Source: Corythucha ciliata (taxonomy: Eukaryota; Arthropoda; Insecta; Hemiptera; Tingidae). Taken from it: 64,000 nt of DNA. The DNA lies in the NCBI GenBank assembly GCA_038030265.1, contig CM075943.1, positions 32,488,001 to 32,552,000 of the forward strand, given 5' to 3'. Below, piece by piece: positions 1 through 64,000 of the stretch. Both the position numbers and the translations under genes were made by a program. Position 1 is the first letter of the stretch. Each line of letters begins with the position of its first letter. Under the pieces are notes generated by a model, which ran no database searches, was not told the DNA's origin, and worked only from the letters and a program-made list of their open reading frames with translations.

Positions 1-239
1 GCTCGAATAGCTGGAGAGGTTCTGGTAGGCCACACCATCTTTCGTCCCGGTCTCAGGACGCCTCCTTACCCTTGATTGGTCCACGGGTCCGTATTTAATT
101 CCGGACCACCCCTCAGCCTGGGCAGCTCGCACCGTCCACGCTGAGGGATCCCTCATCCGCCACCCGAGGGACGCGCCCGATAGGGGATCAAGGCCCCGTG
201 AGGAAGTCAATCCCTCACCCGGACCTAGTCCGACACGGG
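1..239. other. Unassigned GC-rich segment next to gypsy element A
   Basis: No reading frame or family is recognised here. The segment is richer in G and C than what follows and abuts the truncated 3' end of a minus-strand gypsy integrase. The last few residues of that integrase frame (below about position 245) are read from this foreign sequence, so a breakpoint lies near 240-245. It could be the end of another retroelement cut by the window edge. Confidence 0.4.
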
Positions 240-986
240 GTCTCGATGGTTATTTAAGTAGTTATTGGTCAACTGATGTTCGAAATCTAAATCTATTACA
301 GAACTATTATGCACGTGGCCGTTTATTATTTCGAATGGTGTAAAGTTAGTAGCTGAATGGATGCTGTTGTTATAGGCTACTAGAGCATAATTTACTTTTG
401 ACACTACGGAGTCGTTTTTGTATTCTTCTTGATTGTTGAGGAGTCTCATGTGTTCTACTAAAGTGGAGTGAAATCTTTCTATTGGGCCGTTAGAGTCTGG
501 GTGTTGACTACTAATAAAATGTATTTTAATTTTGTGCAGTGCCATCAATTCTTTGACCATCGTGCTGTTTAGCTCAGTGCCGTTATCGGATACTATGACA
601 TCTGGTATCCCATGATGGGAGAACAATTTGATAAGAGCTTTGACAGCTTCGATACTGGAGGATGAAGTTACGGAATAGGCTTGGGCGTATCTGGAAAATT
701 TGTCAATGATGGTTAAAAATTTTGATCCGTCTAGTGTTAGTTTATCGATGTGTAAGATTTCGAAGGGCCTTGAGGCTGTGGGTGTGACGTTGTATTTGAT
801 TTTTAGCGGTCGTCTGTCGTATTTGCAGGTTAGACAGATCTCGCATTGGTTAATGAAGTCTTGAATGGTTTTCTTCTGATTTGGCCAAAAATACATGCGC
901 TTATACCTATATACCTCTGTGGTTAGTTTTACTAACGTGATAATTTCGTATAATTTCATGAATTTCTTCTTCTTCAAGGACGTCAA
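225..986 (-). pseudogene. int: Gypsy integrase, catalytic core (element A)
   Basis: The frame shows the end of the integrase zinc finger (CEICLTC), then the DDE core: first Asp in HIDKLT, second in VSDNGTEL, Glu in SNGPIERFHS. The His half of the zinc finger is in the overlapping frame above, so a frameshift lies at about 907-930. The C-terminus is cut near 245, and the last residues (HRDPVSD) are read from adjoining DNA. The protein would insert element cDNA into chromosomes. As a truncated protein it is unlikely to be active. Confidence 0.8.
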
Positions 987-1956
987 TTAATTTTTCGGTG
1001 CACTTGGTAAGATCTATTTCTGATGTTTTGAAATTTTTGACCATTAATTGTGTGAATTTTTCATAAACGTCATCCTCAAAATATATGGAGTATTTAACTT
1101 TCGGGGTGACATATTCTTTGACAAAGCTAACTAAGTCCTTTTCAAAATCATTTACGGATAGTTCTACTAGGATTCGCGTTTTAGAGTTAAATAGCTTGAT
1201 TATTTTTGGTTTTCGGGGGTTGCCTTGAACGGTATTAATAATGATTTGATCATTCCCATGATTTACTGGGCTTTCGGAAATAGGGATGTAAGGAATAGTA
1301 TTTCCGCCTGCATTGGAATGTACTGTTGCTCCTGAGTCACTAGTTTCATCGAAATTTACTTGTAAAGATTGCCCAGCGTCATTGACTTGGTCTTCGACTG
1401 TGGGACTTGAATTACCTACCGAAGGATTCTCAATGAAAAATCCTGTTACCAGGTCATTAATTATTTCTTCTGCGTCTTCTGTTTCAGTCATATTTAGCTG
1501 TATTCTAGAAAGTGCGTCGGTGTTAGTGTTTGTTGAACCTTTTTTATAGGAAATGTCTTCCACTGTCAACGGCCTAACTGCTTTATCAGTGACTGGGTTT
1601 TTACTTGAGTTTAACATGGCACAGTAGGTTTGATAATTCTCTACGCTCTCGGGGATTTCTATATTGTTGATTTTTGTACAGGGTAATGCCCCTAATCCAT
1701 ATTTTATATTTTTTATTCGTGTTTTTACTCGCTTTAAAGGTCTAGGTTCGATTTTAAAATATTCTGGGGACTTGTCTATTTGGTAGAACAAAACAGGTAT
1801 ACTAATTTCAGGGGTGTTGAGAGTGTTCCCCAACAGATTAATATTGGCTTTCAGAAATTTGAGGTTGTCTATTCCGAGTAGCATATCAAAATGGTTGTGA
1901 AATTTGAGTAAGTAAAATTTTAAATTTAAATTTTTCTTTTGAAAAGTTCTCCACAA
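907..1956 (-). pseudogene. Protease C-terminus fused to RNase H tail and start of integrase
   Basis: The first ~40 residues include FDMLLGIDNL, the C-terminal motif of gypsy proteases. About residues 139-152 read KKGSTNTNTDALSRI, the conserved end of gypsy RNase H (normally ...ADALSR). Nothing of the RT palm or of the RNase H catalytic core lies between, so a deletion of roughly 1.3 kb joined these parts near 1545. After a long acidic and Asn-rich linker, the frame ends in the first half of the integrase zinc finger (two His, YH...NHRGI). The Cys half lies in another frame (225-986). Confidence 0.7.
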
Positions 1957-2162
1957 GGTACTGAGGTACTAGATTTTTCTAGGGACGTGCCATGAGCGGT
2001 CGTTACTTGGAACGGGTCTGTTTTAATTTTTGCTGGGAAAAACTGTTGAGCGATGGTTGGATTTATAAAGGATTTGGTGCTGCCAGTATCGATCAAAACT
2101 CGTAAATTCAGTTTGGGCATTATGAGGTAGGGCAGCCCATTTAGTCCTTGTCCCAAGTTCAT
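1926..2162 (-). pseudogene. pro: Retropepsin N-terminal part (element A)
   Basis: The frame begins with an ATG that shares its A with the gag TGA (TGATG). It contains the retroviral-type aspartic protease active-site motif LIDTGSTKSFI at about residues 25-35, then the usual flap region. The protease continues in another frame downstream (see 907-1956), so a frameshift lies within 1926-1956. The role would be maturation of the gag-pol polyprotein. The copy is too damaged to work. Confidence 0.75.
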
Positions 2163-2671
2163 CAAGTGGAAGGCGGGGAATGATTTGGGCCTATCTCTAA
2201 AAAAGGACTCATTTCTTGTTCAACGGAAGAATTTACGTTTTCTATATTTTCTGATAGGGAGAAGTAATGATTTGTCATTGAATGCTCTACTGCAGGATAA
2301 GGAACATTGTTTTCATTTTCTACCTCTTGTAATTCAATATTACGGGAGTGGAAATGAGGAGTCGTGTTCGCAGTAGAGACACTCATAGGCGTTGGTTGAT
2401 GATGAGGCTGGGAACGTTGGTACTGGGACTGAAAAGGTTGTTGACGCGGTCTATTGTAAAAAGAAAATTCTTGTTTCGGGGTGTTTGACATTACAGGCAT
2501 TTCACTTTGTTTGAAATTTTGATTTGAAAATTTTTGCTTTAAATGCGTAACACTTTGCGAATTGTTTGGTTTTGAACTTTGGGTCATTTTTAAATCTGGT
2601 TTAAAATAATTTCTATTGCTGAAATATTGAAAATCGTTTGTTAATAAATTTCTAGCTTCGGTTAAGGTACT
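2162..2671 (-). pseudogene. gag: gag C-terminal part (element A)
   Basis: An open frame runs from about 2671 down to the stop at 2162. The first in-frame ATG is at 2587, but the frame is open upstream of it and contains an EARNLL motif followed by residues rich in Asn, Tyr and Phe, as in the C-terminal domain of gypsy gag proteins. So 2587 is not the true start; gag is 5'-truncated. The rest is rich in Gln, Ser, Asn and Pro and has no CCHC zinc knuckle. Its TGA (2164-2162) overlaps by one base the ATG (2162-2160) of the protease frame. Confidence 0.65.
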
Positions 2672-3120
2672 AGATCAATGATTTTAACATACGTAACTTA
2701 CATATACAGGGCGTAACGGAAAAGCCTGGCATAAATGAAAAGGGTAATTCTTAGTCACATTTGGAGTCAAAATGACCCTATGCACCATGGTCCGATTACT
2801 TATAGTTTTCGAGATAATCGGGGTTTTCCTAATTTTTAATGCAACCACGGTTTTCCTTGGTAAATCGTCTGAATGTGATAAAAAAAATGGTCTCATTGAA
2901 ATTTAAAAGAAGCCATTGGAAATAGCAATAAATTCTCTGTAGGATTGGATATTTTCATCTCTAAATCGGTCGATATTTGAGTGCTTAAATTGCTACTAAA
3001 CAGCCAACTTCTTAGATTTCCAGAAAACTCCTAGTCTGCTGTCCTAGTAGCTGTCAATTCCTTTATGGCCGTCGTAGAAAGTGTAAAAAATTATTACAAA
3101 CTTCTACTCAGCATTCGAAT
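2672..3120. other. Non-coding stretch with a possible repeat relic
   Basis: No gene is seen. Around 2700-2890 the sequence begins ACATATACAGGGCG and continues with phrases such as GTTTTCGAGATAATCGG. This resembles the 'tacagggtg...' repeats common in insect genomes, but I cannot assign a family. Confidence 0.3.
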
Positions 3121-3735
3121 GGCCTGTAATTAGCGCTTTTTGCTAATTGGCTGCAAAGTTGCCCCCGAAAGCCTCTGCTTGCCATTTTCTCAATTTTCTG
3201 TGAATTAGCGAATTTTCTCAATTTAACCCCAAATTAGCCATTTATCCTGTTTATAACCACACATTAGCGTTTTTCCTCATTTTAGCCGCTAAAATTATAG
3301 ATTTTTATACATTTCAGCCACGAATTACCGTTTTCCCCCAATTTTCGACGCGAACTTCTTAAAGCTTTTTTCTGATTTTGGCTGAGGAATAGCGATTTTT
3401 TCACTTTCTGGCACAAAGCTACCTTTAGAAGCCGCAAATTTGACGTTTTGTCCATTTAAATCGCAAATTAGCGTTTTTCCTCACTTCAGCGCTTCTCAAT
3501 TTTATCGGTGAATTAGCCACGGATTAGCGATTTTTCGCCATTTTAGCGGTGAATTAGCGTTTTTTTTTTGTGTTTTTGCGGTTATTTCGTATTTTTCTGG
3601 ATTTTAACCGCTAAATGAGTCATTTTTCTCAATTTCATTCATGAATTAGCGCTTTTTCTGTACTTTATCCGCCGAAGCTTTAAGGAAACTTGAACAGCGA
3701 AGTAGCGCTTTTTCTCACTTCTGTCCGTGAATTAG
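3121..3735 (-). repeat. Degenerate ~30-bp repeat array, inverted orientation
   Basis: About 20 imperfect tandem units of 28-32 bp. Read on the minus strand, the unit is GCTAATTCGCGG followed by CTAAAATTGAG and a run of A. Units drift by substitutions and small indels, and no unit is an exact copy of its neighbour. It is not coding. The same unit occurs in the opposite orientation at 4130-5120. Confidence 0.8.
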
Positions 3736-3867
3736 TAGCGTACCGAAACAGTGGTGAGGGGGCCGGATCGCCCCGGGCTCCCTATGTAGGCCTAAAAACA
3801 TGAATATTAAGGATCTAAGTTCATGTTTGTACGTATGTGAAAACGGTTTTTTTGGCATGTATGTATT

Positions 3868-4056
3868 TGGACAGCGATATTTTGGCTCCTTTCGACGGTT
3901 TTCAATCCATCCGACCCAGGATGGAGTGCTTGCAGGTAATCAGCAAAGAGTGTACAGCTGAATAACGATTTAGCCCACAAAAGCGCTATTCTGAAGGCTC
4001 AAATTGAGAGATAACGCGGCCTTCAACGGACTTCGCGGCTAAATAATAGAGAGAAT
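3868..4056 (+). repeat. Array head segment, copy 1
   Basis: About 185 bp, starting TTGGACAGCGATATTTTGGC and ending just before a plus-oriented ~30-bp array. A diverged copy lies at 8921-9107, also directly upstream of a plus-oriented array. Shared words include CTCCTTTCGACG, GTAATCAGCAA/GTGATCAGCAA, AAGCGCTATT and GAAGGCTCAA. It is probably the unique part of a dispersed element whose tail is the repeat array. Confidence 0.65.
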
Positions 4057-4129
4057 ACGCTGCTCCCCGTCTTTTTTTTTTTTTTTTTGGACCAAAACTG
4101 TTCAAAAGCCTTCATTCGCGGTACCTCGA

Positions 4130-5120
4130 TGAAACATCCATACCGAAATTAAGAAAAAATCCCTGATTCGCGGTGTATAGATGCCACTTTATGCCTAAAA
4201 TGAAGAAAAAACGCTAATTTGCTGTTGGTGAAATTGAAACGTGGCCCAGTTGTTGCTTTCCTGCAAGCGCTAAAAGGCAAGAAAATCCGCTGAGGCTATA
4301 CGATAGGAAAAAAAACGCTAATTCGGGGCTAAAATTGAGAAAAATGACAAATTCGCAACTGAAATTGCAAAAAATAGCCCATTCGCGGACAAAAAAGTGA
4401 AAAGCCACTAATTCGTACCTAATTTTCGAAAAATGCTAATTCACGACTGAAATTGAGAAGAATTGCTAATTAGCTGCTCAAATTGGGACATACGCTAATT
4501 CAAGGCAAAAATTGAGGAAATTAGCTAAATCGCTTATTAGATTGACAAAAAGCGCTACTTAGCGGCTAAACATGGAACTATTATTTATTTCTTTAGATTA
4601 ATTGAAAAGAATAGTTGATTAATTCGCAGAAAAAACGTTCATTCGCGGATTCAAACGAAAAATGAAAATGAAAATCGGCTAATTCACTGCTATATTAGAG
4701 AAAACGCCAATTCACGACTAAAATTTAGTAATTCAACAGAAGACAATAATCTGTTGCTTCTGAAAGGCAACTTCGGGCCTAAACCATAAAAAAAGCGCTA
4801 GTCCATAGCTAAAAGTTGAAAAAAAATTGTAAATGCGGGGCAAAAATAGTTCGTACACCGCTAATTTGCGGCCAATATTGAGAAAAATCACTAATTAATT
4901 AGCGTGGCTGAGATTAACGAAAAACGCTATAGTTGCAGCTCAAAGTGCTAATTCACTGGTGAAAAGGTAAAAAATGGCTAATTTGCTGCAAAAATCGAGG
5001 AAAACTTCAATTCATGGCAAAAATTGAGAAAAATCACCTATTTGCGGACAAAGTGTAGAGGAAAAGCCCTGTAATTCGCGGCTAAAATGGAAAAAAAAGC
5101 TTCAATTTTCGGCTAGTTTA
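4130..5120 (+). repeat. Degenerate ~30-bp repeat array, plus orientation
   Basis: Roughly 30 imperfect units of 29-31 bp with the GCTAATTCGCGG core and AAAATTGAGAAAAA tail. Between 4435 and 4560 successive units measure 30, 29, 30 and 30 bp. No open frame makes sense across it. It is followed at 5235-5270 by a G/C-rich stretch that on the minus strand starts CAGTGCCGGCTTTAAGG, which looks like a hAT-type transposon end. Confidence 0.8.
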
Positions 5121-5581
5121 GTTTTGAAATATTCATAAATCAAATGCGCTTCTTAGATAATTTTTTCTCGTCCACCTTCCCTCCCCCTTCTCATTTTGCT
5201 AGACGCACCCCTAAGGACACGGCGCCCCTGGGCTGTTGCCTACTCGCCCCCGTTCCCCTTAAAGCCGGCACTGGTTGATCTCAAACCAATTCGAAGAGAA
5301 AAAACTACACACAAAGATCACAATCTGCTTTGCTGAGCTGAATATAACGAGGTAGAATGCCCAAGTCCTAACGCCCAGTTCCCTGAAGATTGCAACGAGA
5401 CCATAAAATCGGTATCCGCGCAGATATAAGACAGCAAAGTAGGGGGAAAATGTATGCAGCGTGAGGGCTGAGGCACGAACTGCTGCAGCAAGCTTTTAGA
5501 GTACGTGTATTCTGGGTGTACTCAATGAGTGAATTTTGAACCAACTGCTAATAAGCTATACGCTATAAAACAGCCTAGGTT
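5121..5581. other. Unassigned non-coding stretch
   Basis: No gene is seen. It contains the CAGTGCC-type end at 5235-5270 (minus strand) and otherwise unremarkable sequence. Confidence 0.4.
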
Positions 5582-5660
5582 TTCTTAAAACCGGGACACC
5601 CTTCAACCCATGACTCAAGGTACAAGGCTCATGGGTTGAAGGGTGTAGCGGTTTTAAGAA
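5582..5660. repeat. Long hairpin, 32-bp arms with 15-nt loop
   Basis: Positions 5582-5613 are the reverse complement of 5629-5660 with 30 of 32 bases paired; the loop is 5614-5628. The stem begins TTCTTAAAACCG and ends CTTCAACCCATGA. No coding potential and no obvious terminator or RNA-gene context. Confidence 0.85.
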
Positions 5661-6309
5661 CTTGATAGGTTTTTCTCATTTGTCTCATTGTACCTATGCT
5701 ATAATAGGCCAGTTCCGGGATTCTGTAGGCTTACCTTAAGGACCATTACCGAGAAAAAATTAATATGTAGTTACCAGTTTTTTCAGAAGGACTGGGATCC
5801 GTCAAAGAGTTGGTGCAGGGCATCGGCCTCGGCCCTTCGGGCTCAGCCCGATCGCCCACCCCCTGTATCCGCCCCTGGCTAAAATCTAGAAATAGCCATA
5901 ATTTAAGGTATTCCTTGTTCGTTCAGAGGTTGGTCCTTGGGGGGCCATTTTTGGGGGTACGCGACAAAAATTTCAGAAAGAACTCTTCTAAATTCATCGC
6001 TACCAGTTAAGAAAATCGCTAATTGGCGGCTAAAATGATGAAAAAGCGCTAATGAAATGAAGAAAAAACGTTGATTCGTGGCTAAGATTGAGACAACCTG
6101 CTCATTAGGAAGAGATTGGAAAACGCTATACCTAATTCACGGTTTCCGGACGAGGCAATCTCAATTATTTGGCTAAACGCTATTTTAGCAGTGAACTGGC
6201 GTTTTTTTTTTTTTGTTTTGTTTTTTTTTTATTTTAGCCGCAAATTAGTTCATGTACTCAGTTCAGACCCATTTCGAACTTCATTCTTAAAAGATTTAAA
6301 CTACTGTGT
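5661..6309. other. Non-coding, short repeat scraps and a possible hAT-type end
   Basis: On the minus strand CAGGGGCGGATACAGGGGG begins at about 5876, like the termini of many hAT-type non-autonomous elements; no partner end was found. Scraps of the ~30-bp repeat occur at 6010-6090 (plus) and 6170-6250 (minus). No gene is seen. Confidence 0.4.
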
Positions 6310-7310
6310 TATGTATCCATAGTGACGAGAGTCACGCTTCTTTTGTTTTTGATCCTAAGGTGCAGCCAAGTCAACGAGTTTTCGTCAGTTAAACCAAGGA
6401 CAAATTCCAGTGCATCGATTTCCTCCCGGTCACAGTAACATTTCGTCAGCGGACGAAATTGTTGAACCTTTATGTGACAGACGCCGATCGTGACTCCATC
6501 TTCGGCCGTGAGTGGATCGTTCACTTCGCGGACCTACTTTCTTTCGGTGAATTCTTCCACGCTATTGCTGAACGTCAAATCCCTCGTAACGATTTCAACA
6601 AAAATTCGGCTCTCACTTCAGCGACACAGCTAGCAAGCTTGTAGGACCACCTGTTGACATTTCTCTACGTCCAGGTTCCAAGCCGGTCTACGCTCGTGCA
6701 AGACCGATTCCACATGCTCTTAAAGAAGCCTATGCCGCTGAAATTGATAAGAAAATTGCATTGGGTCATTACGTTCAAGTTACATCATCCGAATGGGCGT
6801 CACTGACTCACGTTGTAATCAAAGATGGAAAAATGCGTATAACAGGTGACTACAAATCGACTTTGAATCCTCAGCTTATCGTCGATGATCACCCTATCCC
6901 TCGAGTGGAAGATATTTTCAATCAGCTCCGAGGAGCAACAGTATTTTCCCGACTAGACGTCACTGATGCATTCATGAATTTGACTTGTTCGGACAATTTC
7001 TGTCAGGCCATGACGCTTAATACACCAACGCGTGGTTTGGTTCGTCCCACTAGAGCCCAGTACGGAGTTACTAGTGTTCCAGCTCAATGGCAAAGGAGTC
7101 TTTAAAAAATCCTCGAAGGAATCGATAATGCTAAAAATTTCTTTGACGACATTTTGGTATTTGCGAACTCTGACCAAGCAATGATTCAAATTTTGACCAA
7201 AACTTTCGAACGACTGGCAAATTCAGGCTTGAAACTTCGCCGTAAGAAATGCGCGTTTCTCCTTGATAGTGTCGGTTTTTCTGGGTCACAGAATCGATGG
7301 TTTAGGCCTA
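6310..7310 (+). pseudogene. pol: Gypsy pol relic (protease end and RT), element B
   Basis: Pieces in different frames give a protease C-terminal motif (IFGREWI, about 6500), the linker before RT (GPPVDI...KPVYARARPIP, about 6650-6715) and an RT N-terminal half (SEWASLTHVVIKDGKMRI...SRLDVTDAF, 6761-7105). A further frame carries the active-site region FFDDILVFA near 7140-7165 and LRRKKCAFL near 7240. Several frameshifts and a stop at 7105 separate them. No gag, RNase H, integrase or LTR is present. The RT type fits Ty3/gypsy, perhaps Mag-related. Confidence 0.8.
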
Positions 7311-8920
7311 CATAAATCAAATGTGTTTTTGATAAAAAAGAAAATTATTCTGTTCTGTGTGTTCCAAGTTTGAGTTGAAAATATAATTATTTCTAAAGAT
7401 CCGTTTCCTGGAATGTCTCTAAATACAACAACTGTATACTTAATTCATGTTAAATTTGTTAAGTTTCATGTAACACAAACGTGCAGCATGCAATACTAAC
7501 TGTTAGTCGTATGGTTTCACTCGACAAGATAGAAAAAAGTAGCAAACTAAGGGAGGCTCTCTTTGCAAATGATAAAACGACAAGAAACATACATAAATCA
7601 TCTAGCAAAGGCCTTCTATAAGAAACCTAAGGGGAAGAGGAAAACATTGATAATACATTCATTGATACACAAATCCTTGCCCTTCGGCGACAGCTCGCAC
7701 TCTCCACGGTGTTTTCTTTCACTCCCATAATTCTGATAGCTAACTAAAAATTATTTTTTTGAAGAAAAAAAAAAACGCAATCACAGCTACGGATTTTTCG
7801 GTTTGAAAAAGTTGACTCTGTCCAGCTCGATATGTGGGGGGGGGAGGGCTTGCGGACATAAAAACTCTAGCGCATTAGAGAGAGACGTTGAAGGTGATAA
7901 AATTCGTTTTTATGGTTTGCCCAAAAGCAGACATGAGGGGAAGGAATATAGGCGAAGGATAAAGGCGAATATCAGACGTTATAGGCGAAAGTGAAAATGG
8001 GCGAATGCTCTTGATATCAAATAAAAATATTCAAACTGGATCTATTACGCATAAAGTTGGTTGAATGAATCTTTGGAACGGCCTGTCGAGCTATGTTCAA
8101 CTTGATGAGATATGTATCTTTGTTGTGACATTCATCGTTTGTGACCCTGCGTGCCTCGAAAGTTAAAAACTAACACTATTTTTTAAAAGCCACTTCTGTT
8201 CCTGTAATTTTTCAAAATAATTGAGAAATTTTCGAGTTTTGTGACTTGAAAAAAAAGTTATACGCTGACGCTTTTGTCATTTTAGAAATCGTTTCCACAG
8301 AAAGAGATTAATACTTTCAAAAATGTCACGGATTCTACTTTTTTCCCCCAACCAAACGACTTTTGTCTGATTCCATTAAATGTCACATTGAAATTGGTAC
8401 CTGTATAATAGTTCGAAGAGGCGACAGAGCAGAAATATCGAGTTTTATTTAACATCATTATGAAAGTTTATTTCCACCAGGAATATTCACCTTCAACCTA
8501 TTGGTTTCCTACAAAACAAGTCATAAAAATGGCCGACATTCGTGCGAGGGCAAACTGTTAGTAATTTTGCTCATTTTCTTTTATGGCATAGTCTTAACTG
8601 TCAAAACAAGAACATTTTCATCCAGAAAATGAAACGTAATTAACGTCTCGTCAACATTTCATACGCACACAAAACATAAACGGTACAAGCAAGTGGCCTC
8701 AGCAAGGATTCAGAAACTTACTGACAGTTCTGATACACAACACATCAACACAATGGAAACAAATACAATATAAATACAATTTAGGATCTAAACAATATTC
8801 AGTAGCTGATTCAGGCTAAAATGTTTGGAGAGCCTTACCCAGGGGCCCAAAAAAACTTGAAGATGGAAAATTGAGGATTTTACGTTCTATGTCCCCGGAC
8901 GTCAAAGAAGTTGTATACGA
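7311..8920. other. Unassigned non-coding stretch
   Basis: About 1.6 kb of A/T-rich sequence without a recognisable gene. The longest open frame (7803-7994) has no similarity I recognise and looks like chance. Confidence 0.5.
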
Positions 8921-9107
8921 TTGGACAGCGATTTTGCTCCTTTCGACGATTTTCAGCCTATCTAACCAGAAGAATAGCTGAATAGAATGTTACAGGTGAT
9001 CAGCAACAAGTGTGGCTGTATATTCGACACAACCCGAAGCGCTATTTTGAAGGCTCAATTTGAGAAAATTCTTGCCTTTTGAAGTAACTTGGCGGTTGAA
9101 CTAGAGC
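8921..9107 (+). repeat. Array head segment, copy 2
   Basis: A diverged copy of 3868-4056 in the same orientation, again immediately followed by a plus-oriented ~30-bp array. Word order is conserved (TTGGACAGCGATTTTGCTCC, then GATCAGCAA, then GAAGCGCTATT, then GAAGGCTCAA). Confidence 0.65.
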
Positions 9108-9720
9108 AAAAATGTTGATTCCCATTTTCTTCAGGTCGACTTAAACAGTGAAAATCGAGAAAGTGCGCTAATATGCTGTTATTGGGGCAAAAAGTTTGAA
9201 AAATCGCTAATATTCGTGGCTACCCCACGAATAAGCGCTCATTTTCCCGATGGCAACGTCCGTCCAAACCAAACTTGAGAAAAAATCGCAGATTCACGGT
9301 GAATAAATTGAGAAAAAACGCTAATGTGCTGTTCTTTGGCCTAGCCAACTCAAACGAATAAAATTGAGAAAAAAGCGCTATATTCAATATGCTAAATAAA
9401 TCTGCAAATAATCGCGGTTAAAATTTAAAAATAAAAAATAAGCCAAAACACTAATTCCAGGCTGAAATTGAGAAAAATGGAACATTCGCCACTGAAATTT
9501 AAAAAACACGCTAATTCTCGGATGAAATTGAGAAAATCGCTAATTAGCGGCTAAAGCCGGATACACACATGCGCGGTACTTGCCAAGTAACGAGCAACAC
9601 ATTTTTGAAATTCTCAGACAGAAATTTATTGAATATTTTGAAGGTTACTTGGCAAGTGCCGCATGTGTGGATCCGGCTTAAGATTAGGACAATTCGCGGC
9701 CGAAATTGAAAAAAAATCCG
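9108..9720 (+). repeat. Degenerate ~30-bp repeat array, plus orientation, split by a MITE
   Basis: Imperfect ~30-bp units with the GCTAATTC...GCGGCTAAAATTGAG pattern. The array includes a distinctive unit CGCTAATGTGCTGTT also found in the arrays at 4130 and 24660. MITE-1 (9555-9678) is inserted in a unit, so the array is older than the MITE. Confidence 0.75.
9552..9681. mobile_element. MITE-1, 124 bp with TAA target duplication
   Basis: The element (9555-9678) has ~38-bp imperfect terminal inverted repeats, AGCCGGATACACACATG at the left and CATGTGTGGATCCGGCT at the right, continuing into GGTACTTGCCAAGTAAC. It is flanked by TAA on both sides (9552-9554 and 9679-9681). A TWA duplication is the hallmark of PIF/Harbinger elements. 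There is no coding capacity. Confidence 0.85.
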
Positions 9721-9808
9721 ACGAGAAGTTTACGATTTTTCACATGTTGTTTTCTTTGTAAAAATATGAATCAATAAAAAAGTTAATGTTCAACCACCAA
9801 ACATAAAA
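9721..9808 (+). repeat. 5' terminal direct repeat of element C (LTR part)
   Basis: This 88-bp sequence starts ACGAGAAGTTTACG and ends CCACCAAACATAAAA; its copy at 13570-13657 looks near-identical. It is very short for a gypsy LTR. The 3' copy is preceded by a purine-rich AGAAGGGGAGATA and TGTACTTC, so the full LTR may start near 13554 and the 5' copy may have lost its first bases. Just after it, CTGACGACGAGGATGCC (9809-9825) could be a mutated tRNA primer-binding site. Confidence 0.7.
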
Positions 9809-9820
9809 CTGACGACGAGG

Positions 9821-10459
9821 ATGCCAACGACAAGGGCAAGACGTCAAGGCGAGCCTTCTTTTTCAGAGAGCGAAAGCCGACATTCGGGTGCACACCAGGC
9901 GATCAATTCTCGCATTGTAACTTGTGAATCCTTCGACCCGAACAATGGAGACTTTGAAGTATGGTTTATCAAATTCAATTCCGCACTAGCATTAAACGTT
10001 GAGCTAGAGGAAAACACAAATAGAAATCTTCTGGTAAACAGCCTAAGTATACCCGTTCTGAAGATTTTAGTAAATCTTTGTAAACCCAAAACCCTCGACG
10101 AATTCAGATATGACGAGTTATGCCAGCTTTTAATATCGTATTATAAACCTACCACTCTAAAAGTAGCGGAAAGAGTCAAATTTTTCTGTCTTAAGCAAAA
10201 TGGGGCAAGTCTAGTTAGTTTTGCAGACGAATTAAAAACTAAAGTAACTGACTGCGAATTTCCAGCTGATTTTTTTCAAGACGCCATCATTACAGCTTTT
10301 ATTATGGGTATTTCTGACGATAAAATTCGATTACAGTTACTGGACCGTGACTACACCGATTTCGCTTCCTTACTTTCCCAGGCTAAAACCCTTGAAACCA
10401 TATCTTTTACTAATCACCAAGACAGTACTATTTCACTCACAAATCCGACAAAGAAATAA
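9821..10459 (+). pseudogene. gag: gag capsid (element C)
   Basis: A 212-codon frame beginning with ATG 12 bp after the terminal repeat. Residues 30-190 match the gypsy capsid pattern: FEVWFIKFNSAL, then ...YYKPTTLKVAERVKFFCLKQNGASLVSFADELK and DAIITAFIMGISDDKIRLQLL. It is stopped by TAA (10457-10459) immediately before the nucleocapsid zinc knuckles, which continue in the same frame. The stop is therefore probably a nonsense mutation in a former gag-pol frame. Confidence 0.85.
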
Positions 10460-11554
10460 ACTTTCTGTTTTTCTTGTGGGAGAAATCACCTTCGAAAAAT
10501 GTGTAAATTCAGAGATGCAATTTGTTTCAAGTGCTCCAAAAAAGGACACACCTCGAAAGTGTGTAAATCGGCCAGTAGGATCAATGCAACATCCACAAAA
10601 AGTGAAGAGGACACTTACAGCAACGACTCGAGTATCCAAACGATAAATAGCCTTCGAATTGATCATATTGCACCAATTATGATAACGGTTGAAATAAATA
10701 GCGTTGTAATAAAAATGCAATTAGACACGGGCAGTTGTATATCGCTAATTTCACAAGAAGTCTGGGAAAAACTCGGGAAATTTCCCTTGGTGTCGGTCGG
10801 TAGTACATTTCGTTCGTATACAGGCCACAATATCACACTACTCGGGAAGCAGTCTGTTAAAGTTACCCATGGAAAAGTGACAAAAAATCTGGAAGTCTAT
10901 GTAGCAGCAGGGCGCGCTCAGCTTCTAATAGGACGAGACTGGATTCAAGGGCTCAAACTTGACAGCTACCCTATTTCGACATTTCACGACAACAGGATTC
11001 AAGGGGTCCAAACGGATAGCAATAAACCTTTGGAAAAATTAATTTCTGAGTTCGCTGATATTTTCGAACCAGGCATTGGTTATTATGCCAAAGCTCAGGC
11101 TCATCTATTTTTGAAACCTGATGCAGTTCCTGTTTTCAAAAAAGCTCGCCCAGTTCCTTTTGCTCTTCGGGAAGCAGTTTCCAACGAGCTCAGTCGACTC
11201 GTAGCTGAGGGTATTCTAGAACCAGTTGATCATTCTGAATGGGCAGCTCCAGTTGTAGTAGTACGAAAACCAAATGGAAAAATTCGTTTAGGCGCGGATT
11301 TTTCGACTGGTCTGAATGACGCACTCAATGTTCAGACGTTTCCTTTACCCACTACTGACGAACTGTTCTGCAGACTAAACGGGGGTAAGACATTTTCTAC
11401 TTTGGACCTTACCGAGGCTTATCTGTCCATTCCAGTAGACGAAGAGACACAAAAGCTACTGGTCATCAACACTCATATGGGTCTTCTAAAATACAAGCGC
11501 CTCTGCTTTGGAGTGGCCCCAGCTCCAGCTATTTTCCAAAAAGCCGTGACATGA
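10460..11554 (+). pseudogene. pol: Nucleocapsid, protease and RT first part (element C)
   Basis: In the same frame as gag come two zinc knuckles, CFSCGRNHLRKMC (spacing variant) and CFKCSKKGHTSKVC (standard C-x2-C-x4-H-x4-C). Next is an aspartic protease (LDTGSCISLIS, then LLIGRDWI), then RT from about residue 200 (EGILEPVDHSEWAAPVVVVRKPNGKIRLGADFSTGLN...FSTLDLTEAYLSIPV). The frame stops at TGA 11552-11554 inside RT and resumes in frame. The first ATG after gag is at 10499, but it lies inside the first knuckle and so is not a real start. Confidence 0.85.
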
Positions 11555-11880
11555 GGCCATGTGATGAATGGCCTTAAAGGCTGTGGATGGTTTTTAGACG
11601 ATTTCATTATATCAAGTGAAAATGAACACGATCATTTAGCACGTTTGCGGGAGGTCTTTCAGAGAATAAGAGAAGCCGGATTTCGACTAAATAGGGCAAA
11701 GTGCAAATTCCTACAAAATTATGTTTCTTATTTGGGCCACACAATTTCAGCGGACGGAATTCACACATCCGAAGCCAAGATAACGGCCATTAAAGACATG
11801 CCTTACCCAGAGGACAAGAAAACTTTGCAATCCTTTATGGATTACTAATCCATTAGTGACAAATTATTCAAAATTCATAC
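11555..11880 (+). pseudogene. pol: RT palm and thumb (element C)
   Basis: Continues in frame after the TGA at 11552. It contains the catalytic motif FLDDFIIS (YxDD box variant, Asp pair intact) at about 11596, then RLNRAKCKFL and YLGHTISADGI of the RT thumb. The frame ends at TAA near 11848. A frameshift at 11845-11880 leads into the connection and RNase H region. Confidence 0.85.
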
Positions 11881-12479
11881 CAAACTTTTCTGAAATTTGC
11901 TACCCTTTGAACGTTTTAAGGAGAACAGGTGTGGAGTGGCGGTGATCAGAAACTTGTGAAAAGGCATTCCTCATGCTTAAAACAGCCCTTATGAATGCTC
12001 CTGTACTGACTCATTACAATCCTGAACTTCCCCTGGTTGTTGTGGCAGATGCTTCTTCAGTGGGCGTGGGGTGCTGCCTTTTACAGCGATTCCCAGATTC
12101 GACTGAGAAACCTATAATGTACGCCTCCAAAACGCTAACTAAGACGGAACGTGGCTATTCGCAAATTGAGAGAGAAGCACTGGCTATCATTTACGCAGTA
12201 AAAAAGTTTCGCCAGTACATTTTGGGGCGAGATTTCATCTTACGAACTGACCATCAGCCACTTCTTGCAATATTCGGCTCAAAGAAAGGGATTCCTGTTA
12301 TGACTTCTAGCCGTTTGCAGCGATGGGCGCTGTGTTTGATGGGTTATTCGTTCAAAATAGAGTATATTCCCACAAAACTGTTCGGAAAAGCTGATGGATT
12401 AAGTCGGCTTCCATCAGGACACGATTTCGGCTTCGAAAAAGATCAAGAAGAAGACCAGGAGATGATTGCTGCGTATTAA
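11881..12479 (+). pseudogene. pol: RNase H (element C)
   Basis: After a frameshift the connection (FIPNFSEICYPL) is followed by a TGA where a Trp codon is expected (near 11943). The RNase H core then reads VVADASSVGVG, SQIEREALAIIYAVKKFRQY, TDHQPL and ends ADGLSRLPSG. The Asp-Glu-Asp catalytic series is visible. The role would be degradation of RNA in the RNA-DNA hybrid during reverse transcription. Confidence 0.85.
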
Positions 12480-13487
12480 ATGGCTGGCCTAAAGACATTC
12501 CTTCAAATTTAAGGCCATTCCATTCAAAAAAAGATGCGTTTACAGTTCAAGATACTTGCATCTTATTAGGTCTCCGAGTTGTGGTCCCAAACATATTTCG
12601 ACAATACGTGTTAAAACAGCTGCATAGTACACACTCGGGTATTGTTCGGATGAAAAGTGAAGCGAGGGAGTACGCGTGGTGGCCAAGTATGAATGATGAC
12701 ATCGAAAAATTGGTTAAAAATGCGATGCATTTAATTCTTTCGCCCGAGAAGAACCAAATAAGTATACATCGAACTGGCCCCAAGAGGATGCTCCGTGGAC
12801 TCGTGTTCATTTGGATTTTGCTGGTCCATTTCTGGGGAAAATGTTTCTTCTTGTGGTTGATGCATTTTCTAAGTGGGTCGAAATAGTTCCGTTGATACGA
12901 ATCACTAGTGAAAATGCTATAAAAGCTTTAAAAAAACTAATTAGTAGATACGGTTATTTCAAAACCATCGTGACGGACAACGGAGCGGCTTTCATGTCCG
13001 AACAGTTCAAACAATTTTGCACGGAGTACGCAACACTTCATAAAACGATCCCAGCGTACCATCCGAGTTCTAATGGACAAGTGGAAAAACACGTAGACAC
13101 ATTTAAAAAAGCATTAACGAAAATGAGACATTCTAATAATTCGTCAAAAAGTCTAAAGGAACAAATTCAGGATTTTCTTTTCCATTACCGGACTACACCA
13201 CATACAGTCACAAGTAAGACACCAGCCGAGTTATTCTTGGGGAGAAAGTTGAGAACAACGCTGTCACTTCTTCAGCCAGGGAAGAAACCGTTACAAACGC
13301 ACGCACCAAGAAACTTGAAGACTTTCAGCGTGGGAGAACGAGTTTACGCTCGCGATTACCGAAGCAAACAAATTCCCTGGAAGGAAGGAAAGATAACTAA
13401 GGTTCTTGGAAAAAACACCTGGCTGGTGATTCTGACGGAGGGCGGCAGAGAGGTAAAAAAGCATGCGGATCAGCTACGGAAAACGGA

Positions 13488-13491
<4 letters not shown>
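12480..13491 (+). pseudogene. int: Integrase (element C)
   Basis: The His pair of the zinc finger is seen (HSTHSGIVRMKSEAREYAWWP, about 12615-12680) but its Cys pair is lost. A frameshift at about 12800 moves to the frame 12811-13491, which has the DDE core: Asp in VVDAFSKW, Asp in VTDNGAAF, Glu in SNGQVEKHVDTF. A C-terminal GPY/F-like end follows (VGERVYARDY...HADQLRKTD). The C-terminus is complete. Confidence 0.85.

Positions 13492-13528
<37 letters not shown>
13490..13528 (+). repeat. A39 homopolymer after the integrase stop
   Basis: A 39-base A run starts in the TAA stop of integrase and precedes the candidate polypurine tract and 3' terminal repeat. It is unusual inside an LTR element, which needs no poly-A tail in DNA. 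Confidence 0.9.
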
Positions 13529-13530
<2 letters not shown>

Positions 13531-13569
13531 AAACTAGAAGGGGAGATATATTATGTACTTCACCTACCT

Positions 13570-13657
13570 ACGAGAAGTTTACGATTTTTCACATGTTGTT
13601 TTCTTTGTAAAAATATGAATCAATAAAAAAGTTAATGTTCAACCACCAAACATAAAA
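13570..13657 (+). repeat. 3' terminal direct repeat of element C
   Basis: The 88-bp partner of 9721-9808. The sequence beyond 13657 returns to the ~30-bp repeat array. Confidence 0.75.
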
Positions 13658-13799
13658 ATTACAACGCTGGTAAATTTGAGAAAATGGCGAATATTCGCGA
13701 ATTGTTGAGAAAATGCGCTAATTAGCGCTTAAAACAAAAGCAATAATTCACAGTCAAAATGGAAAAGGATCGCTAATTAATTCATGACTGAAATTCCAT
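13658..13799 (+). repeat. ~30-bp repeat array, short
   Basis: Four to five imperfect units in plus orientation between gypsy element C and a LINE fragment. Confidence 0.65.
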
Positions 13800-14353
13800 G
13801 GAAAAGGGTGAGAGTAAATGTTCATACCTAAAGGTGGAGGGAAGCATGATAGGGCCGGAAACTTTAGGCCCATAAGTTTAAGTTCGGTAATGATGAGGTT
13901 GATGGAGAAGACGCTAGACGGGTATATCCGGGAGGGCATAGGTAAAAGCAGACCATATCATCCGAGGCAGCATGCGTATATAGCGGGGAAATCGACAGAG
14001 TCGGCGTTGCAAGAGCTGGTAGGGAAGCTGGAGGATACCATAGCCCAAAAAGAATACGCATTGGTTTTGTTCCTGGACATAGAGGGAGCATTCAACCAGG
14101 TCACTTTTCAGTGTATAGTGGAGGCTTTGAAAACCTTTCGGGTGAACCCGATGGTGGTTAGATGGATTAGTCATGCTCTGAGGCATAGGTGGATTAGGGC
14201 AGAGTTAGGGTGAGAAACGGTAGAAAGGAGGGCAATGAGAGGAACCCCGCAGGGGTCTAGCCTCTCGCCCCTCTTATGGATAATAGTGGTAGATGAACTA
14301 ATTAGATTAATGGAGGAAAATGGCTTCTATATGCAGTTTTTTGCGGATGTTGA
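13800..14353 (+). pseudogene. LINE reverse transcriptase fragment, R1/LOA-like
   Basis: The fragment begins with WKRVRV, shifts frame by one extra base near 13815, and reads on in 13818-14213: FIPKGGGK, NFRPISLSS, QHAYIAGKSTESAL, LVLFLDIEGAFNQVT (catalytic Asp). It is broken near 14213 and then gives MRGTPQGSSLSPLLWIIVVDEL. It stops at QFFADV, exactly where the YADD box should follow, and passes straight into ~30-bp repeat. The motifs match the LINE at 44090-47705, so the same clade is likely. Confidence 0.85.
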
Positions 14354-14800
14354 AAAACTCCGCTAATTCATGGGATAAAAACGCTACATCGCTATCACTG
14401 TTAAAATTGAAAAAAGGAGCTAATTCAAGGCTAAAATTTAAGAAAGTTGCTAATTCAAGCTATTACTACAATAAAAGCTTAAATTCGCAGCTTAAGACAA
14501 ATTTGCGACTAAAAATAAGAAAAAGTGCAAATTCATGGCTCTATAGGTGAAAAACCCTGCCCTAATAGCTAAATTTGAGAAAAAGAGCTAATTCACGGCG
14601 AAAATTAAGAAAAATCGCCAATTTGCGGTTTCTAAAGGCAAAATTAGGCTAAAATAGAGAAAAAATGCTAATTCAATGTTGCTACATCTAGATGAGTAAA
14701 AAAACTGCTAACTCACGGCCAAAATGGAGAAAAGAACTCATTCGAGGGTGAAATTGACAAAAAAGCGTTCATACTCTGCAGCATTGCCAATTTGACGGAT
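14354..14800 (+). repeat. ~30-bp repeat array, plus orientation
   Basis: About 15 imperfect units with the GCTAATTCA/GCGGCTAAAATTGAGAA pattern, starting directly at the LINE fragment breakpoint. Confidence 0.7.
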
Positions 14801-14829
14801 TTCGAAAATAGCCGACGATGGGTTTTTCA

Positions 14830-15150
14830 AACTTTATTTCAATATTAGCCGCAAAGTGTTAATTATTTATTTTAGCCATGAACTAGAACTAGCTTTAAAG
14901 CCGTCTTCACATGCGAGCTGTGACAGCTTAAGCTTTGAGCTGTAGCCAATCAATGAGCAACCCGCGTTTGAATTAATTATATTTCATTGGATACAGCTCA
15001 AAGCCGAGCTTTTTTCAGATCACATGTGAAGCCGGCTTAACTCTATTTCAATCGCGAATTAGCGCGTTATTTTCAAGTTTAACCGCGAATGAACGCATTT
15101 TCCCACTTCTAGTCGTGAATTCGCGCTCATTTAATACTGCCACAAAGTTG
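14830..15150 (-). repeat. ~30-bp repeat array, inverted, interrupted by MITE-2
   Basis: The unit is now in reverse orientation (TTTTAGCC, GCGAATTAGCG). With 14354-14800 it forms a head-to-head switch like that at 3121-5120. MITE-2 (14899-15037) is inserted within it. Confidence 0.65.
14896..15040. mobile_element. MITE-2, 139 bp with TAA target duplication
   Basis: The element (14899-15037) begins AGCCGTCTTCACATG and ends CACATGTGAAGCCGGCT, with a second inner inverted pair GCTTTGAGCTGTAGCCAAT / ATTGGATACAGCTCAAAGC. TAA flanks both ends (14896-14898, 15038-15040). Its terminal 6 bp (AGCCG) resemble MITE-1, and the TWA duplication suggests PIF/Harbinger-like mobilisation. Confidence 0.85.
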
Positions 15151-15844
15151 GCTCTCCCGAAACCGCGTGTTGTGACTTCGCGCCAACACTTTGTGTATAT
15201 ATATGTAGATAGTTTTTACAGTTTTAAGAAAGTTTGCATTTAAGCAAACTTAAATAAATAGTAGTATAAATTATAAATTACTTTATTTTTCAATATTGTC
15301 TTTAGTTTCCTCTATAATAAGAATTGCTCAGTTCCAATGGCACCCCTGGTTGTGGTTATATTACCTTACCTGCGGGACCATTTTCAGCATGTTCCTGTGT
15401 AATCCCTACGGAAATACTAATTGATTCTCTTAATTAACAGATTTCTATTGATTGTATTTGAATAATCAGTGGTGGGTTACTATTTTGATGCATTAAAGTA
15501 GTTCGTCGGCATCTTGGTAGTGGTTTTATCCCTTCTCATGACGGGTAAATATCTGTTTTCGAGACACCTAACATCCCATCAACAATAAATGCATGAGTAA
15601 ATTGTCTGCTAATAATTTGTTCGACTCGGACACCGTTCGCGATCTTCACAAGATTCACGAGGTCTAGGTAGACAACATTAGACATGACTTTGATGTTTTT
15701 TATACATGGCTCCCGCTCATTTTTGGCTCAACAGGAGTTGGTTGACGACTTGATTCTTTTCATTTCACTGAAGAAGTGAGTAAATTTGACTTGTGGGTCC
15801 ACTGAAAACTAGGGAAACAGAATAAATTTAGCAATGCAGTAAAC
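15151..15844. other. Unassigned non-coding stretch
   Basis: A/T-rich, with no gene recognised. Confidence 0.5.
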
Positions 15845-16022
15845 GTGCGTTTACACCGAAGTGTCCAGCGACACTCATTGCTTGAAATTTAGTCTGAGAC
15901 ACAAATTTCCTTGGTGTAAACAAACACAAACTTCCAGAAATTTGTATCAGAGTTTATACATCCAAGAAATTTATGTCTGTCACGTTATACTTATGTCGCT
16001 GGGCTCTTCGGTGTAAACGCAC
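15845..16022. mobile_element. MITE-3, 178 bp
   Basis: The terminal inverted repeats of about 30 bp begin GTGCGTTTACACCGAAG and the right end is CTTCGGTGTAAACGCAC; the pair extends to CCAGCGACA with few mismatches. Inner copies of GGTGTAAAC also occur. No clear target duplication or coding capacity is seen. Confidence 0.8.
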
Positions 16023-16622
16023 TTCAATATATTGGAAAATGACTAATGAACATCTGGGGGGTCACAAGAAAAGCGTCACGTTCTTGGCATTTTTGACCTC
16101 GCTTTCTTTGGTCCTTGATTTCAAAACTACCAGTGCTTTGAAGAAAAATAAATTGAAAGTGCAGTAAATGCAGAGAAATTCGGGTTTTAGGAGGAAAACG
16201 TTTATTCATAAAAATCAATCGAAAATAAAATTGGGTACTCGAGAATAAGCTAGGCCATATTCCGAATAGGACGAATAGAGTCCATGATCTTGTTTGCGCC
16301 CAGCCTTTCCGGTGGCTGGTGCTGAGAAGATAGTATAGAATTCAAGCATTACGCAATTCTAAATCTCTTCATTTGAGTAGCCGGCGGTACTAAGTGAAGC
16401 TCCTCCGTTATGCCAAACCTCAGGTTGAAGGAATTCAGAGGTCACATCCACGTTATAGTTGCAGCCGGCTTAGTTCTGGGGCTGTCCCAAACGGCAGTGA
16501 GGGCCTCGGAGTTGTCTTTATCTGAGGGTGAAGAAATGCTACTTAAACACTTCTTGTTCATATCTTGTGGATGTAGAATGTGGGTACAAGAGCGCTGTTT
16601 TTATTTCTAACAATTTTAAGAC
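16023..16622. other. Non-coding stretch with one possible short exon
   Basis: No gene is confirmed. An ATG at 16410 opens a frame that begins MPNLRLKEFRGH and runs through a hydrophobic stretch (about residues 13-26, IHVIVAAGLVLGLS) to a possible splice donor GTGAAG at 16528. It looks like a signal-anchor or small membrane protein exon, but no partner exon is found here. Confidence 0.3.
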
Positions 16623-16790
16623 CGCTCGTCCACTGAAAGCATATTCGAGCGGCGCTACAACGCACACATACAAAAAGGCACAAATTCAATTCACTGCAGC
16701 TAAGCCTGCAGTGGACGTTTGAGCCTTCGGGATGTACGCTCGTTATCGCGCGTTGCAACGCCGCTCGAAAACACTTCCAGTGGACGACCG
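16623..16790. mobile_element. MITE-4, 168 bp
   Basis: The inverted repeats are about 41 bp long: left CGCTCGTCCACTGAAAGC then TTCGAGCGGCG; right CGCCGCTCGAAAACACTTCC then AGTGGACGACCG. No coding capacity; the target duplication is unclear. Confidence 0.8.
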
Positions 16791-16895
16791 ACCTAATAAT
16801 AGGGTGCGGGACGATTTGAGCCATCCCCAACGCATCTAATGATGAGGGCAGGGAAAAATGCATGCAACTAATTCAGGAGAAAGGAATTATAACAA

Positions 16896-17049
16896 TAAGG
16901 CCCGTATGCCAAGTCGTTCCTCGAATTTTCCTCCACCTCAAACCTCCCTCACAAACTGGAAAAATTATAAAATAAAATGTGATTCTACAGTTTGCGAGGA
17001 AGGTTGGAGTCGAGGAAATTTCGAGGAACGATTTAGCATACGGGCCTAA
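16896..17049. mobile_element. MITE-5, 148 bp with TAA target duplication
   Basis: The element (16899-17046) starts GGCCCGTATGCCAAGTCG and ends CGATTTAGCATACGGGCC. The inverted repeats extend about 40 bp (GTTCCTCGAATTTTCCTC / GAGGAAATTTCGAGGAAC). TAA lies at both flanks (16896-16898, 17047-17049). The GGCCCGTA terminus and TAA duplication fit PIF/Harbinger-type elements. Confidence 0.85.
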
Positions 17050-17369
17050 AAGTCAAAACAAAAACTTACATTCTAGATTCAGCTCCGATAGGATTTATTC
17101 CTTATTGTACCCGGACAAGTACTTCTCCTCCGCGTATTCTCTTAAATCTCCAGTAGCCGTGGATCTGTCACGACCACGGAAACCAATGAAAACTGTAGAA
17201 AACTTGGAAAGAAAAGCCTTTTCCGTTCACTTTCTATGCGTTTCAGTACCAATGTGGTCCCGCAAGTAAGATAAGAGATAAAAGTCTAACCTTCATTGCA
17301 ACTCATCTATAATTTAAGCTAGCGCCCAATGCAACCACGTGTTCCCCCTTCCAATCCTACCCTATATTG

Positions 17370-17841
17370 TGGCGAGGTAAAAAGGCGCGGACGCTGATAA
17401 CATCACTTCTCCTCCATGCGTTGGCTAGTGAGTTTAGATGCACCACGTTTCCCTGTTATTTGTTTGAAGTTATAGTAAGTCTGAGCGTTGGCTCGTCATT
17501 CTAGATAAGACCCCGAAATTGTCGTTACGTCGTACTTCGAAAAATAGTTAGTTGACCGCTGCCGCCCTCGTTAGAGGCTTCCCCGTCGCCCTCGATAGAG
17601 GCTTCCCTACGACCGTCCCACTCGCAGTAAGTACCTCGCCGTCCTCCCGAAAAAACCCGACTTCCTTACCTTCTTTCTCAAAACTCTAGGTTGCATTAGG
17701 TACCGAAACCAGCGTTAGCAGTTCGTCTATAATTAAAAAATATTGTTTTTAATTAAACCACAATACAGTCCACCGTTCAACTTTTTGAAAATTTCCCGAA
17801 TTTACCCCCCGACGAGTGCTTTGGGCTACCATACCCCAACA
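17370..17841 (+). repeat. 5' LTR of BEL element (start inferred)
   Basis: The end at 17841 (CCATACCCCAACA) is fixed by comparison with the 3' copy. The start at TGTGGCGAGG (about 17370) is a guess based on the usual TG start; only 17684-17841 is confirmed by the 3' copy. Confidence 0.55.
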
Positions 17842-17976
17842 TTTGGTCCTCCTACGGCGGATTTGTCGTACCCCCATAAAATATATTTTGTCACTCTCAT
17901 TCCAAATTTACTTCTCATTTCTCGTTTGCATAACCAGTAAGTTTTTCATTTTAACTTTTCGACTTAGTGCGTAGTC

Positions 17977-18452
17977 ATGGCCAGTTTTAGGAAAGATCAC
18001 GCTAAAGTAAAATTCTTATTCGTGCGAGCAGAATTCCTCAGTACCGTCAAGAATTTAGAAGATCATATTATAATAGAAATAAAAGACCTAGTTAAGTCCA
18101 AGGATTCGATCCGTGATTTATACCTAGATTTAGGTTCCCGTGACAAGAGGGGAGAGGTGAGTGAGGAGTCCTTAATCTCCGAGTTAAATTCGTACTTGAA
18201 CTTAGTCTATAAACTCGAAGCGAAGCTAAAAGTTGGTCTTAACGGCAAAAACGTTGCCTCATGCAGTTCAAGACAGTCGCGTTCCTCCTCCATCTCAAAT
18301 GACTCGCAAGAAGACGTTGCCCCTCGGCACGAGGCGGTAAACGATATCGATAAGCTATCTAGTGATAGTAAGGAAACCAGTGAGGTTCGATCGCCTTCTC
18401 CCGATAAGATCTCTGTCGATTGTAGGGATAGCAAGTATAATCCGACGGGACC
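17977..18452 (+). pseudogene. gag: BEL/Pao gag, N-terminal part
   Basis: ATG at 17977, 135 bp after the LTR. The first ~160 residues are helical and charged (LESxVKNLEDHI, SLISELNSYLNLVYKLEAK-like), then Ser-rich, as in BEL gag N-termini. From residue ~159 the frame reads into the inserted LINE and stops at 18510. The gag continues at 19440 after the insertion. Confidence 0.75.
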
Positions 18453-19399
18453 AAATTCGCCATCTCTCTTGGCCCGAGAGAGGCTTTTCTTGGTTCAATG
18501 CCAATCCTGAGCACTCCCCGGCTGAGACTTGACCTCGTTAGAGAGGTTAGTAAGGAGCTGTGTTCATCCCAGGAGCTGAGATCCCTTGCCCTGGCGACTA
18601 TAGAGGAGAGATGTCCACCTGAAACATGGCTGCATGTCTACACTGACGGATCCGCCCAAAACTCGACCACCAATGCAGGAGCAGGAGTTTTCTCCAACTC
18701 TTTCCAACTTAGTGCTCCCGTTGGACAGTCAGCCTCCAACTTTGACGGGGAGGTCGAAGCCATTTCTATGGCTCTGGGCGAGTGCCTGAGGAGAGCTGAC
18801 ACCAGAATCGCAATTTTTGTGGACTCCATGGCAGCTCTCCAAGCCGTGTGTAACACTAGAGGAGATGACGACAGTTCCATTGTGAGAAGGTCCAAGCAAC
18901 GAGCACACGAGCTGATTAGCAGAGAGTGGAACTGGTGCTTCAGTGGATTCCCGGACACTGTGGAGTGTATGGGAATGAGGAAGCTGATCGTCTGGCGAGA
19001 GAGGGTGCCCTTTCCGCCCAATTTGAGAATAGCGTCACGTACCACACTTCCAAAAGAGCTATTAAGACCTGTATTATGAAATCTTTGGAAGTAAGGCAGC
19101 AGCGGGAAGCTGAAGGTAGGAAGTGGCAATCACTGACTGTACAAAACGGACGGATTCCACATAACCTTCCTCGACAAGTAGCTGTAGCCTGTTTCAGGCT
19201 AACCACAGGCCATGACTACCTCCAAGGTCACCTGCACAGAATAGGTGTATTTCAGAGCCCGGATTGTGTGCTCTGTGGAGGCGGGTTCATGGATGGTCAG
19301 CATCTTGGTAATTGTCCAGAGCTTGAAGACGTCCGTGCATCCTTGGAGGCCGAAAATTGTATTTACACCAGAAAATGCCGCAAACCGTCGTGGCATAAG

Positions 19400-19439
<40 letters not shown>
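18453..19439 (+). mobile_element. 5'-truncated LINE insertion with A38 tail and 11-bp duplication
   Basis: The insertion is flanked by CCGACGGGACC at 18442-18452 and 19440-19450, an exact target-site duplication, and ends in A38 (19402-19439). It encodes the RNase H domain of an RNase H-bearing LINE: YTDGSAQNS, FDGEVEAISMAL, FVDSMAALQA, then after a frameshift near 18942 IPGHCGVYGNEEADRLA. A C-terminal zinc finger CVLCGGGFMDGQHLGNC follows. RT and endonuclease are absent, as expected for abortive target-primed reverse transcription. Confidence 0.92.
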
Positions 19440-19441
<2 letters not shown>

Positions 19442-20250
19442 GACGGGACCGGGGCACTCCTTCGAAATGCCTTCTGTGAAGCTTCCGGTCATCGATCTAC
19501 CGTCGTTCAGCCGTCCTAGTACGGATAATTGGCCGAACTTTAAGGCTCTATTTCAGTCCCTGATTCTGGGAAACAAATCCATTTCAGGGCTGATGGAACT
19601 CCACTACCTTCGCACCTGCCTAGGCGGCGAGGCCCTACTAAAAATCCAGCATTTAGCCCTCTCGGAGGAGAACCTAGACGTCGCGTGGAGAACTCTACTC
19701 AAGGCAACAAGAGGCTTATTGCCACTAAATATTGGAGGTCAATCACTGGTCACCCCCCCCCCCCTGGGGAAATTCTTGTACGCTCTCGGAACTTGTCACG
19801 AACGTAATGACTAACGTGGACGCCCTAAAAGCGTGAGGGATGGAGCCTGACTTTAGTCGACACAATACTTTCCAAAGTCGACCCCAACACCAGGGAAATG
19901 TTCGAAAACTCCCTAGGCCTAAACGATCCGACGTACGAAGATCTCTTTTTCTTCCTTGAAAAGCGAGCAAGGAGTATCGAAGCATCCGAGGTGTATATGT
20001 TCCAAAATGCAGTCCCAAGGTTGCGCCCGCAAGGGCTTCGGCGACAACAAGGAGCGTCTTTTTGACGTCTTCAAATACAGTCTGCCCCGTATGCCGAAGG
20101 GATCATGAGGTGACTTCGTGTAAACGCCTCCTAGCCATGCGTCCTCGAGAGCGGTTCAATACTGCGAAAAAGGTTCGATTGTGTGTAGTCTGTCTTTCCA
20201 GGGACCACAAATCATCCGAGTACAAAAAGCCAAATATGTGACGCTCGTGC
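19440..20250 (+). pseudogene. gag: BEL/Pao gag, C-terminal part and zinc knuckles
   Basis: After the LINE comes the BEL capsid signature VKLPVIDLPSFSRPSTDNWPNF...LHYLRTCLGGEALLKIQHL (19473-19700). A C run at 19757 is associated with a frame break. Further on are CPVCRRDHEVTSC and CVVCLSRDHKSSEY (about 20070-20230), zinc knuckles with one Cys already lost. Several frames are needed, so this is a pseudogene. Confidence 0.8.
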
Positions 20251-20429
20251 AATGGCCGCCACCACACCATGCTTCATTTCGTGGAAGCGTCGCAATGCCG
20301 CACTGAAGTCATTCCGGAAGCCCACCCGAAGGAGACAACTGACGCTGGAGCTGCCTTTCAGGTCACCCGGATCTCGGTGGGGGGTCACCCCCCTCCCACA
20401 CTTGTGCTTCTGTCAACGGCGCGGCACTA

Positions 20430-20510
20430 ATCTGCGTAAAGGACATAAATGGTCTTCCGGTGCTTGTACGTGCCATCCTGGACTCAGGTAGTCAATGTAC
20501 CCTCGTAACC
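20430..20510 (+). pseudogene. pro: BEL protease start, cut by the deletion
   Basis: The frame reads INGLPVLVRAILDSGSQCTLVT, the N-terminal part of a BEL aspartic protease with the DSGS active site. It is joined at 20511 to LTR sequence. The junction has no sign of a spacer, so one deletion removed the rest of pol and the start of the 3' LTR. Confidence 0.8.
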
Positions 20511-20667
20511 CTCTAGGTTGCATTGGGCACCGAAACCAGCGTTAGCAATTCGTCTATAATTAAAAAATATTGTTTTTAATTAAACCACAATACATTCCAC
20601 CGTTCAACTTTTTGAAAATTTCCCGAATTTACCCCCCGACGAGTGCTTTGGCTACCATACCCCAACA
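20511..20667 (+). repeat. 3' LTR of BEL element, 5'-truncated
   Basis: 157 bp matching 17684-17841 with about six differences. It is followed at once by inverted ~30-bp repeat units. Confidence 0.85.
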
Positions 20668-20689
20668 CCGCGAGTTTGCATTTTTTCCG

Positions 20690-21080
20690 TTTTTGGCCGC
20701 TAATTTATGTGTTTCAATTTTAGCCGCGAATTACCGCTTTCTTCGCAATCCAGACTTGCCGCCAAGAACAGCACATTAGCCTTGAATTTTAGCAATAAAA
20801 GGACCTCTTACAGGTGCGGGGGGTTAGCGATTTTTTTCTCAATTTTGTTCTTGAAATTGCATCGAGAAACCACAAATTAGCGTTTAAAAAAAAAAAAAAA
20901 AAAATTAGACACAAACTGGCGCTTTTTCTCCATTTTAGCCGCGAATTAGCACTTTTCCCCGGTTGTTGCAGTGTGAATCAGCGATTTTTCTTTTATTTTC
21001 TAGTGATGAATTAGAGCTTTTCTCATCTATATAGCCATAAATTGTCTTCCACATAAACCGCGTTTTGGAGTTTTCGCAAT
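20690..21080 (-). repeat. ~30-bp repeat array, inverted orientation
   Basis: About 12 units read as TTTTAGCCGCGAATTAGCG on the plus strand, with an A run at 20884-20903. Confidence 0.7.
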
Positions 21081-21219
21081 TTTAGCCGCGAATGAGCGCT
21101 CTTTTCGGAATTTCATTCCTATAAATTCATGAGCATAACACCAAAAAACCACATACATTTAGACGGATTTCTGAAGGAATTTTGAGCTTGAATTGATTGG
21201 AAAAGCAAAATGTCGCCAT

Positions 21220-21350
21220 TTGGCAGCGTTGGTACGCGGTTAGAATCGAGAAAAATCGCCAATTTGTGGCCTAAATTAAGCGCTTATTTGTGGGTAGAGT
21301 GTATAAATAGAGCTAATTAGTGACTAAAATAAGGAAATCCATGATTAAAC
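21220..21350 (+). repeat. ~30-bp repeat array, plus orientation
   Basis: Four or five units after an orientation switch around 21100-21220. Confidence 0.6.
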
Positions 21351-23474
21351 GCTAATTTCTTTATTAACTATAGTAAATTATATTTCTTGTTTTTTGCTAC
21401 ACCAGGAATCTCTCCGGCACCATTATTTTGTGGCGAACATTTTCCAGGGAGGGGCAAAATCCTTCCGCCTTCACCGCCATCGCCACCACCAAGGCAAAAT
21501 TACCCAAGGCGGCGACGAAACGGATGACCTTTGAATCACCTTCCTCCAGTTTACTGTCCCGCGATTACGCCGATGGCTAAAATCAGCGGATTTCGCATTG
21601 AAGGAGGAGGTGTAGGTATCATTTTCAGACTTCTCAACAGGACCTCATGGGTTGTTGTTTTTTTTTTTTTCAGAGCTCTCTACCTTACGGAACAGGGAAG
21701 CCATAACAGCTTTTTACACGTTATTTATTTGTTTCTTTTGTGGAAGAGACGTAGGGTAAACGAAACTTGTAATCTTATCGTTCGTTTCGAACAGGCTTGT
21801 CGCGACGCGCATTTTTATCCGCGGTAATTAATGCCCGCGTACTCTTCACATTTTCCTTTCAACCTGCGAGAAATTTTTTCGCTAAAGTACACCCCGATTC
21901 GCGCAGTAATACAATCAATGAGAGAGATGACCTTTTCAAATGGAGTCAGGTAAGAAGATCGAGTGCGTAAAGCCCCTGTGGGAATGAGATTATCGTGTTA
22001 AAATATGCTAAAGACTTGTTGTACCTATAGCTCGTCGACTCGCGGGGGGTAATTAAAAGAAATGCGGAGTGCTTCATTTATGAAGAAAATAGATGAATCA
22101 GTGTAAATATCGGAGCGAGGTGCAATATTTTTTGCCAGCAAAAAGAACTGCCGCTAAACACCGGTAGTGGTGTACATATATATAAAGGCGGAACCTCCGA
22201 CATAAGAATTCCACAGGAGGCAAACTCTTTTCCGTTTAAATACCTCTGAGGACCTCCCCTCATGCCCCCTCTTTTAGAAAGGCTCAAAAAATATACTTTC
22301 CTGTCAAGAAGCATATTGCTTGTAATTACGAAAAAAAAAGAAGGGGCTCGCGCGTGAATCGGTGCAGATATACAAAGTGAGGTCGCTCTATAAACGGCAA
22401 AGAAGACACTTCTACTTCGTGTTACCGCCATCTAAAATGTCACCCAGGTGAAAGAACAATCTTTCTAGTTGGTCTCGTTCCCCGTTTGTCAATTTATGAT
22501 AAAGCGGAGCGTGAGAGATTGGTTTTTTATATTTATTTTTTGTTCCCTATATCCGTAAAACCTCTGTTATTATATTTATACGACGACGTGTTGACTTGTT
22601 TTTCAAAGTCCACGAACGCAACACGCTCATTAAAATTTCAACTGGAGCAAAACTCGGCTATTCCACTATAGTTGGTGTGTCCAACAGTCCGACACACATG
22701 CTTCCTATAGTTCCTATAGTTGATGTAGGTAAAAACCAAGAAACGAACACTCAATAGTGCAGACTACACGGCACGAGAGGTAGTAATTTTGCTGATGGCC
22801 TAACATTTTGAAGTAACACCGTGTACTTATGAGTATCTCGTAGGGTAATTGCTATGCTGGTGATGTTGCTTTTAATTTTCATATTTACCTTTGAAATATT
22901 ATCACTCAAAAGCAATTACTCTAGAGAGCTGTTTAAAATCGGTTGAAAGCAGCGGTAATTTTACTTCAAGTTCGTTCTTGTTAAATCGATTTTCGTGACC
23001 AGGCTCTCAATTGAAAATGGCCAAGATTTAGTTCGTTGTATGCTTAGACTAGATGAATATCCTATTCAAAATCTGTAAATTGCGAATACGTTAAAATTAA
23101 AAACTAATTGGTTTTTTGTTTCGGCAATATACTTCCATGATTTTGCTTAAAAGTCAAATAGAGAAGCCCTTGTAAAAGTAAACGAGGACACGTACTTCTC
23201 ATGGTGTCGAGTACGTTTTAGTACGTGCGGCGTGATAAGTGACCACAAAATGAATTAGAACTGAAGGGAAACACAAGATGAGCATGTTTTGCCCATCAGA
23301 ATCACCATTTAATCCTTCATTTCTCTAATTAGACCAGGAATGTGTCTGCGTCTAAAGCCAACCTCGTTATGACCTTGAATTTAGTTCAATTATGAAGAAA
23401 ATCCCATTTTCTTTGAAGAAATACAACTTATTGTTTGTATAGGTAGACGGTAGGTTTTTGTTTAGACTCTTGTT
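21351..23474. other. Unassigned non-coding stretch
   Basis: About 2.1 kb without a recognised gene. Open frames at 21531-21827 and 22078-22431 show no domain and are probably chance. Confidence 0.5.
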
Positions 23475-24300
23475 CAGGGGGCGTCAAAAGGGCAGTTTCA
23501 AAAAGTTATGAGCGGGTGACGGGGAAGGGGGGGGGGTGAACGCCTCGTATAATTATCGGGTTCTTCGTCACGAGCGTAGTGAAATGGTGGCAGGGGTGAG
23601 CAGTTTTCTCGGTTCTATGGCTACCAAATAAACCATTTTCAGGGGTTCCACCATGTTCGCAAGTTGGGATCACATAAAATCAAGTTCACCGATTTTTGTT
23701 GCCGAAAACCCATAGTTTTGAGGGGGTTGCCTCCTTTTAAAACCCAATTTCGCGGTGATAATAAACCAATTTTTTGGATTTCGCTCACTGGAAGAACTGA
23801 TTTTGCGAAGCTATCAAGCCAAAACTCAATTTCCGTGGGTCTGACTCTCTAAAACTCATTTAAACCTCACACCTCATTCACAAATCTAATTTGAGTCAAT
23901 TCGCACACTTGAAAAAAAAAAACAACACATTTTTAAGGGAACTGGCTCACTAAAAACCCAATTCCACGGCTTTTTGATGTTGAAAACCCGATTTCACAGT
24001 TTTTCATTGCTGAAAACCTAATTTCTCGAATTTGTCTCTATAAAAATCCAGTTTCGCTGATTTCGTTTGCAGTAAAACCATTCAATCAGGTATATGGCTC
24101 ACTAGAAAAACAATTTCCGTGGATTTTGTACACAAAAAACCTATTTTCGAGGGCCTGGCTCACTTAAAACCATCTTAGCGGGTTAATCTAGCAAGAACAA
24201 AAACTTTTTTGCCGGGTTTGCCTTGCTAACAAATAATCAAATCAGCGGATTTTGGTACTGAAAACTCCGAATTAGAGGCGAGGAGGGCATACCGCCCCTG
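23475..24300 (+). repeat. Second ~30-bp repeat subfamily with hAT-like ends
   Basis: Units of 29-33 bp with the pattern AAAACCCAATTTCGCGG then TTTTG and CTCACT. From 23940 to 24220 about eight units are evident. They share the length and the AATT(T)CGCGG core with the other ~30-bp repeats but differ elsewhere. The array is bounded by CAGGGGGCGTCAAAAGGGC (23475) and, on the minus strand, CAGGGGCGGTATGCCC (from 24300), which resemble hAT ends. No 8-bp target duplication is seen. Confidence 0.6.
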
Positions 24301-24479
24301 GGCGCACGTTCAGAGCAGGCTCCCGAAAAGCTAAAATGCAAATATTGGGATTCACGGATGTAGGAACGTGAAAAAGAGACTTGGTGTCCTGTTGGACGTT
24401 GAATACTCTCTCGCTCACACACTCTCTCGGCTCGCTTATAGTTTCTACAGATCCCTATGCGCGATTAAAATTGAGTAGG

Positions 24480-24840
24480 CGTGATAATAAGCAGTTCTTG
24501 AGACAAGTACAAAACTAACAGTTCAGAAAAAATACTAATATTCGTGGAAAAATTGAGTAAATGCTCTAATCTGCGTTTTTCCGATATATACAACTTCAAG
24601 ACCCAAATATTTAGGAATAATCGCAGATTCATGCTGTAAGAGCCGCGATGAAATTCACAAAAAACGCTATCGTGCTGTTTCTTGGGGCAAGTCCACGACT
24701 CAAATTGAGAAAAATCGGTAAATCACGGCCAAAAGTGAAAAAAAGTGGCTAATTTGCTGCTAAAACCGACAGAGAAAAACGGTAATACACAGCTTAAATG
24801 GAGTAATAGCCCAAATTCACGGTTAATAGTCAGTATTGGG
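24480..24840 (+). repeat. ~30-bp repeat array, plus orientation
   Basis: About 11 units, including the CGCTATCGTGCTGTT unit whose equivalents sit at the same relative place in the arrays at 4130 and 9108. CR1 copy 1 is inserted at its end. Confidence 0.7.
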
Positions 24841-24859
24841 GGAGTGGGGAGTGAGAAAA

Positions 24860-25927
24860 ATGGCGCTGACCAGGAGCAACAAGTCTGACTGTGGTCACTG
24901 TTTGAGTCGATTTTCGGACTGCAGTGAATCGGTTTTTTGCGAAGGTCCGTGTAAAAAATGGTTCCACTTATCGTGTGTTAAACTTACAGACAAAGATTAC
25001 GGCATGATCCGTGAGCTGCAAAATAAAACTAAGTGGTTTTTTGAACGGTGCCACGTGGACTTACAAAAACTGGTGAACCTTAATCACGATACTATTGATT
25101 TATTTTCTCTGATCTCTGTGACTGTCGCGGAGCTAGAAAACGTGAGTGCCAATAATCTAGAATTGGAAAAGCGGATCGCTGGGCTATCTCAGGAAAATTG
25201 CGAAACTCGAGTTTTGTTAAAAACTTTGACAGAGAAGATGGCGGCACTCTCAAAAGACCAGGATTCTTCCTACGTTACCGACACCCAAGATCTAGGAGGA
25301 AAGGTGGGTGTGAAAACATATTTTGACTGCGCCTCTCGAGAGACGAGCGATAATTCATTATCGAATAGTGGTGACAGGATGGATAGCGTATCGGACGAGG
25401 GGGAGATTGGTGAAGGTGTGGCTTCATCTTTGCCCCGATCTCGGACGCCTCTCGCCCCTCTTCCCGAGGTAAGAGAGAAGATAGGTGATGTCCAAACAGA
25501 AGATAATATGGGCCCCGTGAAGGATAGAAGGCAGCGCCGTCGTAGATTTGCAGCGGTGGGGGTAGACATTGGGACTTCGGTTCCTCAACTGAGGGCACAA
25601 GTCTCGGTCGCTCACGACGCTCCACTTCGATCTCAGACCCGCGACCGGCCTTTCAAAGGAATGATTGGAGCTGGGAAAGCTACCATAGGTAACCTCAAGG
25701 CTGCACCTGAGAAGAATCGGGTAAAAAAACTGTTTGTCTCACGCTTAGACCCCGAGACAAAATCCGACGACATCCTCGAGCACTTGAAAACCCTTGGGAT
25801 TAAGGATCCAAAATGCTCCAAAATGAGAACAAAATTTACTTCGTACTCCTCTTTTTATATTGAGGTACCAGAAACTGAGGCTACGACTGCATGCGATCGG
25901 TTAACTGGCCGGCCCGTTGCTACTTAA
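24860..25927 (+). CDS. CR1 ORF1 with PHD finger, copy 1
   Basis: An ATG at 24860 (MALTRSNKSDCGHC) is preferred because both copies share it and the element begins 9 bp upstream. Residues ~11-65 form a PHD-type zinc finger: C-x2-C, FCEGPC, WFHLSC, then a C-terminal pair of which the first Cys is Phe in this copy (WFFERC; WFCER in copy 2). Residues ~85-140 are a probable coiled coil and ~165-240 are acidic and Pro/Ser-rich. The end has an RRM-like LFVSRLDPETKSDDILEHL. A missing base near 25900 ends the frame early, about 15 codons before the family TGA. Confidence 0.85.
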   Translation: MALTRSNKSDCGHCLSRFSDCSESVFCEGPCKKWFHLSCVKLTDKDYGMIRELQNKTKWFFERCHVDLQKLVNLNHDTIDLFSLISVTVAELENVSANNLELEKRIAGLSQENCETRVLLKTLTEKMAALSKDQDSSYVTDTQDLGGKVGVKTYFDCASRETSDNSLSNSGDRMDSVSDEGEIGEGVASSLPRSRTPLAPLPEVREKIGDVQTEDNMGPVKDRRQRRRRFAAVGVDIGTSVPQLRAQVSVAHDAPLRSQTRDRPFKGMIGAGKATIGNLKAAPEKNRVKKLFVSRLDPETKSDDILEHLKTLGIKDPKCSKMRTKFTSYSSFYIEVPETEATTACDRLTGRPVAT

Positions 25928-25971
25928 AGGACTTCTTTGGCAGACTAAGAGACGAACAAACGACTTCTGAC

Positions 25972-25977
25972 TGACTA
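25972..25977 (+). promoter_or_regulatory. Candidate leaky stop TGA CTA between ORF1 and ORF2
   Basis: In the family frame ORF1 ends TCT GAC TGA and continues in the same frame as CTA GAA GGC into the endonuclease, without an ATG. TGA CTA is the best-known readthrough context in animals. The same bases are found in copy 2 at 53737-53742. In copy 1 the upstream frame is offset by a one-base deletion near 25900. Confidence 0.6.
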
Positions 25978-26228
25978 GAAGGCACTTCCGCATCGACAAG
26001 CATTTTGCACCAAAATGTGAGAGGACTTAAAGGAAAATACGACGAATTGAATGTCTTCTTTAATACAACAGTAACCCCCGTACGATGTTTTATGCTTCAC
26101 CGAGCATTTCCTAGAGGCCGGGGAGACAAAATTGTACTCATTTGATAACTATGTCATGGGGGATTGCTACTGCCGTGAAATGAGAAAAGGCGGTGGTGCC
26201 GTCATTTACCTTCGTTCTGGTCTTGGGG
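25975..26228 (+). pseudogene. CR1 ORF2 endonuclease, first part, copy 1
   Basis: Starts ...ILHQNVRGLKGKYDEL, the first strand of an APE-type endonuclease with its catalytic Asn. An extra base near 26078 shifts the frame compared with copy 2, just before the TEHF motif with the catalytic Glu. The coding sequence is interrupted at a TTAA site (TTGA here) by the inverted-arm element and continues at 31331. Confidence 0.8.
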
Positions 26229-26280
26229 TTGAGGCTAAAGTGGACGACAAGTGTGCGAGAGAGACAGAATACAGTCATAT

Positions 26281-26626
26281 TTGCGGCACCTCTCACGGCT
26301 TGAAAAATTGACCGATTTTAGTTTTTTCAACGGATTCTTACTAGTTGAAAGCATAGAAAATTCGGAAATTAGGTCTGTGATTTTTAAATTGAGTGTAAAT
26401 GTGAAATTTGGAATTTAAATTTTTTTGAAATATTTTTTTGGACAAAACTGCCTTATACCATGAAGCAGCAGAATATTCGGTAACCAAATAATTTTGAGTT
26501 TTTGATTTTCCTCCATAAACATCGCCCGAAAGAGAAAAGTACGACTTCAAAGAGAAAAGCCGCCTCAAGAGCCAAGAGTGAGAGAGAGAGCTCTTGCAGG
26601 CTGAAGCGGGAGAGATCACCCGCTCA
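26281..26626 (+). repeat. Left arm of the inverted-arm element
   Basis: Begins TTGCGGCACCTCTC and ends in the AAGCGGGAGAGATCACCC region. It is the reverse complement of 30925-31265 with scattered substitutions and small indels. Confidence 0.85.
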
Positions 26627-26927
26627 CACGATGCACCATTCTGTAGTGTCCCCCTGGGCGAATTATCTTCCAAAAAATGACCTTGAGTGAACTAGGGGTT
26701 TTTTTTTTAATAGTTGTTTTCTAATCCTTTTGACTTACTATACGCGGTGTAGGTAAAGAAATTCCGCGCATTGTGGCACGAGCCATCAGAACTAAATCAG
26801 TAGTATATTGAGGAAGGGCGTTTCATAACGAGGTTCAAAAGTTTTAGGAATTATTTTATTTTTTCGAAAAGTCCGCTCTCGCTCGCTATTTTTTATCGAT
26901 CTGAAAATCACGTTATGTCATTAAGAG

Positions 26928-27236
26928 GGCCACACACGGTCATCAAGCATGCTTGTCAAGCATGTTTGACGTTTGACGCCACACCCACACGGTCAAACTG
27001 GCCGACAAGCTTCAAATTCAAACGCGCACCCAAGCTTCAGCAGTTTCCCAATACCCTTTGTTCTCGATGGTTTGAAGGTTTGTTGGATTGAAACACACAC
27101 ACACGATCAAATCTGTTTGCCAAACCTCATGTTTGCGAGCAAATTTTCTGGCAGTGACTGAAAACCGCCAAATGTGATGTCAAACCTTCAAACACGATCA
27201 AACCTGCTTGTCAAGGACGTTTGATCGTGTGTGGCT
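26928..27236. mobile_element. MITE-6, ~309 bp
   Basis: Inverted ends: left GGCCACACACGGTCATCAAG then GCTTGTCAAGCATGTTTGA; right TCAAACCTGCTTGTC then CGTTTGATCGTGTGTGGC. Internal copies of GATCAAAC and GCTTGTCA are also present. It lies inside the middle of the inverted-arm element. The target duplication is unclear. Confidence 0.75.
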
Positions 27237-27799
27237 TTAGGCGAGTTACAAGGAAATTATCATATTTTGGTTTGTCATTCATTCTGAACGTAGTTGACTT
27301 TTTTAAGATACAGCCGTTGAAAATTCTGGTTTATTATTCATTATGAATAATACACCTATGTTTTCGGTCAGAACAAAATTTGTACAACCCACCCTCAAAC
27401 TTTTTCTGTGTACGTTTCAACATGTCTAGATTCGATTTCCGCAATGTCCGTCCGCCGTACTCCGTCCGGGCCATATCTTGCCCTAGGATTGCTCGAAAAA
27501 ACTCGTTCTTTCGCACATAAACTCCACTTGGGATCTAGTTGGTCCTAACAGCTGATCAGTTTGATCAACTAACTCCCTAGATATTTATGGGCCAAAAGCG
27601 GGTTCAAAATGGGGGTTTTCAAAGGTTTTGAAATAATAGGGGTTTGGGGTGTCGATTTTCATGTAATTTCAAGCCGGATTTGGCTACATTCATGAATAAT
27701 ATACCCATGTGTAAAATTTGCAGCGTTTTTATCCGTAATCATAACTCTACTATTCTTCAAGCTCTGTTCTCGAATGGGCATACAAAAATGTCTCACGAT
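27237..27799. other. Unassigned non-coding stretch
   Basis: A diffuse repeat of GAATAATA(C/T)ACC(T/C)ATGT at about 27345 and 27694 is the only structure noticed. No gene is seen. Confidence 0.4.
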
Positions 27800-28670
27800 C
27801 AGTGTTTGGTTTCACTCAGAACTCGTATCGATACTCGGTAGCTTTGGAATCGATACTTTTTTCGGTACCAAGTACTATTTAGATACTTTGATTCGATACA
27901 GGGAAATGAGTACTTCAGGAATCCATACTTATCATTCGATACTTTTTAATCAATATCGAGTATTTCTTATTTTTTAAATTAATTTAAACAAGTAAATTCC
28001 CGGCATCCGAAACGTACCGTTTGAAATGAGTACTTTAATTGGTATCGAATGGGTATTGATTCGGTATCATTTCAAATCGGAACTTTTACTTCTTATTGAA
28101 TGGGCATTGATTCAAATAAGCAGATATTCGGTATCGGGTGCATTCATTCGGAATCGTAAAAGTATCGGTTAAGTAAGAGAGTCGTAAGCTCGGTGCACAC
28201 TACGCATTTTTCGTAGCATGATTGCTATTTATTTGGAGGTCGAAAGGAAATATATGGTCCCCGGTAGTGACCGGATATTTTTTAAAACTGGTAGGCAATC
28301 CTATTTCAAAAGTTGCATAGTGTGCATCGAGCTTAAGTAGTCATTGTGTTTCGATTGAAATGAGTCTTTATTTGTATAAGGGAGTAGTGATTGACGACTC
28401 GAAAAATCATTAGAGATGGTAGTGCTTTTGTTCAGTGGTGGTGGAGGGGTTTTCTTACAAGCGAGTTGAATCGACACCTCTGTATCGATACTTTTGAATC
28501 AATACCAAGTACTTTTGGTACATATGTACTTGGAGTACCTGGATACTTTTTATACGATGCCATAAACAAGTTATATGAGTGTCGATACTTTTCTTCCGAT
28601 ACCTAGTACTATTCGATACTTCAAATGAGTAAAGTATCGATACTTTATTGGTACTGATCAACACTAGATA
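27800..28670. repeat. GTATCGATAC-rich segment with possible hAT-like ends
   Basis: More than a dozen copies of (G/A)TATCGATACTTT or its reverse complement, in both orientations. The left edge has CAGTGTTTGG and the right edge CAACACTAG, weakly resembling hAT termini. MITE-7 is nested in the middle. Confidence 0.5.
28185..28336. mobile_element. MITE-7, ~147 bp
   Basis: The ends AGCTCGGTGCACACTACGCA and TGCATAGTGTGCATCGAGCT form an inverted repeat of about 20-28 bp. TA(A) occurs at both flanks. It is inserted in the GTATCGATAC-rich segment. Confidence 0.75.
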
Positions 28671-30904
28671 GAGCACGGCCGACTCCCGCTTGTAAATAGG
28701 GGGGGCATCATTTTGCACACCTTTCGTGACTATGTTCTTCCGGTTGAGTAGGACTGTCGCTATCTCTCGAACTAAAATAATAGTCCAGGAAGAGGGCAGT
28801 CTGGGAGGAAAAAACTTCGGGACTAAGTTTGATGACTGATTTCAATGTTTTCAGGTGTGCTGAATCCGAATTTCAACTTTGCCCAACGATACAACCCTGG
28901 CAACATGCCGAAATTTGGTTGCCTTTTAAAATTAAGTGTTATTTTTGGTTTTTTCACCACGCCGTACTGAATCTGAATTTCAACGCCCCGACCTCCTAAA
29001 AGAGACGCTATAGTCTAAAATAGGAAAATCTACAAAAGTCCCCGATTTCTGTTATTTTTTCTATGTGACGCGCGATCAAAGCCGAAATTGAAATAGTTCA
29101 CATTAGTTTCCCACGTTTTCAGGTAATCTGAATCTGAAAATCAAATTTCCGGCCCCCCATGGTAAACGTCGTATCAAAAAATATTCTACGATACACAAAT
29201 AACCTCAAATTTCAGCACTTTTTAACGTGCTTTTCTTGTTTGCTATTTTTTAGTACAGTACAATTAGGTGAAAAATTGACTAAGCCCAGACACTCGAAAG
29301 AGCATGGCAATTTTTGGTGCAAATTGTTTGATACCTTTTCCCCAACACATCATAAAAAACTCCCAACGATTCTGCCTCGGGTTTGGGAATAGCTGTGTGT
29401 TTTTCTGGAATAATTCTGTAACTATTGGGGTTATCAAAAAATGTACTGTACCTAATTTGAAAAGCCCAAAATTTTACACAAGAAACTGTTAAGCGGGGTT
29501 TATACTTGTATAAAGTACTATAATAGGTACCTACATGCCATATTTCAATTGAAAAGAGAGGCATTCCCCCACAGGTCCAGGTTGTGAAACTATTTCCTTC
29601 CGAAAACAACAAGCGAGTAAATTGTGAGAATCCCAACCACTATTGAGGCATCTATTGGAACCGAATTTATTCATCATTTTTTGGCACAACCTCTTCTTTT
29701 TAGGTATAACTGCAATAACTTTCCTTCCAGCTGTCATTATGGTAATTTTGACGACAAATCCTGAAATAAGGCACTTTTTTCATTGTGGAACGGTCGCATC
29801 AAACAGCACAAATCATCCTTCTCAAAGAATAATCCTTCTCAAAAGAGGTTGAAAGTTACGTGAAATAGCATACTTTATATTTTCACTAAACTAACCATCG
29901 AAAATTTTGTCGAATAAGTTCTTGAAACGAAGGTGCTCAATTCTGCTATAGACGTTCTTCAGATGCATGCGTTTACAATCCCTCCCTACTATTATTTTTT
30001 AACGCATCCCGGATTTCGATGAAATCAGTTCGCCATAGAAAAAGTTAGGTATTCCTATACAATTTTGCATATTGTTCACTCGGCTTCCACTATGCTATGC
30101 GATCGAGGAAAACAGCTCATGAGAGCTTGATGAGGGGTTTTCTGTGGTCTTCAAAGTAAGCCTAATAGAATGATTAGTCAGCACTGATGGTTGTTTCAGC
30201 AAAACAAACAAAATGGTCCTGAAATGCAAACTCCAGCTCGTGCAGTGCCAACACCCTACGTGAAATCTTCGGAGATTTTTCGCACAGTGTGGGTCAGAAA
30301 GAGATTGCACCAAACATTTATCAGTTTTTCCAGCTTGCAAGCTTCGGTCAATTTTCCGTCAGCTTTTACTTTCCTGCTTCTGTTTCAACCAAAAGGCGAA
30401 GGGAAGGAAAAAAGTGGTGCGGAAGTTTCTTGTGCAAACTGTACTCTTCAAATTTGGTCTGGTAAATTTTCGCGTTAAAACAAATGGTTCACTCACTCTT
30501 TCAACTCACCCTTTCTCTACAGGTCACTGGTATTCAAATTACCATATTTGTTATCAATGCAGTTCACTAATTTTCAAGTCTGAAAATTGATCTGGTTAAT
30601 CGTCTGGACATGTTTTCACTGATTTTCGTATTAACACATCTTGTTGAACGCCTAATCTTAACTCGTTGGGAACGTGTTTTGGTAACATATTTTGAAACGT
30701 CATTTTTGTTTCTTTGGAAGCCCGATTTTGCATTCGCAACTGGTTCGTTGCCTAACCCACAAAAAATAAAATATGAATAGCTTGGTTTTGGAGCAATGGC
30801 TTATTACAAATGTCACAGTACCCACAAACATAATATTCACAATATAAAAGTTGGGTAGATAAAAGGTAGGAGGGTCTAAGTAACATTAAAAAAAAAAAAA
30901 AAAA
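28671..30904. other. Unassigned middle of the inverted-arm element
   Basis: About 2.2 kb without a recognised gene. A loose repeat CTGAAT(C)TGAATTTCAA followed by C-rich sequence occurs three times (about 28860, 28973, 29123). An A run (30889-30906) precedes the right arm. Confidence 0.45.
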
Positions 30905-30924
30905 AACGTAGCTCCCATTGAACC

Positions 30925-31265
30925 CGTGTTGAGCGTGAGTGGGTGATTCCTCCCGCTTCCCCCAGAGACTCTTGCTATTGAGGCGGCTTTTCTCTTTGAA
31001 GTCGTACTTTTCTCTTTCGGGCGATGTTTATGGAGGAAAATCAAAAACCCAAAATTATTTGGTTCCCGAATATTCTGCTGCTTCTTGGTATAAGGCAGTT
31101 TTGTCCAAAAAAATAGTTCAAAAAAATTTAAATTCCACATTTTACATTTACACTCAATTTAAAAATCACAGACCTAATTTCCGAATTTTCTATGCTTTTA
31201 ACAAGTAAGAATCCGTTGAAAAAACTAAAATCGGTCAATTTTTCAAGCCGAGAGAGGTGCCGCAA
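30925..31265 (-). repeat. Right arm of the inverted-arm element
   Basis: The reverse complement of the left arm. Shared words include CTCTTTCGGGCGATGTTTATGG and CAGTTTTGTCCAAAAAAAT. Confidence 0.85.
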
Positions 31266-31330
31266 TTTAGGGGCGAAAGTGGCGCGATCTGTTGACTCAG
31301 AGTCACACCAAACCACCGCGGACTTTAGCC

Positions 31331-31832
31331 TTAAGAAATGTAAATCACTCTCTTCGATGTCAGTTGAATCTTGCCTTGAAATAGCAGCCGTTTTGATAAA
31401 CGAAAAACTCTTGGTTGTTTGTATTTATAGGCCTCCATTCGGGGATTTAAAAACTTTTATCGCGTCTTTTGAACAGCTACTTACAAAAGTTTGTGGTTCC
31501 AAGGTACATGTTGTTATTTGTGGAGATTACAATCTTCACTTTCAGGGGGAATCCCGTGTTGTTGTTGACTTTGTTAATCTATGTAGGTCATTTAACTTTT
31601 ATTTTTGTATAAATCAACCTACTAGTGGTGGGGCGTGTCTGGACAATGTTTTAGTGAATTTTACCATTTTGGAGGCGAATGTATTTGATTGGGGATTCTC
31701 TGATCATGCTGGTCAAGTGGTATCTGTATCTTCCCCATCCTCTGGCGTGCTCCCCGTCACCTCTAAGTACGAGTTTTATGTTTATAACGTGGTGAATATG
31801 AATTACTTCAGGTGGAACTTGAACAAATTTGA
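31331..31832 (+). pseudogene. CR1 ORF2 endonuclease, second part, copy 1
   Basis: Continues the endonuclease after the insertion: VVCIYRPPFGD, VICGDYNLHF (catalytic Asp and Asn), LDNVLVN and FSDHAGQVV (catalytic SDH). The frame is open until the FLYWCH-bearing insertion at 31833. Confidence 0.85.
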
Positions 31833-31951
31833 GGGCGGGTGTAGAGTGGGCCCCGAGCTCGAGGGGCAGAGGGCAAGGAGATAAGAGAGTTGTGTAGGCT
31901 GGGCCCAGTCAGTCAAGACTCGAGAGCACAACATGGCACAAGCCAAACGTT

Positions 31952-32043
31952 ATGTTCGGGCAGCGAGGCCACGTTCTGCTGGAGATTGACGGCTTCAAAT
32001 ATAAGAAACACCGAGAATTGGTTACAGGAGAAACGAGGTGGCG
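31952..32043 (+). pseudogene. FLYWCH domain, first exon
   Basis: Read from ATG 31952 (perhaps not the true start): MFGQRGHVLLEIDGFKYKKH then RELVTGETRWR. This matches the FLYWCH pattern: rGk-x-L-x3-Gy-x-y/f-x-k, then the W-R/x-C segment. The exon ends with CG, followed by donor GTAAGT at 32044. FLYWCH domains bind DNA or protein and occur in mod(mdg4)-type proteins and in some transposon-associated genes. Confidence 0.7.
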
Positions 32044-32146
32044 GTAAGTTTATGTCGTTATTATTTCTATTGTTCAAGTATATGTCGTTCATGCATTATC
32101 ATTGAAGGAAGAAAATGAAAATGATGAAGGATGTTTATTGTTGTAG
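32044..32146 (+). other. Probable 103-bp intron, GTAAGT to AG
   Basis: A consensus donor GTAAGT and an acceptor TTTATTGTTGTAG bound 103 bp. Joining CG from the left exon with T from the right restores an Arg codon and brings the Cys of the WRC motif directly after it, so the phase is consistent with the domain. Confidence 0.7.
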
Positions 32147-32235
32147 TTGCTGTAAAAACTTGTGCGTTGCGTCAATCAAAACAAGCGGAGCCAACCACGT
32201 CATCACAGACACCAATTTCACTCACAATCACGAAC
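32147..32235 (+). pseudogene. FLYWCH domain, second exon
   Basis: After the acceptor the frame reads CCKNLCVASIKTSGANHVI then TDTNFTHNHE. This has the second Cys of the finger (CKNLC) and the terminal H-x-H pair (HNHE) of FLYWCH. CR1 sequence resumes at 32236. The FLYWCH frame differs from the ORF2 frame, so no fusion protein is made. Confidence 0.7.
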
Positions 32236-34280
32236 TGGATCGAGGTGTTGAAGGTTCATGATCCCAACGTGGCCTTTGAATGCTTTATTAGTACCCTTAT
32301 GTATTTTAGGGACGCATATATCCCGAAGATTAAAGGCTGTAATCGCCATGTCAAGAATAAACCCTTAAGGTGGTTGTCACCTGAGATTAGATCACTTAAA
32401 GTTGAGGTCATGAACCTGTATCAGACATATAGGAGGAGCAATCGTCCCGAGGACAAGGATGCGTACAAGTGCGCTCTATTCGAGTATAAAAAAGTAATAA
32501 TTAACGCTCGGAAACAGTCAAATGATGAGTTCATCATGGGGTCTGATAACATTGTTAGAGCGACCTGGAAGGTAGTTAGTACCGAATGTTCAAGGGCATC
32601 AGCCCCCAGGCTTGATGATAAGAGTATAACAGCACCAGCATTTTGCGATTTCATGGTGAAAATTGTTGAAACTGTGTCAGACAAAATAGAGAGTTGTGTC
32701 GAACAAAAGCAAATAGATTATAATAAATTTGAAATGAATGGTAATAGGGGAACCAATCTGATGACCTGCTTTAGACCTATTAGTGAAAACGAATGCCTAC
32801 GCATTGTTAACAATTTACCGTCCTCGAAAACTACGGACATTCACAAGTTTTCGACTGTATTCCTCAAGTCTGTGATTCACGAAATTGTAAAGCCTCTGAC
32901 CTCTCTGATAAATACCTGTTTACGGTAAGGAGTGTTTCCCCCAGCTTTGAAAATAGCAAAATTTGTACCAATCTATAAAGGTAAAGGTGAACGAGGTGAC
33001 TGCAGTAACTGGCGTCCTATATCGATCTGCTCAGTCTTCTCCAAAGTCTTGGAGAGGGCCATGTACACACAGATGTATGATTTCCTCATGGAAAATGACC
33101 TGCTGTATACGGGTCAGTACGGATTTCGAAAAGGAAGAAGTACTGCCCAAGCGGTTCTATCCTTCGTTGAAAATGTCTACCGATCCTTTGAGGAAAAGTC
33201 GTATGTTGCGGCTGCTTTTTGTGACCTATCACGGGCTTTTGATAGTATCAGTCACGCTAAACTGATCAGCAAACTGAAGAAATATGGGTTTCAAGACAAA
33301 GCTCTAAATCTTCTTTCAAACTTTTTGGCAAACAGGGAACAGCGTGTATTTTTTAGAAATCAATGGTCTGATGGCACAAGAGTTAAAAGTGGCGTTCCCC
33401 AAGGATCGGTCATCGGGCCTCTCCTCTTCCTAATAATGATTAACGACCTTCCCTCCTTCACCGGAGCTAAGGTCACCTTGTTCGCTGATGATACGACCAT
33501 AAGCCTAAATGGCCCTGAAATGGACACTCTGGTGTTGAATTTATCCCGGGAGCTCGGTGAGGTCGAGGGCTGGCTACTATACAATGACCTTTTACTAAAT
33601 GAAGCAAAAACCAATTACTTGGTGTTTGGGCTGAGGCAATTACCTGACACGAACTGTGAACCTGTGAAGTTCTTGGGCCTGTGGTTGGACTCAAAGTTGG
33701 ATTGGGGGGTTCACATTGATGAATTATGCAGACGACTAAGTAGAGTTTTGTTCGTTATTAGAAAACTTAAAGAGGTAATTTCTAACGAATGTTTATTGAA
33801 GGTGTACTTTGGATTGTTCCAGTCATTAATCTCGTATGGGGTTATTTTATGGGGCAATTCCAGTTCTGCTAAGCGACCCTTTTTAATGCAAAAAAAAGGC
33901 TGTGAGGATAATGAGTGGAGTCGGACCAACTGAACATTGCACTTCTTTGTTTAGAGCTCTAGGTATTATGACGTTACCATCGTTGTATGTCTTAGAAAAC
34001 TTATGCCACGCCCATGGTTTGGCCCCCCAAACGGAGTTAGTAGGACAGAAAACTGATCGGGTATTGCGTAGCGAGCAAGACGTAGTGTTACCATTGTATA
34101 GATTAAGTAAAACCGCTTCTAGTCATATGTACCTGTCCTTTAAAATGTACAACTCACTGCCCTTAAATATCAGAAACCTAAGTTAAAATAAGTTCCGTAG
34201 CGCAATAAAATCTAAATTGATCAATGAGGCAATATACAGTGTAGAGGACTTTGTGTCGATAAGCTTTAGTAGTGATAGAT
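32236..34280 (+). pseudogene. CR1 ORF2 linker and reverse transcriptase, copy 1
   Basis: Linker (KPLRWLSPEIRSLK...) followed by RT: VPIYKGKGERGDCSNWRPIS, GFRKGRSTAQA, FCDLSRAFDSISH, GVPQGSVIGPLLF and LFADDTTISLNG (catalytic FADD intact). There is a nonsense change at 32926-32928 (GAA in copy 2, TAA here), an extra A in the A-run near 33890 (8 versus 7) that shifts frame, and another nonsense change near 34183 close to the C-terminus. No RNase H follows. Confidence 0.9.
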
Positions 34281-34348
34281 AGCTTTTTAGTGAAAATGTT
34301 CGACTGAAATTGTGACGTACCCATGTCTTTGAGACCTCCGGGAAAAAT

Positions 34349-34370
34349 AAATTATTATTATTATTATTAT
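34349..34370 (+). repeat. CR1 3' tail AAATT(ATT)n, left half
   Basis: AAATTATTATT... is the 3' end of the CR1 element. The same sequence resumes at 40469 after the I-like LINE, so these form a duplication of at least 22 bp around that insertion. Confidence 0.85.
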
Positions 34371-34643
34371 TTTTTTTTTTTTGGGAGCAGGGAGGTGGAA
34401 ATGCCTTTACGCACAGAGTGCCGGACTCCTGCCGAATGGCAGACTACCGGCTAAAACCACCCCCCCTTTTTCGGGCATCGACTGCTGAGGTCATTAGCCC
34501 TCCTACTTTGTTTTTCTAAGAGATTGCAAAGATTGAGGCTGGTTACTAAAATGACTGGTTATTAAAATGACTGGGGTATTATGTGGCTATTGTTTTGAGA
34601 GTAATTAATTATTGTGATCTAGCAGGATTTGTTGTTGTTTTTT

Positions 34644-35850
34644 TTAAATTTGATAGAAGTAATTAATCTCGCGTAGGTAGTTAAACAAGGCTCTTTGGAT
34701 CTGGGTGTCCTTCGATCGGAGCAACTCAACATAAGAAAAATGATGCAGCCCGTGCTTTTCACGAGTGTTTGCCCAATGGGGACACTCAAGTACAATGTGT
34801 ACTGGGGTTAAGTGTACATCACAGCTTTCACATGTTGGTCGGTAGCGGCCTACAAGGTGGTAACTATTTGTGGCTCTAGTATGACCAATTCTAAGGCGGT
34901 TGAGGATAATTTCCTCTTTTCTATTGGTTTCTGGTAAGAAGATGTTTTTTAGATTGGACAATTCAGGGAAAATGAGGCTCAACGAGGAGGAACTTATTTC
35001 CCATTTTTCTTGTTGTTGCTTCCAGAGGGTGTGGGTGATATGGTTATTATAATCAGTTACCGGAAGGGGAGGGATAAGGAGGCTGGATGGATTGACAGTC
35101 GAGGAGGCGTCGTTTGCAAGGCGGTCTACGACCTCGTTGCCAGGGATTTGGAAATGACTAGGGACCCACTTGAAACGTATAATTTTGCCGGCTGTAATTA
35201 ATGACTGAAGGTCATCATACATTTTTTTAATAAGGGGATGGGTTGAAAATTTGTCTTCCAAGGCTGTAAGAGCGCTTGCAGAGTCTGAAATTATGTAAAA
35301 TTTTGAGGATACACTGGTTTCGAGACAAAAAAGGATAGCATAACTTATGGCCTGGAGTTCGGCTGTAAATATAGTTGTTATAGGATTTAGCGGGAATTTT
35401 TTTGATAACAGTCCCTCCACGTAATATGCACAGCCAACCCCACGGTCGCTTTTTGAAGCATCCGTGTAGATCAGCCCAAAATCACGGGAGGATGATTTGA
35501 AGGAGAGAAATTGTTGTCGGATTTCGGTAGGATTTAAATTTTGTTTTGTATCTGAATGGAGAGAGAGGTCTATGTGTAAGTTGGGTGATCGCCATGGATA
35601 GCAGGAATAGTGGTCTGTGGGTAGTAGTCTGGGGAGTTCAAGCTGTAATTGGGTGAGGTGTTCGTGGAAACGGATAGGGAAAGGCCTTGTTCGCGATAAG
35701 CATAAGAAGAACTGTGGGTCATAGTCACTGAGAACGGGATGAAGGAAATGGGTGGTTTTCGATTGCAGGGACACCCCATACTTTAAAAGTAGCTGTTTTC
35801 GGCGTTGGCTTAGTGGTAATTGGGAGGTAACGTATAGAGCGAGTCCACCG
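34644..35850 (-). pseudogene. I-like ORF2, RNase H and C-terminal zinc finger
   Basis: The frame 35921-34644 includes the end of RT and an RNase H domain: IYTDASKSDRGVGCAYY (Asp), FTAELQAISYAI (Glu), IISDSASALTAL (Asp) and VPSHFQIPGNEVVDRLA (Asp). A Cys-His finger CESCDVHLTPVHIVLEC follows and the C-terminus is complete. The first ~25 residues of the open frame (before 35850) are read in a shifted frame and are not part of the protein. Confidence 0.88.
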
Positions 35851-35921
35851 GGCTCGTGCGGAATGCCCCTAGTGCAGTGCGCAGGCCCTGGTTGTAGACA
35901 CGCTCCACCGGTAAGAGCCAC

Positions 35922-37507
35922 GATTTACGGGCGGAACCATATACGACGCTAGCGAAGTCTATTTTAGAACGGATAAGGGCTTCAAAGATTTTGAGGATCA
36001 TTGCGGTACTACTCGCTGCGCGATGTCCCGCAATGGTTTGTATGACTCTCATGTCTGAATGGCATCTATTGTATAAGTCTTGGAGATGATGTTTCCAAGT
36101 GAGATTTTCGTCAAAGATTAGGCCAAGAAATTTGTGATGTGGTACATATGATATTGGCGAGTTGTTGATGTAAAGTTGCGGTGGAGTGTGAGGGCGGCGT
36201 AAGTGACAGAAGTGTATTGCAACAGTTTTTTCTGCTGAAAAGGTGAGGCCACGGCTGGCAGCATTTTGTGTTAAGGTGTTGATGGCTTCTTGAAAACTGC
36301 AGAGATCTTCACTAGTGGGGTCTGCAGGATAGGATTTGTATAGCGCTATGTCGTCAGCATAAAAAGAAATTTGGAAGTCACGAGGAATGTTATTCGTTAG
36401 ATCATTAACGGCCGCCTAGAATAGTGGTATGCTCAGAACGGAGCCCTGAGGCACACCGTTATCCTGCGGGTAGGTCTGGGAGAGGGAGGAACCGACACGA
36501 ACTCGAAGAGAGCGTTGCTCCAGAAAGTCTTGAAGAACCAAAGGTAGTCGGCCCCGAAGGCCCCATTTGTAGATTTGGTTTAGCGCTCCGTATCTCCAAA
36601 CGCGATCAAACGCTTGTGTGATATCGAAAAAAATCGCGTTGGTGTGATTTCGATTAATAAAGGAATTTTGAATTGTGTTCTCCAGGTTGACTAGGTTATC
36701 CAAGACTGAGTGGTTGGAGCGAAAGCCTGTTTGGAAAGAGTACAGAAGGTTATGTTTTTGAATATAGTAGTTTAGTCGGAAAAAAATTAGGGTTTCATAA
36801 ATTTTGGCCATACAGGATGTTAAGGATATTGGCCTATAACTAGAGACTTGCTGGGGGTTTTTCCCAGGTTTTGGGACAGGAATTATCAAAGAACACTTCC
36901 AAACAGAAGGGTAGACTCCTTGGGACCAAAGTTGGTTATAGAGGTTTAGTAAGAGACCTCTATTTGTAGCGGATAGATTTTTAAAAAATTCATTGGGAAG
37001 GTCGTCTAGGCCAGGAGATTTGTGATTTTTGAGTTTCTGCAAAACACGGTTAAGTTCATCGATAATAAAAGGTTCATTGTAATCAAGGGTGTTATTTGTC
37101 GAAAAATTCAGAGACGAGTTATTTTCTATTTCACGTTTGAGGGTCTGAAAGTGAGACGAATAGTTGGTGGTAGCACATTGTTCAGAGTAATGTTTGGAGA
37201 AGCACTCCGCGATCTTTCCCGGGTCAACTACTTTGCTACCATCACTTGTACAGATGAATGGGGGTACGGTGTTAATGGGTTTACCTTTAAGACATCTTAT
37301 CCTAGTCCAGACCTCGCGCGCAGAGACGGAGGTAGAAATTTGGGAAAGGTACTCGTTCCAAGATCGCTTTTTGGCGTCTTGTTTGGCACGACGTTCTTGG
37401 GCTCGTAACTTTTTGAACGCTATCAAATGCTCCAGGGAGTAAGTTCTTTTTAGTCGGTTGAGTGCAGATTTTTTTTGTTTATTGATTGCATGAATTTCAC
37501 GATTCCA
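35922..37507 (-). pseudogene. I-like ORF2, reverse transcriptase part
   Basis: In frame after the TAG: WNREIHAIN..., then KSPGLDDLPNEFFK, SSYRPISLTSCMAKIYE, FQTGFRSNHSVLD, IFFDITQAFDRVW and GVPQGSVLS. An in-frame TAG at 36416-36418 is followed in the same frame by DLTNNIPRDFQISFYADDIALY (catalytic YADD). The thumb region continues to GAFRTSP near 35850, where a frameshift leads to the next part. Confidence 0.88.
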
Positions 37508-38410
37508 CTAGGGCACCGAGGGCCGGTTAGGAGGATGTCGTGATTTTTTTATACAGCTAAGAGCAGCTTCGTGGAGAGCGTTAGTGCATGCAATTACATC
37601 TTGGCAGGAGTTATTAGTTAGTGGGGGAAAATTTATGAAGGAGTTGAATACGCCCCAGTCGACATTTGATAGCTTCCATTTCGGTGGCGACTGAGAGATA
37701 TTGTAAGAGGAACGGAGTTGAATTAATATGGGAAAGTGATCCGAGTGTCGTAGGTCTTCAGTAACCTGCCATGAAAAGAAGGTTACCAAAGAAGGGGAGG
37801 TGAGGCTAACGTCTATGGAACTGAAATTTCCCGAGCTGGCTATGAAGTGAGTAGGAGTGCCATCGTTCAATGGGACAAGGGGTATCCCCTCAATAATCGA
37901 ATGGAAATCGTTTCCTCGAGGAGACGTGTGTCGAGAACCCCAGGCTGGGTGGTGGACGTTGATATCGGCAAGTAGAAGTATGGGTCTGGGCAAGGAACGA
38001 AGTAGGTTCGCAACCTCCTCGTTCGCCCAATTAGTATCTGGGAGGTAAAGAGAGCAGAGAGTGATTTTGAAAGGAAAGTTAATTGTGGCGGCTACTGCTT
38101 GAAGATTAGTTTGCAAAATTATAGGTTTGGAGGCGAAAAAACTTTTTATGTAGAGTGCCACTCCTCCATGACGCCGTCGAGCGCCAGGATTACGTGGTTC
38201 TTTGCGAAATAAAGTGTAGTTTGGGATTGTATACGGTTGATTTTGGGCAAAATGTGTTTCTTGGATGGCTATAGACAGGGGGTCGTTTGATTTTACAAGG
38301 TCCCGGAGTTCATCAACATGAGCAAAAAGCCCTCGAATGTTCCATTGTATGATATTATGGTTTGCCGAACAGTCGATTGTATTATGAGGGGATTGTGGGT
38401 TTATATTCAT
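37508..38410 (-). pseudogene. I-like ORF2, endonuclease part
   Basis: Starts at ATG 38410. The APE-type endonuclease shows IIQWNIRGL, IQETHF (catalytic Glu), LLADINVHHPAWGS (Asp, Asn), SSIDVSL and LRHSDHFPI (SDH). The frame ends at TAG 37508-37510, where a Trp is expected (VPWWN in relatives), and continues in the same frame, so a single nonsense change breaks ORF2 here. Confidence 0.88.
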
Positions 38411-38437
38411 AATTCTTTGTGTGTTGTGTCGGAGTGC

Positions 38438-39889
38438 TTACGTGGCTTGCCCTTTGGCCAGCCTTTTTTCTTTTTTTTTTTTGCTTTGGGTATCTTTATC
38501 CGTCCAGTAGGTTTTGTCGGAGTCGCCGCTTAGTTCGCCGGACTCGGGGTCGTACTCCATTGAGGAGCACGGATCATGAGTCCCACGGAGACCCGTAGTT
38601 GTTGTTGAGGGGGAGGGTTGAGTGCGAAGGGGTTTAGTTGCAGGATTGAGACTGCTGGTAGTCTTTCGGAAAGGTGATTGACGGGGGGTGTCAGATTGTT
38701 GTGGGGGTGGCATTGGAGTGGGGAGGGATGTTTGGGGTCTTGGGGTTAGGGATTTTAATTTTGAGGAGTATGTGATGTCTGGTCTGACGGTGGATGGATT
38801 GGAAGCCATTGCGCGAGCTTCTCGCCATGAAACCTTTTGGGTCACCTGTAGGCGACGTACTTCTTTTTCTTTTAGGAATACGGGGCATTGACGGTTAGTA
38901 GATTTATGTGATCCTCCGCAGTTCACGCAGGAGGGGGAAGCGGAGCATTCGTTTTCATGTGGGTCTGCGCCGCAGGTGCATTTGGCTGCAGTTCGGCAGC
39001 GGGCTGCGGTGTGGCCAAATCGTTGGCAGTGAGAACAACGCATCGGGTGGGGTATGTACGGGCGGACCTTAAGCTTGTAAAAGGCTCCATTTATGGACGA
39101 GGGGAGTTCAGCGAGGTAAAAAGTGAGTACGAAGAGACCTGTACTTTCTCGTTCATCTCTGCCCGGGACTCGGCGGGTAATGCGGCGGATTTTAATAACT
39201 TTTTCTTCAGCTAAGCCGTTAAGGATAGTTTCGTCCGTGGAATTAATAAAATCTCGACAGAATATTACTCCTTCCACTGTGTTGAGGCGGATATTGGGGC
39301 TGGCTTTTACTGGGATCTCACCTAAGGTAGTGAGGTTTTCGACCTTTTTTGCTTGATGAGGATCATTTACTTGAATACTTAGCCGGCCATTGTACATTTT
39401 CGAAACAGATTTCAGATTTCCAAGTGCTGCGCGTAGGTTTTTGTGAAGGGCAAAAGGGCATGTGTTGGTAAAGTTGACATCACCTGTGGGTTCTACTACC
39501 CAAAATCTCGAAAATGATTCGGCTGAGTTTGGTAAGACTGGTGGTTGCCATTGAGTGCGCGTGGGGCGCTGGTAATTTGAGGAAGACGATTTTACTGTAG
39601 GTGGGTCGATTTCGAGGTCCATGAGATTGGCAGGTTGGGCAGTAGATGAGTTAGTTTCAGTAGCGCGTTTCCCGGGGGGTAGGTTTTCTGCTGTTTCTCT
39701 ACTTAGAGGTCGTTTATTTAACGGAGTGGTCGCTGCTGGAGCCTTGTCCAAAGCAGGAAGTTGGGGTGCGTTGACGGGGTTGTTTGTTTGGTCTGTGGAA
39801 GTTGGTGTCGGTTTCGCTTGCGGGTCGGGAGTACCCGCGGGGGGAGAAGTTTTGGGACCTGATCCAAGTTTTTTTGTGCTTGAATTCAT
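38438..39889 (-). CDS. I-like ORF1, nucleic-acid-binding protein
   Basis: An intact 483-codon frame starting at ATG 39889. The N-terminal ~140 residues are rich in Pro, Ser and Thr and low in complexity. Next is a folded region (about 150-280), then three CCHC knuckles at about residues 285-340: CSHCQRFGHTAARC, CTCGADPHENEC and CVNCGGSHKSTNRQC. A basic Lys-rich C-terminus ends the protein. Such ORF1 proteins coat element RNA. The stop is 27 bp before the ORF2 ATG. Confidence 0.88.
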   Translation of the reverse strand: MNSSTKKLGSGPKTSPPAGTPDPQAKPTPTSTDQTNNPVNAPQLPALDKAPAATTPLNKRPLSRETAENLPPGKRATETNSSTAQPANLMDLEIDPPTVKSSSSNYQRPTRTQWQPPVLPNSAESFSRFWVVEPTGDVNFTNTCPFALHKNLRAALGNLKSVSKMYNGRLSIQVNDPHQAKKVENLTTLGEIPVKASPNIRLNTVEGVIFCRDFINSTDETILNGLAEEKVIKIRRITRRVPGRDERESTGLFVLTFYLAELPSSINGAFYKLKVRPYIPHPMRCSHCQRFGHTAARCRTAAKCTCGADPHENECSASPSCVNCGGSHKSTNRQCPVFLKEKEVRRLQVTQKVSWREARAMASNPSTVRPDITYSSKLKSLTPRPQTSLPTPMPPPQQSDTPRQSPFRKTTSSLNPATKPLRTQPSPSTTTTGLRGTHDPCSSMEYDPESGELSGDSDKTYWTDKDTQSKKKKEKRLAKGQAT

Positions 39890-40468
39890 GTTTATTGAGG
39901 TTTGTTAAGAGAGAGGAAAGAAAGGAAGAGCAGACGCAACGCAGCCCAAGAGGCGCCGGGACGTACCCAAGCGCGAGCCAACCCCCGAAGGGAGTCCCCA
40001 AGCGCATCCGTGGCCTCGACGCAGCCCCCCCCCCCCCAACGTGCAGCAGGGTCCCGTCCGGTCGCCATCCGGCACTACTACACGCCGGGGGATTATTCGC
40101 TGGTGGTTCAGGGCAGCCTCCCCCAAGGCTAATAGGAGGTTCGGGCCCCACCCACCGACTCCCACACCCACCCTAAGACATGACTAGGTCAGGGTGCGGG
40201 GGCATTGTAGCGGCACCGGGAGAAGGTCCCATCAACTCCCAGACATACGCTGTACCCTCGAACACGCCGAAGACGCCCCCCACGCAGCAACACAGCACAA
40301 GGAGCCCCACCGCCCCCGAAGATGCGCCACGCCGCCTAGGAAAGGATAAGGTTAGAGGGAAGGGTTCGAGCTAGACCTGAGGAATTTGGGTTAGTCTGAG
40401 GCCAGCTAGCCACCCCGGGCTTGCCACACCCGTAGCATCTCGGACAGAGATGCCCCCTGGGGGCCTAT
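39890..40468 (-). promoter_or_regulatory. 5' UTR of the I-like LINE
   Basis: The minus strand starts TATAGGCCCCCAGGGGGCAT. The segment is rich in G and C and contains no ATG-led ORF1 part. Plus-strand open frames here (39784-40176, 39902-40132) are chance frames in GC-rich DNA. LINE 5' UTRs usually hold an internal promoter; none was identified by motif. Confidence 0.6.
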
Positions 40469-40470
40469 AA

Positions 40471-40521
<51 letters not shown>
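40469..40521 (+). repeat. (ATT)n, right half of the CR1 tail
   Basis: AAATT followed by about 16 ATT units, identical in its first 22 bases to 34349-34370. It is longer than the left half, probably by later slippage. Confidence 0.8.
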
Positions 40522-40525
<4 letters not shown>

Positions 40526-41990
40526 GAGCGATGATTCGTGGCTAAAATTGAGAAAAGTGAAAATTCTCACCCTTACTCTTTCTGGGGAAAAAAAAACTGA
40601 GGAAACCCGCTAATTCATGGCTAAAAGTGTAATAAACTGCTAATTTGACGCCGAAATCAAGAAAAACGAAAATTCAAAGTTCAGAAAGAAAAAGCTATAA
40701 TTTGCAGCTAAAATAATAAATAAAAAAATTAGGTTAAACCTACTTGAGAAAAATTTCTAATTTGCGGATAAAATTGAGATTAAAACACGGTTTCAGGGTT
40801 TTAGAGACCGATTTGCAGTGAGATTGAGGGATGAAACGCTTATGGGCTGTTTTGGATACTTTGGGCTTTGGATACTGTCGCGGCTGTCTACATAGGCTTG
40901 GCCCTGGGTTCATAGTCTCTAAAAGAAAAGGCACCGAAACTTGCAGTTTCGCGATGTGTGTAAGACAATAAACTTGCCATTCGCAGGATATTTTCACCCA
41001 AAAATTACAATTTCGAGGGTAATTAGCTTTAAATGACGTAATTTTGCGGCTATTTCTCTCCATTTTGCCTGCAAATTTAGGTAAAATTGAAAGGTTTTTC
41101 ATACAATTCAGCTGTAGATCCGGAGCGTTAATTATGCCTACTTGTGAAAAATAACAATTTTAGAGGCCAAAAATCCAAATTCTAAGCCAAATCGTCATGT
41201 CACAGCGTGTTATAAGCTAAATCCGCTAAATCGGACATAAAATGGCGTATTTACACTGTTCAGACCAGAAACGTGGAGGGGAAGAGCAAAAGCAGTATAA
41301 TGGCATGAAATGCCCTTCCACCCCTTCTGTACCAAACTGCCCATTGAGCACATTCAAATATGATTTTCGTGGGGTTAGCGTTTCGCGGATTTGGATCCCA
41401 CAGAACCCAATTTCGCGGGTTTTAATCACCCAAAGGCACTAAGGGAACACACTTTTGCTGTTTAGGCAAAAATTAGAGTATCAATTACATCTTTGGCTCC
41501 ACAAAAACAAGTGATTCCGGTGGTTTGACTCTTTAAAAGCCCAAATTTTGCGTATATGGGGGAGAACCCGTTGTGTTTGGAGTATTTTACGCCTCGAATT
41601 CTCAAAGTCGGGATTATGGCTGCTCGGGCGAAATGCTTGAGAAATACTGCGACTGCGAGTTTGGTATTTTGCGGTTAAGGTTAGGAAAAAAGGTTAGTTT
41701 GGCTGTTCTCCGCATTAAATTTGAGTAAAACCGTGACTTCGGCAGTTATATGCTGTTAACAACGGTGAGTTCGGCCATTTCTTGGCCAAAATTAAAAAAA
41801 CAAAAAAAAACTCGCGATTCTGGCTTTTCTGCGACAAAAATGGGTGACTTTGTGGCTGAAAATAAATAAAAATCAACGCTTTTTTCTGTTCAGTGAATAA
41901 AATTGTAAAAAACCTGCGAGTTGAGTGGTTCAATTTTTTCCGAAAACGACGACTTGGGCTATTCCGGGACAAAGTTCTCAGTTTGACGGG
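40522..41990 (+). repeat. Both ~30-bp repeat subfamilies, highly degenerate
   Basis: From 40530 to 40720 units of the GCTAATTC...AAAATTGAG type are clear. From 40740 on they become irregular, with the second type (CCCAATTTCGCGGGTTTT) visible at 41370-41430. No gene is seen. Confidence 0.55.
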
Positions 41991-43332
41991 TCACATTCAC
42001 CCATTTTTGCTCTGAGGAAGCAATGCATTTGAGAATTCACCTTTCTAATAAAAACGTGTGTTGCTCTACTTCTTGTCAATCCGTCGACGGGTTTATTTCA
42101 CCCAATTTAAATATTTTGATTTATTCACCCCTGTGCCTGAGACGTTAACGCGGGCGTGTACGCGGTTCTTCTCACTTGATTGTATACATATAGAGAACCG
42201 TGTTCAAATTTATATAAAAAAACATTACTATTTCTTTTGACTCGGGTAAAAAATGTGTTAATTTTAATTTGCCAACACAACTTATAAGAACGTCGTTCGT
42301 CGTCAGCACTTATCTCGTTGTCAATGGGGTAGTCAACCTTCAACTTTACGAGTTTAACTTTATACGTGAGAGATTTTAAATTTGTATCCGGACTATGCGT
42401 CCTGAATCTCAAACCACCCGTGGAAACGAGCAATTAATGGGTACATTGCCTATCTCCGCGAGGCTCACATAATTCTGGGTGCACCTGGTGAAAATAAATA
42501 AACTTGGTAATATGCCCCCCTTACCAGAACCATTAAACAGGTTTTTTTTTCTCTCTGTTTTCTTCCCAAGGAGGGTGTGAAAAAATGGTCTCAATCAGTG
42601 AGTGGATAAAGTGTTGCCGATATCATCGATATTGAAAAGCCATTAGTACGTGTACGAATATGACGCGTAGTAGTCAATTTCATCGTTCGTTAAAACGCTT
42701 GCCGCAACTCACTGTCGCTTATCTGATTTTTGTTTTGTTGAACCATAGTTGGTGATCTGCAGAATAAATGACGCAATTAAAGTAAAAACCAATGAGAATC
42801 CAAGATCTTCAAGAAATATCTTTGAACCAGACCAGGAGATTAATTATTCTATGCTGGAAGCTGGAAAGTCAGCCGTGACTAGAACGATAAACACGCTACA
42901 AGAAGAGGAAACCTCTGCGCAGTGAAACCAAACGCGTATAATAATAGTTGGATAATAATCATAGTTCAGTAAAGTGTTTAAGGAACGAGATTTTGATGAG
43001 AGCCCCCCCCCCCCTTCGACTTTTGGGAAAGAATAATAAAAACAAAGATATGAAAGTTTGCGAAAGAAGTTCTAAACTAGTACTACCCCTCACCCATTAA
43101 CCCCTCACCGTTTTACGCGCAAATTATTTGGAATATTTCATTTTTTTTTTTTTTTTTTGTCTCATATGAAACCTTTTATGGTCCTAAGATTTGCCCAGCG
43201 GAGCCCGAATTTCAATTTTGACTTTCCTCGAATTTTAAATTAAATTCATAACATTACTAGTAATGTTACCATAAAAACCATGGCGGTTACCATAACCACC
43301 AATGAGACCATAAAAAATGAAATATTCCAAAT
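41991..43332. other. Unassigned non-coding stretch
   Basis: No gene is recognised. It contains a C run (43006-43015) and a T run (43141-43158). Confidence 0.5.
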
Positions 43333-43421
43333 CCCTCCTCACCGCACCACCCTAGTCACAACTGTGGTGCAGTTTGAATTCCGAGAGGGATTTCTCCTGG
43401 GTGGATTCGTTCTTTGCGTGG

Positions 43422-43489
43422 ACTCCCAGATGGTTAGAGCACCTGGCGCGAAACTAGGTGGTCGTCGGTTCGAATCCCATCTGGAGAGC
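43422..43489 (+). tRNA. tRNA-like sequence (tRNA-derived, short D arm)
   Basis: It has a B box GGTTCGAATCC (43468-43478), an anticodon-type hairpin CCTGG-CGCGAAA-CTAGG (five pairs, 7-nt loop, CGA at the anticodon position but G instead of U at position 33), TGGTTAGAGC as in D arms, and acceptor-like ends CTCCCAGA / TCTGGAGAG. It is about 68 nt with a shortened 5' D region. It is more likely a tRNA-derived (SINE-type) or pseudo-tRNA than a working tRNA. Confidence 0.55.
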
Positions 43490-43491
43490 AA

Positions 43492-43497
43492 TTTTTT
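43492..43497 (+). terminator. Pol III-type T6 terminator
   Basis: TTTTTT begins three bases after the tRNA-like acceptor end, the expected place and form for RNA polymerase III termination. Confidence 0.6.
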
Positions 43498-43665
43498 CTC
43501 GGAACTCAAAACAAGTAAAAAAAGTAAGTATTTATTTTGAAGATTAATTTCTTTAATTTCAGCCTCCCCACTCCCTCAAATTAACAGTTTGTGACTATGG
43601 TGGTGCGGTGAGGAGGGGAGTAATCCCCTAAATGTCCATAGATAGGGTCGTCTAAGCTCAATTAT

Positions 43666-44093
43666 TTGCTCATCGATGAAGAGTCGGCGAAGATCCTGGA
43701 AAGGAATAATGTAGTCCGCATCAGGTTCGGCGAGGGGACCATCCGGCCTAAGGCTCGGAAGGGGGAAGGATCATCCTCCGTCCCCCGGCAGCAGCCGATG
43801 GAGGTGGATCAGGTAGCCGCTGCTGTGCGGGGTCCCACCCCCGCACCGCGGCAGAAGAGCTATCTGTGGGAACAGCGGTTGGCGCCACGGCATCCGGGCA
43901 GTCAACGCAGGTAGCTCCCTCATATGCTAGGCCATCGACTAGCAAGGCGGGGGAGAGAGGTGATAGTGTCGGACCAGCGGGGGGTGAAAGAGTCCCGAAG
44001 GCGGCAGGTCGGGCACGGAAACCCCACCCTACTCCGAGTAAGGCGATGCTGAAGAAGCAATCGCGGAGTGGGGTACATAAGGGGAATAAGTGA
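43666..44093 (+). pseudogene. LINE ORF1, C-terminal remnant
   Basis: Two overlapping frames (43666-43914 and 43866-44093) give NVVRIRFGEGTIRPKARKGEG, then a low-complexity Pro/Ala/Gly/Ser-rich basic end. A frameshift lies between them. No zinc knuckle is present. The TGA at 44091-44093 overlaps the start of ORF2 (GTGA), consistent with termination-reinitiation in such LINEs if the original was ATGA. Confidence 0.6.
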
Positions 44094-45780
44094 CCGCTAC
44101 GGGGTTGCGCTTCCTCCAGGTGAATCTGCATCGTGCGGCAGCGGCGTCGGCCGTCTTGAGCAGGGTGTTCACTGGGGGAAGCTATGACGTCACCATGGTT
44201 CAGGAGCCATGGGCATGGGAGAGGCAGGTCAAGGGCCTCTCTGCGACAGCAGGTAAGCTGGTTTACTGTAGGGATGAGGAGCGGCCACGAACTGCGCTGC
44301 TTCTAAGTCCCGCAGTGAAATTTTTAACTATGCCAGAATTTCTGTGCAGAGATTTGACAGCAGTCACCCTGGAAGCCAAGGACGAGGACCGGACCCGGAG
44401 GTGTGTGGTAGCTTCCGCGTACTTCCCGGGGGTTGCTGAGGTGACGCCGCCGGAGGAGCTTCAGCGTTTGGTCCTGTACTGCAGCGCGAGGAACCAGCAG
44501 CTGATTGTGGGTTGTGATGCGAATGCTCACCATACCATCTGGGGAAGTACAGATGTCAATGCCAGGGGTGAGTCACTCTTTCAATTTTTGATGACGCATG
44601 ACCTGGTGGTGGTAAATCAGGGCTTGATCCCTACTTTCGTGACAAGTGCGAGGAGTGAGGTCCTGGATGTTACTCTGGCTAGCCAGTTTTTGGCCAATAG
44701 TGTCAGAGATTGGAAAGTCATGTCAGAAACATCAATGTCTGACCATAGGCTGATTTCGTTTGAGGTCGAGTTTCCTAGGGTTAGAAGTACAGAGTATCGG
44801 AATCCCAAGAACGCGGATTGGGAGGTCTTTAAGGGGCATCTTGAACAGGAGTTGTCTGAGATGGACCTGGACATTCAGTGCCACGCCGATCTCGATAGGG
44901 CGGTGGAGGCGATAAATTCAGCGGTCCTCAGTGCGTATGAGGAAAGCTGTCCTGTTAAGGTGAAGAAGGGGAACAGGGAAGTCCCTTGGTGGAACAACGA
45001 GCTGGAGATGCTCAGAGGAGAAACGAGGAGGCTTTACAATAGGGCCAGATCACGTGGGGAGTGGGAGGCTTATAGGCACTCCCTCACGGAGTATAACAAG
45101 GCCCTTAGGAAAGCAAAGCGGGCCACGTGGAGGACCTTCTGTGAGGGGATGGAGAATGTGTCCGTTATGGGCAGACTACAGAGGGTCCTGTCCAGAGAGA
45201 GCCCGGGCCAAATTGGTCTAATAAAAAAGGCAGATGGGGCGTATACCGAGAGCGCTAAAGAGACCCTGGAGGTCCTCCTGCGAAGTCATTTTCCTGATTC
45301 CAGGGATGCAGGGGCCTCAGATGTTCAGGGCGAAGTGGTGGCTGACTGCCAGCCAGCAAATAATGCAATATGGAGCGCATCGGGGAAATTGTTTACGCCC
45401 GCGAAAATTAAATGGGCTATCGGCTCATTTAAGCCCTATAAATCCCCTGGGCCGGACGGGATATTCCCGGTCATGTTACAGCGTGGCCTGGAGGTCCTGG
45501 AGCCGCGTCTCAGAAGGATATTTAGGGCAAGTTATGCATTATCGTATATACCGAAGGCATGGAGGGAGGTCAGGGTTGTGTTCATTCCTAAGTCGGGAGC
45601 AAACTCCTCGGCCCAGGCAAAGGCGTACCGACCCATAAGCCTCATGTCCTTCCTCCTTAAAACAATGGAAAAGTTAATTGGCCTGGATATCAAGGACGGT
45701 TGCCTTAAAATTAAACCAATCCAGAGGGGGCAGCATGCCTACCAGGCGGGCAAGTCTACTGAGACCGCCATAACGAACTG
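44090..45780 (+). pseudogene. LINE ORF2: endonuclease and RT first half
   Basis: The open frame starts at a GTG overlapping the ORF1 stop; no ATG is near. Endonuclease motifs: LQVNLHRA (Asn), MVQEPWAW (Glu), IVGCDANAHHTIWGS (Asp, Asn), LDVTLAS and MSDHRLISFEV (SDH). RT follows: YKSPGPDGIFPVML, VVFIPKSGAN, YRPISLMSFLLK and QHAYQAGKSTETAI. A frameshift near 45770-45785 leads to the next frame; the last ~20 residues of this frame are not genuine. Confidence 0.88.
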
Positions 45781-47091
45781 GTGGGTAAGGTTGAGAAATC
45801 TCTGGAGGCGAAAGAAACTGCGCTGGGCTGCTTCCTGGACATAGGTGGTGCTTTTGATAACACCACCTATGACTCTATGGAGGCTGTAGTAAGGAGCAGA
45901 GGTGTTGATCCATCTTCAGTGAAATGGATCAAGGGGATGCTGGAATGCCGCGTCGTGACTTCGGAGCTGGGAGGGGAGACTGTTTCCGTGTTGCCCTCAA
46001 GGGGGTGTCCCCAGGGGGGTGTGCTCTCTCCTTTGCTCTGGATGCTCGTGGTGGACGAGCTTCTCGCTATCCTAAAGGAGCAGGGTTATGAGGTAGTTGG
46101 TTACGCGGATGACCTTGCGATTCTAGTTAGGGGCAAATTTGATGATACCATATCCAGTAGGATGCAGGGTGCCCTTAACATAGTGCAGCGATGGTGCAGC
46201 AGGCATGGTCTCAGGGTTAACCCTGAGAAGACCACCCTTGTTGCGTTTACCAGGCGGAGGAAGCTGGCATTAAAGGTAGTTCGACTGAATGGAGAAGTGT
46301 TGAAAGTAGGAAAAGAAGTCAAGTACCTTGGAGTTACCCTGGATCAGGGGCTCAAATGGACCTCGCATGTCAAGAGGGTGCTGAATAAGGCCACGTTCGC
46401 ATTGTGGGCTGGTCGGAAAATGTTTGGCAAAACATGGGGTCTAAAGCCAAAAATGGTGTTGTGGCTGTATACAGCCGTTGTTAGGCCTATCGTCACCTAT
46501 GGCTCACTCCTATGGTGGCAGAAGACGAAACAAGGGACAGTCCAGGCCTTGCTGAGTAAGTTGCAGTGCCAGGCCTGTCTTGGAGTAACGGGTGCTATGG
46601 CCATGGAGGTGTTACTAGACATGCCTCCCCTGCACTTTTATGTGCAGGCGACCGCATCTATGGCGGCGGTGAGACTGCTGCGGGCGGAGTACGTGAAGCG
46701 GGGTGTCCAGGTTGGGCACTTGCGTGTTCTGGAGGAAGTTGCATGTAGTGAGGCGGCTGAAGTCGTTACGGATCTCATGTATGTGAGGATGGATTTTGAG
46801 AAACCCTTTAAGGTCGACATAGGCAACCGCGACCTTTGGGATAAGGGTTTGCCGAGGTTTAAGCCCGGCACGCAAGTATGGTATACTGATGGATCTGTGA
46901 AGGATGGGGGTGCTGGCATTGGGGTCTTTGGCCCCAGGCTTCAGCATTGGGAGTCCCTTGGGACGACCGCCATCATCTTTCAGGCGGAGATCTATGCTAT
47001 AGAAGCCTGTGCGCGGAAGATTAGTGAGAGGGGTCTCCGGAAAGCGAAGATCTTTATCCTGTCTGACAGCCAGGCGGCTCTTAAGCCCTAG
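45781..47091 (+). pseudogene. LINE ORF2: RT second half and RNase H start
   Basis: Continues RT: CFLDIGGAFDNTTYD (catalytic Asp), GCPQGGVLSPLLW, GYADDLAIL (YADD box) and KYLGVTLD. RNase H then starts WYTDGSVKDGGAGIGVF (Asp), FQAEIYAIEAC (Glu) and ILSDSQAALK (Asp). A one-base loss near 47088 ends the frame at TAG 47089-47091, in mid-domain. Confidence 0.9.
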
Positions 47092-47705
47092 GCTCAAGCG
47101 TCGTGAATTCGAAGCTAGTTTGGGGATGTCTTGAAGCCCTCAGGCCTGTGGCAACGGCAAACAGCCTTACTTTGATGTGGGTGCCGGGTCACAAGGGGTT
47201 TGAGGGGAATGAAATGGCTGATCAACTCGCGAAGAGAGGATCAGAGATGCCTTACGTGGGCCCGGAGCCAAGTCTCGGGGTCACGAAGTCCTTCACGAAG
47301 AGGCAGGTGCAGGCGTGGTTGGACGAGAGGCATCGTGAACACTGGGTTAGACAACCAGGTCTCAGGCACGCCAAGCTCTTTGTCACTCCAAAGGGACGAT
47401 CGGAGAAGGGCCTGATCTCTCTGAGCCGAGGAGACCTTAGAATCTTGGTGGGACTGCTAACGGGACATTGTGCCCTTCGATATACACTCAGACTAATGGA
47501 GAAGTCTGACACGGACATTTGCAGATTTTGCGACCTGGCCGTGGAAACAGCAGAGCACGTACTGTGTGAGTGCCAGGCTCTGGGGCGGTTACGCTTTCAA
47601 CATCTTGGAAATGATGTGCTTCAACCGGAGGACATCTCCAGGATGGCTACGGGAAATATCCTCAACTTCGTTAAGGAGTGGTGGTGGAGGACGCTTGAAA
47701 ACTAG
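47092..47705 (+). pseudogene. LINE ORF2: RNase H end and zinc finger
   Basis: Completes RNase H (MWVPGHKGFEGNEMADQLAKRG, last Asp) and has the C-terminal finger CRFCDLAVETAEHVLCEC. The stop is at 47703-47705. Seven bases later the gap begins. Confidence 0.9.
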
Positions 47706-47712
47706 CGTCTTT

Positions 47713-48212
47713 NNNNNNNNNNNNNNNNNNNNNNNNNNNNNNNNNNNNNNNNNNNNNNNNNNNNNNNNNNNNNNNNNNNNNNNNNNNNNNNNNNNNNNNN
47801 NNNNNNNNNNNNNNNNNNNNNNNNNNNNNNNNNNNNNNNNNNNNNNNNNNNNNNNNNNNNNNNNNNNNNNNNNNNNNNNNNNNNNNNNNNNNNNNNNNNN
47901 NNNNNNNNNNNNNNNNNNNNNNNNNNNNNNNNNNNNNNNNNNNNNNNNNNNNNNNNNNNNNNNNNNNNNNNNNNNNNNNNNNNNNNNNNNNNNNNNNNNN
48001 NNNNNNNNNNNNNNNNNNNNNNNNNNNNNNNNNNNNNNNNNNNNNNNNNNNNNNNNNNNNNNNNNNNNNNNNNNNNNNNNNNNNNNNNNNNNNNNNNNNN
48101 NNNNNNNNNNNNNNNNNNNNNNNNNNNNNNNNNNNNNNNNNNNNNNNNNNNNNNNNNNNNNNNNNNNNNNNNNNNNNNNNNNNNNNNNNNNNNNNNNNNN
48201 NNNNNNNNNNNN
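47713..48212. other. Assembly gap of exactly 500 N
   Basis: A run of 500 unknown bases. The round number suggests a placeholder of unknown true size. It separates a LINE 3' end from a gypsy integrase, so further element sequence is missing. Confidence 0.98.
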
Positions 48213-48920
48213 TGCTGGTCCTATGATGAATGGTTTGTACCTGCTTATGCTTCATCTCTTATGCTTGTACCTGCCTGGACGCCTTCAGCAAATGGATGGA
48301 GGTAGAGGTCACACGCTCCTCAACAACAGAGTCGACATCCGCGATCCTGGAAAAGTTGTTTTCTTCATACGGATCCCCTACTACTATCGTCACTGACAAT
48401 GGGCCTCAGTTTACATCCAGCGACTTCACGCGTTTTCTTAAGCTGCAAGGTGTCAAATACCACAAGCGTACCGCACCATACCATCCCGCAACTAATGGTC
48501 AGGCGGAGAGAGCGGCACAAACCGTAAAGAAAGCACTACGAGCGGCGCAAGCGTCGACTTCAACTATCCAGCAGTGCCTCAATCGTTTCCTGTTCCAGTA
48601 CAGAAAGACTCCACACGCCACTACTGGGCTGGCACCCGCTGTCCTTTTTCTAAATCGAGCGATCCGAGGACGCCTAGATTTGGCTCTCCCGGATTTCCAA
48701 CAAAGAGAAATGAAAAGTCCACAATTTTCGCCACTTCCAATTAGGAGACGTCGTTTTATTTCGAGGCTACGGGACTACTAAGTCTTCCCCTAAATGGCTT
48801 CAGGGTCGAGTCGCTGCCGTGCTCGGCGATCTCCACTATGAAATTGAGTGTCAGGACGTCCGGTACAAACGACATGTAGACCAAATGCGTCGAGGGCCAC
48901 GAACTTGCGTTTTGAATTAG
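48213..48920 (+). pseudogene. int: Gypsy integrase C-terminal half, element E
   Basis: Starts at the gap with AGPMMNGLYLLML. A small insertion follows (the word TTGTACCTGC is repeated about 30 bp apart), then DAFSKWMEVEVT (first Asp), VTDNGPQFTSS (second Asp) and TNGQAERAAQTVKKAL (Glu). A frameshift near 48720 moves to the frame that ends RYKRHVDQMRRGP...stop at 48918. A G run at 48955-48962 may be the polypurine tract. The upstream part is lost in the gap. Confidence 0.85.
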
Positions 48921-51392
48921 CCCAGAATTTTTGTTTTCCGTATACGTAGTAGCGCGGGGGGGTCAATATTTATTGTTTAGTCGCCTTTTTCTTGCGGGTT
49001 TGAGCTCATAAAAATAAGTGTGCCCGACTGCGACAGGCCTTGAGCCCTTCTTGAAGGGCTTGAAAAGCTTGAAGGGCCGTGCGTTCGTCAGGTATGAAAT
49101 TTGTAGGGCTATATATATAATATATATCTTTTATCGTACAGTACATGTATAGGTTGAATTCACAAACACGATTGAAAGATAACGGGGTGTAAAATATGCA
49201 CTACGTGCCCCACTCGGCAGTTAAGTTTGACGCCTTCTTGACAGATTAACAAACAAGTGAAAGTAAACAATGTCGCTTTCAAACCTTTTTCCCACTTCCC
49301 CGTCTCCCCCCCCCCACCACGAAAGAAATCCGTCTTTTTTAGGATCCCAACCCCTCCGCTCAATGTTTTTTTGATGACGGCGCCTTTTCCACTCAGAAAT
49401 GTCTTTAACGTAAAAATAATGAGAAAAGTAACTGCGTCAATAAATCTCCCCCTACCTCCTCTTTTCTTCCCACGCAGGGTTGAAATCTTTGTATGATTGA
49501 TGTTATCCTTTCATTTCTGAAGTTTTTCGTACTGTTAAGAAATCATTTTTACTTCCCCCTATGTGGGGGAGGGGGAGGTATTATGTTTTAACCCTTTCCC
49601 TACACTGTTTTCTTCCTCTTTGTTTTGTTTTTGAATGACTTATTCTGTGCATAATTTTTCAATAATTATGTCCAACCTCCACACAGTCAAAATAACCTTA
49701 CGGCTCTACAAACACTTTATGATCTCTCTATAACGAATTCATTGAATACAATTCGATCCCGCACTTTCCTTTTCAGTATTTCCCTCCTAATATTTTTTTT
49801 TTTCCACCTCAATCCTTGAAAAGAAAAATAGGCTGTCATTTTTTCCTATTGCGGTGTGCTTTTGAAGATGTCAAAAAACTTTTTCCCCTCACCCGATCAA
49901 CGTTCCATCTCACCCGCCCTTGTCACTCACATTCTCTCCTGCCCCATGATTAATACGATATTTGCTGTCGCTTTGTACAAAGGTGCAGCCGTCGCAAAAG
50001 AAAAGAAAAAGAAAATAAAAGAGTTATTGCTGAAGAGAAATGTAAAACTCAACTTGCTGCGAAGAACAATTTGTCACGTTGGCGTCGGAAAGTGTGGGGG
50101 AATTTTTGTATTGTTTTTTTTTTCTGTTGTTTGTGTGTGTTTTTTCCCCCCTAGAATATTCTATTTAAAAATATATAAACAGCTAAGTACTTCCAATAAC
50201 AATTTATTTTATTTACATTCACCCATACTTCCCTCCCTCACCACCATAAAAGAGACGAGTTATTAGTATTACAAATGAACTTTCTGTACTTTTCAACCCT
50301 TCTTTTGATCTCGTTGCGTTGTTCCGCGGCATTCTCATCATTTATTAGGACTAATGTAGATCCATTTGGTCACAAAACACCTGTATTAGGTTGTTTTACA
50401 ACTAGAATTAAAACTGGAAAAGATTAATTGAAAAAGTTTGGAGAAATAACACAAGCATTTTTTTTTTTTTATCGCGGGATACAGTCGCGTTGGAAAAGTC
50501 AATGGGGGGGGGGGATTTAAATACGAATGGTACGCTCAATTGATACTGACACCGATGATGCTCAAAGAGCCGTGAAAGAACAACAAAAAAACAAAACAAA
50601 AAAAAAAACAGTTGAATTCAACAGTTCAGATAGCACGAGCATCAATTTCAGAAGCGCAATAAATAAATCAAGGGTCGGATCACACACACACACGCCCTAA
50701 AAACGTTTTCCACTATTGGCAGTGGGATGCTAAAAATAGTTGAACGCCTCGGAGAGAGTTTTACGCTTTTCACCTCCCCCGCCCCCACGAAACACCAGCC
50801 ATCATCGTATTATCGTATCAGAGTTTTGTTGAAACTATATACTGAAAAAACACTCAATTGGATAACTAGATGGTGTCATTTAGATGATGAAAATTTAGCC
50901 GTTTCTTCATTAAACACGTTTCAGAGGAAAGGTTGATTTTAAAATGTGGTTTGTTCCGTAAACTGTTGGAGTTCGTTCATGAAAGACTGGCCGCAAACGC
51001 TTGCTTTTCTCATCTCAATAACACTCATCAAACATAACTGAGGCGTTGAGCTCTGAATGCAAAATTAAATTGAATTTTCTCTTCCACGCGCCCTCTGTTT
51101 CCTGCGTTTAAGTATACAAGCGCCGTTTTTTTTCGTGGTGCTGATTCAGGATGATCGGTCCTGAAAATCAAGGTCCTGGTCCTTTTATTTATAAAATATC
51201 TGTGCTCAAAATAACAGGCACGGTCACCTCCGCGAATCATCATCACATCAGCGTAATTATTCAGTGTAGTTTTTTCGTAGTTTTATGATTATTACAGTTA
51301 TTAGTTATTATAGTGGTGGGTAGTGCTCCTCAGTCGCGAATTTACAAACCCCTGTGGTGACTCCTCCTGACGACTGTGAAATCGAAAATATG
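48921..51392. other. Unassigned non-coding stretch
   Basis: About 2.5 kb, rich in A/T and in homopolymer runs (T, C and G). The first ~150 bp may be the gypsy E LTR. A short (CA)n occurs at 50682-50692. No gene is seen. Confidence 0.5.
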
Positions 51393-51845
51393 GATGGAGT
51401 CGACTCGGGAAAGGTAGTCTGCTACGACGTTTTCACTTCCTTTGATGTGCTAATTTTGTGAGAATCGGTAAAGGTTCGGAACTGATGGCGAGAATGGATT
51501 GAACGAAAGACGGAAGCTGGTAAAGCCACAAAGTTTTGAGCTCGTCGTCAGATATTTGAGTGCCGGAGTGCTCCTCCTTCATGCGCCTCCAAAGTTGTGA
51601 CGGTTTATCGTCTCCAAGTTCGACCTCGTGGAGGAGCTTGGTGAATCTGTGTTCGTCGGTGTCGGTGAAAGCGGAAAGAAGCGCTGTTTTCAGGGCATTC
51701 GTATTTGTGGGTCGCAGGCGGGTGGTTGATGATGTCACTGACGTATTCGAGGACGTCCATGTCGAGAGTGGAAACGACGTAATTGAATTTCGTAGTGTAA
51801 TGTTCTGTGGGTCGGACAAGGGTAAAACTCATTATTTCAACTCTT
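51393..51845 (-). pseudogene. Gypsy gag fragment joined to an RNase H tail
   Basis: On the minus strand the gypsy gag pattern runs FNYVVSTLDMDVLEYVSDII then LLSAFTDTDEHRFTKLLHEVELGDDKPSQ and LWLYQLPSFVQSILAIS, with one frameshift near 51700. At about 51445 it passes directly to GSENVVADYLSRVDSI, the conserved end of gypsy RNase H. A deletion thus removed NC, protease, RT and most of RNase H. It lies downstream of the LTR at 51850-51991 and is a different family from the gag at 59076-59327. Confidence 0.75.
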
Positions 51846-51849
51846 AAAT

Positions 51850-51991
51850 TTACTGGTTTATTAAACGAAAACACAACTTAGAAAAACGAACTTGAATAAC
51901 CCCACAGTTATATCAAAGCACATCGCATCACACCGAACAATGGTAAAAGGTGGAACCAAAACACGAGCTGTTGACGTCAGAGTATACAACA
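51850..51991 (-). repeat. Gypsy LTR (minus strand), end truncated
   Basis: Minus-strand TTTAGGGGGGGGA (polypurine tract) is followed by TGTTGTATACTCTGACGTCA, a typical LTR start. AATAAA lies near 51860. The usual CA end and primer-binding site are missing, because gag sequence follows directly. Confidence 0.65.
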
Positions 51992-52046
51992 TCCCCCCCC
52001 TAAAAATTATTTTAATTTTGTAAAAAATTAAATAAATTGCAGAATT

Positions 52047-52443
52047 TACGACGTCACAAAATCGCGAAGATGATACGGGCGAACTGTTGGCCTCGACGAT
52101 CTTCTTAGACCACTTGGGCTGGTCCGTTCATGGCCATTTGTTGGCCTGATCATCGAAACTGGTTCTGGGCCATTCCCGAGAGCGTTGTCATCATTTGGTA
52201 GATTGACTAGTGGTGGATCATCGAACGAGAGATCATCATTTACCTACTCTCGGTGATGACGCTGATGCAGAAGTCGAAACCGTAATAGCGGCTTCCTCTT
52301 GTCGAGTTGTTGGCATCGGGACGTGGATGGAGGGTTGACGAGTTGCGCCGTAGTTGGTGTCAACGGTTGATTCTTGAGGCCGGGGCAGCGTGACAACTCG
52401 CTTCCGAATTTTGTCGGCGTGTCTGACCAAACGATTACCATCC
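52047..52443 (-). pseudogene. int: Integrase C-terminus and pol end, element F
   Basis: Continues the integrase after the MITE: VETMDGNRLVRHADKIRKR, the last strand of the C-terminal domain, then a Thr/Ser/Pro-rich tail. A frameshift near 52240 leads to LRRSSRPTVRPYHLRDFVTS and a stop near 52049. Confidence 0.7.
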
Positions 52444-52632
52444 ATCGTTTCAACCATGGAGGAAGGAAAAGAGAGGAGGGAGCATAAGTTGAAAAGGGTG
52501 ATGCCGATTTTCGCCATATTGGTGGTCCCTCGGCCTTAATATTCAATATATAGATAACAGAGGAGCAGTCGTGATAAAGTAGTCCTCAGCATAAATCCTG
52601 ATGCGTTCTGGGACTACCAAGGTGTGAGAAAA

Positions 52633-53739
52633 ATGGCGCTGACCAGGAGCAACAAGTCTGACTGTGGTCACTGTTTGAGTCGATTTTCGGACTGCAGTGA
52701 ATCGGTTTTTTGCGAAGGTCCGTGTAAAAAATGGTTCCACTTATCGTGTGTTAAACTTACAGACAAAGATTACGGCATGATCCGTGAGCTGCAAAATAAA
52801 ACTAAGTGGTTTTGTGAACGCACGCCACGTGGACTTACAAAAACTGGTGAACCTTAATCACGATACTACTGATTTATTTTCTGTGATCTCTGTGACTGTC
52901 GCGGAGCTAGAAAAGGTGAGTGCCAATAATGTAGAATTGGAAAAGCGGATCGCTGGGCTATCTCAGGAAAATTGCGAAACTCGAGTTTTGTTAAAAACTT
53001 TGACAGAGAAGATGGCGGCACTCTCAAAAGACCAGGATTCTTCCTACGTTACCGACACCCAAGATCTAGGAGGAAAGGTGGGTGTGAAAACATATTTTGA
53101 CTGCGCCTCTCGAGAGACGAGCGATAATTCATTATCGAATAGTGGTGACAGGATGGATAGCCTATCGGACGAGGGGGAGGGTGGTGAAGGTGTGGCTTCA
53201 TCTTTGCCCCGATCTCGGACGCCTCTCGCCCCTCTTCCCGAGGTAAGAGAGAAGATAGGTGATGTCCAAACAGAAGATAATATGGGCCCCGTGAAGGATA
53301 GAAGGCAGCGCCGTCGTAGATTTGCAGCGGTGGGGGTAGACATTGGGACTTCGGTTCCTCACCTGAGGGCACAAGTCTCGGTCGCTCACGACGCTCCACT
53401 TCGATCTCAGACCCACGACCGGCCTTTCAAAGGAATGATTGGAGCTGGGAAAGCTACCATAGGTAACCTCAAGGCTGCACCTGAGAAGAATCGGGTAAAA
53501 AAACTGTTTGTCTCACGCTTAGACCCCGAGACAAAATCTGACGACATCCTCGAGCACTTGAAAACCCTTGGGATTAAGGATCCAAAATGAGTACAAAATT
53601 TACTTCGTACTCCTCTTTTTATATTGAGGTACCAGAAACTGAGGCTACGACTGCATGCGATCCGGTTAACTGGCCGGCCCGTTGCTACTTAAAGGACTTC
53701 GTTGGCAGACTAAGAGACGAACAAACGACTTCTGACTGA
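52633..53739 (+). pseudogene. CR1 ORF1, copy 2
   Basis: The PHD finger begins as in copy 1, with the WFCER Cys intact. One extra base near 52818 shifts the frame, so the finger and coiled coil lie in different frames (52633-52857, then 52784-53590). A 10-bp deletion between two CCAAAATG words stops the frame at 53588. After it, the frame of the ORF1 end is open to the family stop TGA at 53737-53739 (…RLRDEQTTSD). Confidence 0.85.
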
Positions 53740-53742
53740 CTA
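53737..53742 (+). promoter_or_regulatory. Candidate leaky stop TGA CTA, copy 2
   Basis: TGA at 53737-53739 is followed by CTA GAA GGC in the same frame as the endonuclease (LEGTSASTSILHQNVRGL). There is no ATG between this stop and the endonuclease; the next in-frame ATG lies about 50 codons into that domain, after its first catalytic motifs. Confidence 0.65.
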
Positions 53743-54978
53743 GAAGGCACTTCCGCATCGACAAGCATTTTGCACCAAAATGTGAGAGGACTTAAAGGAA
53801 AATACGACGAATTGAATGTCTTCTTTAATACAACAGTAACTCCGTACGATGTTTTATGCTTCACCGAGCATTTCCTAGAGGCCGGGGAGACAGAATTGTA
53901 CTCATTTGATAACTATGTCATGGGGGATTGCTACTGCCGTGAAATGAGAAAAGGCGGTGGTGCCGTCATTTACCTTCGTTCTGGTCTTGGGGTTAAGAAA
54001 TGTGAATCACTCTCTTCGATGTCAGTTGAATCTTGCCTTGAAATAGCAGCCGTTTTAATAAACGAAAAACTCTTGGTTGTTTGTATTTATAGGCCTCCAT
54101 TCGGGGATTTAAAAACTTTTATCGCGTCTTTTGAACAGCTGCTTACAAAAGTTTGTGGTTCCAAGGTACATGTTGTTATTTGTGGAGATTACAATCTTCA
54201 CTTTGAGGGGGAATCCCGTGTTGTTGTTGACTTTGTTAATCTATGTAGGTCATTTAACTTTTGTTTTTGTATAAATCAACCTACTAGGGGTGGGGCGTGT
54301 CTGGACAATGTTTTAGTGAATTTTACCGTTTTGGAGGACAATGTATTTGATTGGGGATTCTCTGATCATGCTGGTCAAGTGGTATCTGTATCTTCCCCAT
54401 CCTCTGGCGTGCCCCCCGTCACCCCTAAGTCCGAGTTTTATGTTTATAACGTGGCGAATATGAATTACTTCAGGTGGAACTTGAACAAATTTGATTGGAT
54501 CGAGGTGTTGAAGGTTCATGATCCCAACGTGGACTTTGAATGCTTTATTAGTACCCTTATGTATTTTAGGGACGCATATATCCCGAAGATTAAAGGCTGT
54601 AATCGCCATGTCAAGAATAAACCCTTAAGGTGGTTGTCACCTGAGATTAGATCACTTAAAGTTGAGGTCATGAACCTGTATGAGACATATAGGAGGAGCA
54701 ATCGCCCTGAGGACAAGGATGCGTACAAGTGCGCTCTATTCGAGTATAAAAAAGTAATAATTAATGCTCGGAAACAGTCAAATGATGAGTTCATCATGGG
54801 GTCTGATAACATTGTTAGAGCGACCTGGAAGGTAGTTAGTACCGAATGTTCAAAGGCATCAGCCCCCAGGCTTGATAATAAGAGTATAACAGCACCAGAA
54901 TTTTGTGATTTCATGGTGAAATTTGTTGAAACTGTGTCAGACAAAATAGAGAGTTGTGTCGAACAAAAGCAAATTTGA
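53740..54978 (+). pseudogene. CR1 ORF2: endonuclease and linker, copy 2
   Basis: Open frame in phase with the ORF1 end. The endonuclease is complete: HQNVRGL (Asn), CFTEHFLEAG (Glu), VVICGDYNLHF (Asp, Asn), LDNVLVN and FSDHAGQVV (SDH). The frame runs through the linker (KPLRWLSPEIRSLK) and ends at TGA 54976-54978, created by a 14-bp deletion. All endonuclease motifs are intact in this copy. Confidence 0.88.
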
Positions 54979-56487
54979 AATGAATGGTAATAGGGGAACT
55001 AATCTGATGACCTGCTTTAGACCTATTAGTGAAAACGAATGCCTACGCATTGTTAACAATTTACCGTCCTCGAAAACTACGGACATTCACGAGTTTTCGA
55101 CTGTATTCCTCAAGTCTGTGATTCACGAAATTGTAAAGCCTCTGACCTCTCTGATAAATACCTGTTTACGGGAAGGAGTGTTTCCCCCAGCTTTGAAAAT
55201 AGCAAAAGTTGTACCAATCTATAAAGGTAAAGGTGAACGAGGTGACTGCAGTAACTGGCGTCCTATATCGATCTGCTCAGTCTTCTCCAAAGTCTTGGAG
55301 AGGGCCATGTACACACAGATGTATGATTTCCTCATGGAAAATGACCTGCTGTATACGGGTCAGTACGGATTCCGAAAAGGAAGAAGTACTGCCCAAGCGG
55401 TTCTATCCTTCGTTGAAAATGTCTACCGATCCTTTGAGGAAAAGTCGTATGTTGCGGCTGCTTTTTGTGACCTATCTCGGGCTTTTGATAGTATCAGTCA
55501 CGCTCAAAGCTCTAGATCTTCTTTCAAACTTTTTGGCAAACAGGGAACAGCGTGTATTTTTTAGAAATCAATGGTCTGATGGCATAAGAGTTAAAAGTGG
55601 CGTTCCCCAAGGATCGGTCATCGGGCCTCTCCTCTTCCTAATAATGATTAACGACCTTCCCTCCTTCACCGGAGCTAAGGTCACCTTTCGCTGATGATAC
55701 GACCATAAGCCTAAATGGCCCTGAAATGGACACTCTGGTGTTGAATTTATCCCGGGAGCTCGGTGAGGTCGAGGGCTGGCTACTATGCAATGACCTTTTA
55801 CTAAATGAAGCAAAAACCAATTACTTGGTGTTTGGGCTGAGGCAATTACCTGACACGAACTGTGAACCTGTGAAGTTCTTGGGCCTGTGGTTGGACTCAA
55901 AGTTGGATTGGGGGGTTCACATTGATGAATTATGTAGACGACTAAGTAGAGTTTTGTTCGTTATTAGAAAACTTAAAGAGGTAATTTCTAAGGAATGTTT
56001 ATTGAAGGTGTACTTTGGGTTGTTCCAGTCATTGATCTCGTATGGGGTTATTTTATGGGGCAATTCCAGTTCTGCTAAGCGACCCTTTTTAATGCAAAAA
56101 AAGGCTGTGAGGATAATGAGTGGAGTCGGACCAACTGAACATTGCACTTCTTTGTTTAGAGCTCTAGGTATTATGACGTTACCATCGTTGTATGTCTTAG
56201 AAAACTTATGCCACGCCCATGGTTTGGCCCCCCAAACGGAGTTAGTAGGGCAGAAAACTGATCGGGTATTGCGTAACGAGCAAGACGTAGTGTTACCATT
56301 GTATAGATTAAGTAAAACCGCTTCTAGTCATATGTACCTGTCCTTTAAAATGTACAACTCACTGCCCTTAAATATCAGAAACCTAAGTTATAATAAGTTC
56401 CGTAGCGCAATAAAATCTAAATTGATCAATGAGGCAATATACAGTGTAGAGGACTTTGTTTCGATAAGCTTTAGTAGTGATAGATAG
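54979..56487 (+). pseudogene. CR1 ORF2: reverse transcriptase, copy 2
   Basis: Three frames joined by a 38-bp deletion (near 55506) and a 2-bp deletion (near 55687): VVPIYKGKGERGDC and CDLSRAFDSIS; then GVPQGSVIGPLLF; then the thumb (KFLGLWLDSKLDWG) to the C-terminus ...SISFSSDR, stop at 56485-56487. The 2-bp deletion falls right at the FADD box, so the catalytic motif is out of frame. Copy 1 keeps this box intact. Confidence 0.88.
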
Positions 56488-56547
56488 CTTTTTAGTGAAA
56501 ATGTTCGACTGAAATTGTGACGTACCCATGTCTTTGAGACCTCCGGG

Positions 56548-56555
56548 AAAAATAA

Positions 56556-56577
<22 letters not shown>
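56548..56577 (+). repeat. CR1 copy 2 3' tail, AAATAAATT(ATT)n
   Basis: About nine TTA/ATT units end the element, comparable to the tail of copy 1. Confidence 0.85.
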
Positions 56578-56586
<9 letters not shown>

Positions 56587-56660
56587 ATGTGGCGTATGTT
56601 GGCTTCACCCCGTTAACTTGATTTTACATCTATCGCTCCCTCCTCTCTCTTCATACCTCC

Positions 56661-57492
56661 ATGGTTTCAACAATGTAGGTCACTGCTCCTGTCTTTTCTA
56701 CAACTCTCGCCGGTAACCACAAGGTCGAGCCTGGCGAATAATTTCTTACATAAATCGCTTCATGATGATTGAAAACTCTTTTAGGCTGTGACGCGTCGTT
56801 CGCCGTTTCATCTTTTTCCAGAATGAGGTCCAATGGCGTTCGAATGTTACGACCCATTACTAACTGACTTGGAGTCTTTCCTGTGGCACAACTTGGCGTG
56901 GTATGTTGAGCCGTGATAGGGAAATATCGATAGGCGTCCCCGGTTCCGATTTCTTGAGCGCCTCTTTAGTAGTCTGTACGTAACGTTCAACTGGACCGTT
57001 ACTTTTGAGGTTGTACGGCGGTGTGAAAATGTGACGAATGTGACGAATGCCGTTTTTAGTGCAGAACATCTGGAATTGTTCGGACGTGAAATATGCACCA
57101 TTGTCCGACACGAGATTTTTTGGAATGCCGTGGGTAGCAAAAATTTGCCTCAGCTTACTTAAAATTTCTGACGTCGATGATGACGAAATTTTGGCAACTT
57201 CTAGCCATCTAGAGTATGCGTCGACAACGATTAAGAACATCATTCCTCGAAACGGTCCCATTAAATCTACATGGATTCTTTCCCATTTATTACCTTTAAT
57301 ACTCCAGTTTTGAAACCAAGGAACCGGATCTGCTTTAGACGGCGCATGTCGCGTTTCCTGGCACGTTGAGCATTTTCCGACAACTTCTTCGATGTCCGAA
57401 TCCATTCTCGGCCACCAGCAATAAGAGCGTGCCAAGCTCTTCATTCTAACAACGCCAGGATGATTTTCGTCGGGAAGCCGTTTAAAAGTCAT
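56661..57492 (-). pseudogene. int: Integrase, element F
   Basis: The zinc finger (HPGVVRMKSLARSYCWWP, CSTCQET) and DDE core: Asp in HVDLMGPFRG and VVDAYSRW, Asp in VSDNGAYF, Glu in SNGPVERYVQTT. A frameshift near 56945 leads to TTPSCATGKTPSQLVMGRN, then the C-terminal domain (WLPARVVEKTGAVTYIVETM). The frame is cut at MITE-8 and continues at 52443. Confidence 0.85.
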
Positions 57493-58616
57493 AGCTTCAC
57501 CTTACACAAGACTTTGTCGTTTTTCATTTCTCCAACTATGTCGTCGAATTTAACTGGAAAATCGATGGATTCCAGCATGTGAATGTTGGCGTATTCGTCG
57601 TTCGATTCTTCTTCGTTTGGGACAGGTAGTCGACTGAGAGCGTCTGGGGGCCCTTGATTTTTCCCCGAGCGATACACTAAGGTGAAATTATATGCACTCA
57701 AAGCTAGACACCAGCGAATGATGCGAGGAGAGGCCATGACTGGAATTGGTTTGTCTGTCCCAAAAATTCCGAGAAGCGGCTTGTGATCGCTGTAAACAAC
57801 GATGTCATGGTGTCCTGCCAAGTATCTATGCCATTTTTTGAAACAATGGACTATTGCGAGAGCCTCTTAGTCGAAATTTGAATAATTTCTCTCTGCTGTA
57901 GTATGGGTTCTAGAGCAGAACGCTATCGGCTTTTCGTGGCCGTCGACCACATGTGACAAAACGCCTCCCACGCCATGCGTTGAAGCGTCCGCCGTGAAGA
58001 CGATTGTTTTTTCTGGGTCGTAATGTACGAGGAGATCTTCAGTACAAATGAGCTTTTTCAACGAATTAAAAGCAGATATGTCTTCTTTGCCGAATATCCA
58101 AAGACGGTTTTTGTCTAATAATCTGTGAAGTGGTTCGGCGATTTCAGCTTTATTTTTTTAAAATGCTGAATAAAACGAAAGTAGACCCAAGAAATCTTGA
58201 AGTTCGGTTTTGTCTCTTGGGTACAAGGCTTCTTTAATGGCAGTTAGTTTATCTGCAGTCGGCTGAATTCACTTTTCGCTGACGATATACCCGAGAAATT
58301 CGATTTTCTTCATGAAAAATTCACATTTGTCCCTTTTTAGCTTTAGACCGTTGTTTATGAGTCTCTCAAGAACTTCCCTCAGTCGATCGTTGTGATCCTT
58401 TTCTGAAGGAACTGAAATCACGATGTTGTCCAGGAAAATTAGAACACCTGGGATGTCACCCAAAATCGATCCCATGAACTTTTGAAATTCACGAGGAGCA
58501 GAGGTAAGCCTGAAAGGTAGGCGATTCACACGAAACAAACCTCTGTGAGTGTTTACAGTGAGAATTTCCGACGATTTAGCATCCACGGGCAACTGTAAGT
58601 ACGCCTGAGCCAACTA
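57493..58616 (-). pseudogene. pol: RT (altered active site) and RNase H, element F
   Basis: All in one frame with stops at 58269-58271, about 58157 and 57867-57869. RT starts abruptly at LAQAYLQLPV; its N-terminal part is missing. The YxDD box reads FLDN, so one catalytic Asp is lost. RNase H: FTADASTHGVGG (Asp), SNFD-stop-EALAI (Glu), YSDHKPL (Asp) and PPDALSRLPV. The end frame stops at 57489-57491, overlapping the start of the integrase frame. Confidence 0.85.
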
Positions 58617-58694
58617 GAGTCAGAACCTTAGAGCGAAAATAACTCACCCTCGAGCTGGTTGACCTCGGAAAAAGTATTTTTCTTATCCGTCGAC

Positions 58695-59327
58695 TTAGAT
58701 TCGGAGCTTTGTTTTTTTTTTTTTTCGGCGTTTTCCCGAAGACGACAAACCGAAATAGTATGCCCGACTTTTTTTACAAAACAAACAACTATTCGTCTGA
58801 AACTTACAATCCGGTTTCAAGTGGCCAACTTTTCCGCAGCAAAAACACTTCTTCGTTGTTTTAGAGTTGTCCTCCGACGATTTTTTCCCTTGCCAATTAA
58901 CAGTGGCTTCGATGACAGGAAGTGGGTTGGAACGCAATCTCTTGCCCTCTTCGGACGTTGATTCTAAACTTTGGGCGATATGACAAGCTCTTTGAAAAGT
59001 CAACTCGTCTTCCGATAAAAGACGATTTTGTATTTTTTCGTCCCTTAACCCAACCACTAATTAATCCCGTAGCGCTTAATCTAAAAATGTACCGAAATTG
59101 CAGTGCCTCGCCTGATTTTTGAGACGAATTATAAAACAAGCCACCGATTCGTCCGTTCGAACGGTTTTATGAAACTGGAACCGCTCGGAAATTGTATTTC
59201 GAACAGGCGCGTGGTACGGGCGGAACCAAAGATCGGGCCGGTGGCGCCAAAACGGAGGTAGCCGCACGGAGACACTTGATATGCGTTTTGGCTCTAGAAC
59301 CGCGTCGTCATTAGCCGGTTGAGCCAT
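58695..59327 (-). pseudogene. gag: gag and nucleocapsid, element F
   Basis: ATG at 59327 (MAQPANDDAVLEPKRISSVS), 25 bp after the primer-binding site. The capsid has lost a segment after LPPFWRHRPDLWF and resumes at ISERFQFHKT...VACFIIRLKNQARHCNFG. Stops lie at 59076 and nearby. The frame 58695-59057 gives VVGLRDEKIQNRLLSE and the knuckle CFCCGKVGHLKPDC; a second knuckle (CLFCKKSR) is incomplete. Confidence 0.82.
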
Positions 59328-59351
59328 AATACGACAAGTGAAGGGGTTCGG

Positions 59352-59369
59352 CGAACGTCGGGGTCACCA
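59352..59369 (-). promoter_or_regulatory. Primer-binding site, element F
   Basis: The minus strand reads TGGTGACCCCGACGTTCG directly upstream of gag, a primer-binding site type common in animal gypsy elements. The adjoining 5' LTR end (…GAGTAAACGCAC) survives only in part before MITE-9. Confidence 0.7.
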
Positions 59370-59401
59370 GTGCGTTTACTCGAAAAACGAGACCGCGTAA
59401 G

Positions 59402-59693
59402 TCAAGGTGACTAAACTCTTCTATAGGTGCCGCAGATTTCCCCCTGTCCATCAGACGGGAGGGGTGGGGACTGACGTCACCAGCAGTCCTTTACTCCCGA
59501 TTGCTTACCCTAGAGCAGCAGAGCAAGTTAATTTTGAAATTGAAGTATTATGAATGCTCAAAAATCACAGCCCAATAACAATTAATAATGTACTGGGTCC
59601 AGCGCATAGGCGGTTGGGACTGCTCATGACGTAGGTGAAGGACAGTAATGGCCGAAGATCTGCGGCACCTATAGAAAGTTTAGTCACCTTGGC
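59402..59693. mobile_element. MITE-9, ~292 bp
   Basis: The ends are inverted copies of ~37 bp: left TCAAGGTGACTAAACTCTTC then TATAGGTGCCGCAGAT; right ATCTGCGGCACCTATAGAAA then GTTTAGTCACCTTGG. A weaker inner pair (ACGTCA...AGCAGTCC) continues the symmetry. It sits in or next to the former 5' LTR of gypsy F. Confidence 0.8.
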
Positions 59694-59764
59694 GTAAGAA
59701 TAACAATGAAAAACCGTACAACTGATGTTTTTTATGTAAAAATGTGAAGGGACGCCACATTTCA

Positions 59765-60159
59765 ATCCTTCAATCGGTTACCCCCGAATAGAAAACGCAC
59801 AAAAATCTGAATTCAAGCTTTCTCTCTGCGCCCCCGCTCATTCTCCAACATTCTCTCGACTCAACCAACGCCGGTCGACAACTTAAGTACCAATCACCGT
59901 CGCTTGTCACATTCAACACCACGCCGCTCGATACATCAAGTTCCACCACAACTCCCAACAAGTCTCGCCGAACTCACCCGGCAGGAGGCCTTGGCTTTAG
60001 GACTTGTTCTAATTGAAGTTTACCGCGGGAGCGGCAGTGAAGAAGGCAAAGTAAACGCGAAAAGGAAAAAAGTGTATTTTTAGGAAAGGCAAAAAGGGAA
60101 CGACAATAAAACAATTTTTAGAGGCAACCATATTATGTTCGATAATTAAAACTTCAACA
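59765..60159 (-). repeat. Ty1/copia 3' LTR, far end uncertain
   Basis: On the minus strand TTAAATAGAGGGAG (polypurine-like) is followed by TGTTGAAGTTTTAATTATCG, a typical copia LTR start, at 60159. The other end was not located with certainty; unassigned sequence continues to MITE-9. Confidence 0.55.
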
Positions 60160-60865
60160 CTCCCTCTATTTAATTGTCGAAGGAAGGCGTAGCCAGGGAT
60201 CCTGTAGAAATTACATTCAACGCCTTGAGAAGCTTTCAAAAACGAGGGCTGGGTAGCCCTTTTATTAGGATGTCGGCGAGTTGCTTCTCACCAGTGAAGT
60301 GATTAACTGCAAAGTCCCCGTCGGCTGCTTTTTATCGGACAAAGTGGTAGCTCACGTCAATGTGTTTGCTTTTGAAATGAAACTCGGGGTTTTTAATCAG
60401 ACGAACAGCGCTTAAATTGTCCACATTTATTACTGGTTGCTGTATATCCGTCGTTAATTCCCGAAGTACCCTTGACAACCTAATGACCTGCTTTGCCGCT
60501 TCGCTAGACGATATGTACTCAGCTTCCATTGTTGACATGGCAATGCTTTTCTGCTTTTGACTGGTCCAAGTCAATAACCCGCCTGCGTACACGCAGAGTA
60601 CGCCACTTCGCGACCGTCCAGACTTATCTGCTGCGTAGTCAGCGTCACAATACTAATTAGCTGTTTAGGCTTCTCTCTTTCGTAAGTATAAGACTGAAGT
60701 CTAACGTCCCTTTCAGATAGCGAAAGATCCTTTTAACCTTGTTCCACGAGTGTTCCGTAGGATTTTCCATATCTTGTGCCACGACTTATGTGGAAAATTA
60801 TTGTGGAGTCGCCACAGGGGATTGTCACGGCATACGCAATGTCTGGTCTTGTACCAGACTGAAAT
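60160..60865 (-). pseudogene. pol: Ty1/copia RT end and RNase H, element H
   Basis: Reading minus: RPDIAYAV (copia RT, near 60850), ENPTEHSWNKVKRIFRYLKGT, then YCDADYAADKSGRS and LTWTSQKQKSIAMSTMEAEY (RNase H with Asp and Glu), VDNLSAVRLIKNPEFHFKSKHIDVSYHFVR (HID motif), and a tail ending in LADILIKGLPSPRF. Stops at 60329-60331 and elsewhere, and two frameshifts, show decay. Everything upstream in copia (gag, integrase, most of RT) is absent. Confidence 0.88.
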
Positions 60866-60985
60866 GATTAAGACCTTTTGTAAAATAAGGCTTTATTTGA
60901 CAAAATTATGCAATCAGGGTTTTAAATGGGTTTGTAAAGAAAGGTAAACGTAAACAGTAAACATGTGGGAATATTCAATTTCACA
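60866..60985 (-). repeat. 3' LTR of element G, partial
   Basis: After the integrase stop the minus strand reads CACCAGGAGGGAAGAATGATG (split here: polypurine GGAGGGAAGAA), then TGATGTGAAATTG as a probable LTR start, AATAAAGCC as polyadenylation signal near 60895, and then copia sequence from about 60865. Confidence 0.5.
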
Positions 60986-61023
60986 TCATTCTTCCCTCCT
61001 GGTGAATCTTTCGTGACCAAGGT

Positions 61024-61860
61024 TTACTTGGTGTAGTCTGAAAGGTAAGACGGTGTCTTTCGTATCCGTGAACTTCTACGAAGAATTGGTGGAGAGAAAT
61101 CATGTCGCGGAGTGGAAGGATTTGAGCTACGATCCGATTGAGAATTCAGGCCAATGTTTTTCGGTTCATCGGAATCAGCGTTGTCGTTTTCGGAGCGTGA
61201 ATTATCGATATCTTTTTGCAATTCCATTGACGTTGTGAGAGGAGCTAGATCTCTAGTCGGTACAACCGTTACTCTTCCGTCGTGTAGTTCTACTTGGGCG
61301 TACTCTGAGTTTCCTTCAATAAGAGTAGCTTCTTCGACTATAGGATCGTTCTTTGAAGCCCTAACATGTTTCTTCAACAGAATCGGTCCCGGCGTTGATA
61401 ACCAAGACGGCGTTGATGTGCCATTTCCCGTTCTTCTGGCGAATTTAAACATACGTTCGTGGGGTGTCTCGTTTGTTGCTGTGCACAGCAGGGAGCGAAT
61501 AGAGTGAAGAGGCACACCCAGCACGTCTTCCCAGTGGGTTATTGGTAATCCAGCACTTTTCAAAGCTAGTTGAACAGATTTCCAGATGACCCCATTATAA
61601 CGTTCTGCTTGTCCGTTTCCTCTTGGGTTATACGGCGTCGTTCTACTAGACCCTATTCCTTGAGAATTTAGATATGCCTTGAATTCGAACGACATGAATG
61701 AAGACCCTTGATCTGAGTGAATGTAGGAAGGTGTTCCAAACAGATGAATTACTGACTCCAGAGCTTTTATCAAAGTGGGAGTTGTCATGTCCGGGCAAGG
61801 AATTGCTAGAGGAAACCTTGAATATTCGTCAATTATTGTTAATATGTATTTATTTCGCGA
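61024..61860 (-). pseudogene. int: Integrase, element G
   Basis: The core starts at TIIDEYSRFPLAIPC (first Asp), then IHSDQGSSFMS (second Asp) and GNGQAERYNGVIWK (Glu). The N-terminal zinc finger is missing, removed with RNase H and RT by an internal deletion. After the core come ETPHERMFKF and LHDGRVTVVPTRDLAP, then a polar Ser/Asn/Asp-rich tail and the end at 61024. The frame 61788-61024 is open for 254 codons. Confidence 0.85.
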
Positions 61861-62466
61861 TTCGAGACTACGTCTTCGAGATTTGGTAGTGGATACGCAT
61901 CCAACATGGTATACCGATTGATAGTTGTGGAATAATCAATTACCATACGACGTTTATGGTTTGAGTTCGACGTAACTAATACCTGGGCGCGCCACGGGGA
62001 GCTGCTTGGTTCGATTATATCTTCCTGCAGAAGTCGTTTTACTTCTTCCCTAATGAAAGTTAGGTCCAAAGGATTATACCTTCTTGATTTCACACTGATC
62101 GGCCGACATTCTGACGCCAAATGACCAAAAAGAGAAGCTGGCTGCACGTTTGCAACAGCCAGAGCACTGATATTTAAAGGGGACTTTGTTCCTCCGAAAG
62201 ACATTTGAAGGCTTTCGTGATTCTGGAGAATGTCGTGTCCGATTAACACATCACAGCATAAATCCCGGAGGACATACAGGTAGACTTTGTGGACAAAGTG
62301 CCCGGGTAACTGTATTGTCACAGAACATTTGTTTTCGACGGATGTTTGAAAGGAAGTTGAAGCCATTAAGATTCGTTCTTGACAACGTAGAATTTTCAAA
62401 TTCAAACTTCGAGCTAGTTGTTCACTCACAAAACTAATTGAACTACCAGTGTCGATAAGAGCATGT
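61861..62466 (-). pseudogene. pol: Protease and RT N-terminus, element G
   Basis: Reading minus from 62466: LIDTGSSISFVSEQLARSLN (active-site DTGS), then VLIGHDIL, then RT: PISVKSRRYNPLDLTFIREE, LLQEDIIEPSSSPWRAQVLV, RRMVIDYSTTINRYTMLDAYPLPNLEDVV. It stops just before the first catalytic Asp region of RT and joins the integrase core. The frame ends with a stop at 61839-61841. Confidence 0.85.
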
Positions 62467-63400
62467 TACGGGGGTGGAAAAATTGGTCCGAGCCCCGATC
62501 CCTCGAGGGGAAAAATAAAAACTTTCGCCAGCCATTATTTTTTTGTATTTTAGTTTTTTTTGGGGGGGGGGGTGTGATTTTGGCTGTGCCAATAATCACG
62601 GAAGGAGAAAGAAGGAAGGGTGTGTGGTTCTGGCTGAGCCAAGGACCACGGAAGGAAAAAAAAATATGAAAGAGGGAGTTAGAGGAGTTTACTCGAACTC
62701 CGCCTCGTAGGCCGTAAGAAAATCGTCAGGATTGTACAGGTCGATGAAATCGGTGGTACTTTCACACGTGAGAAACTCGTCTTCAGACGTTGGAGTTGAG
62801 ACTGACGAGTCGCTAGGGATTTGACCAGGCGCTGAAGGTTCAGCAGGCTGTGACGACGGTTGAGAAATGGCGACAGTTCGATATTCGCCGGGAAATGGGC
62901 TCGTCGGTCGAAGAAGTTTACGATTGTGATCGTATCGGACCAATACGGGTGTCGGGCAGCCACACGTAGAACGAGTTACCGTTTTACAATTCCGACAAAT
63001 TTTCAAACGGGCGAGTTTAGGTCGAGCTGAAGGAAGAGAAGAAGGGACGGCAGCCGGGGGAGGAGTTTGAATCGGCCGAGAGGAAGATACGAGCGACGAG
63101 GGAGGCAGAAGGGTAACTTTCAATAGTTGAGCTGAGCCGCAACTGTTTACTGGTTCCCGAGAAGGAGAAGTTGTTCGAGAGGCCGAACAAGCTTCGGGGG
63201 TAGGAACCTCTGGTGGCTGAGCCAAACAGAGGGGTATCGTACACCGCTCGGGGAAGAGCGCTTGGAACGTACGAGCCGAAGAAGCGCTATAGCTCTTAGA
63301 CCTGAGTGATCGTTCCGTGGTGAAAAGGAAGGAAAAACAATTAACCAGAAGAGTTTGGCTGCGCCAAAATACTCTACGGCAAAAGAAAGGAAGTAGCTTT
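62467..63400 (-). other. Foreign segment between NC and protease of element G
   Basis: About 0.93 kb interrupts the gag-pol order. It contains four copies of a palindrome-like word TTGGC(N)CAGCCA (near 62583, 62632, 63221 and 63357), two of them followed on the plus strand by CACGGAAGGA. One open frame (next entry) lies between the second and third copies. No inverted ends or target duplication could be fixed. Confidence 0.55.
62689..63225 (-). CDS. Open frame of unknown function, Pro/Ser-rich
   Basis: 178 codons if read from the TTG at 63225; there is no ATG, and the frame stays open upstream to at least 63370. It is rich in Pro, Ser and Thr. One Cys cluster, CRNCKTVTRSTCGC (about residues 76-90), could bind metal. 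The C-terminus is acidic (SEDEFLTCESTTDFIDLYNPDDF). No family is recognised. It may be an exon or an element-encoded protein, or a chance frame. Confidence 0.35.
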   Translation of the reverse strand: MAQPPEVPTPEACSASRTTSPSREPVNSCGSAQLLKVTLLPPSSLVSSSRPIQTPPPAAVPSSLPSARPKLARLKICRNCKTVTRSTCGCPTPVLVRYDHNRKLLRPTSPFPGEYRTVAISQPSSQPAEPSAPGQIPSDSSVSTPTSEDEFLTCESTTDFIDLYNPDDFLTAYEAEFE

Positions 63401-63420
63401 CTTCAGAGAAGAGGGAGTGG

Positions 63421-63643
63421 ATGAGCTAGCAACGACCGCTGAGACATGTTTTACCGAAGTTTTTAGAGCAACACGCGGACCCGATCGGCACACCTTGGCA
63501 AAATGCCCTAATTTGTTACACTTCGAGCACGTGACGTCCCGAGCTGGGCAACGATCCCTTGTGTGGAAATTGCGACCACAGAAGTAACATGATTTGACAT
63601 GGATAGTTTTTGTAGAAGACTCTGAAGTTGATGCAACTACTGG
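63421..63643 (-). pseudogene. gag: Nucleocapsid zinc knuckles, element G
   Basis: Reading minus: TIHVKSCYFCGRNFHTRDRC, then CSKCNKLGHFAKVCRSGPRV, two CCHC knuckles with standard spacing, then VVASSSTPSSLKKATSFLLP and a stop near 63380. Its frame differs from the capsid frame; the switch coincides with the palindrome at 63644-63671. Confidence 0.82.
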
Positions 63644-63671
63644 ATCGTTCTCAGAAATTTCTGAGAACGAT
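63644..63671. repeat. Perfect 28-bp palindrome
   Basis: The half-site ATCGTTCTCAGAAA is followed immediately by its exact reverse complement TTTCTGAGAACGAT, with no loop. It lies at the capsid-NC boundary and introduces a TGA in the capsid frame. Confidence 0.9.
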
Positions 63672-64000
63672 GGATGGATTTGAAGGATTTTTGTCTATCA
63701 ATAACGAATTAACGGAATGAATATTGTTGTACATCATTGAATGTTGTTGGGCCAGCTCCATTGCTCTAGCTTGATCGACTGCTTCAGTTAAACTTAATGT
63801 ACTCGTCTCAAGGAGACGCTGTCTAATCTGATTCGACAACAACCCACTGATAAAGGCATCCCTCATGAAATCAGAGCAGTTTTGTTCAGCTGTCACTGCT
63901 TTGAATTTACACCTATTAGCAAGAATTTTTAGAGCTTCCACGTACCTTTCGATTGCTTCTCCGGGTTGCTGTCGTCTAGTTTGAAGCTCATGCCTCGCAA
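63651..64000 (-). pseudogene. gag: gag capsid C-terminal part, element G
   Basis: Enters from beyond the window: RHELQTRRQQPGEAIERYVEALKIL, then DFMRDAFISGLLSNQIRQRLLE and LSLTEAVDQARAMELA, the gypsy capsid C-terminal domain. The frame ends at the TGA in the palindrome. Confidence 0.85.

Follow-up and report, generated by a model that had tools for sequence, protein, structure and literature searches.

How is the second open reading frame (ORF2) of a LINE translated when it lies in one frame with ORF1, is divided from it by a stop codon, and has no start codon of its own? Apart from some examples, L1 and SART1 among them, translation of the second ORF of LINEs is poorly understood, and the question is raised here by an element, referred to below as family A, that is found in two copies in a 64,000-nt stretch of the Corythucha ciliata genome (C7:32488001-32552000; hereafter, the window). 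A preliminary description of the window proposed that ribosomes read through the TGA CTA found between the two ORFs and make ORF2 as an extension of ORF1. The comparisons described below support this proposal, and ORF2 is most likely produced by readthrough of a leaky UGA-CUAG, in the manner of Gag-Pol.

Both window copies lie on the forward strand. Copy 2 (positions 52621 to 56576) is decayed and aligns with copy 1 in four pieces of 97 to 99% identity in a blastn self-comparison. Its ORF1 opens with the ATG at 52633 and a PHD finger (52633 to 52854; Pfam ID PF00628, E value of 1.4e-6, above the gathering score), continues in a different frame (52823 to 53587), and ends with a C-terminal stretch (53587 to 53736, ...NWPARCYLKDFVGRLRDEQTTSD), the initial 38 to 46 residues of which are 57 to 63% identical to those of seven copies of a second family, family B. 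In the frame of this stretch, ...GRLRDEQTTSD (ORF1 ending in ...DFVGRLRDEQTTSD) is followed by TGA at 53737 to 53739, the candidate readthrough codon, and by LEGTSASTSILHQNVRGL, which leads into the APE-type endonuclease (EN). The letters thus confirm that TGA is followed by CTA GAA GGC, of which CTAG (53740 to 53743) constitutes the 3' readthrough context, and that the frame enters EN without a Met: the EN Asn codon is at 53779 to 53781, and the first in-frame ATG (53920 to 53922) corresponds to ORF2 residue 61, within EN. The first open stretch of ORF2 (53740 to 54975) covers EN, with PF03372 above and PF14529 below the gathering score. It is followed by two parts of the reverse transcriptase (RT) in different frames (54971 to 55561, with PF00078 above the gathering score, and 55503 to 55691, with PF00078 below it) and by a C-terminal part (55693 to 56484) that matches residues 671 to 934 of the family B ORF2.

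Copy 1 consists of a 5' part with ORF1 and the start of EN (24848 to 26230; 97.8% identity to copy 2) and, by blastn self-comparison, an EN continuation past inserted sequence (31331 to 31832) and the rest of ORF2 with the 3' tail (32236 to 34371, in the pieces 32236 to 33261 and 33297 to 34371); it is interrupted at 26231 to 31330, 31833 to 32235, and 33262 to 33296. It carries TGACTAG at 25972 to 25978 and, as the preliminary description had it, the same bases as copy 2, TGACTAGAA, at 25972 to 25980. The frame of its ORF1 is lost ahead of a stop at 25925. In copy 2, the ORF1 frame changes near 52823 to 52854 and 53587, and ORF2 stays open no further than 54975. Because both copies are decayed, the shared frame of ORF1 and ORF2 had to be tested in other copies. 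Elsewhere in the window, about 47700 to 48220 reads N.

Judged by its predicted domains, the family A element is a LINE of CR1/L2-type organization, with a PHD finger in ORF1 and an APE-type EN followed by RT (PF03372 and PF00078, both above the gathering score in pieces of a window copy). In the family B copy L016, the PHD finger scores below the gathering score. In the RT tree, which contains no reference CR1/L2 elements, families A and B are placed in the midst of metagenomic relatives. The CR1/L2 LINEs with a PHD finger in ORF1 described by Metcalfe and Casane in 2014 (type III and single-ORF; PMC4120745) likewise combine a PHD ORF1 with an ORF2 that encodes APE EN and RT. In contrast, two ORFs in one frame are split here by UGA-CUAG, whereas the portion of that paper available to us describes no readthrough, and "stop codon" does not occur in its main text.

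A search of the 401-Mb genome at the DNA level yielded at least 14 matches, which include both window copies (one of them split into two matches), L015 as a third copy of family A, and at least ten places of family B, with 65 to 72% identity. Eleven regions were taken, and eight of them hold the junction (L021, L024, and L025 do not); the end of ORF1 and EN are in one frame in six of the eight, L019 and L023 carrying indels. In L015, which is 5' truncated, 344 open codons, the last 160 of which match the family A ORF1, are followed by TGA and 933 open codons. The fully open family B copy L016 has an ORF1 of 387 codons, TGA CTA G, and an ORF2 of 936 codons, the TGA at the junction being the only stop in 1,323 codons. 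The shared frame noted in the preliminary description is therefore real in L015 and L016, and the window copies are broken elsewhere. All 10 copies read, the eight fetched ones and the two in the window (3 of family A and 7 of family B), have TGACTAG, and none carries a sense codon at the TGA.

This uniformity makes it very unlikely that the stop arose by an inactivating mutation or by drift and that active copies carry a single fused ORF. Single-ORF relatives do seem to exist: a locus of the same genome (C7:12831719-12834499), 35% identical to the family B ORF2, has an open frame of 1,271 codons and is perhaps a single-ORF fusion; the proteins P0140 and P0144 combine PHD, EN, and RT according to precomputed Pfam assignments; and subgroups with an N-terminal PHD have been described as "apparently a single ORF" in the part of the literature seen (PMC4120745). 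However, the ten copies with TGACTAG belong to two synonymously saturated families and include copies with a full open ORF2. The possibility that these elements make no ORF2 of their own and borrow it from other LINEs appears more remote still. A full-length open ORF2 is missing in seven of the nine copies scanned, with breaks in ORF1, ORF2, or both, as would be expected from such borrowing, but ORF2 is open in L015 and L016 and is under strong purifying selection, with a pN of 0.23 against a pS of 0.83 between these two copies (64% amino acid identity in ORF2).

Beyond families A and B, a further family in this genome (C1:4886027-4888120; 48 to 50% identity), known from the match alone, gives an in-frame match from ORF1 to ORF2 with a TGA in between when a fusion query with TGA as W is used; the match reaches 87 residues back into ORF1 and gains about 49 bits. 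Among the matches listed, each of the eight junction-spanning places of families A, B, and this third one has at least one TGA. Family C (45% identity) was initially taken as additional support and then withdrawn: an in-frame TGA is present, but only about 4 bits are gained upstream, the open-frame lengths are 960 versus 974, and the frame seems to close about 13 codons upstream of the TGA. One family C copy has TAG and TAA in place of TGA.

Between families A and B, synonymous sites are saturated; of the 80 Leu positions that the two share, just 19 use the same codon. The linker sequences flanking the stop are dissimilar, whereas TGACTAG is identical, so that the CTA has been kept where random drift, the contrary outcome considered in the preliminary description, would have erased it. 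ORF2 has its first Met at residue 61 in family A and at residue 92 in family B, past the EN residues N14 and E43 (family A) and N18 and E47 (family B). Across 23 aligned sequences, selected because their N terminus is complete, N18 does not vary and E47 hardly does. By analogy with L1 EN, this Asn and Glu are taken to be catalytic. An ORF2 protein started at the first AUG would lack these residues. An ATG-led ORF2 in an alternative frame is not apparent either: in L015 and L016, all three frames are devoid of ATG between a point 60 nt upstream of the stop and the codon for the EN Asn; hence, a SART1-type AUG at the stop was not encountered.

The best of the rival explanations is that ORF2 is translated as a free protein, by termination-reinitiation or internal non-AUG initiation in the linker. 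Reinitiation is known in LINEs from the UAAUG of SART1 and has been proposed for mammalian L1, according to the parts of a review that we could draw on (PMC5972666), and near-cognate codons do exist in the linkers (ATT and TTG in family A and ACG, GTG, and AAG in family B). However, no near-cognate codon is common to the two families, and a free ORF2 protein made in this way leaves the shared frame and the conservation of TGA CTA unexplained. We consider this explanation unlikely, and readthrough of the UGA the favored one, also in view of a distant group of LINEs.

This group came to light when contigs of prokaryote genomes were scanned (the best 80 of 97 loci were kept), which revealed LINEs on apparently eukaryotic contaminant contigs. 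It comprises five families on contigs titled "Plut" within Poribacteria MAGs and is far from families A and B in the RT tree. Each family has an open ORF1 stretch of 362 to 491 codons and one in-frame TGA, with EN immediately after it; ORF2 has 957 to 972 codons (except in L054, where it is cut at 720 codons by the contig end), with the first Met at residues 67 to 341. The junction is TGA CTA CAT in L046 and L052, TGA CTA TAC in L053, TGA CTA GTG in L054, and TGA CTC CAG in L051. The CTA thus recurs in four of the five families, which show 39 to 56% amino acid identity among themselves and a pS of 0.78 to 0.85, and the seven bases UGACUAG are identical in families A and B and L054; the CUC of L051 counts against a conserved CUA. 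In all five families the EN Asn is only 7 to 12 residues past the stop, and in L051 the frame between the two contains neither an AUG nor a near-cognate codon; both observations argue against non-AUG initiation. A Pfam scan of three of the five ORF1s (L046, L051, and L053) gave weak PHD matches below the cutoff in L051 and L053 and none in L046.

As a control, the codon after TGA at the seven junctions was compared with that after the off-frame TGAs within the corresponding ORF2s: CTA follows the junction TGA in 6 of 7 cases but only 9 of the 373 others (Fisher test, 9e-9). When only two lineages are counted, P is 8e-4, and since rows within a lineage are related, these P values overstate the enrichment. 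L052 also ends its ORF2 with TGA CTA, where readthrough is not needed, so the hexamer can arise by chance.

Under the favored explanation, ORF1 and ORF2 would constitute a single frame that a leaky UGA-CUAG interrupts. The majority of ribosomes would terminate at the UGA and release ORF1p, a minority would decode it by a near-cognate tRNA and produce an ORF1-EN-RT fusion, and the ratio of ORF1p to the fusion would be fixed in cis, as it is for Gag and Gag-Pol. Readthrough would account at once for the shared frame, the absent start codon, the preserved UGA-CUA, and the strong selection on ORF2; from these features we infer its occurrence, and with it a certain efficiency, an inserted amino acid, and a fusion that would be a working enzyme. 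That UGA-CUA and UGA-CUAG are strong readthrough contexts is documented in the sections of two papers available to us (PMC4132726 and PMC3542737). Readthrough in HEK-293T cells is about 1.5% with UGA-CUA alone, and 12 nt on the 3' side suffice, with no distal structure required, whereas four natural UGA-CUAG genes reach 7 to 31% and MDH1 reaches 3.5% (PMC4132726, as far as seen). Most viral class II cases (UGA-CUA/CGG) possess a 3' structure, according to the part of PMC3542737 that was available. No stable 3' RNA structure was found in windows that start at the stop or directly behind it in copy 2, L016, and L018 (z scores of -0.3 to 0.6 against mononucleotide shuffles); a fold window from -60 to +100 gave z scores of -2.2 in L016 and L018 and 0.5 in copy 2.

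An open frame would also result if the UGA were removed by splicing, edited from A to I to give UGG, decoded as selenocysteine, or read in a changed code, and editing would, in addition, preserve the UGA. This set of explanations we regard as highly improbable. None of the four requires CTA after the stop. No Rfam family, and hence no SECIS family, was detected at an E value of ≤1 in L015, L016, L051, and L053; L016 has only one TGA in 1,323 codons; and splicing would presumably be copied into new insertions.

The systems to which the proposed readthrough can be compared are known to us from partial access to the sources. Viral class II signals likewise place UGA-CUA downstream of an abundant N-terminal protein and ahead of a replication enzyme (PMC3542737), but here the host of the signal is a LINE and a 3' stem-loop near the stop was not found. 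The vertebrate genes OPRL1, OPRK1, MAPK10, and AQP4 have the same UGACUAG as families A and B and L054 and need no distal structure; there, readthrough adds C-terminal extensions, whereas here it would add a whole enzyme of 930 codons (PMC4132726). Gammaretroviral Gag-Pol is similar in its single frame, leaky stop, and low-abundance RT fusion but relies on UAG and a pseudoknot instead of UGA-CUA (PMC5009743 and PMC3542737). SART1 and L1, with reinitiation, and LINEs with 2A-like peptides also obtain ORF2 from one mRNA (PMC5972666), but families A and B have neither an AUG near the stop nor NPGP.

Within LINEs, premature stops in the human L1 ORF2 still allow low Alu mobilization, which has been ascribed to readthrough that yields active ORF2 (PMC4176336, in the part seen); readthrough is accidental there, whereas here a conserved stop in a leaky context stands at the ORF1/ORF2 junction. 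Against readthrough, we counted the LTR element Tca2, where an in-frame stop suggested it and a reporter detected none (PMC7175516, in the part available). Programmed readthrough at the ORF1/ORF2 junction of a LINE is unreported in the literature searched, which was in part accessible only as excerpts; an earlier remark in Repbase or by Kapitonov and Jurka in 2003 is possible. The available portions of reviews on recoding and reinitiation either have LINE ORF2 translated by other routes or do not discuss it (PMC5009743, PMC8310308, and PMC5972666). If true, a conserved leaky stop would offer a rule for the ORF1p:ORF2p ratio that is simple and open to testing, the enzyme would be an ORF1 fusion acting on its own RNA, and LINE expression would be tied to the host termination machinery. 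An in-frame, Met-less junction with UGA-CUA or UAG-CARYYA would then be a signature suitable for genome surveys.

Junctions of the latter kind and of a third kind were found in other LINEs. A soil contig (L049:1644-1652) has TAG CAA CTA, a perfect match to UAG-CAR-YYA of the tobamovirus-type class I, and in-frame TAG G with no Met before the EN Asn is found at L039:292-300, L041:416-424, and L059:1459-1467; the grouping of viral readthrough contexts in classes I to III, with TAG G in class III, follows the part of PMC3542737 consulted. In L049, the first strand of EN has a His at the position of the Asn in its relatives. CCHC knuckles are visible by eye in the ORF1s of L039, L041, and L049, and no Pfam match was obtained for the ORF1s of L049 and L059. 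The folds of the TAG junctions were single ones with no control, and no stimulator is claimed there. These contexts make it possible that stop readthrough is a recurrent, Gag-Pol-like route to ORF2 in LINEs that employs all three viral classes, namely, UGA-CUA in families A and B and the "Plut" group, UAG-CAA-CUA in L049, and UAG-G in L039, L041, and L059, a generalization that seems plausible to us but falls somewhat short of probable.

Altogether, the 11 in-frame, Met-less junctions have TGA in seven cases, TAG in four, and TAA in none, whereas TAA is found at 5 of 10 ORF2 ends of the same elements (P of 0.012, with kinship ignored). This count leaves out L044/L045 (TGA CAA ACC), which were excluded as Met-less candidates on account of two in-frame ATGs just ahead of the EN Asn. 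A survey with an EN profile, which was built from alignment A2 and nine of these loci and is biased towards them, showed 34 rows; 4 are from the same genome (two of them internal, with no junction) and 4 begin at a contig end, and the remaining 26 were counted. In these 26 contaminant LINE rows there is a stop upstream of EN, and an ORF1 of at least 97 codons abuts in frame in 9 of them. No Met precedes the Asn position in eight of these nine (the exception is L044), in contrast to the 17 others, all of which have a Met before EN. L059 comes from a separate search and is not among the survey rows.

Among more distant relatives, an AUG-led ORF2 is frequent: of the best 120 of 3,409 metagenomic or genomic protein relatives (about 30 to 36% identity), 83 hold the Asn and 80 of these start with M. 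Another 34 (P0009, P0011, and 32 more) begin after the EN Asn, and 3 are ambiguous; some of the 34 predicted proteins may represent further Met-less ORF2s. Viral contigs scanned for relatives contained no usable junction.

A different solution, the 2A-like NPGP motif, is found upstream of EN and in the EN frame in 9 of the 14 other LINE contigs tested (L030, L032, L033, L035, L037, L040, L043, L048, and L058) and is absent from both ORF stretches in L015 and L016. GDVExNPGP is present at residue 107 of the ORF1 stretch in L046 and L059, 385 and 256 residues, respectively, before the in-frame stop, so one element may combine a 2A peptide with an in-frame stop. The window itself contains another LINE on the reverse strand (36419 to 39904), with EN and RT identified by Pfam and an ORF1 in which CCHC is seen by eye and no Pfam match was obtained. 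Its ORF1 and ORF2 are also in one frame, with TAA GCA between them and an ATG nine codons on; judging from this arrangement, its ORF2 is an ordinary AUG-led one, in contrast to that of family A. An LTR-type element on the forward strand (9770 to 11554) shows a gag-like frame that stops at TAA ACT, after which CCHC (seen by eye), protease, and RT follow with no change of frame; the TAA may be either a decayed stop or a gag/pol junction.
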